Shown piece after piece: positions 1-64,000 of a DNA stretch of 64,000 nucleotides (positions within the stretch are counted from its first letter, which is position 1; each line of letters begins with the position of its first letter). The position numbers were made by a program, and so were the translations under genes. This DNA is from Desmodus rotundus (lineage: Eukaryota; Chordata; Mammalia; Chiroptera; Phyllostomidae). The notes beneath the pieces are model-generated. The model worked only from the letters and a program-made list of their open reading frames with translations. It ran no database searches and was not told the DNA's origin. The stretch spans positions 33,499 to 97,498 of the forward strand of contig NW_026527276.1 in assembly GCF_022682495.2 (NCBI RefSeq). Direction: 5' to 3'.

Positions 1-41
1 GAAGCAAGCTGTGAGGGAGCTTGGAATGCCCTCCCACTTAC

Positions 42-203
42 CTGCTCAGCACAGTCTATAGCTGTACACTGCCTCTTGTTTAAGAGCTGAACTGATGCCC
101 CGTGAAGAAGCAGAAGCTCCACGACGAAGACGTGCTTTTCTATCACAGCCTCGTGCAGCGCTGTGTTGCCCTTGTTGTTAGAGATGTTAATGGAGGCCCC
201 ATG
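42..203 (-). CDS. ANKRD27: ANKRD27 exon 25 (ankyrin repeat; residues 832-885)
   Basis: 162 nt, phase 0/0. It encodes HGASINISNNKGNTALHEAV, continues through EKHVFVVELLLLHGASVQLL and ends AIDCAEQ. Acceptor TTTCTAG, strong donor CAG|GTAAGT (41-36). It is the last exon in the window; the remaining C-terminal exons are left of base 1. Confidence 0.97.
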
Positions 204-484
204 CTAGAAACAGAGACAATACAATCAAAAGGAATGCTAAAGGCCATTAATGCAGAATCTAGATGGGTGTTCACTATAAAATTCTTTCAACTTTTCAGTA
301 TTTCTGAAATTTGTCTTAAAATGTTGGCATTAAAGTAATATTGAGGAAAAGATTTATGTACAGAGATATTTATGCAGCATTTATCATTATGGCAGAAAGG
401 AACAGAAGTCACCTAAATGTATAGAGCAAGAACATTTAAACAAACACTATATTGTACATCTTTGGTTATGCAACAATTAAAAAT
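204..484. other. Unannotated intron 24 segment
   Basis: AT-rich sequence between exon 25 and the L1 block, with no recognisable element or gene. Confidence 0.5.
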
Positions 485-1510
485 TGAAGTTTTTAATATC
501 CATACTACCCAAAGCAATCTATAGATTCAACATAATCCTTTTTTTAAAAATATATTTATTGATTATGCTATTACAGTTGTCCCATACCCCCCCCACTCCA
601 CTCTATCCTGCCCACCCCCTCCCTCCCACATTCCCCCCCCCCTATAGTTCATGTCCATGGGTCATACTTATAAGTTCTTTGGCTTCTACATTTCCTACAC
701 TATTCTTACCCTCCCCCTGTCTATTTTCCACCTATACATCTATGCTACTTATTCTCTGTACCTTTTCCCCCCTCTCCCCCTCCCACTCCCCTATTGACAA
801 CCCTCCATGTGATCTCCATCTCTATGGTTCTGTTCCTGTTCTAGTTGTTTGCCTAGTTTACTCTTGTTTTTGTTTTAGGTGTGGTCGTTAATAACTGTGA
901 GTTTGCTGTCATTTTTACTGTTCATATTTTTGATCTTCTTTTTCTTAGGTAACTCCCTTTAACATTTCATATAATAAGGGCTTGGTGATGATGAACTCCT
1001 TTAACTTGACCTTATCTGAGAAGCACTTTATCTTCCCTTCCATTCTAAATGATAGCTTTGCTGGATACAGTAATCTTGGATGTAGGCCCTTGCGTTTAAT
1101 CTTGGGTAATGTAATTATGATGTGCCTTGGTGTGTTCCTCCTTGGGTCCAGCTTCTTTGGGACTCTCTGAGCTTCCTGGACTTCCTGGAAGTCTATTTCC
1201 TTTGCCAGATTAGGGAAGTTCTCCTTCATTATTTGTTCAAATAAGTTTTCAATTTTTTGTTCTTCCTCTTCTCCTTCTGGCACCCCTATAATTCGGATGT
1301 TGGATGATTTCAAGGTGTCCTGGAGGTTCCTAAACCTCTCCTCCTTTTTCCGAATTCTTGTTTCTTCATTCTTTTCTGGTTGGATGTTTCTTTCTTCCTT
1401 CTATTCCACACCGTTGATTTGAGTCCCAGTTTCCTTCGCATCACTATTGGTTCCCTGTACATTTTCCTTTGTTTCTCTTAGCATAGGCTTCATTTTTTCA
1501 TCTGGTTTTT

Positions 1511-3334
1511 TTTTTTTTTTTAAATATATTTATTGATTATGCTATTACAGTTGTCCCATTTCCCCCCCCCACTCCACTCCATCCTGCCCACCCCCCTCCC
1601 TCCCACATTCCCCCCCTATAGTTCATGTCCATAGGTCATACTTATAAGTTCTTTGGCTTCTACATTTCCTACACTATTTTTACCCTTCCCCTGTCTATTT
1701 TCCACCTATCATCTATGCTACTTATTCTCTGTACCTTTCCCCCCCTCTCCCCCTCCCACTCCCTTAATGACAACCCTCATGTTCTAGTTGTTTGCCTAGT
1801 TTGCTCTCGTTTTTGTTTTATGTGTGGCCGTTAATAACTGTGAGTTTGCTGTCATTTTTACTGTTCCTATTTTTGATCTTCTTTTTCTTAGGTAACTCCC
1901 TTTAACATTTCATATAATAAGGGCTTGGTGATGATGAACTTCTTTAACTTGACCTTATCTGAGAAGCACTTTATCTTCCCTTCCATTCTAAGTGATAGCT
2001 TTGCTGGATACAGTAATCTTGGATGTAGGTCCTTGCATTTAATCTTGGGTAATATAATTATGATGTGCCTTGGCGTGTTCCTCCTTGGGTCCAGCTTCTT
2101 TGGGACTCTCTGAGCTTCCTGGACTTCCCGGAAGTCTATTTCCTTTGCCAGATTAGGGAAGTTCTCCTTCATTATTTGTTCAAATAAGTTTTCAATTTTT
2201 TGTTCTTCCTCTTCTCCTTCTGGCACCCCTATAATTCGGATGTTTGAACGTTTCAAGGCGTCCGGGAGGTTCCTAAGCCTCTCCTCATTTTTCCAAGTTC
2301 TTGTTTCTTCATTCTTTTCTGGTTGGATGTTTGTTTCTTCCTTCTGGTCCACACCATTGATTTGAGTCCCAGTTTCCTTCTCATTACTATTGGTTCCCTG
2401 TACATTTTCCTTTGTTTCTCTTAGCATAGGCTTCATTTTTTCATCTGTTTTTCGAATAGATTCAACCAAGTCTGTGAGCATATTGATAACCAGTGCTTTG
2501 AACTGTGCATCCGATAGGTTGGCTATCTCTTCGTCGCTTAGTTGTATTTTTTCTGGAGCTTTGAAGTGTTCTGTCATTTGGGCCATTTTTTTTTGTCTTG
2601 GTGCGTCTGTTACTTTAAGGGGCGGAGCCTTAGGTGTTCACCAGGGCGGGGTAATGCTGGTCGCAGCGCTGTGATGCTGTACGTGGGGGAGGGGCCGAGC
2701 GGGAGCAATGGCACCGGCCTCACTGTCCTCCGGCTTTCAATCTTTCACTCCGCTACCCACAATCAAACTGGGCCACTCTGGTGCTGGTTCCCGAGTAAGT
2801 GGGCCTGTGCACACTCTAGGCCCCTGTGGGTCTCTCCAACCACCTCTCCTGTGAGGCTGGGAGTCTCTCCTGCTGCCGCCCCAACCCCCACGGGAGTTTT
2901 CAATCAGAGGTTTGAGGCTTTATTTCCCTGAGCTGGAGCCCTGGGTTACGCGGTCTGCTTCGCTCCCCGCCCTTCGTCCGGTTTATCTGTGGGCGAATGT
3001 GGTGCCGCGGGGTGCTACCTGCTGCTCTGCCTGCCCCGTTCTCTGCCACTCTGAGTCCGGCCCTCTCGGTTTATCTGTGCAAATGTGGGGCCGCAGGGTC
3101 TGCTAGTGCTTAGACTGCCTGTGCCATTTGTCCCACACTCCGCCAGTCTCAGTCCCGCCACAGCCACGCGAGTCCTCTCCACCCCAGTGCCTGTCTCCGC
3201 CCCTCCTACCAGTCTGGATGAATGTTTATTTTCTATTTCCTTGGTGTTGGTCCCCCTTGCTGTTCAATTCTCTGTCAGTTCTGGTTGTGCGAGGAGGCGC
3301 AGTGTGTCTACCTACGCCGCCATCTTGGTTCTCC
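1511..3334 (-). mobile_element. HAL1-like copy B, nested in copy A
   Basis: Complete ORF1-only element of about 1.82 kb on the minus strand. It has a 13-bp target duplication (tcatctggttttt, 1498-1510 and 3335-3347) lying inside ORF1 of copy A. Order on its strand: 5' UTR (about 3325-2587), ORF1 (2586-1888), 3' UTR and A-tail (1887-1511). There is no reverse transcriptase. Confidence 0.88.
1888..2586 (-). CDS. L1-type ORF1 protein of copy B, 232 codons, internally deleted
   Basis: Open frame beginning MAQMTEHFKAPEKIQLSDEE. It is an L1 ORF1-like RNA-binding protein: N-terminal coiled-coil region, RRM-like middle (FKRSNIRIIGVPEGEE-type block) and C-terminal domain. It is 46 codons shorter than the 278-codon ORF1 at 41406-42242 because of an in-frame gap after ILPKIK that removes the start of the C-terminal domain. 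A retroelement gene, not a host gene. Confidence 0.8.
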   Translation of the reverse strand: MAQMTEHFKAPEKIQLSDEEIANLSDAQFKALVINMLTDLVESIRKTDEKMKPMLRETKENVQGTNSNEKETGTQINGVDQKEETNIQPEKNEETRTWKNEERLRNLPDALKRSNIRIIGVPEGEEEEQKIENLFEQIMKENFPNLAKEIDFREVQEAQRVPKKLDPRRNTPRHIIIILPKIKCKDLHPRLLYPAKLSLRMEGKIKCFSDKVKLKKFIITKPLLYEMLKGVT

Positions 3335-5829
3335 TCATCTGGTTTTTGAACAGATGCAACCAATTCTGTGAGCATCTTGATAACCAGTGTTTTGAACTGT
3401 GCATCCAATAGGTTGGCTATCTCTTCCTCGCTTAGTTGTATTTTTTCTGGAGCTTTGAAGTGTTCTGTCATTTGGGCCATTTTTTTTTCTTTTTGTCTTG
3501 GCGTCTGTTACTTTAAGGGGCGGAGCCTTAGGTGTTCACCAGGGCGGGGTAACGCTGGTCACTGCTCTGTGATGCTGTCCATGGGGGAGGGGCCGAGAGG
3601 GAGTAATGGCGCCCGCTCCACTCTCCACCAGATTTCACTCACTTGCTGTGCTACCCACAATCAAACTGGGCCCCTTTGGTGCTGGTTTCCGAGTGGGTGG
3701 GCTTGTGCATGCTGTAGGCCCCTGTGGGTCTCTCCAACGACCTCTCCCGTGAGGCTGGGAGTCTCTCCTGCTGCCACCTCCAACCCCCACCGGCGTTTTC
3801 AATCAGAGGTTTGAGGCTTTATTTTCCCGAGCTGGAGCCCTGGGTTGCGAGGTCTGCTTCGCTCCCCGCCTTTTGTCCGGTTTATCTGTGCGTGAATATG
3901 GGGCCGCGGGGTGCTACCCACTGCTCTGCCTGCCCCGTTCTCTGCTACTCTGAGTCTGGCCCTCTTGGTTTATCTGTGTGCGAATGTGGGGCCGCAGGGT
4001 CTGCTAGTGGTCAGACTGCCTGCCCCGTTCGTCCCACACTCCGCCAGTCTCGGTCCCGCCACAGCCACACAAGTCCTCTCCGCCCCAGTGCCGTCTCTGC
4101 CCCTCCTACCGGTCTGGATGAATGTTTATTTTTTATTTCCTTGGTGTGGACTTCCTTGCTGTTCGATTTTCTGTCAGTTCTGGTTGTGCTAGGAGGCGCA
4201 GTGTGTCTACTTACGCCGCCATCTTAGTTCTCTCCTCAACATAATCCTTATTAAAATATCAATGTCATATTTCACTGGTCTAGAACAAATGCCCCTAAAA
4301 TTTATATGGAACCAAAGAAGACCCCAAGTAGCCTCAGCAATCTTGAGAAAGAAGAGCAAAGTTGAAGGGATCACAATACCTGATATTAAACTGTTATTAC
4401 AAGGCCACTGCAATCAACACAGTCTGGTACTGGCATAAGAACGACACATAGATCAGTGGAGCAAAATAGAGAGTCCAGAAATAAACCCATGTCTCTCTAG
4501 TCAATTAATATTTGACAAAGGGGGCATGAGCATACAGTGGAATAAAGATGGCCTCTTCAATAAATGGTGTTGGGGAACTGAACTGGTACATGGAAGAAAA
4601 TGAAACTAGACTACCAATGTACACCGTATACCAGGATAAAATCAAAATGGATAAAGGACTTAAGTATAAGTCGTGAGACCATAGAAGTCCTAGCAGAAAA
4701 CACAGGCAGTAAAATTTCAGATCTCCCAGGTAGCAATATTTTTGTTGATATATCTCCTACAGGAAGGGAAATAAAGGAAAAAACAAACAAATTGGACTAC
4801 ATCAAATTAAAAAGCTTCTGCACGGCTACTAAAGAAACCATCATCAAAAGGAAAAGGGAACCGACCGTATTTGCCAACAATACCTCACACAAGGGTTTAA
4901 TCTCCAAAATACAAGGTCTGGCACAAATAATGGCCCTGTTTATTACAAAATCTTTTATTACAAAATCATAAGCATGTAATCCTGCAACATAACTATTACA
5001 TGCAAGCATACCATATGACATTTTAGGTGAAATGTTCAAATTAAAACTAAAATCATTATACCCATATTCCTACCCTACCAACACATTCAAGCAGGCATTA
5101 CTTCTGCTGGACGCTATATATAAAAAACTCATATGATTCAATGCCAGGAAGACAAACAATCCAAATAAAAAAAGGGCAAGGACCTGAACAGATACTTCTC
5201 CAAGGAGGACATACAGAGGGCCCCTAGACACAAGAAAGGATGCTCAGCATCACTAGCCATCAGAGAGATGCAAATTAAAACCCCAATGAGATATCACCTC
5301 ACATTTGTCAGAATGGCTGTTATTAATAAATCAACAAACAACGAGTGCTGACGAGGATGTGAAGAAAAGGGAACCCTAGTGCACTGTCGGTGGGAATGCA
5401 GAGTGGTGCAGCCACTGTGGAAAACAGTACAGAATTTCCTCAAGAAACTAAAAATGGAACTGCCTTCTGTCCCAGCAATTCCACTGCTGGGAATATGACC
5501 TAAGGGTCCCAAAACACCAATTCAAAAGAACGTAGGCATCCCTATGTTTATAGCAGTGCTATATAGAATAGCCAAGTGCTGGAAACAGCCTAAGTGCCCA
5601 TCAGTAGATGAATGGATAAAAAAACTGTGGTACATTAACACAATGCAATACTACTATGAAGCAGAAAGAAAGAAGGAACTCCTACCTTTGCACCAGCATG
5701 GATGGAACTGGAGAGTATTATGCTAAGTGAAATAAACCAGTCAGTGAAAGACAAATACCATATGATCTCCCCTACAAGAGGAATCTAATGAACAAAATAA
5801 ACTGAGCAAAATAGAATGAGAGACATGGA

Positions 5830-7725
5830 GACTTCTGACCAAGATGGAGGTGTAGGTAGATATACTTTGCTTCCTTGTGCAACCGAAAGAAGGACAAAAA
5901 CAAATTTAAAAACAACCACCAGAACTGCCAGAAAATCTAACTGTATGGAAGTCCAACAACCAAGGAGTGAAAGAAGAAACATTCATCTAGACAGGTAGGA
6001 GGAGCGGAGAGGATGCCTGGCAAGGCTGCAGCTGGCAGACTGGGATGGGGTGAGGTGGCAGCTGGCAGATCAGGCAGTCCCACATTTGCAAGCAGATAAA
6101 CTGGGAGGAACAACTGGGGAGCAAGACAGACTGCGCAACCCAGGGTTCTAGCACAGGGAAAGAAAACCTCAAAAACTCTGGCTGTAAAAACCTATGGGGG
6201 TTGCGGTGGCGGGAGAAACTCCCAGTCTCACAGGAAAGTTCCCTGCAGAGACCCACAGATCCTAGAAGGTAAACACACCCATCCACCCGGGAAACAGCAC
6301 CAGAAGGGCCTAATTTGCTTGTGGGTAGTGGGGAGATGTGACTCAAAGCCAAACGAGAGGTGAGCAAGCCGTATTGTTCCCCCTCTGACCCCTCCCCTAC
6401 ACATAGAGCCACAATGCAGCCATGTGGGTTGCCCTGCCCTGGGGAATACCTAAGGCTCTGCCTCTTACAACATAACAGGCACAAGGAGACAAAAAAAAAA
6501 CATAGCCCAAATGAAAGAACAGATCAAAGCTTCAAAAACAGAACTAAGGGGTAAAGAGATAGCCAACCTATCAGATGCAGAGTTCAAAACACTGGTAATC
6601 AGGATGTTCACAGAAATGGTTGAGTATGATCGCAAAATAGAGGGAAAAGTGAAGGCTATGCAAAGTGAAATAAAGGAAAAGGTACAGGGAACCAACAGTG
6701 ACAGGAAGGAAGCCGGGACTCAAATCAACAATTTGGACCAGGAGGAAAAAATGCACATTCAACCAGAACAGAATGAAGAAACAAGAATTAAGAAAAATGA
6801 GGAGAGGCTTAGGAACCTCCGAGAAAACTTTAAACATTCCAACGTCCCAATCATAGGGGTGCCAGAAGAAGAAGAACAAGAAATTGAAAACCTATTTGAA
6901 AAAATAATGAAGGAGAACTTCTCCAATCTGGCAAAGGAAATAGACTTCCAGGAAGTCCAGGAAGCTCAGAGAATCCCAAAGAACTTAGACCCAAGGAAGC
7001 ACATGCCAAGGCACATCACAATCACATTTCCCAAGATTAAAAATAAAGAGAATCTGCAAGAGAAAAGGAGACAGTTACATCCAGGAGTTCCTATCAGACT
7101 GTCAGCTGATTTCTCAAAAGAAACCTTGCAGGCAAGAAGGGGCTGAAAAGAAGTATTCAATGTCATGAAAAGCAAGGACCTATATCCAAGGTTACTCTAT
7201 CTAGCAAAGCTTTTATTTAGAATGGAAGGGCAGATAAAGTGCTTCTCAGATAAGGTCAAGTTAAAGGAGTTCATCATCACCAAGCCCTTATTACATGAAA
7301 TGTTAAAGGGACTTATCTAAGAAAAAGAAGATGATCAAATATGCGAACAGTAAAATGACAACAAATTCATAGCTATCAACGACGGAACTTAAAAAACAAA
7401 AACAAAATTAAACTAAGCAAACAACTAGAACAGGAACAGAACCACAGAAATGGAGATCACATGGAGGGTTATCAACAGGGGAGGGGGAGAGAGGGGGGAA
7501 AGGTACAGAGAATCAGTAGCATAAATGGTAGGTAGAAAATAGACAGGGGGAGGGTAAGAATAGTATAGGAAATGTAGTAGCCAAAGAACTTATATGTATG
7601 ACCCATGGACATGAACTATAGGGGGGGAATGTGGGTGGGAGGGGGTGGGCAGGATGGAGTGGAGTGAAGGGGGGCAAATGGGACAAATGCAATAGCATAA
7701 TCAATAAATATATTTAAAAAAAAAA
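5830..7725 (+). mobile_element. HAL1-like copy C
   Basis: Plus-strand ORF1-only element of about 1.9 kb inside the 3' part of the older L1. The 5' end has the family start (acttctgaccaagatgg). ORF1 begins near 6511 and its frame breaks at about 7146. After ORF1 the sequence passes straight to the family 3' UTR (7370-7725), ending AATAAATATATTT plus A-tail. It is the most diverged copy here. I could not find a clear target duplication. Confidence 0.8.
6511..7146 (+). pseudogene. Degenerate L1-type ORF1 of copy C
   Basis: 211-codon open segment starting MKEQIKASKTELRGKEIANL. It keeps the ORF1 RRM block and the start of the C-terminal domain (GVPIRLSADFSKETLQARRG), then meets a stop where intact copies continue. 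A few codons are lost before that block. Non-functional retroelement remnant. Confidence 0.75.
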
Positions 7726-7885
7726 GGGGAAAGGACTAAAGAACACGTATGAATGACCCATGGACATGGACAACGAGTGGGGATTGACTGTGGGAGTGGG
7801 GAGCAAGCTGAGCAGAGGAGGGCAAAGGGGGAAAAATTGGGACAACTGTAATAGAGTAACAATTCTTAAAAATCAAAAAAAAAGA

Positions 7886-8465
7886 AAACGTTAATAAAAT
7901 AAAGTGGAAATTAAATTTCCTCCATAAAAATTAAGGTTTTAATAAAAAATTTTGTACCTTAAGTGAAAATAGGCAAGATGGAAACCAATATTGATCTAAA
8001 TTATGCACTTTTTACAGTGCACCAACATGAGCTGCCTCTGAGTAATAGGGTTATGATAGGCAAGTTGGGTTTTCCCCTGCTTTAAATTCTTTGTTCAACA
8101 CATATAACCTTTATCAAGAGACAAAAAAAGTGACAAAGGACATTCAGCTGACATTAAAGGTAAGAGTTCGACTTAGCCTTGTACAATTCAATCTACCCTG
8201 CAGGTAAACGAGGCAAGATGCAAACCTTTGCAAAAGCAGTGTTGGTCCTTTACTCAGCCTCCCAGGGGCAGCATGGACCCTGAGACCCACTTCCCACTTG
8301 AGAATCCCCACATGGAATTCTCACGCAGAACTCCTCTCCCCAGGGGCAATGCAAAGCCATGGGCGGGCCCCAGCCATCTCCAGTTTGTTGCCAGGGGCTC
8401 GCCACCTGATGAGATGCCCATCACTGACCAGTGTCTGCAGCTCCAAGGGCTGTGGGGGCCCTTAC
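7886..8465. other. Intron 24 segment, no element recognised
   Basis: Between the L1 3' end and exon 24. The first half is AT-rich and the 8228-8465 part is more GC-rich. Open frames here are short and resemble no known protein. Confidence 0.5.
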
Positions 8466-8585
8466 CTGTAGCAATAGTGCTGCAACTTCATGGTGGCCAC
8501 TGGAGCAGGCATAAAGGAGGGGAGTGCTTCCACTTAGATCCTTTTCATCGGGTTTTGCGTTGGAATCTAATAGATACTTCACCAC
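8466..8585 (-). CDS. ANKRD27: ANKRD27 exon 24 (ankyrin repeat; residues 792-831)
   Basis: 120 nt, phase 0/0. It encodes VVKYLLDSNAKPDEKDLSGS and then TPLLYACSSGHHEVAALLLQ. Acceptor TTGGCTAG, donor GTAAGGG. A Ves SINE was inserted 50 bp upstream of its acceptor and leaves the branch-point zone intact. Confidence 0.97.
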
Positions 8586-8635
8586 CTAGCCAAGAGAGGG
8601 ATAATTTTCAACCTTAGTTAAAGTTGGCAGGGAGA

Positions 8636-8839
8636 GCCCTAGCTGGTGTGGCTCAGTGGACTGAGCATCGGCCTGTGAGCCAAAGGGTAACCTGTTCAAT
8701 TCCCAGTCAGGGCAAATGCCTGGGTTGCAGGCCAGGTCCCCAGTAGGGGGCATGCAAGAAGAAAGCACACATTGATGTTTCTCTCCCTCTCTTTCTTCCT
8801 TCCCCTCTCTCTAAAAATAAATAAATAAAATTTAAAAAA
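8636..8839 (+). mobile_element. Ves SINE
   Basis: Bat tRNA-derived SINE in plus orientation with an A-box (gtggctcagtgg), a B-box region (gttcaattcccagtc), a pyrimidine tract and an A-rich tail. Target duplication ttggcagggaga at 8624-8635 and 8840-8851. It lies 50 bp upstream of the exon 24 acceptor, antisense to the gene. Confidence 0.92.
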
Positions 8840-8964
8840 TTGGCAGGGAGAAATTCTCTAACTTGGTATCCTTTTGATTTTTCTCTAAGTTTATCTAGAA
8901 GGCTCTTTACACACAGGTCTGACCTCAGGAGAAAGCAGACCAGCCGAAAGGGCCTGGGGGGTGG

Positions 8965-9125
8965 GCAGTTAATATTTGCTGAGGGTGGACCATGTGCCAG
9001 GCGCTTGCTTTCTTTTTTTTTTCTTGTTCTTTTTTTTCATTTAATCATTTGATCTAGTCCACAGAGAGCTGGAATTATAACTCCAGTTTTACAGATGAGG
9101 AAACTGATGCTTGAAGTACTATGTG
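8965..9125 (+). repeat. MIR-type SINE fragment
   Basis: Contains the MIR hallmark 'ttttacagatgaggaaactga' (near 9089-9109) and an upstream 'tgtgccaggcgct' block, with a T-rich interruption near 9010-9045. Confidence 0.65.
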
Positions 9126-9679
9126 AGGTGTTAGGAGCCCTGAAATATGGTTCCTGACTTCAGAAAGCTTATTTACATTAGAACTACTAAGGGAAAATGA
9201 AAAAATGTAGAATGTAGATAACTTTCAAAATGGAAAAGGGGACTTTGCTCAGGGCAATCAGCCACAGTTCTCTCTTGGCACCCTCTACAGGGCTATACTC
9301 TACGAGGCACCAACCTGTTTGACACAGACCAAGGGTTGTGGAAACAATCAGGTGCTGGCAGGCAGCCAGAGCCCTTGATGACCAACCCCCAAGCACCAGA
9401 GAGAGCCCTCTGGGGCCAGTATCAAAATGACAGCCTCTGTGCCACCCTCGTGTGACTGGCAGTGGGAGGGAGTTGGCTCTGCCACCAGAAGCATCAAAAT
9501 TCTGTGCTCCATGGTTGAGTGGTCTATCCATGTGTACCTCTGAGTCTCGGGGCTGGGAGGAAGGAAAGGGGCTGGTGCTCTGGGTCAGCTGTCAAACTCC
9601 TGTCCCTCTGCTGCATTCCCAAGTAAGGTTCTAACTGAAGGCAAGCATCCTAACACTCTGCCCGAGAGACAAACCATAC

Positions 9680-9877
9680 CTGAAAGTGGCCTTGTTGGCA
9701 GGCCAGGTGGAGTGGGACAGCCTGGTTTGTGTTTCTGGCACCCACACTGGCACCATGCTTCAAAAGGAGGGGGATGAGTTCCACCCGACCATGCAGGGCA
9801 GCAACGTGCAGTGGGGAAGAGCCATCCTGGCTGGTCATGTTCACACCAAGCCCATTGGCAGGAATCTTTGCCAGTTT
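9680..9877 (-). CDS. ANKRD27: ANKRD27 exon 23 (ankyrin repeats; residues 726-791)
   Basis: 198 nt, phase 0/0. It encodes KLAKIPANGLGVNMTSQDGS, then SPLHVAALHGRVELIPLLLK and AVPLHLACQQGHFQ, so one full ankyrin repeat and most of another. Acceptor TTACTAG, donor GTATGG. Intron 22 (9878-17712) holds L1, a HAL1-like copy and a retrocopy. Confidence 0.97.
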
Positions 9878-10435
9878 CTAGTAAGAGCAGAAGAGGAAAA
9901 CAGAAATGCCATTACTATGTAGGAAATCAGGCCGAAGGAACTGAAGCCATCTGCCCCCTACAACTCCTCAGCAAAATCCTCACAGTGGGATCCAGAATCA
10001 GGCTGCCCAAAGGTGAATCCCAACTACTTTAGAAAGGTGTGGAAGTCGAAGGGTTAACTTTCATTTTCAAGAAAGCAACCCCTCAAATAACACCGTGTTA
10101 TGCCAAGGCAATGCAACAGGGAAGGGCAGGTCTGTTTAGCAGCTGCTGCTAGAACAACTGGGTGTGCATGCATGGGAAACTGCACATCAGCCCCACCTCT
10201 CACCAAAACAAAAATCAAAGTGCATCACAGACCAAATGCAAAAGCTGCAATTATAAAACTTGAAGAGAACACAGAAGAAAACCTTTGCAACACTGGGATA
10301 AGTAAAGATTTATTAGATAAGACACAAAGCAAAAACATAAAGGAAAACTATGATAAACTAGGCTTTAAAATTACAAATCTTTGCTCTCTAAAAAAGACTA
10401 AGAAAATGAGCCTTCCCACTTTCCCTGAGGGAAAC

Positions 10436-10770
10436 ATGGCCGGGAGTGGAGGTGCCAGGTTATGGGCGAGGTGTAGAGATTATGGATGACAACTGGCCAG
10501 GGAGTGACTTGAATATATTCATCTACCCACAGCACTATTCTGGAGATGTGGAGTATGTCCTCGTGTTGCACGGCATCACTGTGACAGAACTGAGCGGCTG
10601 GCTAAGGATGTTATAAAAAGACATCATATACATTACAGTCCAGTGTGTGCTTCAGGAGGTTACAGGTTCTGGGCTGATCTTGGAGAACACCTTAAGAGCA
10701 TCACTCGAAATTCAGATAGATTTGTCCCTGTGAAGGTTGATTTCATCACACTAAAAAGTTACAGGCAATA
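10436..10770 (+). pseudogene. PRTFDC1: PRTFDC1-derived retropseudogene, exons 1-3 equivalent
   Basis: The segment begins with ATG at 10436 and translates, with frame shifts, to a phosphoribosyltransferase of the HPRT/PRTFDC1 family. Seen: the segment around RTERLAKDV, then [20 protein letters not shown] and [17 protein letters not shown]. The '[14 protein letters not shown]' block fits PRTFDC1 (HPRT-domain-containing paralogue) better than HPRT1. No introns lie between blocks that belong to different exons in the parent gene, so it is a processed copy. Similarity stops sharply after KSYR, about where exon 3 ends in the family. At least one frameshift and stops make it non-coding. Confidence 0.75.
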
Positions 10771-11394
10771 ATGAACAGACCGAACAGAGCCAGACAGAAC
10801 TTGATTGTGGCAATTTTATGGAATATGCAACTTGAAAACCCTCTTGTTACAAAAATATTAGGTGAAGTATAACTTAAAAGCCCTTTAAATGCTTACTGGA
10901 GCTCCTGGAAGATAAAGAAACTGCTACCTGAGATGCTAACTAACATGTCCAAAGTCAAACATCTTATAAATGGAGGATCTAATATTCAAACCCAAGCTGA
11001 ACTCCAGAGCCCAAGGCTGAGACCACTAAAACATACTGTCTCTCTGGAGATGTGTAGAGATATATTAGGCTAACGGGAGGAAAACTTCACCAATAAATCA
11101 GCACCATTTTCTCCTGAGCTTAACTGTGATATTTACTGAAACTGATTAAGGTAATCCCATAATTCCTGGAAGAATGGGATTTGTAAATAGTTAACTGCTC
11201 ATTTTCTGAAATGTTTTACATGATATATTAATAAACTATGAAAAATTACCTTCTAAGAAAATAAATAAGAAATATTGACCAAAAAAGAAAAAAGAAAAAA
11301 AAAATGAAATCCTGGCTTATGTTGTCAACTTGGGTCAAATAAATTCTTATAAAAATTCTCAACCCAAAAGGAAAGGAAAATAAAGAAAAAAAAA
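10771..11394 (+). other. Possible retained-intron 3' part of the PRTFDC1 retrocopy
   Basis: After the coding similarity ends, about 620 bp without coding similarity follow. They include a MIR-like stretch (about 10890-11045), an AATAAA at 11338-11343 and an A-rich end at 11386-11394 where the host L1 resumes. This fits a retrocopied transcript that ran into intron 3 and was polyadenylated there. That is an inference from layout. Confidence 0.4.
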
Positions 11395-12077
11395 GTCAAA
11401 TGGTAGAAAATATTTGTAACATGTATATCTCAGAAAGGACTTGTATTAAACAGAATTAAAAAAATAAACAAAAAACTCTAACAACTCAATAACATATTCT
11501 AACTTCTAAAAACATACACAAAAGATCTCAAAACTTTTCACAAAAGAAGACAGCTGAAGAGCCAGTCAATAAACGTGAACTAACATCTTTAGTTCTTAGG
11601 GAAAAGCAAATCAAGAGCAGGGGTGACAAAACCACAGGGTCAGAAAAGAGATGAGTGACTGTGGGGGTGAAGTAGGGGGGGGATAACCACGCAGGGGCAG
11701 GAAGGGCTGATGGAGATATTCTGCATCTTCACTGTGCTGCTGGTGGTTATGAGACCTTGAATTCATGGTCAAACCTTGTAACATTGTTTGCTACTGATCT
11801 CCATAGTTCACCTTCATTTTTATCATGAAACTACCTTATTGGTCACAGTGGTTTTACAATCAATCATGTGATATAGAATAATTAATACATAATTAAAAAA
11901 CCTGATCTATAAGCCATATAACTAAAAAGAAACAAATTGTGATGTTGAATCATACATTTTGATAGTGGAATTAATTTGTCAATATTTTCTGTGACTGATC
12001 GAGGATTAACACTTCGGTTATCTAGTTCACTTTCTGATGATTAAAAATGTCACCGCTTAAAAACTAAGCTAAATTTA

Positions 12078-14015
12078 GGACTTCCAGCCCAGATGGAGGC
12101 GTAGGTAGACACACTGCACCTCCTTGCACAATCAAAAGAAGGACAACAATTTAAAAACAAAAAACGAGAACTGACAGAAAATCGAACTGTATGGAAGTCC
12201 AACAACCAAGGAGATAAAGAAGAAACATTCATCCAGACCGGTAGGAAGGGTGGAGATGGGCAGGCAGGGCAGAGAGGACTAACAGCAAGGAGGCGGCTGG
12301 CAGACCCAGTGAGGTGGTGGATTGTGGAGCAGGGTGGGCAAAGCTGCAGCTGGCGGGAGAGGCAGCAGCTGGTGGACCCTGCAACAGACCTCACAACCCA
12401 GGGCTCCAGCTTGGGGAAATAAAGCCTCAAAGCTCTGATTGAAAACACCTGTGGGGGTTGAGGAGCCAGTGGGAGAAACTCCCAGCCTCATAGGAGAGTT
12501 TGTTGGAAAGACCCACAGGGTCCTAGAATGTACACAAACCCACCCACTCGGGAAGCAGCACTAGAGGGGCCAATTTGATTGTGGGTAGTGGAGGGAGTGC
12601 CTGAAAACGGACAGAGTGGAGCAAGCGCCATTGCTCCCTATCGGCCCCTCCCGCATATACAGCATCACAGTGCAAGGACATGGGTTGCCCCTCCCTGGTG
12701 AACATCTAAGGCTCCGCCCCTTTACGTAACAGGCATGCCAAGACAAAAAAAAAAAAAAGGCCCAAATGAAAGAACAGATCAAAGCTCCAGAAAAAACACA
12801 ACTAAGCAACGAAGAGATAGCCAGCCTATCAGATGCACAGTTCAAAACACTGGTAATCAGGAAGCTCACAGAATTGGTTGAATTTGGTCACAAATTAGAT
12901 GAAAAAACGAAGGCTATGCTAAGAGAAAAAAGGAAAATGTACAGGGAACCAATAGTGATGGAAAGGAAAATGGAATTTAAATCAACGGTGTGGACCAGAA
13001 GGAAAAAAGAAACATCCAACCAGAAGAGAATGAAGAAACAAGTATTCAAAAAATGAAGAGAGGCTTAGGAACCTCCAAGACATCTTTAAATGTTCCAACA
13101 TCTGAATTATAGAGGTACCAGAAGGAGAAGAGGAACGGCAAAAAGTTGTAAACTTATTTGGTTAACAAATGCTTATTTGTAAACAAATAATGAAGGAGAA
13201 CTTCCCCAGTCTGGCAAAGGAAACAGACTTCCAGGAAGTCCAGGAAGCTCAGAGAGTCCCAAAGAAGCTGGACCCAAGGAGGAACACACCAAGGCACATC
13301 ATAATTACATTACCCAAGATTAAAAATAAGGAGAGAATCTTACAAGCAGCAAGATAAAAGGACACAGTTACCTACAAAGGAGTTCCCATAAGACTGTCAG
13401 CTGATTTCTCCAAAGAGACCTTACAGGCAAGAAGGGGCTGGCAAGAAGTATTCCAAGTCATGAAAGGCAAGGACCTACATACAAGATTACTGTATCCAGC
13501 AAAGCTATCATTTAGAATGGAAGGGCAGATAAAGTGCTTCTCAGATAAGGTCAAGTTAAAGGAGTTCATCATCACCAAGCCCTTACTATATGAAATGTTA
13601 AAGGGATTTATCTACGAAAAGGAAGATAAAAAATGTGAACAGTAAAAATGACAGCAAACTCATAGTTATTAACAACCACACCTAAAACAAAAACAAAAGC
13701 AAACTAAGCAAACCACCAGAACAGGAACAGAACCACAGAAATGGAGATCACATGGAGGGTTATCAATAGGGGATTAGGAGGGGGAGAGAGAGGGGAAAGG
13801 TACAGAGAATAAGTAGCATAAATGGTAGGAAGAAAATAGACAGGAGGAGGGTAAGAATAGTATAGGAAATGTAGAAGCCAAAGAACTTATATGTATGACC
13901 CATGGACATGAACTATTGGGGGGGAATGTGAATGGAGGCGGGTGAGCAGGATGGAGTGGCGTGAAGGGGGGGAAATGGGACAACTGTAATAGCATAATCA
14001 ATAAAATATATTAAA
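12078..14015 (+). mobile_element. HAL1-like copy D
   Basis: Plus-strand ORF1-only element of about 1.94 kb including tail, with a 19-bp target duplication (aaaaactaagctaaattta, 12059-12077 and 14016-14034). 5' UTR 12078-12765, ORF1 from 12766, 3' UTR from about 13650. ORF1 has a frameshift about 55 codons in, shared with copy F, and a small local duplication near 13150-13190. There is no ORF2. Confidence 0.88.
12766..13645 (+). pseudogene. Broken L1-type ORF1 of copy D
   Basis: Starts MKEQIKAPEKTQLSNEEIAS. It is in frame to about residue 54, then a one-base loss in an A-rich run shifts the frame. The C-terminal ORF1 sequence is recognisable again in other frames (for example KLSFRMEGQIKCFSDKVKL at about 13498-13560). 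Non-coding in its present state. Confidence 0.8.
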
Positions 14016-14234
14016 AAAAACTAAGCTAAATTTAAAGGGTGAATTTTTACTGCATGCGAATTATATCTCAAAGTCAAAAACAAGTAAGTCAGTGGGGCGA
14101 AACACAACACAGTACCACGGCACACTTACCAGGATGACGGCTGAAGGTAAAAAGTCAGAACACCGAGAGCTAACAGGGTGTCGGGCAACCAGAACTCTCA
14201 CAGGCTGCTGGGATGCAGAAACACTATAATCACT

Positions 14235-14640
14235 GTGAAAAGCTGGCTGCTTGCTTTCTAAAGTTCAGCGTACTCTTAACTGTATGACCCAGCAATTATG
14301 TCCCTGGGTATTTACCCAAGTGAACACATTTTTACAATGACGTACACCAATATTCACAGTAGCTTTACTCACAAAGCCAAAAACAGGAAACTACTCAAAA
14401 GTCCATCAACAGGCAACCAGGTGAACAAATTATGGTATATTCAACAAAATGCTACCCAGCAATAAAAAGAAATAAGCTACTGATTCAACATGGATCTCAA
14501 AACCAATCTGCTGAGTAAATAAAGTCAGACTTGAAAGTGTGTCCAGTATGGTTCCTTTCACATACAATTCTAGAAAATGCCAGTGAGTCTGTATGACACA
14601 AAGCAGGTCAGTGGTTATGTTTGCAGCACACATATCTGAC
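14235..14640 (+). repeat. Old L1 3' fragment
   Basis: Matches the L1 ORF2-end style (ctgggtatttacccaag, tcaacaggcaaccaggtgaac, aatgctacccagcaataaaaag). Highly decayed. Confidence 0.6.
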
Positions 14641-14779
14641 AAACTGTGCCTAGGTGGGGAGGGAGGGAGGGAGGAGCTGCACAGCAGTAGGAGGGAATTC
14701 TCAGAGGCGATGTGGTGATGGCTTCATGGGTATACACATCTGCAGGAACTCACCGAATGGTATACTTCACATGCATATA

Positions 14780-14955
14780 CAGTAAGTCCTCACTTACCAT
14801 CATCGACAGGTTCTGCGATGTTAAGCAAAATGAGGTATAACAAAACCAGTTTTACCATCAGCTAATTGATATAAAGAAGAGTTAAGTTCCTACAGCATGT
14901 CGTCAGCATTATATTGAAATGACATTATTTGAGGACCTGCTGTACTTTACTTTAC
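14780..14955. repeat. Unclassified mammalian repeat fragment
   Basis: The 'agtaagtcctcacttac...gataggttc'-like head and a 'gaggacctgctgta' end are partly complementary, as in a short terminal-inverted-repeat DNA transposon. The family is uncertain. Confidence 0.35.
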
Positions 14956-14999
14956 ATAAATGATACTTCAGTAAAGGCTTTTTTGTTTATTTTTTACTC

Positions 15000-15620
15000 T
15001 AAATACACCAGAGAATGGGGTTGGGGAGAGTTTTAATTTAATCACAGACATGAAGCAATTTAGTTTTATGTCTTTTTGAGAAATTACAAAAAGAAAAGAT
15101 AAGAGTTTTTAAAAGCACAGGGAACATAAGGCTTTATCCAATAAATTCAACAGATACTGTAATGTGTCTTGTTATTGTACAATGAACGCACTGGGGTGGG
15201 GAAGAACAGAGTGCAGAAAAATGAGAAAAGAACAACGGGGAGATGCAGTAACCGCCTCTGGCCGCACAGACTCACAACTGGACCTGGGGGCTTCATTCCT
15301 CCCCATCATATACTCTGAAACATCACCTGCCCTTTTAACCCTGGCTTTCATAGCCTCCCACCTAGGGGGAGTAACTGTTTGGACTGTGCATATCCAGCAG
15401 CATGGGAACGGAACAGAAGTTGCATAGCCCTGTATACACATCACCGTGCAGCTGAAAAGCTACACGTGAATAAAAAATAGTCATTTCAGTATTCTTAGGT
15501 TAGAGAAACTCACGGTGAAGCTTTTTAAATAAGGTAGTATAATTTTGCAATCTAAAGGATAACACCACTCTATCTATTTTGTAAAGTCAAATGAATTTTC
15601 TCAGTACGGAACACACAATG
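15000..15620. other. Intron 22 segment, nothing recognised
   Basis: Between the 14.8-kb repeat and the next L1 fragment. Open frames on both strands around 15164-15444 overlap each other and match no family known to me. Confidence 0.4.
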
Positions 15621-15639
15621 AGTTAGAGAGCTGGTACAT

Positions 15640-17150
15640 GAGTGCACACTATGTATACAATGTTATTTACAACTGCTCGAAAGAAAATGAAATACTTAGG
15701 TACACATTTAACAAAACATGGACAGGATCTCTATGCTGAAAACCACAAAATGTTGAAGAAGAAATCAAAGAAGGCCTAAAGACTCAGCATAGTAAAGATG
15801 TTATTTCTCTCCAAATTGATCTACAGTTTTAATGCAATTACTATCCAATTTTAACAAGGTTTTATGTAGACAGAGACAAGCTTATTCTAAAATTTATATG
15901 GAAAGGCACAGGCCCTAGAATGATAGCTAAAACGATCCTAACTTGAAGAAGAATAAATTAGGAAGAATCACTTTACCCGAAAGTGAGGCTTACCACACAG
16001 CTGCAACAATCAAGACGGGGTGGCACTGGCGGAGGGAGAGGCACGCAGAGCACTGGAGCAGAAGAGAGCGCTCAGAAACAGACCCACACCACACACAGCC
16101 AACCGAGGTCCAGAAAGCAAGAAGGTGGAGGAAGGACTGCCTTTCAACAAATGGTGCTGGAAGAGTGGACATCCGTAGGCAAAAAATAAACTGCAACCTA
16201 AATCTCACACCCTGTACAAAATTGAACTCAAACTGCATCAGGGACTTAAGTGTTAAATGTAAAATTATAAAACTTTTAGGAAAATAAAACAGGAGAAAAT
16301 CTTTGGAACCTAGAGTTAAACAGAGTTCTTACACTTAACACCAAAAGCACAATGAATCTAGAACACATAAAGAACTCTTAAAACTCAACAGTAAAGAAAA
16401 AAAAAAAACAATTAGGAAGTGGGCAAAGGAAATGAACAGACAATTCACCAAAGAACATATACAGATGGCAAATAAGCACATGAAAAGAGGCTCGATGTCA
16501 TCACCCATTATTAGGGAATGCAAGAATGGCCAAAATTAAAAAAAATAGTGACTACAGCAAACACAGCTGAAAATGTGGAGAAATTGGACCACTCATACAT
16601 TGCTGCTGGGAATGTAAAAGGGTACAACCCCTCTGGAAAAGTCTGTCAGTTCTTTGCAAAACTAACCATAGAATTACCATCTACTTATCATGAGCCAGCA
16701 GTTACATTCTGGGGCATTTACCTTAGAGAAATGAAAACCATGTTACGTTCTCACAAAAACTTGTACACAAATGTGCACAGCAGCTTCATTTGTAACATCC
16801 CACACCCAGAATCAACCCCACGTCCTTCAACAGTGAGTGGTTAAAGTGGCAGGGGGCACATGTGCGCCTGGAGTGGTGCCTGAGAGTAACGGGACCCACT
16901 GCGAACTAAGGCAGCAACTGGGAATCCCGCTTGTGAACGAAGCCAGTCCCAAAAGGTTATGCACTATTTGATTGTGTTTACTTAACACTTTTGAAATGGA
17001 GAACAGATCAGTGGATGGTGGGCTGGGGGTCACAGAGGGAGGCAGGCAGGTGTGGTTATAAAAGGGCAACATGAGTGATTCTTCCTGTGGTGAGCGAACT
17101 GTTTTGTACCTTGAATGTGCTGGTGGATACACAAAGCTACAAATGTGAAA
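15640..17150 (+). repeat. Degenerate L1 ORF2/3' fragment
   Basis: L1 ORF2 3' sequence (ccaattttaacaaggttttatg..., ttaggaaaataaaacaggagaaaat, ctgctgggaatgtaaaaggg) followed by L1 3' UTR-like sequence and a (CA)n run at about 17170-17187. Multiple stops. Confidence 0.7.
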
Positions 17151-17712
17151 AACTAGATACCACTAAGTACACACACACACACACATGCACAGGTAAAACT
17201 GGGGGTATCTGAATAAGGTGGAAGCATTGTATCCATGTCGATATCCTGGTCATAACACTGTTCTGTGGTTTTCTCAGCTGTTGCTAGTTAGGGAAGCTGG
17301 ATGGTGCAGGTGATCCATCTGCCACAGAACATGTACCAACGTGGGCACAGGCCGTGGCAATGGAACTAGAGCACAGTCTCTCCAGGGGAATGCAGCCACA
17401 CTCACGGAGACCCTCAGGTGTGTCTATCTGTCAACTCCTGCCTGTGGCTCAGGGGCCCAGAGAGCAGGTGAAACACTAGCATGTGTGGATGTCCCTGCTC
17501 ACTGGCCTTCTGTTCAGGAAGCTGGCAGCCCAAGCCAGGTCCTGTACTAGTGTCAGCTTCTGTCCCCTGAACTAATGAGTCCCACCACACCTCAGGAGTA
17601 CCCACCATCAGCCATGCAGATGTTGACTGGCTGAGAAGCAGACAACTCTCTCTAGGGGAAAAGGAGAATTTCCCTCCTATCATCACCTCCAACAACAGAA
17701 GTAAAGCCCAAC

Positions 17713-17835
17713 CTTTTGAGCTGGAGCACATTTTGGGCACTGGCACAAGGGGTGACAAAATTCAAGATCCGCAGCATCGACAGCGTCGTCCACATCATCC
17801 GGGTCCTCTTCTGTCCACTCCAAAAGGTAACGCAC
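17713..17835 (-). CDS. ANKRD27: ANKRD27 exon 22 (second VPS29-binding Cys motif; residues 685-725)
   Basis: 123 nt, phase 0/0. It starts VRYLLEWTEEDPDDVDDAVD and contains CHPLCQCPKC at about residues 711-720, the second HPLCxCxxC zinc 'fingernail'. All four cysteines are present. The acidic stretch before it (EEDPDDVDD) is conserved in character. Donor AAG|GTTGGG is weak; acceptor ACACCAG. Confidence 0.97.
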
Positions 17836-19898
17836 CTGGTGTTGCAGAGTAAAGAGAAATCGGGGCTCAAAACTCATCTTAGCTCCTTTACAAGCTACAG
17901 TTTCTTAATCTATCTCTCTTTCCCTCTCTCCCTCCGACCCTACCTCTCTCTCACTCTGACAGCTGCTGCTCACGAAGAGTCCAGGGGTCACAGGTAATCA
18001 ACCCTTTCTAAGCCCTCTTCATGGTGGGTAGGTTAAGCTACCATTTCTGTAGCTTGTGTTAGAGGTTCTTTTTTCCTATCTTAAAAAAGGGCCAAAGTGG
18101 TGCCGCTTTAAAACCCTGGTCCTGGAGCATTTGACAAGTCCCTTCTCTTTTATCTAAAAAGAGATAAAATCACTTTCAAAAACCAGCCCCTCCCTTTTCC
18201 CCTGGGAGGGAACTCAGTGCCAGAGGCCAATAATGTGCTCAGGGCTACATAGACAGGAAGCGGTGGCTACAACCCCACACCACTGTCCTTCCCACTGCCA
18301 TGCACTAGCCCCCCCGGCTGAGAGCATGGATAAGAGCCCCAACAGATCAGATTCATGTCCCAGTGAAGACTAGTTTCGGGAATGTTAAGTTTGAGAAAAG
18401 AAAATCTAAGTGCATACCTAGGCCTGGTCCTAATCACTGAGGAAGTCAGCATGTGCCTACAGGGGCTGACACAGGGCTCCAGGGATCCCTCTTTGACCCA
18501 AGGCGTCTCTCCTCCAGATCCCTTTGCTTCCCAGACAACAGATACCGGTCAGGGTGGAAACACCAGGGCCTTGACTGAGGGGCCTCACCTGCCAGGCTAG
18601 CTGAGAGAGACCAAGGGTTCGCTTGTTGAGAACAGGGGAATAGGGAGAGGGGCAGGTGGCCCCAGGCATGGCGCTGGAAGCTCTTGCATATGTATATTAG
18701 TTTGGATGTAGATTAGATTAGTCCTCATGGCACTGGGCAGTGTGTCTGCCAACCTCCTTCTGAGTGACCTCAGCTCTCTCACCACCCACAGAAGGAAGAA
18801 GAGAGCATACATGTCACAACACAGGGACTGTAATAATGTCTTCTCCACACAGCCTATCCCACTGGCTCACACCATGGCTCTCAGGGCACCTAACAACGTC
18901 CGTATGACGTCCGCCTTTGCTTAATGCTGGGTTCTCCTGGGGCCACTCTCAGGGGAGGAGCGGTGCCATGTCAGCCAGATGCAGACACATGACGGCACAG
19001 TGGATTCACAGTGGCCTCCAGGCAAAGACTCACACACTAAGGACCACACTCGGATCTCACTATCTCTGAGGCTGTTATAATCAGACCCCGTAATTTTCGT
19101 CCACCACTTAAACTTGATCATCAGCAGAAAGCACTCTTGAAACACACATTGTGGTAAAGCTCTCTTGTAACCTCCTCATTTGCTGAGCACCTAGTTTACT
19201 CGTCCTTTTACAGTGGAGGACAAAACAAATCCCTTTCAGGAAGCCAAAGGCAGGCCAGGGAAATTGCCTGTGGGGATCTTGTGGAGGCAACCTCGACCCT
19301 CCAGTGATCTCATCATAGAGGTGCCCTGCTACTTGACAGTGAGGGTCAGCACAGACACCTTCCCTCCCACCCAGTCATCCTCAACAGGTCCCCCCAGATC
19401 AGTCATCACCACCTGGGCCAGACACCTGCTCAGGACTCCTTGGAGCCCCAGGCCTCAGGTGTCCCAGGTGTCCCAGCTGTCCGCAACTTCTGCAGGGCCA
19501 CACTAACACTCTCTGCACTCTGCCCGCACCTCTGCCACCTCCTCCTTACCCTCAACCCCGTCTGCTCACTTTGCTCCTGGCTAGTGGGCCCAGGCTTTGA
19601 GCCCACACTCTGTGACCTCGATGTGGGCTGGTCTCTTGCCAACACCTCACCACCCTCACATATGAATGTCTAAGAGGCATGGACATGCTCATTATGTGGC
19701 TTTCTGTCCACTTGTCTCATTACTTGTGGGAGAAACATCACATTGCCATCACCAAATGATTATTAAATACACCATCTTCTGTGTGAGAGTGCGCACAAGG
19801 AAGCCACATGGCCCCGAACTGAGCTGCAGACAAGAAGCAGAAGTACAGCAGCTTTAAATTGAAAGCAAGTTTTTAAAAACGAACTTCTACAAACTCAC
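17836..19898. other. Intron 21, no element recognised
   Basis: Mostly unique intronic sequence. A Tyr/Thr-rich pyrimidine stretch follows the exon 22 acceptor (17890-17960 on plus). I see no gene or young repeat; overlapping open frames on both strands have no family resemblance. Confidence 0.45.
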
Positions 19899-19943
19899 CA
19901 TTTCTAGATCTCCATCAGCAACTGCTCTTAAAAGTTTTTCTAC
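19899..19943 (-). CDS. ANKRD27: ANKRD27 exon 21 (residues 670-684)
   Basis: 45 nt microexon, phase 0/0. It encodes VEKLLRAVADGDLEM, the first helix of an ankyrin-type repeat continued in exon 22. Acceptor TTTATTAAG, donor GTGAGTT. A Ves SINE begins only about 65 bp upstream of its acceptor. Confidence 0.97.
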
Positions 19944-20008
19944 CTTAATAAAAGGAAAAAGAATGTTAGAAAAATACTTTAAATAAAATAATAATAAACA
20001 CAGTAAGT

Positions 20009-20185
20009 CCTGGCCAGGGAGCTCCGTTGGTTGGAGTGCCATCCTGATATGCCGAGGTTGAGGTCGGGGCGCGCACAAGAAGCAACCAACAAGTGCATAA
20101 ATAAGCGGAACAACAAATCCATGTCCCCCCCCCCGCCCTTCCTTTCTCTCTAAAATCAATTAATAAAAAATAAAAATAAAAACAA
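20009..20185 (+). mobile_element. Ves SINE (diverged), plus orientation
   Basis: Head 'ggccagggagctccgttggttggagtgcc', C-rich run and A-rich tail. It lies upstream of the exon 21 acceptor and opposite in orientation to the three Ves copies that follow. Confidence 0.75.
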
Positions 20186-20226
20186 CATTCTGAAAGCCTA
20201 GTAGCTTTCATTTGTTTTTTTCCCCT

Positions 20227-20419
20227 AAGATTTTATTTATTTTTAGAGAGAGGAAAAGGGAGGGAGAAAGAGGGAGAGAAATATTGAATGGTTGCCTCTC
20301 ACATGCCCCCAGCTGAGGATATGGCCTACAATCCAGGCATGTGCCCTGAATGGGAATCGAACCGGCAACCTTCTGGTTCACCAGCCGGCACTCAATCCAC
20401 TGAGCCACACCAGCCAGGG
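20227..20419 (-). mobile_element. Ves SINE
   Basis: Minus orientation: T-rich tail at left, then cttctggttcaccagccgg and gccacaccagccagggt, the reverse complement of the tRNA-like head. The flanks carry 'tcatttgt' on both sides. Confidence 0.9.
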
Positions 20420-20432
20420 TTCATTTGTCTTT

Positions 20433-20653
20433 TTAAAAACGATTGTATTTATTTATTTTTAGAGGGGAAGGGAGAAAGAAAAAGAGGGAGAGAAACATTA
20501 ATATGAAAGAGAAACATTGATTGGTTGCCTCTTGTACACCCCCAACCAGGGACCTGGCCTGCAACCCAGGCATGTGCCCTGACTGGGAATCAAACCAGCA
20601 ACCTTTCAGTTTGTGGGACGATGACCAACCCACTGAGCCACACCAGTCAGGGC
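20433..20653 (-). mobile_element. Ves SINE
   Basis: Minus orientation, immediately beside the previous copy and sharing the 'tcatttgtct' flank, so two Ves copies entered the same target. Ends gagccacaccagtcagggct. Confidence 0.9.
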
Positions 20654-20694
20654 TCATTTGTCTCTTGATTTATGGAGTCTTGATTCAGTATCTT

Positions 20695-20915
20695 CTTTAA
20701 AATTTTTTTAAAAATGTGATTATTGATTTTAGAGAGAGAAGAAGGGGGAGAGGAGGAGAAAGAGAGAGAGAAAAACATCAATTGGTTGCCTCCCATATGC
20801 GTCCCAACTAAGGACTGAACCCACAACCTAGGTATGTACCCTGACCAGGAATCGCATCCCCAGCCTTTTGGTGTATGGGACGATGCTCTAACCAACTGAG
20901 CCACACCACGCAGAG
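20695..20915 (-). mobile_element. Ves SINE
   Basis: Minus orientation with a 16-bp target duplication (cttgattcagtatctt, 20679-20694 and 20916-20931). Confidence 0.92.
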
Positions 20916-21871
20916 CTTGATTCAGTATCTTTCAAAGATATCCCTAATACTGCTCAGACAAGGACATCCTAGGAGGTGCTAGTGTGCACTGAACCCATAC
21001 CACTTAAGGTCTATAAAATGACATTGCTATTTATGTGGCAAAGTGAGATGATGGCCACCTTGAAACACAAGCCCTCCCTTGGAAGCCAGCCACCCTTTAG
21101 AACTGCCTATATTCAGTTCTTATTATCTGCCAGCTGAGGGTACATGAGGGGGATGTCCCTCCCATGAATGAGCCCAGGTCTCTGTCAGACTCTGGAGTGT
21201 GTCTCTTGGTTTTCTTTGCTATGCTTTTGCATCGAGCTAAGCTTGACAAGTCCTCCAACAGCAAGTCAGAGCTTGCGGGGTAATGGGGGGGGGTCTCAGG
21301 TAGAGTCAGTGAGGGTTCCCCTCCGCAGGGGAATGAGAGGAGGTGGCACACCATGCAATGGCTGTAAGCTGGTGATGGACAAACTCTAAGACAGATTAAA
21401 TGGGGAAAAAAAAAACAGGCTCTAAATCAGCTTTTCCAAAACACAATGTGTGAATGCATGTAAACGTCTACAGAAACTTTGCAAGAAGCCAGGAAGGACC
21501 CAGCTCAGGTTGACAGGGGTGCTTATAGAGTGGGAGACAAGGGCAGAGAAAATTTACTTTGTAAAATGATTTTACATCAGTGGAGCTATAAGGTGACTTG
21601 TACTTTTCTCAGAATTTCCTCTTGCCCTCACACACACCCACTGTCCTCAAAGCAAAGAGCTGCAGAGAGAGCAGACCGTGAAGGGCGAGCAAGGCGAGGA
21701 CACCCTGGGCTCCTCTCCAGGGTGCTGCCGCCGTCGCTGCAGATGCGGCTGTCGCAATCGTGGCGAGCTGGTCCACTGGGCGGCTCTCGTCAGGCCCTGG
21801 CTCTTTAACCAGTGCCATAACACAGGGCCATGCAGCCCCCCTTTCACCCTCCCCTTGCCTGGTGGCCTCAC

Positions 21872-21991
21872 CTCTCGGTAGTCCTTCTTGGGCTCCTCTT
21901 GTCTGGAGGTGGTGGACACAGAGGAGAAGCTGGAGGTGGAGGACCCCTGGCTGATGGAGTCCATGGAATGCTGAGGGGGTGGCACAGGGAC
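21872..21991 (-). CDS. ANKRD27: ANKRD27 exon 20 (Ser-rich linker; residues 630-669)
   Basis: 120 nt, phase 0/0. It encodes MDSISQGSSTSSFSSVSTTS and ends QEEPKKDYRE. It is a Ser/Thr-rich unstructured linker between the two ankyrin blocks; in the human protein the region around residues 658-707 contacts VAMP7. Acceptor TTTGCTGCAG, donor GTGAGG. Overlapping long open frames on the other strand here are chance. Confidence 0.96.
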
Positions 21992-22084
21992 CTGCAGCAA
22001 AGCAGCCCAACAAGAGAAGAGACAGGTGAGGGCCAGTGAGGATGCCCTGGTCATGAATAGAGCCAAGGAGGACAGCCCTATCCA

Positions 22085-22090
22085 CTTACC
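22085..22090. repeat. Provirus target-site duplication, 5' copy
   Basis: cttacc. On the minus strand it reads GGTAAG. Together with the antisense LTR end it forms CAG|GTAAGT, a consensus donor (exon side 22092-22090, intron side from 22089). Confidence 0.93.
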
Positions 22091-22648
22091 TGTGGGGAAC
22101 CGTTCCAAGCGTGGGAAATGTGGCTCAGCCCCCACTTGGAAAACCAGTGGGGAGCGAAGTTGGCGGGCAGGACCCACGTCCATGGATAAGTTCTCCAGTG
22201 GGAAATCAGGCCTGCATTGTACTTAGACTGCTATGAGACTTGCTCTTGCTAACTCCCTCACCCTGAATTGAGGAAGCAAATGTTTACTGAGTATCCTTAT
22301 CTTCCCAGAATCTGGGCAAACCCCCCAGGTATGGGACAAAGTCTTTTCGACCATTTCTCCTTTTACATTGCAAATATCCCCCTTTGATGTACTCAGCGAC
22401 ATCCTCTCCTGTGTCTGCAAAGATAACCACCCCAAAGAAACCTATGAATAATAAATGAGGACCATGTTTGATGTAGGAGGCCTAGAAAAACAATAAAGCC
22501 TGTCCAGTCGGGGGTGAAGGGGTCTCTCTCTAACTTGGAGAGTGGCCACGTAGCCCCTTTTCCCCCACCGGATTTCTATAGTCCGTGTGTATGTGTGTTT
22601 GAATACTGAAACCTCAACAGCAGATCTTGCGGGACGAGATCTGCATCA
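22091..22648 (+). repeat. 5' LTR
   Basis: 558 bp, TGTGGGGAACC...TCA. Polyadenylation signal AATAAA at 22492-22497. It differs from the 3' LTR at seven bases, four of them in the last 20 bases, and lacks a 4-base A insertion near 22250. Confidence 0.95.
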
Positions 22649-22650
22649 AC

Positions 22651-22670
22651 TGGAGCCCAGGAACAGGGAC
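22651..22670 (+). promoter_or_regulatory. Primer-binding site, tRNA-Lys type, imperfect
   Basis: Two bases after the 5' LTR: tggagcccaggaacagggac. It resembles the tRNA-Lys3 site with one substitution and a two-base insertion. Assignment is by resemblance. Confidence 0.65.
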
Positions 22671-23528
22671 CCAGGGCTCCGAGCCGCAGTTGTGGTCAAT
22701 ACACCAACTTCGTGGGATTTGCGCGCAATAGCCCAGGTAAGGGCAGACGGCACCGAGCGCTTTTCGGTTATGCCGTAGGGTGTATTGGATTCAGGGGAAA
22801 AGGGGTTTCTTTCCAAGGTCGCGCTCTCTTGCCACCGCTTTACAACTGCACTTTCTTCAGTAAGCAGTAGCCTTGCTCTTTCTCCCAACTAGGTCTAGGC
22901 TTGGGAGAAAGAGCAAAGACTTTTTCTTTAATCAGCTTTAAAAACAGCAACTAGTTACAGGGATATTTTAAACAAGCTGCTTCTTGCGGTCCTTTCGATT
23001 CTTGCCTTTTCGATCCGTCTGCCTGCATAGGGAAAAGTGGATAGGAAATGAGGGTTTCGGTTTCGGCCGGACTCCGAAGATCGCTTTCCAGAAGAATTTA
23101 ACGTTAGTCACAGGTTTTGTATGAGAGCCTTTGGCATTCGCCAAGCTCCGAAGACAAAAGGCACTTCCTCCCCTCGGCCTGAGAAATCAGGTGTTCCCAC
23201 GTGAGTCGGGACCTTGCGAGGGTGTCTGGGATCAATTCCCGAGACGTGCAGGGGCCTTACAGGGACCTCCAACATCACCTAATCTAACTTCTGATTCATC
23301 TAGGGAAGCCCCTTCCTCGCGGTTCTAAACGCTTGGGGAGTACCCGAGACCCATAAGCAGGGTTAGGGCACTCGGAAAGTCCGGTGCTCCTCTCCCTGAC
23401 GGTCTTTCACCAACAGCACATTTCGACCCACACTCTATCCCTTAACAGTTAACTAGTTAGGGTTCAGCATAAGTGACGTGATCTGAGGGGACAAGAATCG
23501 AAAGTTAAAAGCCTTTTTACTAGCAAGA
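22671..23528 (+). other. Proviral leader
   Basis: About 860 bp between the primer-binding site and the gag start, non-coding, moderately GC-rich. A packaging signal would be expected here but I cannot point to one. Confidence 0.5.
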
Positions 23529-23928
23529 ATGGGCTCTGGTTTATCTAGAGCAGGAGGTATACCTGCGAGTGTTACAGCAGCTTCTCCAGGGAGCGGGTTG
23601 TAAGGTAAAGGAGCAGCATCTCATTCAGCTTTTACGAACTATAAAGGAATATTACCCTGCTTTTCCTGACAAAGGAAACTTAGATATCGAGGTTTGGGAA
23701 GAAGCAGGCGATAAGTTAAAATCTTTACAGGACAATGGTGTTTCTATCGGATCCCAAGACCTAATAACTTGGGGCCTAGTCAAGACTGCCCTCATGCCCA
23801 TGTGGGCTAAGAAACAGGAGCTAGTTACAGAGGAGGACAAGGAGTCTAGCTCAGAGGAGGAAGTTACGTATAATGTAGTAGAAGAATCAGCTATGAAAGT
23901 TCTGCCTACAGCCCCACCGGCGGAGTAA
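23529..23928 (+). pseudogene. gag matrix remnant, frameshifted
   Basis: An ATG at 23529 opens a short frame with a myristoylation-type N-terminus (MGSGLS) that stops after about 24 codons. The downstream frame (about 23569-23928) has betaretroviral matrix features: the KVKEQHLIQLLRTIKEYYP helix, a PAFPDKGNLD turn and a WGLVKTALMP block. The two frames are out of register, so the start is broken from the matrix. It then ends in a stop after an acidic Ser/Glu-rich tail. No capsid or nucleocapsid follows. Confidence 0.8.
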
Positions 23929-24758
23929 AAAGCAAGACTGACACTGGTTTTATAAACACCGCGTTTGCGGCGGGAGGAATTTCAGAAAAGATTTTTTTAA
24001 TTGTTAAGGAATTTCTTTAAAAGTGGGAACAGGCTCTCTAAGGAACAAGAGCAATGTTTTAAGCTAATTCAGCAGCTATTTAAGGCTGCTGAATGTCTCC
24101 CTAATAAGGGATCTTTAAACTTACTTAGGAACAAGTTGGGCAGGAGTGGAAATAACAGGTGGTGTGAGGTAAGATTCTAAGGCTAGTGTCTCCCTCCCTC
24201 CCTTAGAGGATTTAATTTGAAAATACTGGTTTGCTTGAATTTTATTTTTGTTCTTGAATAGCTCAATCTCAAAATATTTTCCTAAACCTCTGGTAAACAG
24301 AATGAGATCTCTAATGTTGTTACATCATAAAGATTCTACTCAGAAAGAATTTAGATTGTTTAAAATAAATAAATAAATGTATTTGCCAGTGGAGAAAAGA
24401 CTGGCTCTGAAGGTTAGGAATGTGTTCAGCAATTTGTCAATCTAAAGCATGTTACAAGTGGAATGGGGGTGTGTGTGACGTATTAAAGAAATATTAAGAA
24501 TCCTCCTTGTTTAGGCCGGAGCCGTGACCTTTTATTGTAAAAATGAAATATAGGTGTGCTGCCTCCCGGGGAGAACTAGCCCTTCTCCACGGAAGAATAC
24601 ACACCAATTTTTAACTCAGTACCTGTAAACACTGATCATTTCCTTGGGGAAGAACTGGCTATTCTCCCGGAAGGAACGATTAGTTAATTAAGTCACAAAA
24701 GGCTCCTGGCGCTCTTTTCTAAAACGTATTTTAAGCAAAGCACCTCCACCCCTGTCTT

Positions 24759-24803
24759 TCCCACATGGTCCAGTGGTTAGGATTTCTGGCCTTCACCCAG
24801 GCG
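24759..24803 (+). pseudogene. tRNA-Glu (UUC) 5' two-thirds, fused to a tRNA-Lys
   Basis: tcccacatggtccagtggtt... matches tRNA-Glu from base 1 through the anticodon stem-loop. The loop CCTTCAC carries anticodon TTC and the stem is CTGG/CCAG. The match ends at GGCG, where a tRNA-Lys begins. The T arm and acceptor 3' strand of Glu are missing. Confidence 0.8.
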
Positions 24804-24872
24804 CCCGGCTAGCTTGGTCGGTACAGCATGGGACTCTTAATCCCAGAGTTGTGGGTTTGAGCCCCACGTTTT
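24803..24872 (+). pseudogene. tRNA-Lys (CUU) pseudogene
   Basis: GCCCGGCTAGCTTGGTCGGT starts a near-complete tRNA-Lys with anticodon CTT in the loop between GGGA and TCCC stem halves, and a T arm of GTGGG/CCCAC type. The last acceptor bases are replaced, so the acceptor stem cannot close. It is embedded in the provirus. Confidence 0.82.
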
Positions 24873-25059
24873 ACTGTTTCAAAATAAAAATGAAAAAGGG
24901 GCACTTTTAAAACAGGCTATTTTTCTGTCACCACTTGGAGTCCTCCAAGGAGGGTGAGAATCAGAGAATCAGACCTCTGGGATTAAACAGGAAAAGTAAT
25001 AGGAAAAAGTTAAGGGACTGTTTATCATTCCCCTAGCAGAAAGGAACTGCAAGAGATTT

Positions 25060-25295
25060 GCCTTCTCAGTCCCAGTACTTAACAATTGTCAACCATTAGA
25101 GAGGTTTCAGTGGAAAGCCCTACCATCCGCTAACATTTTGTTCTTCAGCCTGTTTAGCCAGTACGGACTCAGTTTCCTCAAAGTGTAATTTATCATTGCA
25201 TGGATGACACCGTAATTGCTACAGCCTCTCAAGAAGAGCTAAAGCAAGTTTACCTCTATGTCACCTCAGCGGAACTAGTCGTAGCCCGGGAAAAG
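25060..25295 (+). pseudogene. pol reverse-transcriptase remnant
   Basis: A 'FQWKALP' block (about 25108-25128) and a CMDDTVIA active-site-like block (about 25197-25220; Cys in place of the usual Tyr/Phe before MDD) with a following ELKQVYLYV helix are recognisable. Most of the intervening palm is missing and frames change. Dead. Confidence 0.75.
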
Positions 25296-25299
25296 CATT

Positions 25300-25530
25300 A
25301 TAGGCCTTGGCGTCAGCGCGCGCATGCTCCCAGAGCTTCGCGGCCAGGTTTTTTCTGCCAAGGACGGGCGGGGATGGAGGAGACATTGGTCCCCATTAGC
25401 CTCCGTTTCCCCGCACCCAGCGCTGTTGTGATCAGGACCTGCTGGGGCGCCCGGGGCTGCGGTTCCCCGCAGCACCCAGCCTCCTTGGGCGCCTAGCAGC
25501 TGAGGCACAGTTTGCGCCTCTCCAAGGGGA
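25300..25530 (+). other. GC-rich insert of unknown origin inside the provirus
   Basis: About 230 bp with dense CpG (gcgcgcgcatgc, gggcgcccgggg) and no retroviral similarity, directly after the RT remnant. The base composition is unlike the AT-leaning proviral flanks. Confidence 0.5.
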
Positions 25531-25929
25531 GGCCCCAGCGTGTTTAGTTTTGAAAAAGGGATTTCTATAACGTTTACATTTCTATAACTGGAATGGGGAC
25601 ATTTCTCAACCCTGGAAAGGTGTGTAGTCTCTTAAATGTTTTGGTCCAAAGGGCAAGTTGGATGAATTTAGCCTTACTTCCTCCCTGCCCCACTTAATTC
25701 CTGGGGCAGGGACCTCCTCACTCTGGGGAATACACATCACTCTGTTCTCTGTGCTAACCCCAGAGGTTTGCGACCTCAAATAATTTGGCAAACAGAAGTT
25801 ACTCACTACCCCTCAGATTTTTAACCGTGCTGGCAATATATACCTACAATTTTTTAAGTTGTGATGATAATTTAAAGTTACCCATAGACAAATGCCTTGG
25901 GCAAAACAGGCCTGCAGTCCCACACCCCT

Positions 25930-26060
25930 TGGTCTCATACAAAGACCCATTAGGGGAGGAAAATGGGAAGGCCCAGTTGCTCTATTAACTTGGGGAAGAG
26001 GGTATGCTTGTTTTTTCTCTCCAGAAGGACCTTTGGAGCTGCATTGAAGAGGGTGAAGCT
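25930..26060 (+). pseudogene. pol integrase C-terminal remnant
   Basis: One frame reads a WEGPVALLTWGRGYA-like block, the conserved C-terminal DNA-binding domain of betaretroviral integrases, with a frameshift just before it. Only this end of integrase survives. Confidence 0.75.
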
Positions 26061-26223
26061 ATATCAGAAAAGGCTTCCCTGGCAGAGACCCACTTCCACC
26101 CCATTGGACTCTTCCGATCCAGGATTCTCCAAGCTGCGCATCACCCACCCTAAAGTGCAATTCCATCCAGTACTCCTGGAGTGATATTCAGCATCACCTA
26201 GAGGGACTTTTTCTACCAATTTA

Positions 26224-26526
26224 AAAGGACAAATTGATAAATTACAACTAGAACTACATCAGCAGCTACAGGACATTCAACACCTAACTAAGCAAGAGGT
26301 TTTCCAAACCCTCCGTGACAATCTCTACTGGCTAAACCCAAAAAATTGGTTTGATGGACTTAATCTGAGAAGGTGGGTCTTTGGAGCCACTGGTTGCTTA
26401 CTGATTATAATAATGCTCTGTGTACTGCGCGGCATTTACAAGCTATTTTCCCAGGGTCGTGTGAGAGACCAGCAAGTAGCAAGCTTTGTGGAACCTATAG
26501 CAGTCCTAAATAAAAACAAGGGGGGA
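26224..26526 (+). pseudogene. env transmembrane-subunit C-terminal remnant
   Basis: An open frame carries a heptad-like LQLELHQQLQDIQHLTKQ helix, an NWFDGLNLRRW pre-membrane segment, a hydrophobic span (ATGCLLIIIMLCVL) and a short cytoplasmic tail running to the polypurine tract. The surface subunit and the fusion region are absent. Confidence 0.8.
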
Positions 26527-26528
26527 GA
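26512..26528 (+). promoter_or_regulatory. Polypurine tract
   Basis: aaaacaaggggggaga directly before the 3' LTR, as expected for plus-strand priming. Confidence 0.85.
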
Positions 26529-27090
26529 TGTGGGGAACCGTTCCAAGCGTGGGAAATGTGGCTCAGCCCCCACTTGGAAAACCAGTGGGGAGCGAAGTTG
26601 GCGGGCAGGACCCACGTTCATGGATAAGTTCTCCAGTGGGAAATCAGGCCTGCATTGTACTTAGACTGCTATGAGACTTGCTCTTGCTAAAAAACTCCCT
26701 CACCCTGAATTGAGGAAGCAAATGTTTACTGAGTATCCTTATCTTCCCAGAATCTGGGCAAACCCCCCAGGTATGGGACAAAGTCTTTTCGACCATTTCT
26801 CCTTTTACATTGCAAATATCCCCCTTTGATGTACTCAGCGACATCCTCTCCTGTGTCTGCAAAGATAACCACCCCAAAGAAACCTATGAATAATAAATGA
26901 GGACCATGTTTGATGTAGGAGGCCTAGAAAAACAATAAAGCCTGTCCAGTCGGGGGTGAAGGGGTCTCTCTCTAACTTGGAGAGTGGCCACATAGCCCCT
27001 TTTCCCCCACCGGATTTCTATAGTCCGTGTGTATGTGTGCTTGAATACTGAAACCTCAACAGCAGATCTTGCGGGCCGCGATCCGCGTCA
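26529..27090 (+). repeat. 3' LTR
   Basis: 562 bp, TG...CA, with AATAAA at 26934-26939. Its outer end abuts the target duplication that is also the exon 19 donor. Confidence 0.95.
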
Positions 27091-27096
27091 CTTACC
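27091..27096. repeat. Provirus target-site duplication, 3' copy, overlapping the exon 19 donor
   Basis: cttacc. 27096 is the last base of exon 19, and 27091-27095 are the first five bases of its intron. Confidence 0.93.
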
Positions 27097-27155
27097 TCCG
27101 AAGATTGTTGCCTCCTTTCAAAGGATAGATGGTGGGCTTCCATTATAGACAGAAT
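27096..27155 (-). CDS. ANKRD27: ANKRD27 exon 19 (residues 610-629), donor rebuilt by a provirus target duplication
   Basis: 60 nt, phase 0/0. It encodes ILSIMEAHHLSFERRQQSSE. Acceptor CCCCCTAG; donor GAG|GTAAGT at 27095-27090. The last exon base plus the first five intron bases (27091-27096) are the target-site duplication of the provirus whose 3' LTR ends at 27090. The +6 T of the donor is therefore supplied by the LTR end. The exon remains in frame with exons 18 and 20. Confidence 0.96.
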
Positions 27156-27857
27156 CTAGGGGGACCAAGGAGACAAAGTACAGAATGAGATGGGTCCCCA
27201 AAGCTTCATCATCTGTAACACCCCAGTGACTGCCCATCTCCTCGGAAGGCCAGGCAGCTCAGCCACCCCCTGGGAGAGACAGAGGAACCAGGGCCTGGAC
27301 CTGGGGGGCGCTTACACAGATTACAATGATTAAGTCTGGGCTTCCTTCTGCCACACCATTACTCCTGCTGCTTGAAAGGAGCAGCTGGTGTTTCCTATGA
27401 ATGGGCTTAGAGGTCAAGAGAAGCCCAGACACAGAAGGGCCTCAAAGGCTGCCTTGTCCAGCCCTGGGGCTATTCGTCCACGGAGATGAAGTGTGGCCTT
27501 TTCACTGGCATCCACGAGCAGCCCAGAGCAGACCCAAGCAGGCAGCTATCTCCTTCCCTTTGCAGACCTCCCTTGGGAAGGGGCCTTTGGTAGAAGATAT
27601 AGGGGCAGAGGAGTCCTCAACTCCTCCTGGGCATCTCAGGCCACAGGCAGCACCACCTAGTCCCATCAGCTGTGGCTGCTACAAAGCAGAGACCCTGTGG
27701 GTGCACAAGAAGTGTGGTTCAGCGCCCTCTGGGGTCAGGAGCAGGGATTTCACCTTCTAAAACTGCTATCGCAGATCTTAAGTGTTCTTGTCACACATAG
27801 AAACATAGTAATAAAGAAGATTAGAGGAAACTTTTCAAGGTGATGGATATATACTTT
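27156..27857. other. Intron 18 segment, nothing recognised
   Basis: Unique-looking intronic sequence upstream of exon 19; no gene or young repeat seen. Confidence 0.45.
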
Positions 27858-28076
27858 TAAAATATTTTATTTTATTTATTTAAATATTTTATTTATTTAT
27901 TTTTAGAGAAGGGAAGGGAGGGAGAAAGAGAAATATCAATGTGTGGTTGCCTCTCAGGCGCCCCCTACTGGGGACCTGGCCCACAACCCAGGCATGTGCC
28001 CTGACTGGGAATCAAACTGTCGATCTTTCGCCTTGCAGGACAATGACCAACACACTGAGCCACACCTGTCAGGGCA
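27858..28076 (-). mobile_element. Ves SINE
   Basis: Minus-strand copy with a long T/A-rich tail at left and gagccacacctgtcagggca at right. Confidence 0.9.
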
Positions 28077-28152
28077 GTGATAGATGCGTTTATAGCTTAC
28101 ATTGTGGTGATGGTCTCACAGGTGTGTACTTATCTTCAAACTCATCAAGTTG

Positions 28153-28320
28153 TATATAGGCGTACTTCATTTTATTGTGTTTTGCTTTACTATACTTCAC
28201 AGATGTTGTGTTTCTTACAAATTGAAGGCAAGATCCTCCACCCGCAAAAAAAGTATGACTCACTTTCTTGTGGTGGTCTGGAACTGAGCCTGCGGTATCT
28301 CCAAGGTATGTCTGTACATT
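28153..28320. mobile_element. Tigger-like MITE
   Basis: About 165 bp with terminal inverted similarity: left 'ggcgtacttcattttattg' and right 'tctccaaggtatgtctgta'. This is the end sequence style of mariner/Tigger elements, with an internal 'acaaattgaaggcaag' block. Confidence 0.6.
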
Positions 28321-29163
28321 AAATATGTATTTTTTTATGTTAATACCTCAATGAAATAATTTCAAAGGCTGTGCTATCCTAGAAGATGGCATGAACAATT
28401 GAAAGACCTCCCTAGCAGAGAGTCGGAATCTGTAAAGGAAATCTGGTGAAACATCAAGAGGCAGGGAGAGGGCCTGTGCAGAGGGAGACAACTGGAGACT
28501 TGTATTAAAATGGAATCATTTATGTGAGCCACGATCAATGATGTTCAGACAATCAGCCTGATGCCCTGGGACTTCCCTGCATACGGCTCTGTGCTTCCTC
28601 TGGCCAGCTGGCCAAACACGCTTTTCTGAAGGCACACCTTCAGCCTGCGGGGAGATGCGGTACAGACAACTGGTCTCTTTCAGCCTCCCACTCCCCACCC
28701 AGTCATGAAGTCAGCACTTTCACATGTTGCCAAAAACTACAGGTTCCCAGAAATTACTCCCAGGAAAGGATGAGTAGTTCATTAACAAATCACTTATGAA
28801 GGAAATGTTCAAAATTGGGCAGATTAGGATAAGTATTTTAGGAGCTGAGGAGGAAGTCACAGGACAGCAGACCTCTGGCCCTCACTGCCTCCGTGTCCCA
28901 TTCCCTTTCCCTGCTTTCGGTCAGAGCTACTGTCCGGTGTCCACCCACTGCATTTGCTCACAAACCAACAGCACGCAGAGGCTGGGCAAAGTGCTGGGAG
29001 TAGCTGTCAGAACAACACAAAGAAAAACTCAGAATAATATAAGTAAATAAAACCCATTAACAACCAGGTTCCAAACTCAGCAGAGAGGGTACAGGCCAAG
29101 TTCTGCCCTCTGGCACTAATGCAACTTGTCTAGCATCGCGAAGGCTGAATCTGTGGATACTGA

Positions 29164-29369
29164 TTTTTATGTTTTTATTTATTTTTATTTTAAAGACAGG
29201 GGGAAGGAGGGAGAAAGAGAGGGAGAGAAACATCATCTGGCTGCCTTTATATGCACCCCAACTGAGGACTGAACCTGCAACTCAGGCATGTGCCCTGACC
29301 GGGAATTGAACCAGTGACCTTTTGGTTTGTGGGAGGATGGCCAATCAATCGAGCCACACCGGCCAGGGT
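29164..29369 (-). mobile_element. Ves SINE
   Basis: Minus-strand copy, ends gagccacaccggccagggt. It lies 58 bp below exon 18, on the intron 18 side. Confidence 0.88.
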
Positions 29370-29427
29370 GACACTGATTTTCTTTTAAAGTTATATTACT
29401 TCTCCAAGATTAAAAAAAAAGATCTAC

Positions 29428-29625
29428 CTTTGAGTTTAATGCACACTTGAGGGGAGTTTCTTTCAGTCTGTTCTGGATCTCTGTGGATGCTCCATTTTGT
29501 AGCAATGTCTCTATGATGCCTTGGTAACCCCAGCGTGCAGCTATGTGTAGGGGAGTGTCTCCTTTCTCATTACCAATATTGAGCCTGCAGGACTGCACGT
29601 CATAGTAGACCAAAGCCTTCACACA
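29428..29625 (-). CDS. ANKRD27: ANKRD27 exon 18 (ankyrin repeats; residues 544-609)
   Basis: 198 nt, phase 0/0. It encodes CVKALVYYDVQSCRLNIGNE, then KGDTPLHIAARWGYQG and the repeat ending KETPLKCALNSK. It closes the first ankyrin block. Acceptor TTTGCAG, donor AAG|GTAGAT. Confidence 0.97.
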
Positions 29626-30784
29626 CTGCAAAGAAATTGGGAAATGCCACAGTTAACTCACGTGCTGAGCCTCGGGCAATGTCTGGGTGCTCCCCAGGTC
29701 CCAGTTCAATCCAGGCTGCACTGACCATGCAGCTGTGCAGTAGCGGAGAGTTAGAACCCAAGTGTGCCAGGTTACCTGATCAGGACACATCACTTTTCCA
29801 AAAGAACTCAACTGCCCATCTGTAAGAAACGGCTGAAAAAATTGTGGCGTATCCATGCACAGAAAGGAATTACCATGGCAGGCTGGAGACCGCAATCCCC
29901 TGAAAGGCCTGATTGCAGGGTTGGCCCCTGACTTGCAATATTCCTTGGGAGCCTGGATTTGGGGGTATGTCCACAGTCCCCTACCTGATAAGGGGACTCA
30001 CTGTGCCTGACCTATTTGTATGACAACGTGGTTCATGCTGAACACCTGCTTTCCTCTGGGAGTCTGGGATTTGGTTCATGACAGGCAAAGGGTGTTTATA
30101 TGTCCGGCCTCCAATAAAACATGGCCAGAGTGCCCCATGAGCTGCCCTGGTGGACCACACTTCACAGGTGTTGGCACAACTCACGGAACCAAAGGGCGTC
30201 TTAGGAACACTGCCACAACGCACAGAACTGATCACTGTAGTGATTAAAGAGGGGGCTGGATCTGCATTTACTGACCAAGAGAATTTCCATAGTGCGTTGT
30301 TGACTTAGGAAAGTGAGCTGCATACAGACGTGTAGGGTGTTTAAGGGAGCGTCTCGTTTTTGCATGTCACCCACCTAACCCAGGATCAACCCTAAGTGTG
30401 TCTAAATCTGTGTGTTACTAGGAGGAGAATGGTGAGAGGGAATGGTTAGGGAAAATGACACACTGTTAAATGTGAAGTAAAAACAAATTATAAAAGTCCT
30501 TGAGAGTACTATAAAAAAGTAAAAGGTAAAGCTGAATATAAACAAAGGTAGCAGGGATGAGTGAGAACAACTTAATTTTACAATACTATAATGGGCAATA
30601 AAGTTTCAGGTTCGTTCCTTCAACATAGCATCTGTAATAAACTTAAAATTTTTAAATTAAACAAATCACACACAAAATCTTCCAATAATTATCAACACAG
30701 AATGCTACACTAAACCACTAGAAAGTCACATCCGTTCACGAGTCGTAAAGGGCAAACACAGCCAGGGGCAGCAGCACCACTTAC
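29626..30784. other. Intron 17, no element recognised
   Basis: About 1.16 kb between exons 18 and 17. AT-rich toward exon 17, with no clear repeat. Confidence 0.45.
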
Positions 30785-30877
30785 ATCTTCATGGCCTTGG
30801 GTGCAGGCCAGGTGGAGCGGGGTGCTGCCGCTGTTGTCCTGCGCGTCGGCACTGGCCTTGTAGTGCAGTAGCAGCAG
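30785..30877 (-). CDS. ANKRD27: ANKRD27 exon 17 (ankyrin repeat; residues 513-543)
   Basis: 93 nt, phase 0/0. It encodes LLLLHYKASADAQDNSGSTP and then LHLACTQGHED. The acceptor GGAAG has a purine-rich approach and looks comparatively weak. Donor GTAAGTGG. Confidence 0.97.
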
Positions 30878-31295
30878 CTTCCAGGGGAGGAGAAAGCGGA
30901 TGAGCAGCAGCGAGGCCACAAGGGCAGGCACATGCTTCCTCGGGAAGCCCGGCCTGCAGTCTCTTAAGGGGGAGGCCACTTGTTTCCATGTGCAAACTTA
31001 TTTAACTAATCTACAGTTAAATGATATTGTTATGCTTATCCTTCCTTACAAAAAGTTAAGAGATTAAAGAAAAAAAGTCCACAGCCCCACCTCTCCACCC
31101 CCAGATAATCAGGACACTTTGAATCTAGACCTCACAGTTCTGTCCAGGGGTAGAAGGGCCTCAGACTCGCAGCCCCTCCTGCGTGGCCACAGCACAGCCA
31201 CGGTGGGACAGAGGGGAGCAGCCAGCACGACCAGAAAGCCAGAGTCCGGCTCACCCGCACATGTGTGTGGGGTGGCCCTGTCGCCCCCTGCTCAC

Positions 31296-31411
31296 CGTCA
31301 CGCTCTGATAGCCCTTCTGACATGCAAGATGGAGCGGCGTCGACCCGTGGTAGTCCACGGCGTTCACCACAGCACCTCTGGAAACCAGGAGGTCGATGAG
31401 GGATGCCTGTC
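31296..31411 (-). CDS. ANKRD27: ANKRD27 exon 16 (ankyrin repeat; residues 474-512)
   Basis: 116 nt, entered in phase 1 and left in phase 0. It encodes QASLIDLLVSRGAVVNAVDY and then HGSTPLHLACQKGYQSVT, the second helix of one ankyrin repeat and the first of the next. Acceptor CTGTAG, donor GTGAGC. Confidence 0.97.
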
Positions 31412-31689
31412 CTACAGAATAGAAGGACTTCACATGGAGAAGGAAAGAGAAGAGGCTTTTCAAAGCCTAAGTGTGGAGCCAGAGCAATATTTTACTCTCT
31501 TATTCCCTGGCATTAGAGATGCCAGGGTGCCCTCTTCCGCTTAAGAGAAACCAGAGCTAAGGTCAAGTCAGACTCTGCAGGTTCTGGGCACTTCAGGGTG
31601 GCTTTTACAGGGGACTTCTCAGCAACAGAAGGTGGTAGAGAAGAGGCTTAGACGCCCACAGAAGATTCCACGATTCATCGGTTCATAAG

Positions 31690-31930
31690 AAGGAATACTG
31701 TGCAGCCATTAAAAAAATACTGACAGAGAGAACTGTTCTGCAAAAAGCACAATATAAACAGAATGGCCTCCACAGTATCACATACTTTATATTCATATAC
31801 ACAGATGGGGAAATTCCAGATATGTGTAAATCAAAATTATATCTCTGGGGGGCAGAAGGGTGGTGGGTGATACTGGAGAAGTTTGTGTTTTCTGTTTTGT
31901 GCTCTTTAAAAGACAGTAAAGTTATTTTTT
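31690..31930 (+). repeat. Short L1 3' fragment
   Basis: Contains 'ggaatactgtgcagccattaaaaaa' and later 3' UTR-like sequence ending in a T-rich run. Decayed. Confidence 0.55.
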
Positions 31931-32269
31931 TTTAAGCGGGATATGAGAACCCCAATTCTAAGACCATTCTCACATAGCTGGATTCAAGTCTTCCCTCCCC
32001 AGAGCACCAGCCCAGGGCAGCAGCAGGTGCCCACACAGTGAGAGTGTGGGTGAGTGCTCTGTCGGCCCCGGAGCAGCACAGGGAGGTCCCCACACCATCT
32101 GCTCTTCTTCTGTTCCAGCAAAGCCCCTGGGGGTGGGCCTGCAATGTAGTCCCTTCCACCTCCCCAACTCCACCACACCCGTCAGCCAGGCCTCAGGCCT
32201 CTACTGGGCCATCCTTGGCTCCATCCGTTTGCCGTGACACCCACAACAGGCCAGCCCAAGACCACATAC

Positions 32270-32352
32270 CACAGAGGGCAGCCACATGGAGTGGGGTGTG
32301 ACCCCTGTCATCTCTGGAGAATGGAGTGACAACTGAGGGATCATTCAGCCTC
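32270..32352 (-). CDS. ANKRD27: ANKRD27 exon 15 (ankyrin repeat; residues 446-474)
   Basis: 83 nt, entered in phase 2 and left in phase 1. It encodes RLNDPSVVTPFSRDDRGHTP and then LHVAALC. The DDRGHTPLHVAA core is a canonical ankyrin repeat first helix. In the human protein this array binds Rab32/Rab38. Acceptor ACTTTAG, donor GTATGTGG. Confidence 0.97.
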
Positions 32353-32739
32353 CTAAAGTAGAGAAAAAACACAGAAAAAGACACCCTAGGAATGGCATGC
32401 CAAAGCCTCCTCCTCCTGACAAGCTAGCCATGCCAGGGTCTTGGGACTGCAAGAGAGGTCTCTGAGTGTGGTCCAGGCTGGGTCTCTCCTGTATGTCCCA
32501 GAAATAACCCAGTCCCTGCTCACAGGGTGGGGAACTCAGCATCTAGTTTCAGCACGCCTCGCCGCCGCCTCACCCTCTAGGCCTTGACACCCAGCAAAAT
32601 AGCCTGACGAGGTTAAGGGGAAACCAAAAAGGTTACTGGGAGAAGCTGACAATTCTCCCATCCTAAGCTCACTTGCTGAGGCTGGCACAGGCTCTCTATC
32701 TGCCTACCCTGGTATCAAGCCCAACAGCTTGCCAAGGAT

Positions 32740-32900
32740 TTTATTCCATCTGATGCTCCAAAAGGCAGAGATGAGTGTCCCCACTTTACAGAAGAGAAAG
32801 CTGAGAGCAGCTAAGATAAGGGCCTCATTCAAAATCGCATGGGAAAGAGGTAGAAGAGTTCCGCCAAGGCCCTGAGTATCCCACTTCCTGGTGTACCAAG
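32740..32900. repeat. MIR-like fragment
   Basis: 'cactttacagaagagaaagctgag' and 'tcattcaaaatcgcatgg' resemble the MIR core. Old and diverged. Confidence 0.5.
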
Positions 32901-32921
32901 CTGCCACAGGGAGCCTCTTAC

Positions 32922-33049
32922 CCGGAGACAAGTTTCTCGCAGTCATCGCAGAAGCAAAGAGGGTGGCACATTTTTTGGATGGCATCTTTATCTTGGTCTT
33001 CTTGGCTCAGAAGTCTTTCCACTTCCTTTTGGTTACCTGAAGCGATGTG
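32922..33049 (-). CDS. ANKRD27: ANKRD27 exon 14 (first VPS29-binding Cys motif; residues 404-446)
   Basis: 128 nt, entered in phase 0 and left in phase 2. It encodes an ankyrin-like helix pair (HIASGNQKEVERLLS) and then CHPLCFCDDC at about residues 431-440. That is the HPLCxCxxC motif described for Varp as a small zinc-binding 'fingernail' that contacts VPS29. All four cysteines are intact. Acceptor TTCCAG, donor GG|GTAAGAG. Confidence 0.97.
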
Positions 33050-33084
33050 CTGGAAAGTGCCATCAAAGATAATATCAGTATTAA

Positions 33085-33340
33085 GAAATTATTTGCTTTT
33101 TGAGCTGTGAATTTTTTGAGTGTCCTTGCAGAAAACACTTATGTATGCATGCAATGATGAATTGATTTGCTCTCTGGGATTTGTTTCAAAATAATCGGGA
33201 CGGATGGGGAAAGTGGGTGGGAAAGGGACAAACTAAGATTGGGAGATGGCTATCTGGGGTTTGTTCATTACACCACTCTTTTGTAAGCAAATGTAAGAAA
33301 ATTCCCATAATTAAAAAGCAACAACATGACAAAATTCCCA
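33085..33340. repeat. Old L1 3' UTR-like fragment
   Basis: 'gggatttgtttcaaaataatc' followed by a purine-rich stretch and 'ggtttgttcattacac' resemble the 3' end of ancient L1M elements. Confidence 0.45.
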
Positions 33341-34133
33341 AAGCAGCAGGAGTAGGGAGGCAATACATCCAGAAATTCAGTGTGGATTTGACACCTCAGT
33401 AGAACAGGCCTTCGTCCTGGCCTCTGGTATCTGACAGAGCCTCGGTTTGGTGGGGAGGCAACAGCTGCAACTAGCAGGTGACCCCATCACAACCAAAGCC
33501 GCAGGGCTCACCCCTGCGATTCCTGGAGATTCCTCCAGGGAATGAGATGTTCTGGGGAGCAGGAGCCCATGTCCCAGGGGGCGCTCTGGGCCTCCACGGA
33601 ACCCACTCCGTTGCTGGTGGCCTCTTGAGGAGATTCGCCCTCAACCAGGCCTTGCTGACCGCCCGGCAGGGCAGCCTCCCAGCGGAGATCTGACAGAGAG
33701 TGTGTGCACGTGCTGCCGTACAATCAAAGCGCCGCTGGGCGATGCACTCCCAGACACCTGCAATGGGGGGGCTCCTGGAGCTGAGAAGAGGCCTCTGCGC
33801 TCCAGGCACCACCAATAAAGTGCCCCTGAGCTGGCCTAAAGACAAACTATGTTTTGCCAAATGGATAAGGGAGGACAGTTGGGCAGAGGGTTCCACGCGT
33901 GGAGGCCCAGGGCCTTCAGTGAGCCGTCCAGAGCTGCTACAGCACAGCACAAGCCCTGGGGATGAGGACACGCACGGACGCCGCCTGTGACTCCTCGGCA
34001 TCCCTGCCCCCCACTCCTGGCAGCAGGTGAACTTCAGTGTTTAGCAACGTAGACGGCCTGTAGGCTCTGTAGAGATGCTGCACAGTGGGGTGCTCCTCAC
34101 AGAGACTTATGTTCTGTCCTCCTGCTGTCTTAC

Positions 34134-34226
34134 CTTAAAGAGGCAGTCAATGGGAGTTGAAGTCATCTGAGATAGTAAGCTCATTCTCTGCTTAAGGAAC
34201 AGCCTGTCACCAAATCCCTCAGACTC
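34134..34226 (-). CDS. ANKRD27: ANKRD27 exon 13 (residues 373-403)
   Basis: 93 nt, phase 0/0. It encodes ESEGFGDRLFLKQRMSLLSQ and continues to DCLFK. Acceptor TCCTGCAG, donor GTAAGAC. It links the VPS9 domain to the retromer-binding region. Confidence 0.97.
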
Positions 34227-35690
34227 CTGCAGGAAAAACCCAGTAAGTCTGTTTGTCACGTGTGACAAAATGTCAGTGCAGATCCTTCAAAAGAGAGGAC
34301 CCCAGAACAATCCTTGCCATTTCCCTAGAATGGGGTCAGCAGTGCCTCGCTCCCCCTCTCACCGAGCCAGGCAGCTGACCCTCATCAGGCTGGACGAAGG
34401 GCTTTCTAGCTCTCTCACTCTGAGGACCGTTTCCCAGAGGGGATCTGGGACAGCGGCGGCACACAGCCTGTGTGTGTGTGTGGAATGTGCTGTCTCAGAG
34501 TGTGGGATGTTGTATGCTCACCCCGTCACCTTCCAGATGGAAACCTGAGCTGTCCTGGCCTCCTTCTCCTCTCAAACGTTGTCCTACCCTACACGTCCCA
34601 TTCCCCTGCCATTTTAAAAAGTCCTCACCCAAGGATGACTTTATTGATTTTAGAGACACTCTTGGGCTCTTTCCCCAGAAAACAAATGACACTAACACAT
34701 AGCAGTGGCCTCAAACATCTCTACAGGGAACTACACTTCTGAGAAGAAAGCTGTCAGCAGCTCAGGCAGAGGCAACACCGCAGATGGACTTCTGACGCGG
34801 GCATTACAAGGGACAAGGAAGCCACAATACCTGCTCTGTCAACAAGGTGAAGAGCATCTCTCGGGCCTGACCCACTTAAGACACAAGGGACGGGCTCCTC
34901 AGCAAGCCGTGAGGATGACACACACCTTGTCACATTATCTGATGGGACTAACCACCTCCCATCCAGAAAGGCAGAAAACACTTTTACTTTGGACCAGGCT
35001 CAGGCACCCTGACTAGGGGAGTACCCTGGGCTGTGTTCCATACTTCCCTGCACATCCGTGCAGAATGCTCCAGAGGACCAGGAGACAAAGGCACCCAGAT
35101 GTAGGGCTACTAGAAAAGCACCTAAGGACACTGGTATCACTTCGCAATTCAAAAAGCCCTTCCAAATATTCCAATTGATTCTCATGACCACCTAGGAAGG
35201 GGTGAAATATACCACATTCTCCCCAGCGTACACAGGAAGATGCACAGAGTCTGAGAGAAACAAACAGACTTGCCCAACCTCAAATGGAAGTGCTAGACTC
35301 AAATCAACACCAGCACAAGAGGGGCCTCTCCTCCAACACTCCCCCAGTTCCACTTGGAGTATTTTCTGAAGTCCAAGTAGGTGTGGACATTCTGCTGATA
35401 CTGTTTTGTCAGCCACCTCCTCATACTCTGGCTGAAGTGTTGGCCTCCTTGACTACTTGGAAAATAAAGCAGAAGAGCCATGGTGTAGTGTGGGGACAGT
35501 AAGAGGACAGGAGCACCTCTAAGAGGTGGACACTTCCCTCCAGTTGGCAAGGGCACTATCGGCCCCACCAAGGAGCATTAGGCAACCTTCTTCTGCAGGG
35601 TGGCAGGGCCAGGAAGAGGGTGCCCTCTCAGACCAATGAGAGGGAAAGAACCAGAAGGGCAGGGCCATCACAGAAAACCACTGCAGGCAC
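34227..35690. other. Intron 12 proximal segment
   Basis: Unique-looking sequence with a short (TG)n at 34468-34480 and a MIR-like fragment at about 35160-35310. No gene seen. Confidence 0.4.
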
Positions 35691-35694
35691 CTTG

Positions 35695-36195
35695 GGAACA
35701 ACACATTCCTAGGCTGCCTTATTTCACTGAGCATAATACCCTCTGGGTCCACCTGTGCTGTTGCAAATAGTAAGATCTCATTGTCTTTTATGGCCAAGTA
35801 ATATTCCATTGTATACATGAACCACAGCTTTTTCATCCACTCATCTACTGATGGGCACAGTACCAATAGGGTTTCACTCACATGTGAAATCTAAAGAACA
35901 AAATAAAGGAAAAAATGAAACTGAAACAGACAGAGAGCGGACTGGTGGTTGCCAGAGGGGTTGGGGGACTGGGTGAAAGAGGTTAAGGGACTGAGAAGTA
36001 CAAATTGGTAGTTACAAAAGTCACGGGATGTAAAGTACAGCACAGGGAATGCAGTCACTAATATTGTCATAACTGCAGAGTGAGAGTTGGGTACTGGAGA
36101 TACATCAAGGGGAGCGCTATTTAAGGTTTATGACTATCTAACCACCATGCTGTATACCTGAAACTAATACAAAGTAAAATTGAAAGAAAAATAAA
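35695..36195. repeat. L1 fragment with internal inversion
   Basis: 35695-35860 is L1 ORF2-end sequence in reverse orientation (attccattgtatacatgaac...). At 35861 it switches to the forward L1 3' UTR (ctgtatacctgaaactaatac near 36152). This is the usual result of twin priming. Confidence 0.65.
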
Positions 36196-36199
36196 AGAT

Positions 36200-37526
36200 T
36201 TAATTTTGATTACATAAGAAAAAACCCAAACCCACATTGCTAGAACCTCACACAAGATGATTTTCAAACGAGGAAATCTTACTCCCTTACTATGGAAGTG
36301 AGCGGCAACTGATTCTGCAGATACCTGTGCACTGGAGTGCACACACATTCATTCCGGAATGTTAGTGATTCCCCTGCATGAGAAACACCTTTTCCAAGAG
36401 TCCCAGCCTGCCATGTCTGCTGGACAGCACCTAATTTCACCTGCAGAGAGGTGGGATATCAAATCAAAACCCAGACAAGAGTAAAACTTCGTTCTTCACC
36501 AGGCACCATGATGCTGCAGGGTGACGTGCCAACAAGTGCAGCATAACCTCAAATTCGGGTTAAAAATACAATTGTATGGCCCAGAAAAAAGACATAAATG
36601 AAGCTACTCCTAGCTAGTGAGTTTACAGGAGGCTTTTGTTTTCTTCACTGTAACTTTTCAGATAGCAAATGCTGTTTAAAAGCAAATATTAAGTCTTCTA
36701 ATCAGAAAAATAAAACTGTTCTTTTGGGGGGAAACAACATACAATGCTGTATACAATATATATAATAATTTCAATTATATAAAGTACATGTGGATAGGAA
36801 AGACTGGGAAATACATAAACATGTTGATGAATGGATTCAGAGAAACTGCTTATACCAGAGTGCACCTATCTGGACAGGCTTATGTTCTTTGCCAGATGTT
36901 TTAACTTACTATTGTGGGAAATCCCAACATCATAGAAAATTAGGATCAAATAAATGTTCAACCCTCAGGGTCCTTGGTTGCAGTACAGAAATGTCTTCAC
37001 CTATTAACGTCGATTTTGTGACTTCTGTGAGCACTGTCACACTTTGCTGGTTGGGATGTGGTAAAACAGACCAGCACTGCAATCTTGGTTTAAGATCCTC
37101 ACAGTTCACGTGGAAATATAATTGCCTCCCTTAGCCAAAGCTCACCAACCAACCAAGGAAATAATAATAAGGCCACTGAGTTCTATAATTGCACACAATT
37201 ATCTAATTTCTTGCCTGTCATGGTCAAAATATCCAAATCAACTCTTTCTAGCTTCCCCCCTCCCCATGGGCTTTTGAGGGTGTTGAGGAGCAATGAGGCA
37301 GGATGTTAACAATGTAAGTCCCAACGAAAACCCACAAACTTTCACAGCCAGCTGGGTGCTCAGTGTTCAGTGTGCTGGGCAGCTGTCCAGCCTCAGGGCC
37401 CATAAACAGCTGAGGCCCCATTCTTAGGAGGCCATTTAAGAATCCCCTCCCCCACACCAACCTTAGAACTTTTTCAAACATGCCATGACATCCCCCAAAA
37501 AAGGCTAGGGCAGGAGGGGATCGTAC
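36200..37526. other. Intron 12 segment, no element recognised
   Basis: AT-rich, with no coding similarity; open frames are below any convincing length. Confidence 0.4.
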
Positions 37527-37659
37527 CGGTGGTTTAACGAAGAGGCTTCCTTGCCGGATATATTCGATTGCAGCTTCAACTGAGGTCAGGCAGTATCCCA
37601 ATTCGTCTTTTGTCGAGCTGCTGAATCTGAAGTTTTTGATATAACTCAAATTTGCCATC
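37527..37659 (-). CDS. ANKRD27: ANKRD27 exon 12 (end of VPS9 domain; residues 328-372)
   Basis: 133 nt, entered in phase 2 and left in phase 0. It starts with the split Trp codon, then MANLSYIKNFRFSS and ELGYCLTSVEAAIEYI. This is the second half of the VPS9 active region, with the conserved aromatic and the final helix. Acceptor TTGTTAG, donor CCG|GTACGA. Confidence 0.97.
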
Positions 37660-38155
37660 CTAACAAAGGGGAAATAAGTTTTATTGCTGTACACAACACT
37701 GGCAGAAGCAATGCTGTTGGCTTGGGTGACTAAAGTTGGTTAGCTCCAGGGGAACAATGACTGCTGCCCTCTTGCTTTCTATTCAGAGTGTGTGTGCAAT
37801 TAGAAAAATAAGTAAAACTCCTCGTTATTTTTCTGGAATAGGCTATTTTTTTTTTTTTTTTTAGACAGCTGATTCTTGTGAGTTGTGGGTTCCTATGGGA
37901 AGAAGACAAGCTTGGGGTCTCACAGCCTTCTGCTTGGCCACTGACTAGCTGTATGTTCCAGAATGAGAAATGTAAGCTCATTTCTCAGGGCCTCAGCTTC
38001 CCCACCTGCAAACAGAATGGGAGCCATCCCTGCCTAATGAAGGTGGGGCAGGCACAGCACCTGATCCATGGGAGATGCTCAACTTCCTAAAGCGACACTG
38101 AAACTGCCACAGCAGGGCTGCCATTTAAAAAAAGTATTTTAACAAAAAATATTAC

Positions 38156-38234
38156 CAATTAGGGATCTCTGTTTTCACAAGCAAATATAACAGGACTGAC
38201 AGAAGATCATCGGCATTCACAGTCTCCAAGTTAA
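38156..38234 (-). CDS. ANKRD27: ANKRD27 exon 11 (VPS9 catalytic core; residues 302-328)
   Basis: 79 nt, entered in phase 1 and left in phase 2. It encodes VNLETVNADDLLSVLLYLLV followed by KTEIPN. The ADDLL block holds the conserved VPS9 aspartate that promotes GDP release from Rab5-family GTPases. Just before it this sequence has Val-Asn where the human protein, as I recall it, has Met-Cys. Acceptor GTTGCAG, donor GTAATA. Confidence 0.96.
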
Positions 38235-38729
38235 CTGCAACAGAAAACATGTTCAAAGCCACCATGAGACTCCAATGGGCCAACATCTTATTGATTCCCC
38301 ACCACCATTCAGCCCATGAAGCACAGCCTAGTCAGGCCGCACATTAGGGAGAAACTCAACCGCATGACTTCCCTAATGGTGTCCTGACAGAAGTCAGGTT
38401 CAAGGGGAACACGAACGCCCAGCATGCTCAGAACACGTGCAGAGAAAGAAATTCCAAGTGCACCAGCTCTTGTGGCGTCCCTGGACAGGCAGAGCCCAGG
38501 GAGGCCAGTGACAGTGGACACACAGTGAAGGTGTGCCCAGAGCCTGTCGAAAGCCTCTTTCCTCTGGAGATCATTCTGTTTCACACACTGGGGAGTCTGA
38601 TGCTGACAATGGCCTGACTTCATTTTTTTCACTTTGACATTTTGTTTAAGTAATCCATTCACACGTTTAAAAATTCCAACAGCACAAAAGAGCAAACTGT
38701 GATTGTCCATCCCCCTCCCTGCCACCTGG

Positions 38730-38766
38730 GCGTCCCCCCCCCCCCCCCCGCCCCCTGCCCCCCCGG
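38730..38766. repeat. Poly-C / C-rich low-complexity tract
   Basis: A run of C broken by two G, between exons 11 and 10. Possible assembly-error hotspot. Confidence 0.85.
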
Positions 38767-39289
38767 CCAGATGCTGCCGCTGCTACCTGCTTCCCAAGTA
38801 TCTTTCCAGAGACAATCTGTGAACTCACCACCATGCACCTGGCTATGTAGCCACACACCCCCTTCCACAGTGCTGCTGAGGGTGACCCATACACTCCTGT
38901 TTCTTCTGTTTATTATACTTTGAGGATTATCCCCCATCTACATACACAAATCTGCCTCCTCACTACTTTTTCTTGGCTTATTTTGTTTTACTTTTTATAA
39001 TGGAAAAAATTTAAACATATATAAAATGAGGGCAAACAGTCTTAACAAACCGTTGAGCTCCTACATTTCTATCACCAGCTTGGCTCATTCCTGAGGCTGA
39101 TGTTCCTTGGCCACCATTTTCTTACCCTAGTCATGACACGCCTGTCCCCACCCATCAGAACAGACCCCAGGACACTCATGCTGGAATGCAGGGCTGTGTG
39201 CTCCTGTAAGATAGCACTGCTCCTTAACAGATGTTTGCATCTGGATGGATGCTCCCCCGCCCCCAGGCTGGCCTTTCCCCAGCACAAAC

Positions 39290-39411
39290 CTCTCTGGCTA
39301 GGAGACTGTGTGATGAGCTGCACCACCTTTCGCAAACAAACCAACTTCTGTTGTGGGGAGGTACATTTGTTCAGCTGAGCCAGTTCTCTCTTTGCACGAG
39401 GTATGTTGAAG
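39290..39411 (-). CDS. ANKRD27: ANKRD27 exon 10 (VPS9 domain; residues 261-302)
   Basis: 122 nt, entered in phase 2 and left in phase 1. It encodes FNIPRAKRELAQLNKCTSPQ and continues to LITQSPSQR. Acceptor TTTCACAG; donor AGAG|GTTTGT is weak at +3 to +5. The block containing KLVCLRKVVQLI is a conserved VPS9 helix. Confidence 0.96.
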
Positions 39412-40113
39412 CTGTGAAATAATTTGGCAAGTGACAACTTAAGACTACAGTATGAGGCTCCTTCCTCTCTGGTCTAATAATGTGCCTCTGATTTACCTTA
39501 CTTATAACAAACCATAAATAATGAAAAATAAAAATAGGAACTCAGAAGCCATCTGACTTGGGTCAGTGGCAAAACACAGCAGCTTTAAATGTCTCATTCA
39601 GGCTGCCCAGAGATATGGCAGCACCATAAAATTAGGGAAAAACAAACAAAGAAAAAGTCCTTGGCCCCAGAGTGAAACAGCCCAAAGGGGGAAGAAAAGG
39701 AGTTTAAACATGAACACTGTAGATATTTTTTTACCCTCATGAAACCTAAATTAATTCAAAAGGAGGTGCCTCTTTAGCAGTGTTCCCTCAGGCAGGCAGA
39801 TGAGGAGGAACACCTGCATGCCGAGCCCACCTGGGTGAGTTATGTGGCCACCTAGAGACCAACTGGGCAAAACCACAGCTCCTTTAGCTCCCTCCCAGCT
39901 GGCACATGGGCAATTGGGTGCAGGAGGCTGACAGCTACAAAAACAGTCATCTGCCAATGTCAGCCCTTTATCTTTGGTCACAAATAACTGTGCTGCTCCT
40001 TCATATCAACCAAGTCAAATCGGCCTGCAGCCGCTGCTGTCAACAGCCCTGCTTCCAGAGGAAATGGCACCCCGCCTCTGAGGATGCCGAGCTGCTGCAG
40101 CGCAAGCCCTTAC

Positions 40114-40190
40114 CTGAACTCAGGTTTCACACCGATATCTTTCTGCTGAAGATCTTGAAGGCTTCTTGTGATTTTGTTAAAGGCAGCATC
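40114..40190 (-). CDS. ANKRD27: ANKRD27 exon 9 (VPS9 domain; residues 236-261)
   Basis: 77 nt, entered in phase 0 and left in phase 2 (AG of a split Ser codon). It encodes DAAFNKITRSLQDLQQKDIG and continues to KPEF. Acceptor TTGTTAG, donor GTAAGG. First helices of the VPS9 fold. Confidence 0.97.
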
Positions 40191-40276
40191 CTAACAACAG
40201 ATTTTAACGAAGCTTCAAATTTCTTAGAAAGCACAGAATAAGGCTGCCACCCTGGGTGATGAAGATTAGAACCTAC

Positions 40277-40342
40277 CTCACTTGCCTCCATGGTCCCCAC
40301 ATATTTAAAGATCAGATCATAAATATCATGTTGGACGTACAT
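40277..40342 (-). CDS. ANKRD27: ANKRD27 exon 8 (residues 214-235; start of VPS9 region)
   Basis: 66 nt, phase 0/0. It encodes MYVQHDIYDLIFKYVGTMEA, then SE. Acceptor TTTCCAG, donor GTAGG. By comparison with human ANKRD27 the VPS9 domain begins at about residue 233, at the end of this exon. Confidence 0.97.
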
Positions 40343-40437
40343 CTGGAAATCAATGAACCTCAGTTCAGTGTGTGGGGACAACAAGGAGAGCCCGTGGCAC
40401 TGCCCTCTTTCTCTCCCCTCGCTGCCCTGGCTCTTAC

Positions 40438-40491
40438 CTCTACTGCCTGCTTCATCAGGTTCATCTGGGCCTCATGCCGGGCAAGCATTTT
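40438..40491 (-). CDS. ANKRD27: ANKRD27 exon 7 (residues 196-213)
   Basis: 54 nt, phase 0/0. It encodes KMLARHEAQMNLMKQAVE, an amphipathic helix typical of the region before the VPS9 core. Acceptor CTTCTAG, donor GTAAGAG. The intron between exons 6 and 7 is only 87 bp. Confidence 0.97.
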
Positions 40492-40578
40492 CTAGAAGAC
40501 AAGGAAAGCACAGTTAAAGAGCTTGGCTTTGCACATGGGCAGACTGCAATTCTCTCTTTTGAAATTCCCACTGCTTAC

Positions 40579-40638
40579 CAGGTGAGAGTCCCTTAGAAGG
40601 TGCTGGAGGCATTTGGTATACAGAGCATTCACAGAGTC
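40579..40638 (-). CDS. ANKRD27: ANKRD27 exon 6 (residues 176-195)
   Basis: 60 nt, phase 0/0. It encodes DSVNALYTKCLQHLLRDSHL. Acceptor TTGCACAG, donor GTAAGCAG. It is a small helical exon in front of the VPS9 domain and lies in a compact cluster of exons 6-9 within 530 bp. Confidence 0.97.
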
Positions 40639-40990
40639 CTGTGCAACAGAATAGAGAGACAGGTCACTCTCGAAATAATCCGACGCCATAGCACCAAACC
40701 CAGGACATGCAACGTGTCCTAGAGTGAGGGGAACATTTCCTAAGATGTATTTCCTGGGTGACAAATTTAAGTGCTAATGCAAACTTATCAGATCAATTAT
40801 GTGATTTTTTTCGACTCTTTTTTTTTTAGGTGTATATGCATTAAGAGTAGGAAAAAATTCCTCTTGGGGTTAACACAGATGATAATACTCATTTTTTTTA
40901 AAGATTTTATTTATTTTTAGAGAGAGGGGAACGGAGGGAGAAAAAGAGAGAAACATCAATGTGAGAAAGAAGCATTGATCAGTTGCCTCT

Positions 40991-42997
40991 TTTTTTTTTC
41001 ATTTTTTTTGATATATTTATTGATTATGCTATTACAGTTGTCCCATTTCCACCCCTTCACTCCACTCCATCCTGCCTACCCCCTCCCTCCCACATTCCCC
41101 CTCTATAGTTCATGTCCATGGGTCATACATATAAGTTCTTTGGCTTCTACATTTCCTGCACTATTCTTACCCTCCCCCTGTCTATTTTCCTCCTATCATT
41201 TATGCTATTTATTCTCTGTACCTTTCCCCCCTCTCTCCCCCTCCCAATCCCCTATTGATAACCCTCCATGTGATCTCCATTTCTGTGGTTCTGTTTCTGT
41301 TCTAGTTGTTGGCTTAGTTTTCTTTTGTTTTGGTTTTAGGTGTGGTTGTTAATAACTGTGAGTTTGCTGTCATTTTTACTTTTCATATTTTTTATCTTCT
41401 TTTTCTTAGATAAATCCCGTTAATATTTCATAGAATAAGGGCTTGGTGATAATGAACTCCTTTAACTTGACCTTATCTGAGAAGCACTTTATCTGCCCTT
41501 CCATTCTAAATGATAGCTTTGCTGGATAGAGTAATCTTGGATGTAGGCCCTTGCCTTTCATGACTTGGAATACTTCTTGCCAGCCCCTTCTTGCCTGTAA
41601 GGTCTCTTTTGAGAAATCAGCTGACAGTCTTATGGGAACTCCTTTGTAGGTAACTGTGTCCTTTTCTCTTGCTGCTTCTAAGATTCTCTCCTGTTTAATC
41701 TTGGGTAATGTAATTATGATATGCTTTGGCGTGTCCCTCCTTGGGTCCAGCTTCTTTGGGACTCTCTGAGCTTCCTGGACTTCCTGGAAGTCTATTTCCT
41801 TTGCCAGACTGGGGAAGTTCTCCTTCATTATTTGTTCAAATAAGTTTTCAATTTGTTGTTCTTTCTCTTCTCCTTCTGGCACCCCTATAATTCGGATGTT
41901 AGAACGTTTCAAGATGTCTTGGAGGTTCCTAAGCCTCTCCTCATTTTTCCCAATTCTTGTTTCTTCATTCTTTTCTGGTTGGATGTTTCTTTCTTCCTTC
42001 TGGTCCACCTCATTGATTTGAGTCCCAGTTTCCTTCGCATCACTATTGGTTCCCTGTACATTTTCCTTTGTTTCTCTTAGCATAGCCTTCATTTTTTCAT
42101 CTAGCTTTTGAACAAATTCAACCAATTCTGTGAGCGTCTTAATAACCAGTGTTTTGAACTGTGCATCCAATAGGTTGGCTATCTCTTCCTCGCTTAGTTG
42201 TATTTTTTCTGGAGCTTTGAAGTGTTCTGTCATTTGGGCCATTTTTTTTTTTGGTCTTGGCGCATCTGTTACCTAAAGGGGCGGAGCCTTAGGTGTTCAC
42301 CAGGGCAGGGTAACGCTGGTTGCTACACTGTGACACTGTACGTGGGGGAGGGGCCGAGAGGGAGCAATGGCGCCCGCTCCACTCTCTGCTGGATTTCGTC
42401 ACTCCCTCCACTACCCACAATCAAACTGGGCCCCTCTGGTGCTGATTCCCGAGTGGGTGGGCTTGTGCACACTCTAGGCCCCTGTGGGTCTCTCCAATGA
42501 CCTCTCCTGTGAGGCTGGGGGTTTCTCCTACTGCTGCCTCAACCCCCATGGGCGTTTTCAATCAGAGGTTTGAGGCTTTATTTTCCCGCTCTGGAGCCCT
42601 GGGTTACGTGGTCTGCTTCGCTCCCTGCCGTTCATCCCGGCTTATCTGTGCGCAAGTGGGGGCCACGGGGTACTATCTGCTGCTCTGTCTGCCCCATTCT
42701 CCGCCACTCTGAGTCCGGCCCTCTCGGTTTCTCTGTGCGCGAATGTGGGGCCGCAGGGTCTGCTAGTGGTCAGACTGCCTGCCCCTTTCGTCCCACACTC
42801 CGCCAGTCTCAGTTCCGCCACGGCAACTCGAGTCCTCTCTGCCCCGGCTGGCTGTCTCCGCCCCTCCTACTGGTCTGGATGAATGTTTATTTTTTATTTC
42901 CTTGGTGTCGGACGTCCTCGCCGTTCGATTTTCCGTCAGTTCTGGTTGTGCGAGGAGGCGCAGTGTGTCTACCTACGCCGCCATCTTGGTTCTCTCC
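40991..42997 (-). mobile_element. HAL1-like copy E, with intact ORF1
   Basis: Minus-strand ORF1-only element of about 2.0 kb inserted in a Ves SINE, with an 11-bp duplication (cagttgcctct, 40980-40990 and 42998-43008). 5' UTR about 42990-42243, ORF1 42242-41406, 3' UTR and tail 41405-40991. No ORF2 is present between ORF1 and the 3' end. Confidence 0.9.
41406..42242 (-). CDS. Intact L1-type ORF1 protein, 278 codons (copy E)
   Basis: Begins MAQMTEHFKAPEKIQLSEEE and ends LFYEILTGFI. Domains: N-terminal coiled-coil region (about 1-105, heptad-rich EERLRNLQDILKRS at its end), RRM-like domain (about 110-190, containing NIRIIGVPEGEE and the LPKIK strand) and C-terminal domain (about 200-278, containing GVPIRLSADFSKETLQARRG and RLLYPAKLSFRME). 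L1 ORF1p is a trimeric RNA chaperone of the retrotransposition particle. It is the only fully open full-length ORF1 in the window. Retroelement gene, same strand as ANKRD27, in intron 5. Confidence 0.85.
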   Translation of the reverse strand: MAQMTEHFKAPEKIQLSEEEIANLLDAQFKTLVIKTLTELVEFVQKLDEKMKAMLRETKENVQGTNSDAKETGTQINEVDQKEERNIQPEKNEETRIGKNEERLRNLQDILKRSNIRIIGVPEGEEKEQQIENLFEQIMKENFPSLAKEIDFQEVQEAQRVPKKLDPRRDTPKHIIITLPKIKQERILEAAREKDTVTYKGVPIRLSADFSKETLQARRGWQEVFQVMKGKGLHPRLLYPAKLSFRMEGQIKCFSDKVKLKEFIITKPLFYEILTGFI

Positions 42998-43192
42998 CAG
43001 TTGCCTCTCTTATGTGCCCTGACAGGGGACTTGAACCCACCACCCAGGCACGTGCGCTGACTAGGAATTCACTGGCAGCCTTTTGCTTTGTGGGATGATG
43101 ACCAATGGAGCCATACCAGACAGGGCCATAATGGTCATTTTTACATTTTCCTGTGATTTTCAAGTTTTCTACAGTGGCTGTGCTACTATCTT

Positions 43193-43418
43193 TTTTTTAA
43201 AAGATTTTATTTATTTTTTTTTTAGAGAGAGGGGAAGGGAAGGAGAAAGATAGGGAGAGAGACATCTATGTGCAAGATAAACATTGATTGGCTGCCTCTT
43301 GCACGCTCTCAAGCGGGGACCCGGCCTGCAACCCAGGCATGTGCCCTGACCAGGAATCAAACTGTGACCCTTCATTTTGCAGGATGCACTCATCCCGCTG
43401 AGCCACACCAGCCAGGAT
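43193..43418 (-). mobile_element. Ves SINE
   Basis: Minus-strand copy with a T-rich tail at left and gagccacaccagccagga at right. It lies 155 bp below exon 5. Confidence 0.9.
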
Positions 43419-43572
43419 GTGGCTTGTGCTACTTCTATAGTTAGAAAGAAACATTTCAACAAAACTTCCAACAGTGGAGGCAGCAAAGCTTCAGAGTAAA
43501 CGGAGAGGGATCCTGGGGATCTAAATTGGCTGGAGACCAGGCATGCCCGCAAAGTAAGATGCAGCTACTGAC

Positions 43573-43727
43573 TATGTGATGACGGAGGCTCTTCCTTTCA
43601 CATTCCCTGAATGTTCGCTGGAAAGAGGCAATGTTCTTGTCAAATCTCTCTGCGTGTCTTCCCAAAAACTCTCTCACATCTTCGATGGTTTTCAGGGAAA
43701 AGGAATCTGAGGGTGTTGAAGGCTCTT
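43573..43727 (-). CDS. ANKRD27: ANKRD27 exon 5 (residues 124-175)
   Basis: 155 nt, entered in phase 1 and left in phase 0. It encodes the helical stretch containing VREFLGRHAERFDKN and ends RKSLRHHI. The donor is ATA|GTCAGT: GT is present, but position -1 is A and the intron side deviates from consensus, so this is one of the weaker donors of the gene. The phase with exon 6 (which begins GAC) requires this cut. Confidence 0.95.
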
Positions 43728-44447
43728 CTGAAAAAGAGACAGAGGGTCATGCTGCCTGAAGCTTTCACTGTTTACTAATGGGGGGAGTGCCACAGCCTTG
43801 CCCTCCTTCCCCAGGGCCAGGGGTCCCATCTTCCAGGGAGAAGAGGAGGACAACCTATGTTAAGATATTGCCCAAGCCTAGCCCAGTTACAGGACAACCC
43901 AGGGTCCAGAGAGCCTGGTCCTCTCAGAAACCTTTCCTGGGACCAAACCTGGACTACTTGGGACCATGGGCATGACCTATGAGGCTCTAGTGAAGAAGCC
44001 CTGAGTTCCTTAGTGTGCACTTGGCACATAACTGTCTCAATTTCCTGGAGCAACTGAAGAATCATTATTCATTAAAAAGGCACCACAGTGGGGCTTGGTA
44101 GATAATAATGCTATAGGAGCGAGATCAAAAGCTGAGGCCCAGAGACAAAGCCAGGGCTATGAACTTTGCTTAACTCCAGGGGGTGACATCTACACTGGGG
44201 TCTACGTGAATACTGCCTCCTGGAATTGTGTAGTATCCAAACTGTGCAACCACATGCAGCAGCCCAGTCCACGCTTCAGCTCAAGATGACTTTGCAATTA
44301 AGTTCTATGGGGGATTATATAAATCATTAGGTAGGTTTCTAGTGGGCTCCTGAGTATTTTATGGGGTGTTTGTAATGGTTATGTCAGGAGGCAGTTGGAC
44401 AAAAATGTTTCTCCAAAGCATGAGAAAGGGGTCTTCTCCCAGAATAC

Positions 44448-44604
44448 CTGAACTCTCTCTCTTTTCCAAAGGATGGGCTATACACAGTAGGCTGAAACTT
44501 TCTTCCTTCTCATTGTAGAAAGTTTCTTCAAAAAGAATGGGCACTGAGAGAAGACAGGTGAAACCAGCTCCTAATTTAATCCTGTTTCCTTGTATAAAGA
44601 CATC
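44448..44604 (-). CDS. ANKRD27: ANKRD27 exon 4 (residues 72-124)
   Basis: 157 nt. It starts at phase 0 after TTGCAG and ends with one base of a split codon (phase 1) at donor GTATTC. It encodes [15 protein letters not shown] and continues to EKRESS. It agrees almost residue for residue with the family N-terminal domain. Confidence 0.97.
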
Positions 44605-45373
44605 CTGCAACAAGAGACACATCACTGCATCACTGGACAGTGGTGACCACCGACCCCGCTAGCCTGGACCCCCATACAGCACTTTACCCGACCTGCCCCT
44701 CTTCACTGTTCTTTTATTTTGCTTTTTGATACTAAAATGTTTTTCCTTCCTCTCTGTTCCCCCTGAGTCGTGGCTGCATAGGACCTGGATCCTTTTTAAA
44801 CACTGCAACAGAAGCAGCGCTAAGCTGTTCTTTAGAGCAGCAGGAAACCTGCACCACAGGAGAGGAGACGTGAGAGTGCGCTCCTATCTGAACGAGACAC
44901 CAAAGTGACCACTGGTGCATCACACATGGGGCTGGACAATGCATGCCACAGCCCCCTTCGCAGCTCACCACTCTGGCCATGGCGGGGTGCCCAGGGCAGA
45001 CTTGTCCCGAGAAGCCTGACTGCTCTGCTCTCTTTGCAGGTCTGGGTGCCCCAAAGGGAACACAAAAACTAACAAGGCACTGGCAATTGTGGTGAGCAGA
45101 TCCTTAGCAGGAAAACAGCGGCAATCCTCATGAGCTATGGGCTGCTGACCCACACACCAGTGTCTGGGCCACCCCATGCCCTATCCCTCCCTTGTCTTCC
45201 CCACACAGGGCCCACAAGCCCTGGCTGCAGGGCTGGAGAGGCCACGCTGTACCAACCAACGTGGCCCTCTCCCCTGGCCATGGGAGACCGTGGACAGTCC
45301 TGACTAGGAATGGAACCTCCCTCTGTCAGGACTACCTGTTTCCACTTAAACAAATAAGAAAATGCATATCCTG

Positions 45374-47266
45374 GACTTCTGGCCAAGATGGAGGCATAGG
45401 TAGACACACTGTGCCTCTTCGCACAACCAAAAGGACAACAACAATTTAAAAACAATAAACAACGAGAACTGACAGAAAATCTAACTGTATGGAAGTCCAA
45501 CAACCAAGGAGATAAAGAAGAAACATTTATCCAGACCGGTAGGAGGGGTGGAGATGGGCAGGCAGGGCAGAGAGGACTAACAGCAAGGAGGCGGCTGGCA
45601 GACCCAGTGAGGTGGTGGATTGTGGAGCAGGGCAGGCAAAGCTGCAGCTGGCGGGAGAGGCAGCAGCTGGTGGACCCTGCAACAGACCTCACAACCCAGG
45701 GCTCCAGCTTGGGGAAATAAAGCCTCAAAGCTCTGACTGAAAACACCTGTGGGGGTTGAGGTGCCAGTGGGAAAAACACCCAGCCTCATAGGAGAGCTCG
45801 TTGGAGAGACCCACAGGAGCCTAGAAACCCACCCACATGGGAAGCAGCACCAGAAGGGCCCAATTTGATTGTGGGTAGTGGAGGGAGTGACTGAAAACCA
45901 GCAGAGAGTGGGAGCAAGCACCATTGCTCCTATTGGGCCCCTTCCCCACATACAACGTCACAGTGCAGGGACATGGTGAACACCTAAGGCTCTGCCCCTT
46001 TATGTAACAGGCATGCCAAGACACACACAAAAAAGGCCCAAATGAAAGAACAGATCAAAGCTCCAGAAAAAATACAACTAAGCAACGAAGATATAGCCAA
46101 CCTATCAGATGCACGGTTCAAAACACTGGTACTCAGGAAGATCATAGAATTGGTTGAATTTGGTCACAAATTAGATGAAAACATGAAGGCTATGCTAAGA
46201 GAAAAAAGGAAAATGTACAGGGAACCAATAGTAATGGGAAGGAAAATAGAACTCAAATCAACGGTGTGGACCAGAAGGGAAAAAGAAACATCCAACCAGA
46301 AGAGAATGAACAAGAATTCAAAAAAACGAGGAGAGGCTTAGGAACCTCCAGGACATCTTTAAATGTTCCAACGTCCAAATTATAGGGGTGCCAGAAGGAG
46401 AAGAGGAAGAACAACAAATTGAAAACTTATTTGAACAAATAATGAAGGAGAACTTCCCCAGTCTGGCAAAGGAAATAGACTTCCAGGAAGTCCAGGAAGC
46501 TCAGAGAGTCCCAAAGAAGCTGGACCCAAGGAGGGACACACCAAGGCACATCATAATTACATTCCCCAAGATTACACGGAAGGAGAGAATCTTAGAAGCA
46601 GCAAGAGAAAAGGACACAGTTACCTACAAAGGAGTTCCCATAAGACTGTCAGCTGATTTCTCAAAAGAGACCTTACAGGCAAGAAGGGGCTGGCAAGAAG
46701 TATTCCAAGTCATGAAAGGCAAGGGCCTACATCCAAGATTACTCTATCCAGCAAAGCTATCATTTAGAATGGAAGGGCAGATAAAGTGCTTCTCAGATAA
46801 GGTCAAGTTAAAGGAGTTCATCATCACCAAGCCCTTACTATATGAAATGTTAAAGGGATTTATCTACGAAAAGGAAGATAAAAAATGTGAACAGTAAAAA
46901 TGACAGCAAACTCAGTTATTAACAACCACACCTAAAACAAAAACAAAAGCAAACTAAGCAAACCACCAGAACAGGAACAGAACCACAGAAATGGAGATCA
47001 CATGGAGGGTTATCAATAGGGGATTAGGAGGGGGAGAGAGAGGGGAAAGGTACAGAGAATAAGTAGCATAAATGGTAGGTAGAAAATAGGCAGGGGAAGG
47101 GTAAAATAGTATAGGAAATGTAGGAGCCAAAGAAATTATATGTATGACCCATGGACATGAACTATAGAGGGGGAATGTGGGAGGGAGGGGGTGGGCAGGA
47201 TGTTGTGGAGTGAAGAGGGGGAAATGGGACAAATGTAATAGCATAATCAATACAATATATTAAAAT
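45374..47266 (+). mobile_element. HAL1-like copy F
   Basis: Plus-strand ORF1-only element, 1.89 kb, with a 15-bp duplication (aaaatgcatatcctg, 45359-45373 and 47267-47281). 5' UTR 45374-46041, ORF1 from 46042 with the same early frameshift as copy D, intact C-terminal ORF1 frame 46388-46897, then the 3' UTR. Inserted in intron 3. Confidence 0.92.
46042..46897 (+). pseudogene. Frameshifted L1-type ORF1 of copy F
   Basis: Frame 1 (46042-46341) starts MKEQIKAPEKIQLSNEDIAN and shifts after AMLREKRKMYREP. The RRM and C-terminal domains are open in another frame from 46388 (VPEGEEEEQQIENLFEQIM) to 46897. The lesion matches copy D. Confidence 0.82.
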
Positions 47267-47689
47267 AAAATGCATATCCTGAAGTTAACATTGACAACCA
47301 GATAGACTGACATCACGTGCCTCCTGACAGGAAACTCTGGGAAAGATAACACACCCTTCAGAGACATTCCTCCCGAACTGTGTAACTGCCCATTTAATCA
47401 CCAGGGAGCATCTGAGAACCTGCACTGAGGGACAGTTCACAAGGCAAACCAAACACGTCAATGTCATTAGAGACAGGGACAGACTGAGGGACTCTCCCAA
47501 ATGGAAGAGAACTAAAAAGGTGTTCTGCGACCCTGCACCTGTAAGGACAGTGTCGGTGCAGTGAGCACACGCTGGGCAGGAACAGTGTATCAGAGGGCAG
47601 CACTCCGTCAATGTTAAACTTCCTGAGTGTATGCTCTGCACTGCGGCGGTGCAGGGAACACAGACTGAATTGTTTTGGAGGAAGGAACA

Positions 47690-47885
47690 TGGTATCTGAA
47701 ACTTTTTCTGAAAAAGTTTCCGAAAAAGTAATAATCATGTGTATTATATATAGTGATAAGACAAATGTGGCTAAAATGTTAACAGTTGAGCAATCTAGGG
47801 GAAGGGTATATGAGGGTTCTTTGTACTTTATTGAAACTTTCTGTATGGTTGAGATTATTTCAAAGCAAAGTTTTTAAAAAATTAA
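47690..47885 (+). repeat. Old L1 3' UTR-like fragment
   Basis: 'ttgtactttattgaaactttctgtatggttgagattatttcaaa' in sense resembles ancient L1M 3' ends, with A-rich end. Confidence 0.5.
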
Positions 47886-48256
47886 AAATTCATCCCTAAT
47901 CTCCAATTTGTGGCCAAGAAACCAATGAGCTTTCAATGTCACAGGGATGAAACAGCTTACTCTGACAGGACTGCAAGGAGGAGGCATGTCAGGGACAGCC
48001 CAATGCAGTGGCATGGTCAGGTGGGCCAAGGGGATGTGCCCAGCCCCTTCCTCCTCACTCTCAGGCAGCTGCTCGGCATTCTCATCTCCTCTTCCCTCAG
48101 AGGCAGCAGGCCCTCCAACCCCACCCCACAGTGCTGCAGTGTGTGTCAAAGCCATCATTAACCAGATATGAAGGGGTGACAAGCAGGATTCTCTCCTGTC
48201 CACCCTACCCGAACACTGTGTGAGCAGCCCTGGTTGACCCACAAAGAAATGAATAC

Positions 48257-48367
48257 CTTTCCATTTAAGGTCTGAAAGTGTTCTTCCACTGGTCTCAAAA
48301 CATAGGACTCAAACTGACAGGTAGACTGAACACTGCTTGTCAGGCTTCCTTTGCAGGGTACTAAGAC
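48257..48367 (-). CDS. ANKRD27: ANKRD27 exon 3 (residues 35-71)
   Basis: 111 nt, phase 0 at both ends. The acceptor follows a nearly pure T tract (48368-48380). It encodes the N-terminal region starting VLVPCKGSL and ending HFQTLNGK. The donor GTATTC at 48256-48251 is weaker than consensus. The N-terminal domain upstream of VPS9 takes part in endosomal targeting. Confidence 0.97.
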
Positions 48368-48809
48368 CTGGAAAAAAAAAATTAGGGTGAATACTACTAG
48401 AGAGATGTGTCATTTACAGCTTCAGTAGAACAGGATTTATCAAAAAACATTCCAGATGGAACTTCTGTGGGGACCTACAGGCAGAGAGAACACCTAGGGT
48501 CACTTGCTACAATGGCAGCAGTTGATGCCAACTGACTTAATTTGTTTTCATTGTGATGGAGCCCAGGCAGAGGGAACTGGCCTAAGTCCCCATCCACCTG
48601 AGGCCTGCAGATAGGGGCTCGCTCCCGTCCCTCCCCACAGCCAGACCAAGCGGCCCACTCAGCCCTCAAAAGGCTCAGGAATAATTCCAGGTAAAGAGAG
48701 GATAGTCTGGGAAACACAGGAAAGTGAAACTAAAAGTCACATGTAACCCCACCACCTAAATGATACACACTACACATGAAGACAGTTTCCTTCCTATCTT
48801 CTACATATA

Positions 48810-48991
48810 TTTTTTAAAAACATTGTATTTATTTATTGTTAGAGAGAGAGGAAGGAAGGGAGAAAGAGAGGGAGAGAAACATTGATCAGACCTGGCCTGC
48901 AACCCAGGCAGGTGCCCTGACCGGGGATTGAACTGGCGACCTTTAGGTTTACAGAACAACACTCAACCCACTGAACCACACCAGTCAGGGC
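48810..48991 (-). mobile_element. Ves SINE
   Basis: Minus-strand copy with a shortened middle; ends gaaccacaccagtcagggct. Confidence 0.88.
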
Positions 48992-49379
48992 TCTACACTT
49001 GTTTTTAAGCCTAGTTGTGATCATAGTTTGTAACACAAGCTGCAGAAACTCAGTTTCCTATTGCAAGCTGCACCTCTGTCAGAGACGTCTCAGGGCACCA
49101 GACTCTCTCTTTGTGGCAGCTGCAAACTGAAACCTGAATTTTTGTTCCAAAAGTGGCCACCTCACTGACCAGACACCAGCTTCTCAGCTCAATGCAGCAA
49201 TGGGAAGGGGCTCGATTCAGCACTGCCGACTGCCCTGGCATGTGGATCTGTGCTTGGCTCAGGGACTCACATTGAACAGGACTCTCAGACTCGCGTGTAC
49301 CTGGAAGGAAGGTGACCGAAGGCAGCCGAGTCCCTCAGAGCCCCGTCTCCTAAAGCAGCCCAGCACAAAGCAGAGGCTC

Positions 49380-49500
49380 CTATCCTGTCTCCACTGTGCA
49401 GAAGAGGACTCTGAGGCTCAAAGGAGGTAGGTGACTTGTCCAGGGTTGCATAGTCAGTGAGTGGCAGAGCCACGATTCACACTCCTGCCCCTTCCTAACT
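49380..49500 (+). repeat. MIR SINE
   Basis: 'gactctgaggctcaaaggag', 'cttgtccagggttgcatagt' and 'gagtggcagagccacgattc' follow the MIR core consensus closely. Confidence 0.75.
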
Positions 49501-49849
49501 ACCTTGCTGCCTCCTAGAAGCACAGCCCAGCACCTGCTGGAGTTCCCTCTGGAGCCCCGGGGGCAGCTGTCATTAGGAGCTTCCTCAGGCAGCTTAGAAA
49601 GAGCAGTGTAGCCTGTCTCCTCATGGAGAGACACACCAACTCCCCACAGCAGGAAAGGGAGGCACTTATTCATGGCTGAGCTCAACCCTCCCTAAGAAGT
49701 CGCCTTGCCCTGCCTCAAAAAATCAAGACTGAATTAGATCAAGATCTAGATTTAACTACCAGTTTCAGAAAATACAGAGAACAGAGGACCAGGTTAAACA
49801 CCACCATGGGACTGAAGTTGTCTAAAGCCAGAATGCAGGATAAGCGACC

Positions 49850-50440
49850 TGGATAAACAAACTGCAAAGAAAGAAAGAAAATGAGAAGAAAAAGTTAAAA
49901 AGAAATTTAAGATTGCACATTAACTATGTGTAGTTTAGTGTACTTCAGTTTAGCTCAAAAAAGTGGAAAGAAAAAGAGAGACTTAAAAGACTTATCAATC
50001 CCATACTATGTGTGGATCTCCTTTGAATCCTGATTTGAACAAACTAATTGTAAAACAAACAAACAAAATCATGAGACAATTTGGGAAATTTGAACAATGG
50101 CTAGATATTAGATAATATTGAAGAATTATTAAGGAATTTTTTAGCTGTGATAATGGCATTGTGGTTATATATTTTTAAAAAGAGTCCTTATCGTTTAAAA
50201 ATATATTCCTAAATATTTACAGATAACATCACATGACTCCCTTATAAAATTTTCTGGGATTCACTTCGAAATAGTCCCGGGGCCATGGGTGGAGGGGAAG
50301 AGGAGTAGAAACAACAAGTGACTGGCCACTGAGGTGATCACTGCGATGGTGCATAACAATAATTAATTACTCTTTCTACTTTAATATGTTTGAAATTAAA
50401 CATAATAATTTTAAATTTCAATAAAAGTTAAACTTAAAGA
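49850..50440 (+). repeat. Old L1 3' fragment
   Basis: 'gataatggcattgtggttatat' and a later 'ctttaatatgtttgaaatta' resemble the 3' ends of ancient L1M elements. Confidence 0.5.
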
Positions 50441-53072
50441 AAGAAAGGGGAGGCCCCCAGGTATGAGCCCGAACTGAGAAACAACCTCAAGGCACCCGGG
50501 AGGCCTCACAGTAGCAGCACATGCACGAGGGCCTGGGGGTGCCTGATGCCAAGCCCAGAGTCCCATGAGAGGAAGGGCCTCTGAGCACCAGGCACTTCTG
50601 AGGTGCTTGGGTTGACTCCACCCCAAGGTTCTATCCACCTGTGCGTGAAAGAAAGCCATCTCCTCCTCCCTTACTTGCACAGAGTATGACCAGCTCCTGC
50701 TGCATGCAATGTGTCCTCATTTCCCAACACAGGGCTCAGAGTACAGAAGGTGCCCAATCAGGGTTTGTGAAGTGAATAGACGGCCCTCCGATTTCAGGGA
50801 CCCCACCTCACAGTTTTCAGGCAGACAATATGCCGAGAGCATTTGATTGCGAACAAAAGCCAGTGGCTGGCTCTTGGTGGTTCCATCAGTCCCCATCAGA
50901 CTCCTGAGTCCTGCTGAAGGGTGGGGGGTGTGGGCAGGGGGTAAGCTCTGAAGCTGCCCGAGGGAGGGGGGTCAAGTGCCTCAGGGGCTGTCATGAGACA
51001 GAGCTTCAGGCTACTTCTGGAATAGACATCATGGAGTAGGCCGTAAGTTGGGGACCCACTCATTTCAAAGCTCAACAATAAACCTTTTTAGTAGAGCTCC
51101 TTTATAAAGAAATTTAAAAATAACAGCAATTAAAGAGAAGACAATAGAATGAAGGCAAGAATCAGCGTAGTGACACCCATTCCAGGGCTCCCTCCTGAGC
51201 CCTCCCCAGGCTGAGTTAGGCACTCTACAGGTGCCCTGCCGACTTCTATGCTGACACTCACTCCTCTGTCCTGCACTTGACCTGCTTCCAGAACTTCCTG
51301 TTGGCATGCTGTGGTGCCCACTCATCTGAGTAACCCTGCAGAACCAGCATAGAGCCTGGCACATACCACATACTCAATAAATGTTTGCTGGCTGGATCTA
51401 TACTAAATAAATCCTGAGATCGAGAATATGGCCATCAGTGCTGCTAGCTGGCTATCTAGGTATTTCACTTGAAAGTCAGTTCTCTGGAACTTATAAGACA
51501 GGCTGCTAGGCTCCCAGACTGGCTTTCAAAATCCTACCTATCCTATAATTAAAGGACCATTATGAAAGGTCCACACTGAATCTCCTGTTATAATTTTTGT
51601 TTTTCTTATAGGCAAATGGACCCACCCCCAATCAACCTTGGAAACCTGGAGGACTCTCCAACCACCTCCCCAGCCCTCATGGACAAGAGCCCCAGGGGTG
51701 CAGCAGGCCTGTGAACCTGCTCTGAAGTGGTCACAGTGTATACATAGCTAAATGGTTGTAAGAAAAGGGGTGGCTATTAGAAGCAGTGTGTGTGTCTCAC
51801 AGGCCTGTGCCTGGAAACGGGGAACATGAGGAAAAGAGCTTCCACTGTCCGGGACAAAGAGCAAGAGAATGGCAAGAGAAGCCTGCCTGGACATGGAGGC
51901 ATCCTTATGAAAGGAAGGCTTGTATGGAAGTAAGACCTGAGGAGGGGCTACAGCGGGTGGGGAAAGCAGCCAAGCTGCACCCTCAGCCACCATCCACACT
52001 TTCCTGAGGATAGGGGGCTCGCAACCTGGGCTTACAGGGAGAGATATGAGGGGCAGTTAACTGTAGGGGACACACATGTTTAAAAGTGGGGACTCCACAT
52101 TTTTTTAGAGCCCAGTACAGGACTCATCTCCAGGGCCAATTCAAGGGCAGCCAGATTTGGCCCAGTGGCTAAGTCTCACGGAAGGAAATTTAGCATTTAC
52201 CAGCTGAGGCCACGTGGATCCTTTAGAGGTGGCAGAAAGGATGAGTGCTCTTCTAGAGGTGACTGGAATATTCTACTTTTTCATTCAACCAACAGACATG
52301 GATGGAGAACTGTTATGAACTAGACAGGGACGAGCCAGGGTTCCCGTCACATGGCCGACAGGGGCAGGGGCTAGCCGACAGTATCTGACTGGGCTGAGCA
52401 GGACAGCTCCATCCCATCACTGCCCAGTGTGCACCCCAAGCAGCTTCTTGTGCGCCTCATGGCTTTTAGGAGGGGCTGAGTCAGCAGCCCAGGGAACCAT
52501 TGGGAACCCAGGGTGGCAGAGTTTAAGAAGACTCTTAAACTCTGCGTACAAGAGAGGAAGGCGACTGAGAAGCCAAAGTTCTTATTTAAAATTCCCCTTT
52601 GCTGATGTGAGCCCAAGTGTGACTCTATTACTTGCAGCTAGAAAAGTACCTACTGGGTGACAAGGAACTACGCTAGTGCTGGCCACACAGAGGTGAGCAA
52701 GACAGACAGGTCCTGCAGAGCTTACTGAAAAATAACAGCATTCCGCAGTGAGGCATTTTTAAAAAGCATGAGAAAGTCACATATGTTATCTAAACAGTAT
52801 CTAAAAAATATCCTAGAACAAAGATGGAAGGAAATATTTCCCAAATCAGATCAAGTCCTCCAGGTTAACATGACTGCTTTGCATCCTGTACTTTTTCTCT
52901 GTGGCACTCACCACAACTATAATTCATATATATTTGCCCAGGTATGACCATCTCTCCCTCTAGAATTTAAGCTCTTTAAGGATGAAGATGGTGATACATA
53001 TTTGGTGATGTATATTCATAATTTTTGCTGAATTCTCAGCACTAAACATTAACCTTGCCTACAGTAGCATTT
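50441..53072. other. Intron 2 segment, no gene recognised
   Basis: Mixed unique intronic sequence. A fragment near 51345-51390 (gcctggcacata...aataaatgtttgctgg) resembles an L2/MIR end. No coding similarity. Confidence 0.4.
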
Positions 53073-53076
53073 TTTT

Positions 53077-53276
53077 TATTGTAAAGATTTTATTTATTTA
53101 TTTTTAGAGAGGGGAAGGGAAGGAGAAAGAGAGGGAGAGAAACATCAATGTGTAGTTGCCTCTTCCATGTCCCCTACTGGGAACCTGGCCCGGAACCCAT
53201 GCATGTACCCTGACTGGGAATTGAACCTTTGGTTCGCTGGCTGGCGCTCAATCCACTGAGCCACACCAGCCAAGGC
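53077..53276 (-). mobile_element. Ves SINE
   Basis: Minus-strand copy, ends gagccacaccagccaaggct. 'agtagcattt' and 'agtagcattc' flank it as a probable target duplication. Confidence 0.92.
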
Positions 53277-54323
53277 TAGAGTAGCATTCAATAAATAGTA
53301 TGAAATAATAGATAATAATGAATGTCTTCTGTGAGCTTTTATGAGATTTTAATTTTCTTCTTTAGCAACAATTGTCTTATCCAATTGTTTTTATAATGAA
53401 TTTTATGACTTCTAAAATCTAGGGTAAAAAAGTTCTGGGAGAAATGTATGCATCACAAAACCAATCATAAAAATCAGAAGGGACTTTGAGAAATCAGGCT
53501 TCTGATGGCATAGGGATGGACTGGGTGGGGTAAAAGTCAGTTCCAATTTTCCAGAGAGGCAGCTGAGAACCTGACATCATTGGGCTAAAATGACTTCTCT
53601 CTGGTTCAACTCTGGAGCCTCCTGACACACCTGAGTAGTCACACCCGTGGCAAGAAAAGCAAGAACACAGGAAGAGAAGAGGATGACACACAGAAAGAAG
53701 GCAGAAGGCTCCTTGAGCAGAGGCCAGCACGGAGGCGCTCACAGTGTCCTGATGTGTTGTGTGTGACAATCTCAGAACCAGACAGGCCTGTGGTGTCGGG
53801 CCACCTTCTTGCCAGGCAGCACCGGCCCCACCAGTAGGCTCCGGTTTCTCTCACATATTTTCCTGATTCCTGTTACCTGGCTGCCTGGGAAGGCTCTTGA
53901 GGTTGTGGCCTCTATTTTAAAGTTCTTTTGCCACAGTTCCCTCCCTTGGGAAATGCCTTCGGAGTGACATGTGAATGTTTTCTTATGGTATGGGAGTGAG
54001 CACCCACCTGACACACCAGGATTCATGAGGCCCTGAGGAAGAATCTGATTTCTGCCCTCAGAAGTCCTCATGGTCAACACGGAATCAAAAGAAACAGGCA
54101 AACATGGTGAGACCTGTGTCAACATGGGTTAAGGGTTCAGAGAAGAGTACACCCTGGGCTGGCCCTTGTTCATACACCACACATGGTCTGGGGCTTGCTG
54201 CACGAGTGGGTTTGGAGCTGACTCCCTCAAGATTTAACCAAGGGTTACTATATTTCTGGCTTCAGAGGCACTGTGTGGTCCACACCTAGTGGGAAGGACA
54301 ACCCCCAGGACTGATGCACTTAC

Positions 54324-54455
54324 CACACCATGGATCTGGGCCACCTTGCTGCACAAGTCAGGACGCCACTTTTGAAGAGCCAGATAGAAAGGATTTTTCT
54401 GAAGATCTTCATCATAAAGAGCCATATGGACTTCAGATGGGGCAAAGTGAGGCTC
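54324..54455 (-). CDS. ANKRD27: ANKRD27 exon 2 (start codon; residues 1-34)
   Basis: Thirty bases of 5' UTR, then ATG at 54425-54423. It encodes [20 protein letters not shown] and continues to residue 34 (GV). Acceptor TTGTACCAG lies just above 54455 and donor GTAAGTGC just below 54324; exon end phase 0. This is the conserved ANKRD27 N-terminus, so the start is secure. Intron 1 on its 5' side is about 9.3 kb. Confidence 0.97.
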
Positions 54456-54837
54456 CTGGTACAAGGGAGGAAAAAGGCAGTGAATGACCACTTTCAGATT
54501 TATATAACACATGCAAGTCTCAATCTGGCAATTTCTAAAGACCCTCCCTGACACATAGTATTCTCTTCTACAGACCTCACCCTCCAGCAGGAAATATCTA
54601 AAACAGCCCATCAATTCTAGGATGACTATATTTTTACTGGTTAAATGTGTAAATTATGTTCAGAAAATTAGACTCCAGGGCATTGCAAATATAAAAATGA
54701 CTCTTTTTAGAACATCCTACATGACCAAAATTATGATACTTTAAAGCATTTAAAGTATTTTTAATGAAATATTTGAAGCATACAAAAAAGTAAAAATAAT
54801 ATAAACCAGAATTACCAACTCTTAACACCATTACCAT

Positions 54838-55206
54838 ACTTGATTGGCTGCCTCCCACAGGTGCCCTGACCAGGGATCAAAACCCACAGCCCAGGCATGT
54901 GCCCTGAACGGGAACTGAACCCCCAACTCTTTTTTTAATACTTACCCTGAGGACATTTTTTCCCCATTGCTTTCAGAGAGAGTGGAAGGAAGAGAGGGAA
55001 GTACAGAGAGAAACATCTACATAAGAGAGAAGTATCAATTGGTTGCCTCCTATGTGCACCTGGGCCAGGGACCAGCACCCGAACTGGAGATCGTATGTAT
55101 CCTTGGGCTATGGGACATTGCTCCCACTGAGCCACACAGGATAAGGCAAATCCCCAACCTTTTGGTGTACGGGATGACACTCTAACCCAGCCACACCAGC
55201 CAGGGT
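54838..55206 (-). mobile_element. Two overlapping/partial Ves SINEs
   Basis: A partial copy (54838-54935) next to a diverged fuller copy (54963-55206, ending gccacaccagccagggt), both minus strand. Confidence 0.75.
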
Positions 55207-55299
55207 GCCTCAGATTTTCTTTTAAAAAAGATATCAGAGTAGCTGGAACTCCTGCTGAGCCCACCCTGATCTCTTTCTCCTCCCTTTCCAGAGTCAACC

Positions 55300-56120
55300 A
55301 TGATCCTGGAGTTGCTGTACATCCTTCTTGCTCTCGTTACTATTCCTTTAATACTTATGTATTCATAAATAATCTAGAATATTGTTTTATGTGGTTCAAA
55401 ATTTACATAAATTGTATCACACTATAAGTATATGGAACATGCCCTTTTCAATCAACATTGTGTTTGCAAGTCAGCACTGTGCATGCTGATCCGTATAGCT
55501 CTCACTCATCCACTGACTTCTGTAAACATGACACAATTTCTCTAATATCGTGCATTTAAGTTGCTTCCACATTTTCAGTATTACAAACTGTGCTGGAATG
55601 AACACTCTATACCGGAGCACATATCTAGGAATGTCCATAGGAAGAGCTGCCTGGTGCATCCACCTGCACTGTCACCGGATGCTGATGACACTGGGTTGCC
55701 GTCTACCTCCTTGGAAAGCACACAAGCACTCCCCTGCCTCACACCGCATCCTAGTTGACACTTTTCGGTGTTGTTGGATTGTCTTGTTTCTACCAGTCTG
55801 TGGATATAAATAGTATCTCACTGTTTTTATATTTTCACTTCTGTAATGAAGTTGAACATCATTTCATGTTCTATAAATTACCTTATTGTGTCTTTTGCCC
55901 ATTTTTCTAATGCATTGCTAGCTTTTTTCTCATGGTTTACAGTTCTTTCTATATATCTGGTTACTAAAAGATGTTGCAAATATATTTTCCCAGCCTGCAA
56001 CTTATCTTTGCATTTTTTTCAATGGGTGTTTTCAGAAACTGAAATGTCTGATTTTAATGTAGTTGAACTTGTCAATCTTTGCCTTAATGGTCAGGACTAT
56101 CTGGATTTTAGGGGATCCTA
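55300..56120 (-). repeat. Old L1 fragment
   Basis: 'tgtcttttgcccatttttct', 'ctatatatctggttact' and 'ttgcaaatatattttcccagcctg' are the reverse complement of typical L1 3' ORF2/UTR sequence. Diverged. Confidence 0.55.
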
Positions 56121-56260
56121 TGGTTTGGCACATTCCTTTGTGAAGTGACTTAACCATTCTCCCAAAGAGACAGTGGTATCTACTTCCCTACCCCTTGAAT
56201 CTCAGCCTGCCCATGATTTGCTTTAACCAACCAACAGACAGTACTGATGCTCTGTGATTT

Positions 56261-56572
56261 AAAAAAATAATTTACTCTTCATTGTATTTTATTCCATTAC
56301 CATTTAGTCCCCTTATACCTCCCTCCCCGCCAGCAATCACCATACTGTTGTCCATGTTCATGAGTCCTTTTTCTTTTTTGTTCAACTCCTCTACCCCCAA
56401 CCTCCCTCCACCCAGCTGTCATCCTGCTCTCTATCTATGAGTGTGCCAACATTTTCCTTATTAGTTCAGTTTATTCATTAGATTCCACATGTGAGTGAAA
56501 TCATATGGTATTTGTCTTTCTCTGACTGGCTATTTCACTTGGCATAATGTTCTCCAGATCCATGCTGTCACA
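56261..56572 (-). mobile_element. Short 5'-truncated L1
   Basis: About 310 bp of bat-type L1 3' end in minus orientation, with a 15-bp target duplication (gatgctctgtgattt, 56246-56260 and 56573-56587). Confidence 0.82.
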
Positions 56573-57002
56573 GATGCTCTGTGATTTCTGAGTACCAGCC
56601 TCAACAGGCCTTGCATATTCCCCTCTCATTCTTATGGTGCCTTGAGACTACCACACTATGAAGCAGCCCATGGGACAAAAGACCATCAAAGAAGCAGCCC
56701 AGGTGGCCCCGAGAGCACTGCCACCCCACCAGCTGAATGCAGCCATGTGAGTGAGCCCAGGTGAGACTAACAGAAGAACCATTTGCCACTCCACAGAACA
56801 GTAGAAGGTAATAAGCTGTAGCGGTTTTAAGCCACTAATTTTTTGGCTGGTTTGTTATGTAGCAAAGGCTATAACTGAAACTACATCCTTTCCAACACCA
56901 AGGCCATAAAAAAGTCCCTACAATTTCTAAGAATCTTAAAAATTTTCATTTTTAGGTTGTCAGTTCATTGTTATTTGTATATATGTTATAAATAAGACAT
57001 CT

Positions 57003-57228
57003 GTCCTGGCTACTGTGGCTCAGCAGATTCAGAATCGGCCTGGAAACCAAAAGGTCGCTGGTTTGATTCCCAGCCAGGGCACATGCCTGTGCTGCCGGCC
57101 GGGTCCCCACTTGGGCAGCAGGTGAGAGGCAACGAATCAATGTTCTCTTCCTCTTTCTCCCTCCCTTCTCCTCTCTCTAAAAAAATTAAAAAATAAATAA
57201 AATCTTTAAAAGAAAAAGGGGGAATTAA
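57003..57228 (+). mobile_element. Ves SINE, plus orientation
   Basis: Head 'ctggctactgtggctcagc', B-box-like 'ggtttgattcccagcc', pyrimidine tract and A-rich tail. It abuts an inverted Ves. Confidence 0.9.
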
Positions 57229-57232
57229 TTTT

Positions 57233-57438
57233 TAAAAAGATTTTATTTATTTATTTTTAGACAAAGGGGAAGGGAGAAAAAGAGGGAGAGAAACATCAGT
57301 GTGTGGTTGCCTCTTGCACACCCCCTACTTAGGGACCTGGCCCCACAACCCAGGCATGTGCCTTGACTGGGAATAGAACCAGCGACCCTTTGGTTCACAG
57401 GCTGGCACTCAATCCACTGAGCCACAGCAGCCAGGGCA
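57233..57438 (-). mobile_element. Ves SINE, minus orientation
   Basis: Tail-to-tail with the previous copy; ends gagccacagcagccagggc. Confidence 0.9.
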
Positions 57439-57587
57439 ATTTTAATAATATATTTTATTTATCTAAATATGACCAAAATATTATATTTTCAACATGTTAT
57501 CAATATTTTAAAGTTATTTTTAAAGATTTTATGCATATTTTGCATATATTATTGCAAAATAATTTTGAATATATTATTTTGATATAT

Positions 57588-57773
57588 TATTTTTAGAGAG
57601 AGGGGAAGGAAGGGAGAAAGAGGGAGAGAAACATCAGTGTGTGGTTGCCTCTCGAATGCCCCCTACTGAGCACCTGGCCCGCAACCCAGGCACGCGCCCT
57701 GACTGGGAATCAAACTGGCCACCCTTTGGTTTGTAGGCCAGCCCTCAATCCACTGAACCACACCAGTCAGGGC
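57588..57773 (-). mobile_element. Ves SINE
   Basis: Minus-strand copy in an AT-rich stretch; ends gaaccacaccagtcagggcc. Confidence 0.88.
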
Positions 57774-57831
57774 CAGTTTTCAAGTTATTAATGACATATT
57801 TTACATTCTTACTCCTAGTAAGTCCTCAACA

Positions 57832-57935
57832 TCTGGAGTGTATTTTACATTTATAGTACTTCTCAATTCATAGTAGCCACATTTCAAGTGCTTGATAGCC
57901 ACATGTGGCTAGTGGCTAGTATATTGGACAGAGCA
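57832..57935. mobile_element. MER5A-like hAT fragment
   Basis: 'tagccacatttcaagtgctt', 'gccacatgtggctagtggct' and 'tattggacagagcag' are the signature of MER5-type non-autonomous hAT elements. Confidence 0.7.
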
Positions 57936-58719
57936 GGGCCACATTATTTTATATGACTACAGCTTCAAAATCTGCCTTGATATTTCATAGAGAAAGCCCT
58001 CCCTGCTCTTGTTCTCCAAAATTGTCTGGTTATTCCCAATTCTTTGCAATGTCACATGAATTAGAATCAGCTTATCGATTCCATGAAAAATCCTGTTGGG
58101 ATTTTTATTGAAACTGTACAGAATTCATGGACCAGAGAGTCAACATGTTTATACTAATCCTATCGTCTATGAACAGGGTACATCTTTCCATGTACATCTT
58201 CTTTCACATCCAATTAAATTATCTCTATAAAGACCATATATGACCTTTATTAGACATTATTTATATATTCTGTATAGGTTTACGCCTGTGGTGAACAGGG
58301 CTTCCGTTGCCCTAGTCTGTTCCTCTTTCACAGATATGTCAGTGTGTTTTTACTGAGCTCCCAGAGAGGAATATGAGAAACAGGCACAAAGAGGGAGTCA
58401 GAGGTCTAGCCACATCACTGCCCCTTCTGAGCCTCCATCTCACACTGCATACATATGTACCAACACTCACTGGTAGCCCACAGGGTCCCTTTGTGAGGAT
58501 TAGAAAGGGGTACAGTCTTGTATCAGGGCACATGGTTTGGTAAGCGGCTCACAGGCTACATTATCAGCCCCAGTTTGCCGATGGTTCCCCTCCCCCGGGC
58601 AGGGCACCTGTGCAATAAATAACCTGCACAGTATACACAATAGCTGTATCGTTAATCATTGACATTTTCCTTTAAACACCTACTCCCTTTTATAATTTTT
58701 TAAAAAAGAATTCTTACTA

Positions 58720-58920
58720 CACCCTGGCCAGTGTGGCTCAGTTGGTTGAGCACTGTCCTATAAACCAAAAGGCTGCGGGTTTGATTCCTGGTCAGGACAC
58801 ATGCCCAAGTTGCAGTTCTGTCCCGGGTTGAGGTGCATGAGAGAGGCATCCCATCGATGTTTCTCTCCCTCCCCCTCACTTCCCCTCTCTCTAAAATCAA
58901 TAAGCATATCCTTAGATGAG
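58720..58920 (+). mobile_element. Ves SINE
   Basis: Plus orientation; head 'ccctggccagtgtggctcag', tail 'ctctctctaaaatcaataa'. Confidence 0.92.
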
Positions 58921-59274
58921 AATTTTAAAAAATCTTATGACTACTTAAATGAAAAAAAAACCCTATCAATTCCCATAACGAGAATAAAATCTTAAAAACA
59001 ATGACATTATTTAAAACCTTGCTAGATACTATTGCCTGACAAAGGTTCTGTACTTCAGCCTGTGGCCTCTTCATTAAAAAGAGGAAATTAGTAACTATTA
59101 AGGAGCATCAAGTAAACCTACCCTTGATATAATCAGATGAATGAAATATGAGTGAACACTGAATTACTTTCTTACTATGTACCAATATTACAATATGCTT
59201 CCTTGGGAAAACACCAGAATAGTATGCATAAATATGTTATGAATTCTAGCTCTTATAGTTAATGATAAAAACAG

Positions 59275-59480
59275 CAACCATTTGAGAACATCCTTGGATC
59301 AGGCACTGTGGTAGCTTCTATACATCCTCACTCCATTTTAATGCTCCCAACAACTATGGGTAACTACCAATAATCAACGGTCACAACAGCTATGGGTATC
59401 ATTAGCCCCACGCTGCAGATGAGGAAACTGAGGCTCTGTTGGCCAACTTGAGGTTACACAGATGTCAGAATTTATTCAAA
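59275..59480 (+). repeat. MIR SINE
   Basis: 'ggatcaggcactgtggtagc' followed by 'gcagatgaggaaactgaggc' and 'cttgaggttacacagatgt', in MIR order. Confidence 0.75.
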
Positions 59481-62400
59481 TACCCACCCCTTGAACAACT
59501 ACTACACCTCGTATAAAATAAATATGCCTGGACTAGGGCTTATCTCATGAGCCATGGATGCAAGGATTCCTCACTTCACTTCCTCCAAAGGAAAAGTCCC
59601 CCTGACAGACAGGCAGCCACACAGGCCCCACATGGAACCCCCTCAGCCTGGTACAGCCAGAGCTGCCATGGCTGCAGCTCTAGAGGGCTGCCTGAAGGAG
59701 GCCCCTGAGCTCCCTGCAAATCCACTTCTGGAGAAAAGCCTACAGTGAAAACCTGCTACATATAATCCCTTCCCAGACCCCAGAGATAGTTCTGTAACAA
59801 TTTAGGTATTTGAGCTATTGAATTCAATTATTACCAGAGCCCAGATAGTCCTTTTTTGAGACCCTACCAGAACAACTGAATCATGTAATTTTGCTGGGAC
59901 AGAGTCACAAGAAAACAAAATCCTTCCAGGTTCCTGACAGTTGGCAGACTGTGCACAGTTTTGCACTCTATGTGGCAGAGTGCAAAAGTAAAGATGTCTT
60001 GGACAAAAACCACATGAGAAACAGGATATGACAAGGTCAGACTAAAGCTCTGCAGGGAGATTCCTTTTGCTTTGGACGGGATGCTGGCAGAACACCGACG
60101 CCTCCTCCCCTGAGATGAAGGTGACATGGGCTGGCTTTGATGGACAAACTAATAACCTGGCCTTTACGCAAGGAATGTGCACCAGAAGAGTAAAACCGAC
60201 CCAGAACAGTACTGGGAAAAGTGAGGACCAGATAGAGACGGAAATAGCAGGGAGGGGCTTAGGGGCAAGAGGTGGCGGGGTTGGGGGTATCCTGGCAGGG
60301 ACCAGAGTAAGGCCAAAGGTTCAGGAGGCAGGAAAAGGTACTTGTGGGCACAAAAAACCTAAGGAAACTTTTTTGACTAGATGAGAAGATGAATCCAGGG
60401 AAATAATCAGAATCCAAACAGAGCAGGTTGAAGAGAGGCAGCAAGGTAGGAGGAGGCCCCTGAATGCCACATCAAAACATTCAGTTTAAATGCATAAACT
60501 GTGTAAACATATAAGACTCTTAGCAAGTATTGCTGGTGAATGGGATGGAGCTTACTCTTTCTCAGTCCCATGTCATCTGCTTTCTCTTGGATACCAGTCC
60601 TCCTGGTCACTAGACATTGAGCCCTGTGCCCAGGAGTAGGGATTCAAAGAGCTCTGTCCTGTACTGTTCTCAACCTTTCTGTTCTAGAATTAAAAGCACA
60701 TAATAATCACATACAGTCTGGTGTGTAATGACAGGGTTGAATTCTTTTCTAGGGGTAAATGCTTAAAAATACTATTTAATGCCCTAACAAGTTTACTTGC
60801 AAGAATTAGTTTTATATTTTAAAATATCATGCAAATTGACTTTTCCCATGTAAAACTGAAAAGATGAGTGACTCCTCTAATAGAACTCCCTTAAAAAAAA
60901 ATTGCACCCCTGTCTAAGCTCAAATAATGGGATCATTTACAGAAAATCTAGTAAAGTTAGTCAGAGATCAAATACCCCTGAACATGAGTTATCTAGAGTT
61001 ACTCTGTGACCTGGATGGCTAGGCGAGGCCTCAAACCAGTACCAGGCATTTCAGGAGGCAGTGTGCTCACTTGTGGTTTTGTGGTCTTCAACCGTCTTGC
61101 CAGCCTGGATGACTCTAGCTGGTCAGGGACCAGCTGGTGACAGTGTGCTGCCTGGCTCAGCAGAATCCAGCACAGGAAAGTATGTGCCTCCCAGAGATGC
61201 ATTCCCTGCTTACATCTTACTGCTGCAGCTGTTCCCACCCTTCCAGGGACCAGACCAAAGACCTTGACCAGGCATATTTTCCAACTGATGAGCATTATTC
61301 TCTGGCTAATTTAATTTGTGATTCAGAAGGAAAAAGGCACAAAGGGAAAACTTTATATTTGTGTACAGTACCAAATGGAAACAATTTGATAATATAATGT
61401 ATGGTGTCACAGTCACTTGTGTCCTTCTGGCCTATAATGTCTATGGATCTCATACATATTTTTTTCAAGGCTCCTTGTCAAAGCACCCAGCTTGCACCTG
61501 GCCGCCTGGCTCACAGTAGGCATGTAGTAACTGTTCTTCCATTTGAATAAAATAACGGTGGGGTGTTAGAGGAAGCTCAAGCTCCCAGGGAGGGGTCATC
61601 TCTAACTGAAGCTGGAAATCCACTACCCATATCCAGCGGAAGGTGAGGGGCTGGCCCCAGGCAATCATATAGGCATTGACTAAAAGACACAAACAGTGTC
61701 CTCAGAGCTGGCTAACCACGGTGACAGCTCAACTGTGGAGGGTCACAGAGGGGAAGAAGGCCATGGCTGGAAAGGGGTGTGACCACCAAGGGAGCAGGAA
61801 AGTTTGGAGGGGCACGACTGTTGCACAGAACGCCACTCCACCGCCCTGCTCCTGGAGTTGCGGGTGGAACCACAGCACCCATCTCCCTGCCAACCTTGGG
61901 CAGAAAGGCAGGGGCTCCAAGGGCCACTTCTCATTGTCTCTCAGACTTGAAAGCAACCTCAGGACAAACCAGATCTGGATTCTTCAGGTGTAAATCCTTT
62001 TTAGGTCAGGTATCCATCATCACAGGGTCAGATCCCTCTTAATCCTCTAGGAGAAGATAAAGTGACTGGCACCTGCTTAATCCTGGAAGTTCATAAACAG
62101 GGGCAAAGCCCAGAATGAACAGTGCACACACATGTGAATAGCAAAGACCCAGCAGCTGCTCACAATCCAAGAGCCACAGGAGGCACAATCAGGACCTGAC
62201 CGCAGGCCCTATGCAGATACAACTGCTCACTTCCCAAGCAACATTGCCCTGCAGGATCACTTTAGGTGACAAGCCAAGGTCAGAGAGCTCACCCAAACTG
62301 TCTACCCATTTCATAGCCCCAGCTGCTTTCTTGCCACTAGGACTTAGTCAGAAGAATCTGTCCCTGCTCCCACACTACACTTCTCCTTTGGAAGCCTACA

Positions 62401-63000
62401 GGCTCTGCCTCCTGATGTCACTCAAACCTGTTCATCCACAAGGCTATCTTTTCAACACTGAGGTCTGTGCAGGATTCCTCAATGACTTCGTCTTCACTCC
62501 CTACTAGATGAACTCTCACCTCTAACCTCCCATTCACCTCTGTAGCCTCATCTCCCTCTGCTGTCTGCACAGGTCCCCAAAGAGATGGGTTCTCCCTTCT
62601 TCTACCAGTTTGTCCTAAAAACTATTCTTCCTCTGTTAAGGCACCTATTTGAAAGGTGGGGGCTGAAACCCTCCACAGCTAAGAATGGCCAAGGCCCAGA
62701 GAACCTGAGCCCTCACCACAAATGGCCACTGAATCAATGCATTAAAGGACAGACTGCTGAATGACAGCAAGCGCTGAGGCCCAGCCCTCTGAACCCTGCA
62801 AAATCCAACACCTGGACCAGACAGGTGTCCTAGAAAAGCTAATATCCACTGCTCTTTTCTAGCACTAGTGTGAAGGTGCATTAATTAAAATAGGGGCCTC
62901 TTTACAGGAAACCCATAAACTTAGAAAATCGCAGCTGGCTATATAAATTAGTACTCCCTCCAGTTTACTCTACCCCTCATTTCTTCGACGTCCTAAATCC
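59481..63000. other. Intron 1 segment, no gene recognised
   Basis: 3.5 kb of unique-looking intronic sequence between the MIR and the CpG-rich promoter region. Open frames on both strands are short and overlapping. No repeat younger than the MIR class was recognised. Confidence 0.4.
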
Positions 63001-63759
63001 TCAATGAAGACTTGACACTTGCTCCCGGCCCAGCGAGGGCTCCAAATGCCCAGGTCCACAGTACCTCGAGGGGCCGCCAGAGAGGCACGGCCTGGCTCTA
63101 ATGCCTCTGGGCAGTCCATTTCCAAAGAAAGGAACTGAACAGGCCCTAAGTCCCGAATATCTCTTGGTCCTTAAGAGTTTTCCTGGAGTAATCTTTACCC
63201 AGCAGGACGAGGAAGACACCGCCCCGGCGGGCTGGCAGGCAGGGATTCCCTTCTACTTCCTTCACGCCTTCATCACCTTCTTTCCGGGGACCACAAGAGC
63301 CCGGCCTGAGGCGTTGGACCCCCACATACAGCCTCCCCTCCATCTTCATGGCCAGGCTGCCAGCAAACCCCGGACGCTACTCAGCCCAGGAGCGACGGTC
63401 CTGCCCACTGCCCCCAACTCCGAACTCTGAAGACCCGGGACCCGCTGGACCCATTCTGGAGCCGCGGGGGTCAAAGTGCGCATTCTTCCCCACCCCGCCC
63501 CGGAAAGAAAAGGCAGAACGAGTTCATCTGCAGATAGGACCGGGAGAGTGCGGGAGGGGTGGTCCATCCGACCAGGAGCCGGGTCTTGGAGGTCGCCCGG
63601 GGGTTACCAGCCCAGCCAGGAACGCCGTGGGACGCCAGAGGTGGAGAGGAAAGAGCACCTCCCCTTCCCGCTCAGGGCCTCGCCGGGCCTCTGGGCCCCG
63701 AGGCGCAGCCGTCCCGAGGGAAGGGAGGCGCGGGAGCAGACAGTAGAGAGGACACTTAC
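63001..63759. promoter_or_regulatory. CpG-rich part of intron 1 (promoter-proximal island)
   Basis: GC content and CpG density rise steadily toward exon 1 (for example cgccccggcgggc near 63221 and ccgcgggggtc near 63463). Open frames across it reflect composition. Probably the downstream shore of the ANKRD27 CpG island. Confidence 0.6.
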
Positions 63760-63850
63760 TTAAAAGGCTACATAGTTTCATTCTCTGCCCTTCCCGGAGC
63801 GGCGGCGACAACTCCCAGCCCCTGGGACCTAGCCTCAGGACCCACCACCC
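63760..63850 (-). other. ANKRD27: ANKRD27 exon 1 (5' UTR), 5' end estimated
   Basis: On the minus strand a strong donor (GTAAGTGTCC, 63759-63750) follows a GC-rich leader, about 100-170 bases downstream of the CCAAT/CRE cluster. This suits the known non-coding first exon of ANKRD27. The leader holds two upstream AUGs, at 63781-63779 and 63773-63771; the second is immediately followed by a stop (ATGTAG). A weaker alternative donor (GAG|GTACGT) ends at 63910 on the exon side, so an alternative shorter first exon is possible. The transcription start is not visible in the sequence. Confidence 0.55.
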
Positions 63851-63889
63851 CAGCGGGCGGCTCCACTCCACCACCCACCCTCTTACTCC

Positions 63890-63965
63890 ACAGTTGGGCG
63901 GAGACGTACCTCAAAGCCTCGAGTCAGCCCAATGGGCGGCCGCCCTTACCCAGAATGACGTGCGC
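63890..63965 (-). promoter_or_regulatory. CpG-rich ANKRD27 promoter, probably bidirectional
   Basis: The last kilobase of the window is GC- and CpG-rich. Within it are an inverted CCAAT box (63929-63933), an adjoining GC box (GGGCGG, 63934-63939) and a TGACGT half-site of CRE type (63956-63961). For minus-strand transcription these sit about 80-110 bases upstream of the likely exon 1 start. In human, RGS9BP lies head-to-head a few hundred bases upstream of ANKRD27; if that order holds here, RGS9BP begins just beyond base 64,000 and shares this island. The neighbour is inferred, not seen. Confidence 0.6.
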
Positions 63966-64000
63966 GCAGAGCAATCATTAAGTCCTCCCAACCGAGGGAG

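Follow-up and report, generated by a model that had tools for sequence, protein, structure and literature searches.

The window, a stretch of 64,000 nucleotides of the Desmodus rotundus genome, carries on its minus strand exons of ANKRD27, whose encoded peptides appear to match the human protein (Table 1). In a PDB search the peptide of exon 23 matched 4b93_B, ankyrin repeat domain-containing protein 27, over 67 of 67 residues, with other ankyrin proteins standing above this entry when ranked by summed repeats; the open reading frame of exon 20 yielded no PDB or Pfam match. When joined, exons 19, 20 and 21, numbered as in an earlier sequence-only reading of this DNA, form an open frame free of stops.

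Table 1. Features of the ANKRD27 exon 19-21 region and of the provirus inserted in it
Feature	Position	Strand	Evidence or remark
Exon 19	27096..27155	-	60 nt
Exon 20	21872..21991	-	120 nt; donor at 21871
Exon 21	19943-19899	-	
Native intron, as in the empty allele	21992..22089	-	98 nt
Exon-side duplication copy	27091..27096	-	last exon 19 base and intron +1 to +5
Far duplication copy, G/GTAAG on the gene strand	22085..22090	-	duplicated donor immediately behind the CA of the LTR
Juxtaposed acceptor/donor, recursive-splice-site-like	22089..22090	-	acceptor G 22090, donor G 22089
5' LTR, TG...CA	22091..22648	+	558 bp
Probable primer-binding site, degenerate	22651..22670	+	by eye
Truncated gag matrix fragment, Gag_p10	23524..23925	+	Pfam, 6.7e-16
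ORF with integrase C-terminal domain remnant (IN_DBD_C)	25871..26044	+	7.7e-07
Open stretch, weak envelope GP41 match	26185..26661	+	0.00096; 19.6 bits, short of the curated cut-off (29.6)
Probable polypurine tract ahead of the 3' LTR	26515..26528	+	by eye
3' LTR, TG...CA	26529..27090	+	562 bp; its end supplies intron +6 and +7 in the filled allele

Between exons 19 and 20 lies an LTR provirus of 5,000 bp (22091-27090), antisense to ANKRD27, with one copy of the 6-bp sequence CTTACC on each side. On the gene strand this target duplication reads G/GTAAG (the slash marks the splice boundary) and coincides with the exon 19 donor, 27096 being the final base of the exon and 27095-27091 the intron positions +1 to +5. 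The exon-side copy reads CTTCGGAG/GTAAG+TGACGCGG on the minus strand, and joining the flanks in silico gives an empty allele with CTTCGGAG/GTAAGTGGATAGG and a native intron that ends in TGCAG. The T at +6 and the G at +7 of the filled allele come from the LTR, the native intron likewise has TG at these positions, and the two alleles have identical donor sequence up to and including +7. A CA common to both sides just outside the duplication means that the direct repeat, read literally, is 8 bp long. The sequence-only reading had described the provirus, the duplication and its exact overlap with the donor, as well as the assignment of the last exon base, of GTAAG to +1 to +5 and of the LTR base to +6 T; both CTTACC copies, the LTR ends and these coordinates lie where it placed them.

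We part from that reading in its account of how the donor survived. It held that integration at this site would normally destroy splicing and that repair had rebuilt the donor. The donor is indeed intact, but this is the geometric default outcome, because the duplicated bases that span it remain on the exon side. LTR elements begin with TG on either strand, and it is this TG that supplies +6, leaving nothing to rebuild; with its exon-side donor copy intact, the event is therefore an intronic insertion after +5. Likewise, the downstream exons are in frame as claimed, and we rejected this as a sign that the allele is tolerated, since an intronic insertion leaves the downstream frame unshifted. 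A less ordinary feature, absent from the earlier account, is the duplicated donor at 22089 behind the acceptor-like LTR end.

Two near-identical TG...CA LTRs within a target duplication identify the insertion as an LTR provirus; they differ by 7 substitutions over 558 aligned bases and by one 4-bp indel. The primer-binding site, degenerate and picked by eye, presumably resembles the tRNA-Lys3 type; Rfam at gathering score returned one tRNA match only, and ARAGORN no tRNA. We searched 20 open stretches (18 sense and 2 antisense) out of the 67 of at least 36 aa listed on both strands of the interior, and their domain content was limited to Gag_p10, the integrase-end remnant and the weak Env match, with no dUTPase domain in these 20. 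The gag fragment matched 10 PDB sequences, which are Gag, core or matrix proteins with M-PMV named among them, and 16 of the 26 relatives aligned (from 76 found) break off at the identical gag residue. Against viral contigs the fragment gave six pattern matches and no relatives, and the start of the LTR gave no matches. The Gag_p10 matrix domain places the provirus with betaretrovirus-like endogenous retroviruses (ERVs); judged by its sequence, it is a defective member of this group, and it is probably nonautonomous.

As the exon-adjacent donor is unchanged through +7, the allele is in effect one whose intron has grown from 98 to 5,104 nt, and introns of 5 kb that are spliced directly are ordinary in mammals. 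The sequence shows that an antisense ERV integrated with its duplication on the G/GTAAG donor; we consider it probable that this allele gives mainly normal mRNA and that the second donor sees at most minor use. The main product would most likely be the normal exon 19-20 mRNA, made by one-step splicing from 27095 to 21992. A minority of molecules may use the acceptor-donor pair formed by the second donor copy and the CA of the LTR: recursive splicing there would again yield the normal mRNA, or the donor might serve to end a pseudo-exon that contains stops. In favor of this reading are the duplication, the LTRs, the identity of the donor, its score (among 3,726 minus-strand GT sites GAGGTAAGT falls at percentile 99.95 on approximate scoring matrices), the strong exon 20 acceptor, the open frame of exons 19-21 and also the defective state of the element. 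Against it, splicing that relied on intron definition when the intron was short may become inefficient at a length of 5.1 kb, and deep in the provirus lie antisense acceptors at 23023 (11.70) and 23483 (10.62), stronger than four in the antisense LTR considered below, along with five poly(A)-signal hexamers on the gene strand (two AATAAA and three ATTAAA).

The junction at 22090, CCCCACAG/GTAAGT, juxtaposes AG/GT with a strong donor, as recursive splice sites do, and ranks first by summed scores among the 529 AG/GT sites on both strands of the window. Its donor at 22089 matches the consensus perfectly and shares the top score among the 3,726 minus-strand GT sites; only the acceptor half is new, because the donor half is a copy of a genuine donor and owes its score to it. 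We regard it as unlikely that the insertion thereby made a working recursive splice site, so that the provirus would behave as one intron nested at the edge of a second. In such a scheme the exon 19 donor would first be joined to the acceptor at 22090 (the CA of the LTR and the duplicated G), removing 5,006 nt and recreating exactly the native exon 19 and its 98-nt intron, which would then be removed normally; a candidate recursive exon of 218 nt (22089-21872) would end at the donor of exon 20 itself. The acceptor has a log-odds score of 7.25, above five of the six native acceptors in one scored set and that of exon 22 (4.56), but below that of exon 20 (9.32). However, no consensus branch point (yUnAy) lies 12-50 nt upstream of it, unlike the case at all seven native acceptors scored (the motif accompanies 2,041 of 4,599 minus-strand AGs), and its pyrimidine fraction of 0.62 is the joint lowest, tied with the native acceptor of exon 20; the polypyrimidine tract and branch point of a recursive site were thus not found here. 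Moreover, of the antisense AG sites elsewhere in the provirus, 28 score at least 6.5 and 20 of these surpass it; outside the provirus, 94 of 842 CAGG sites reach its score, the matrices being approximate.

A broader form of the same idea, which we hold to be just as doubtful, is that LTR elements follow a general rule for becoming introns, and that one integration here gave a recursive site by which the exact native pre-mRNA is restored. Under such a rule, whenever the duplication falls on G/GTAAG, each end would acquire a full splice consensus from the TG and CA termini in either orientation, giving GTAAG+TG on the exon side and CA+G/GTAAG on the far side, and where the LTR is antisense and its U3 begins G-rich, a pyrimidine-rich end would be added.

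A somewhat unlikely alternative, to which we give slightly more weight, is that the donor at 22089 mainly ends pseudo-exons derived from the LTR, so that transcripts would undergo nonsense-mediated decay and the allele would be a partial loss of function. Antisense-LTR acceptors at 22482, 22442, 22415 and 22263, all upstream of this donor and scoring 8.5-9.4, would give exons of 392, 352, 325 and 173 nt; in-frame stops occur in all four tested, and with so perfect a donor behind them these acceptors could divert splicing away from the normal product that we favor. On the other hand, these exons are predictions from sequence scores, and antisense LTRs are common in introns.

It appears very unlikely that the join was produced by faulty assembly, or that it is an allele rare and private to the animal sequenced. 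The 7/558 LTR differences indicate that the element is young and could be polymorphic; however, a private allele would be real all the same, and a clean matching duplication with LTR termini and a host frame open on both sides is hard to misassemble.

In a partial check of the literature we found no published case of an ERV target duplication that copies a splice donor or makes a recursive site, and ANKRD27 figured in none of the best 15 of 271 papers matched. Should splicing take place at 22090, a single retroviral integration would suffice to make a recursive splice site and would tie together ERV insertion, intron gain and recursive splicing; if the junction is unused, the locus would be an ordinary intronic ERV in an unusual position. 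The locus also suggests a genome-wide test, in which the survival of LTR elements with a duplication beginning on the final exon base before a donor is compared with that at neighboring offsets.

Several known systems resemble this locus in part. It shares TG...CA LTRs, a short target duplication, Gag_p10 and an orientation antisense to the gene with antisense intronic class II betaretrovirus-like ERVs, and differs from them in that the duplication exactly overlaps an exon donor. The 412 retrotransposon in Drosophila vermilion is reportedly spliced out of the precursor RNA, a parallel in that splicing rids a transcript of an LTR element, but it sits within an exon. In bat betaretroviral ERVs the duplications are described as four nucleotides long and most LTRs as 300-500 nt (PMC3621094), in contrast to the 6-bp duplication and LTRs of 558/562 bp seen here. 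Recursive splice sites or ratchet points (PMC8605326) similarly juxtapose an acceptor with a strong donor, the use of which would give the upstream exon a donor again, and stwintrons (spliceosomal twin introns, PMC12403724) similarly have a nested intron that interrupts or abuts an outer donor. In comparison, the present candidate stems from a single integration in a formerly 98-nt intron and has no consensus branch point, and its break would lie before base 1 of the donor, whereas the [D1,2] type of stwintron splits the donor between bases 1 and 2. Introners, or transposon-derived introns, also draw their splice sites from the duplicated target and from the end of the element (PMC9860276); they form repeated families mostly attributed to DNA transposition, whereas ANKRD27 presents one LTR provirus within an existing intron.

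The provirus, an LTR element lying antisense to ANKRD27, is 5,000 bp long (22091-27090), has LTRs of 558 bp and 562 bp, and is flanked on both sides by CTTACC. On the minus strand, which carries the gene, the duplicated bases read G/GTAAG (the slash marks the splice boundary), i.e. the final base of exon 19 and the initial five bases of its intron. The coordinates of the sequence-only reading proved correct to the base. Taken literally, the direct repeat spans 8 bp, since the terminal CA of the LTR has a matching CA in the host flank; the target duplication is 6 bp, its boundary being fixed by the LTR end, where homology to the 5' LTR stops.

The donor of the filled allele reads GGAG/GTAAGTGACGC and that of the empty allele, obtained by joining the flanks in silico, GGAG/GTAAGTGGATA; the two are identical as far as +7, with the provirus beginning beyond intron +5. 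LTR elements start with TG on either strand. The T at +6, earlier credited to the LTR, does come from it, as does the G at +7, and the native intron has TG there too. Staggered-cut repair had also been claimed to rescue the donor; however, a duplication across the donor keeps the exon-side bases in place and therefore no splicing repair is needed, the supposed rescue being the geometric default outcome. The intron grows from 98 nt to 5,104 nt. Exons 19, 20 and 21 join in frame, as had been proposed, with zero stops, and exon 22, the one join checked among the further exons, carries on this frame. We consider direct splicing from 27095 to 21992, which would yield normal mRNA, fairly probable and the likeliest of the mechanisms weighed. 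For a peptide from exon 23, 67/67 residues are covered by a match to ankyrin repeat domain-containing protein 27 (PDB chain 4b93_B), with other ankyrin proteins placed higher by summed repeats; hence the identity, which we take to be ANKRD27, leans also on comparison of exon peptides with a human ANKRD27 sequence.

Features of the window (exon numbers 19-21 are those of the sequence-only reading; the short interspersed repeats resemble bat VES-type SINEs and are the one hint of a bat source in the sequence)
Feature	Position	Strand
5' LTR	22091-22648	
3' LTR	26529-27090	
Far duplication copy	22085-22090	
Exon-side duplication copy	27091-27096	
Exon 19	27155-27096	minus
Exon 20	21991-21872	minus
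Exon 21	19943-19899	minus
More ANKRD27 exons	~17835-17713, 9877-9680, 8585-8466, 203-42	minus
Short interspersed repeats	20267-20653, 27870-28075, 43199-43362, 53079-53284, 57230-57773	

The point overlooked earlier is the far copy, whose gene-strand sequence, taken with the acceptor-like LTR end before it, is CCCCACAG/GTAAGT. On sequence grounds it has the anatomy of a putative recursive splice site, and also of an intron nested at another intron's edge: splicing from 27095 to 22090 would join exon 19 to GTAAGTGG..., restoring the exact native junction. Its AG/GT ranks first of 529 by summed log-odds on both strands of the window. With an approximate Shapiro-Senapathy matrix the donor half scores 100, joint top among 3,726 minus-strand GT sites and with the same nine bases as the exon 25 donor, a strength that is expected since it copies a presumed working donor. 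The acceptor half lies at the 95.6th percentile among 4,599 minus-strand AG sites, above the acceptors of exons 19, 21, 23, 24, 25 and 22 (4.56) and below that of exon 20 (9.32). Against its use, the provirus has 28 further antisense AG sites listed at 6.5 or above, 20 of which outscore it, and 94/842 CAGG sites outside the provirus match or beat it. No yUnAy branch-point motif was found 12-50 nt upstream, where 7/7 native acceptors and 2,041/4,599 of all minus-strand AGs have one, and its pyrimidine fraction (0.62) is the joint lowest, tied with exon 20. Efficient use thus appears doubtful and some recursive use possible but unlikely; the candidate site is nevertheless the point that merits testing.

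Loss of transcripts to pseudo-exons, which we regard as possible but not likely, would pair the donor at 22089 with antisense LTR acceptors at 22482, 22442, 22415 and 22263 (scores 8.5-9.4), giving exons of 392, 352, 325 and 173 nt, respectively, all four with an in-frame stop. Deeper in the provirus are stronger antisense acceptors at 23023 (11.70) and 23483 (10.62). There are also seven additional antisense donors scoring at least 6.5 and, inside the provirus, five poly(A) hexamers on the gene strand; by all these routes the filled allele could be harmful. Direct splicing, recursive use and pseudo-exon loss are mutually compatible. The sequence itself, the duplication, the identity of the donor and the reading frame are shown directly, while what happens at the RNA level is inferred.

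The element retains few coding remnants. Among 67 open stretches of at least 36 aa, 20 (18 sense, 2 antisense) were searched singly and 17 gave no domain match; Gag_p10 (ten PDB matches, to Gag, core or matrix proteins), an integrase C-terminal remnant and a weak, below cut-off GP41 match were seen in one stretch each. A search of the protein collection gave 76 relatives of the gag fragment (23524-23925). Of 26 that were aligned, mainly the highest-listed ones, 16 (P0001-P0015, P0022) share its end column and ten differ. This common protein end points to a probably nonautonomous ERV family that lost full gag before spreading and was mobilized by proteins in trans. A primer site resembling lysine tRNA and a polypurine tract were recognized by eye. 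The LTRs differ at 7/558 positions (1.25%), four of them confined to 12 bp at the end of U5 (22634-22645 and 27076-27087), a clustering reached in 0.0008 of 200,000 random placements by a test devised after it was seen; conversion or CpG change is possible. Divergence without these four is 0.54%. Assuming usual mammalian rates, the provirus is presumably about one to three million years old. Also within it, 24810-24867 is tRNA-like (Rfam RF00005, E 0.00074), followed by an A-rich stretch; by eye we liken it to tRNA-Lys with a CTT anticodon. Blastn against the window gave matches of just 12-18 bases and no second copy, and it may be a tRNA retropseudogene, a SINE or a captured primer tRNA. Elsewhere, L1-like repeats lie in both orientations (834-4227, 5830-7723, 12076-14020, 41002-43022, 45374-47269), with L1 ORF1 domains in 4/10 open stretches tested.

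In a partial literature search, no LTR provirus with precisely this offset from a donor came to light. The 412 retrotransposon in Drosophila vermilion is reportedly removed by splicing. Introners take splice sites from target duplications (PMC9860276), and the common type of stwintron has a donor split after base 1 (PMC12403724). In Drosophila, recursive splicing requires the ratchet point to be accompanied by a cryptic exon (PMC8605326); here the exon 20 donor could define one of 218 nt.
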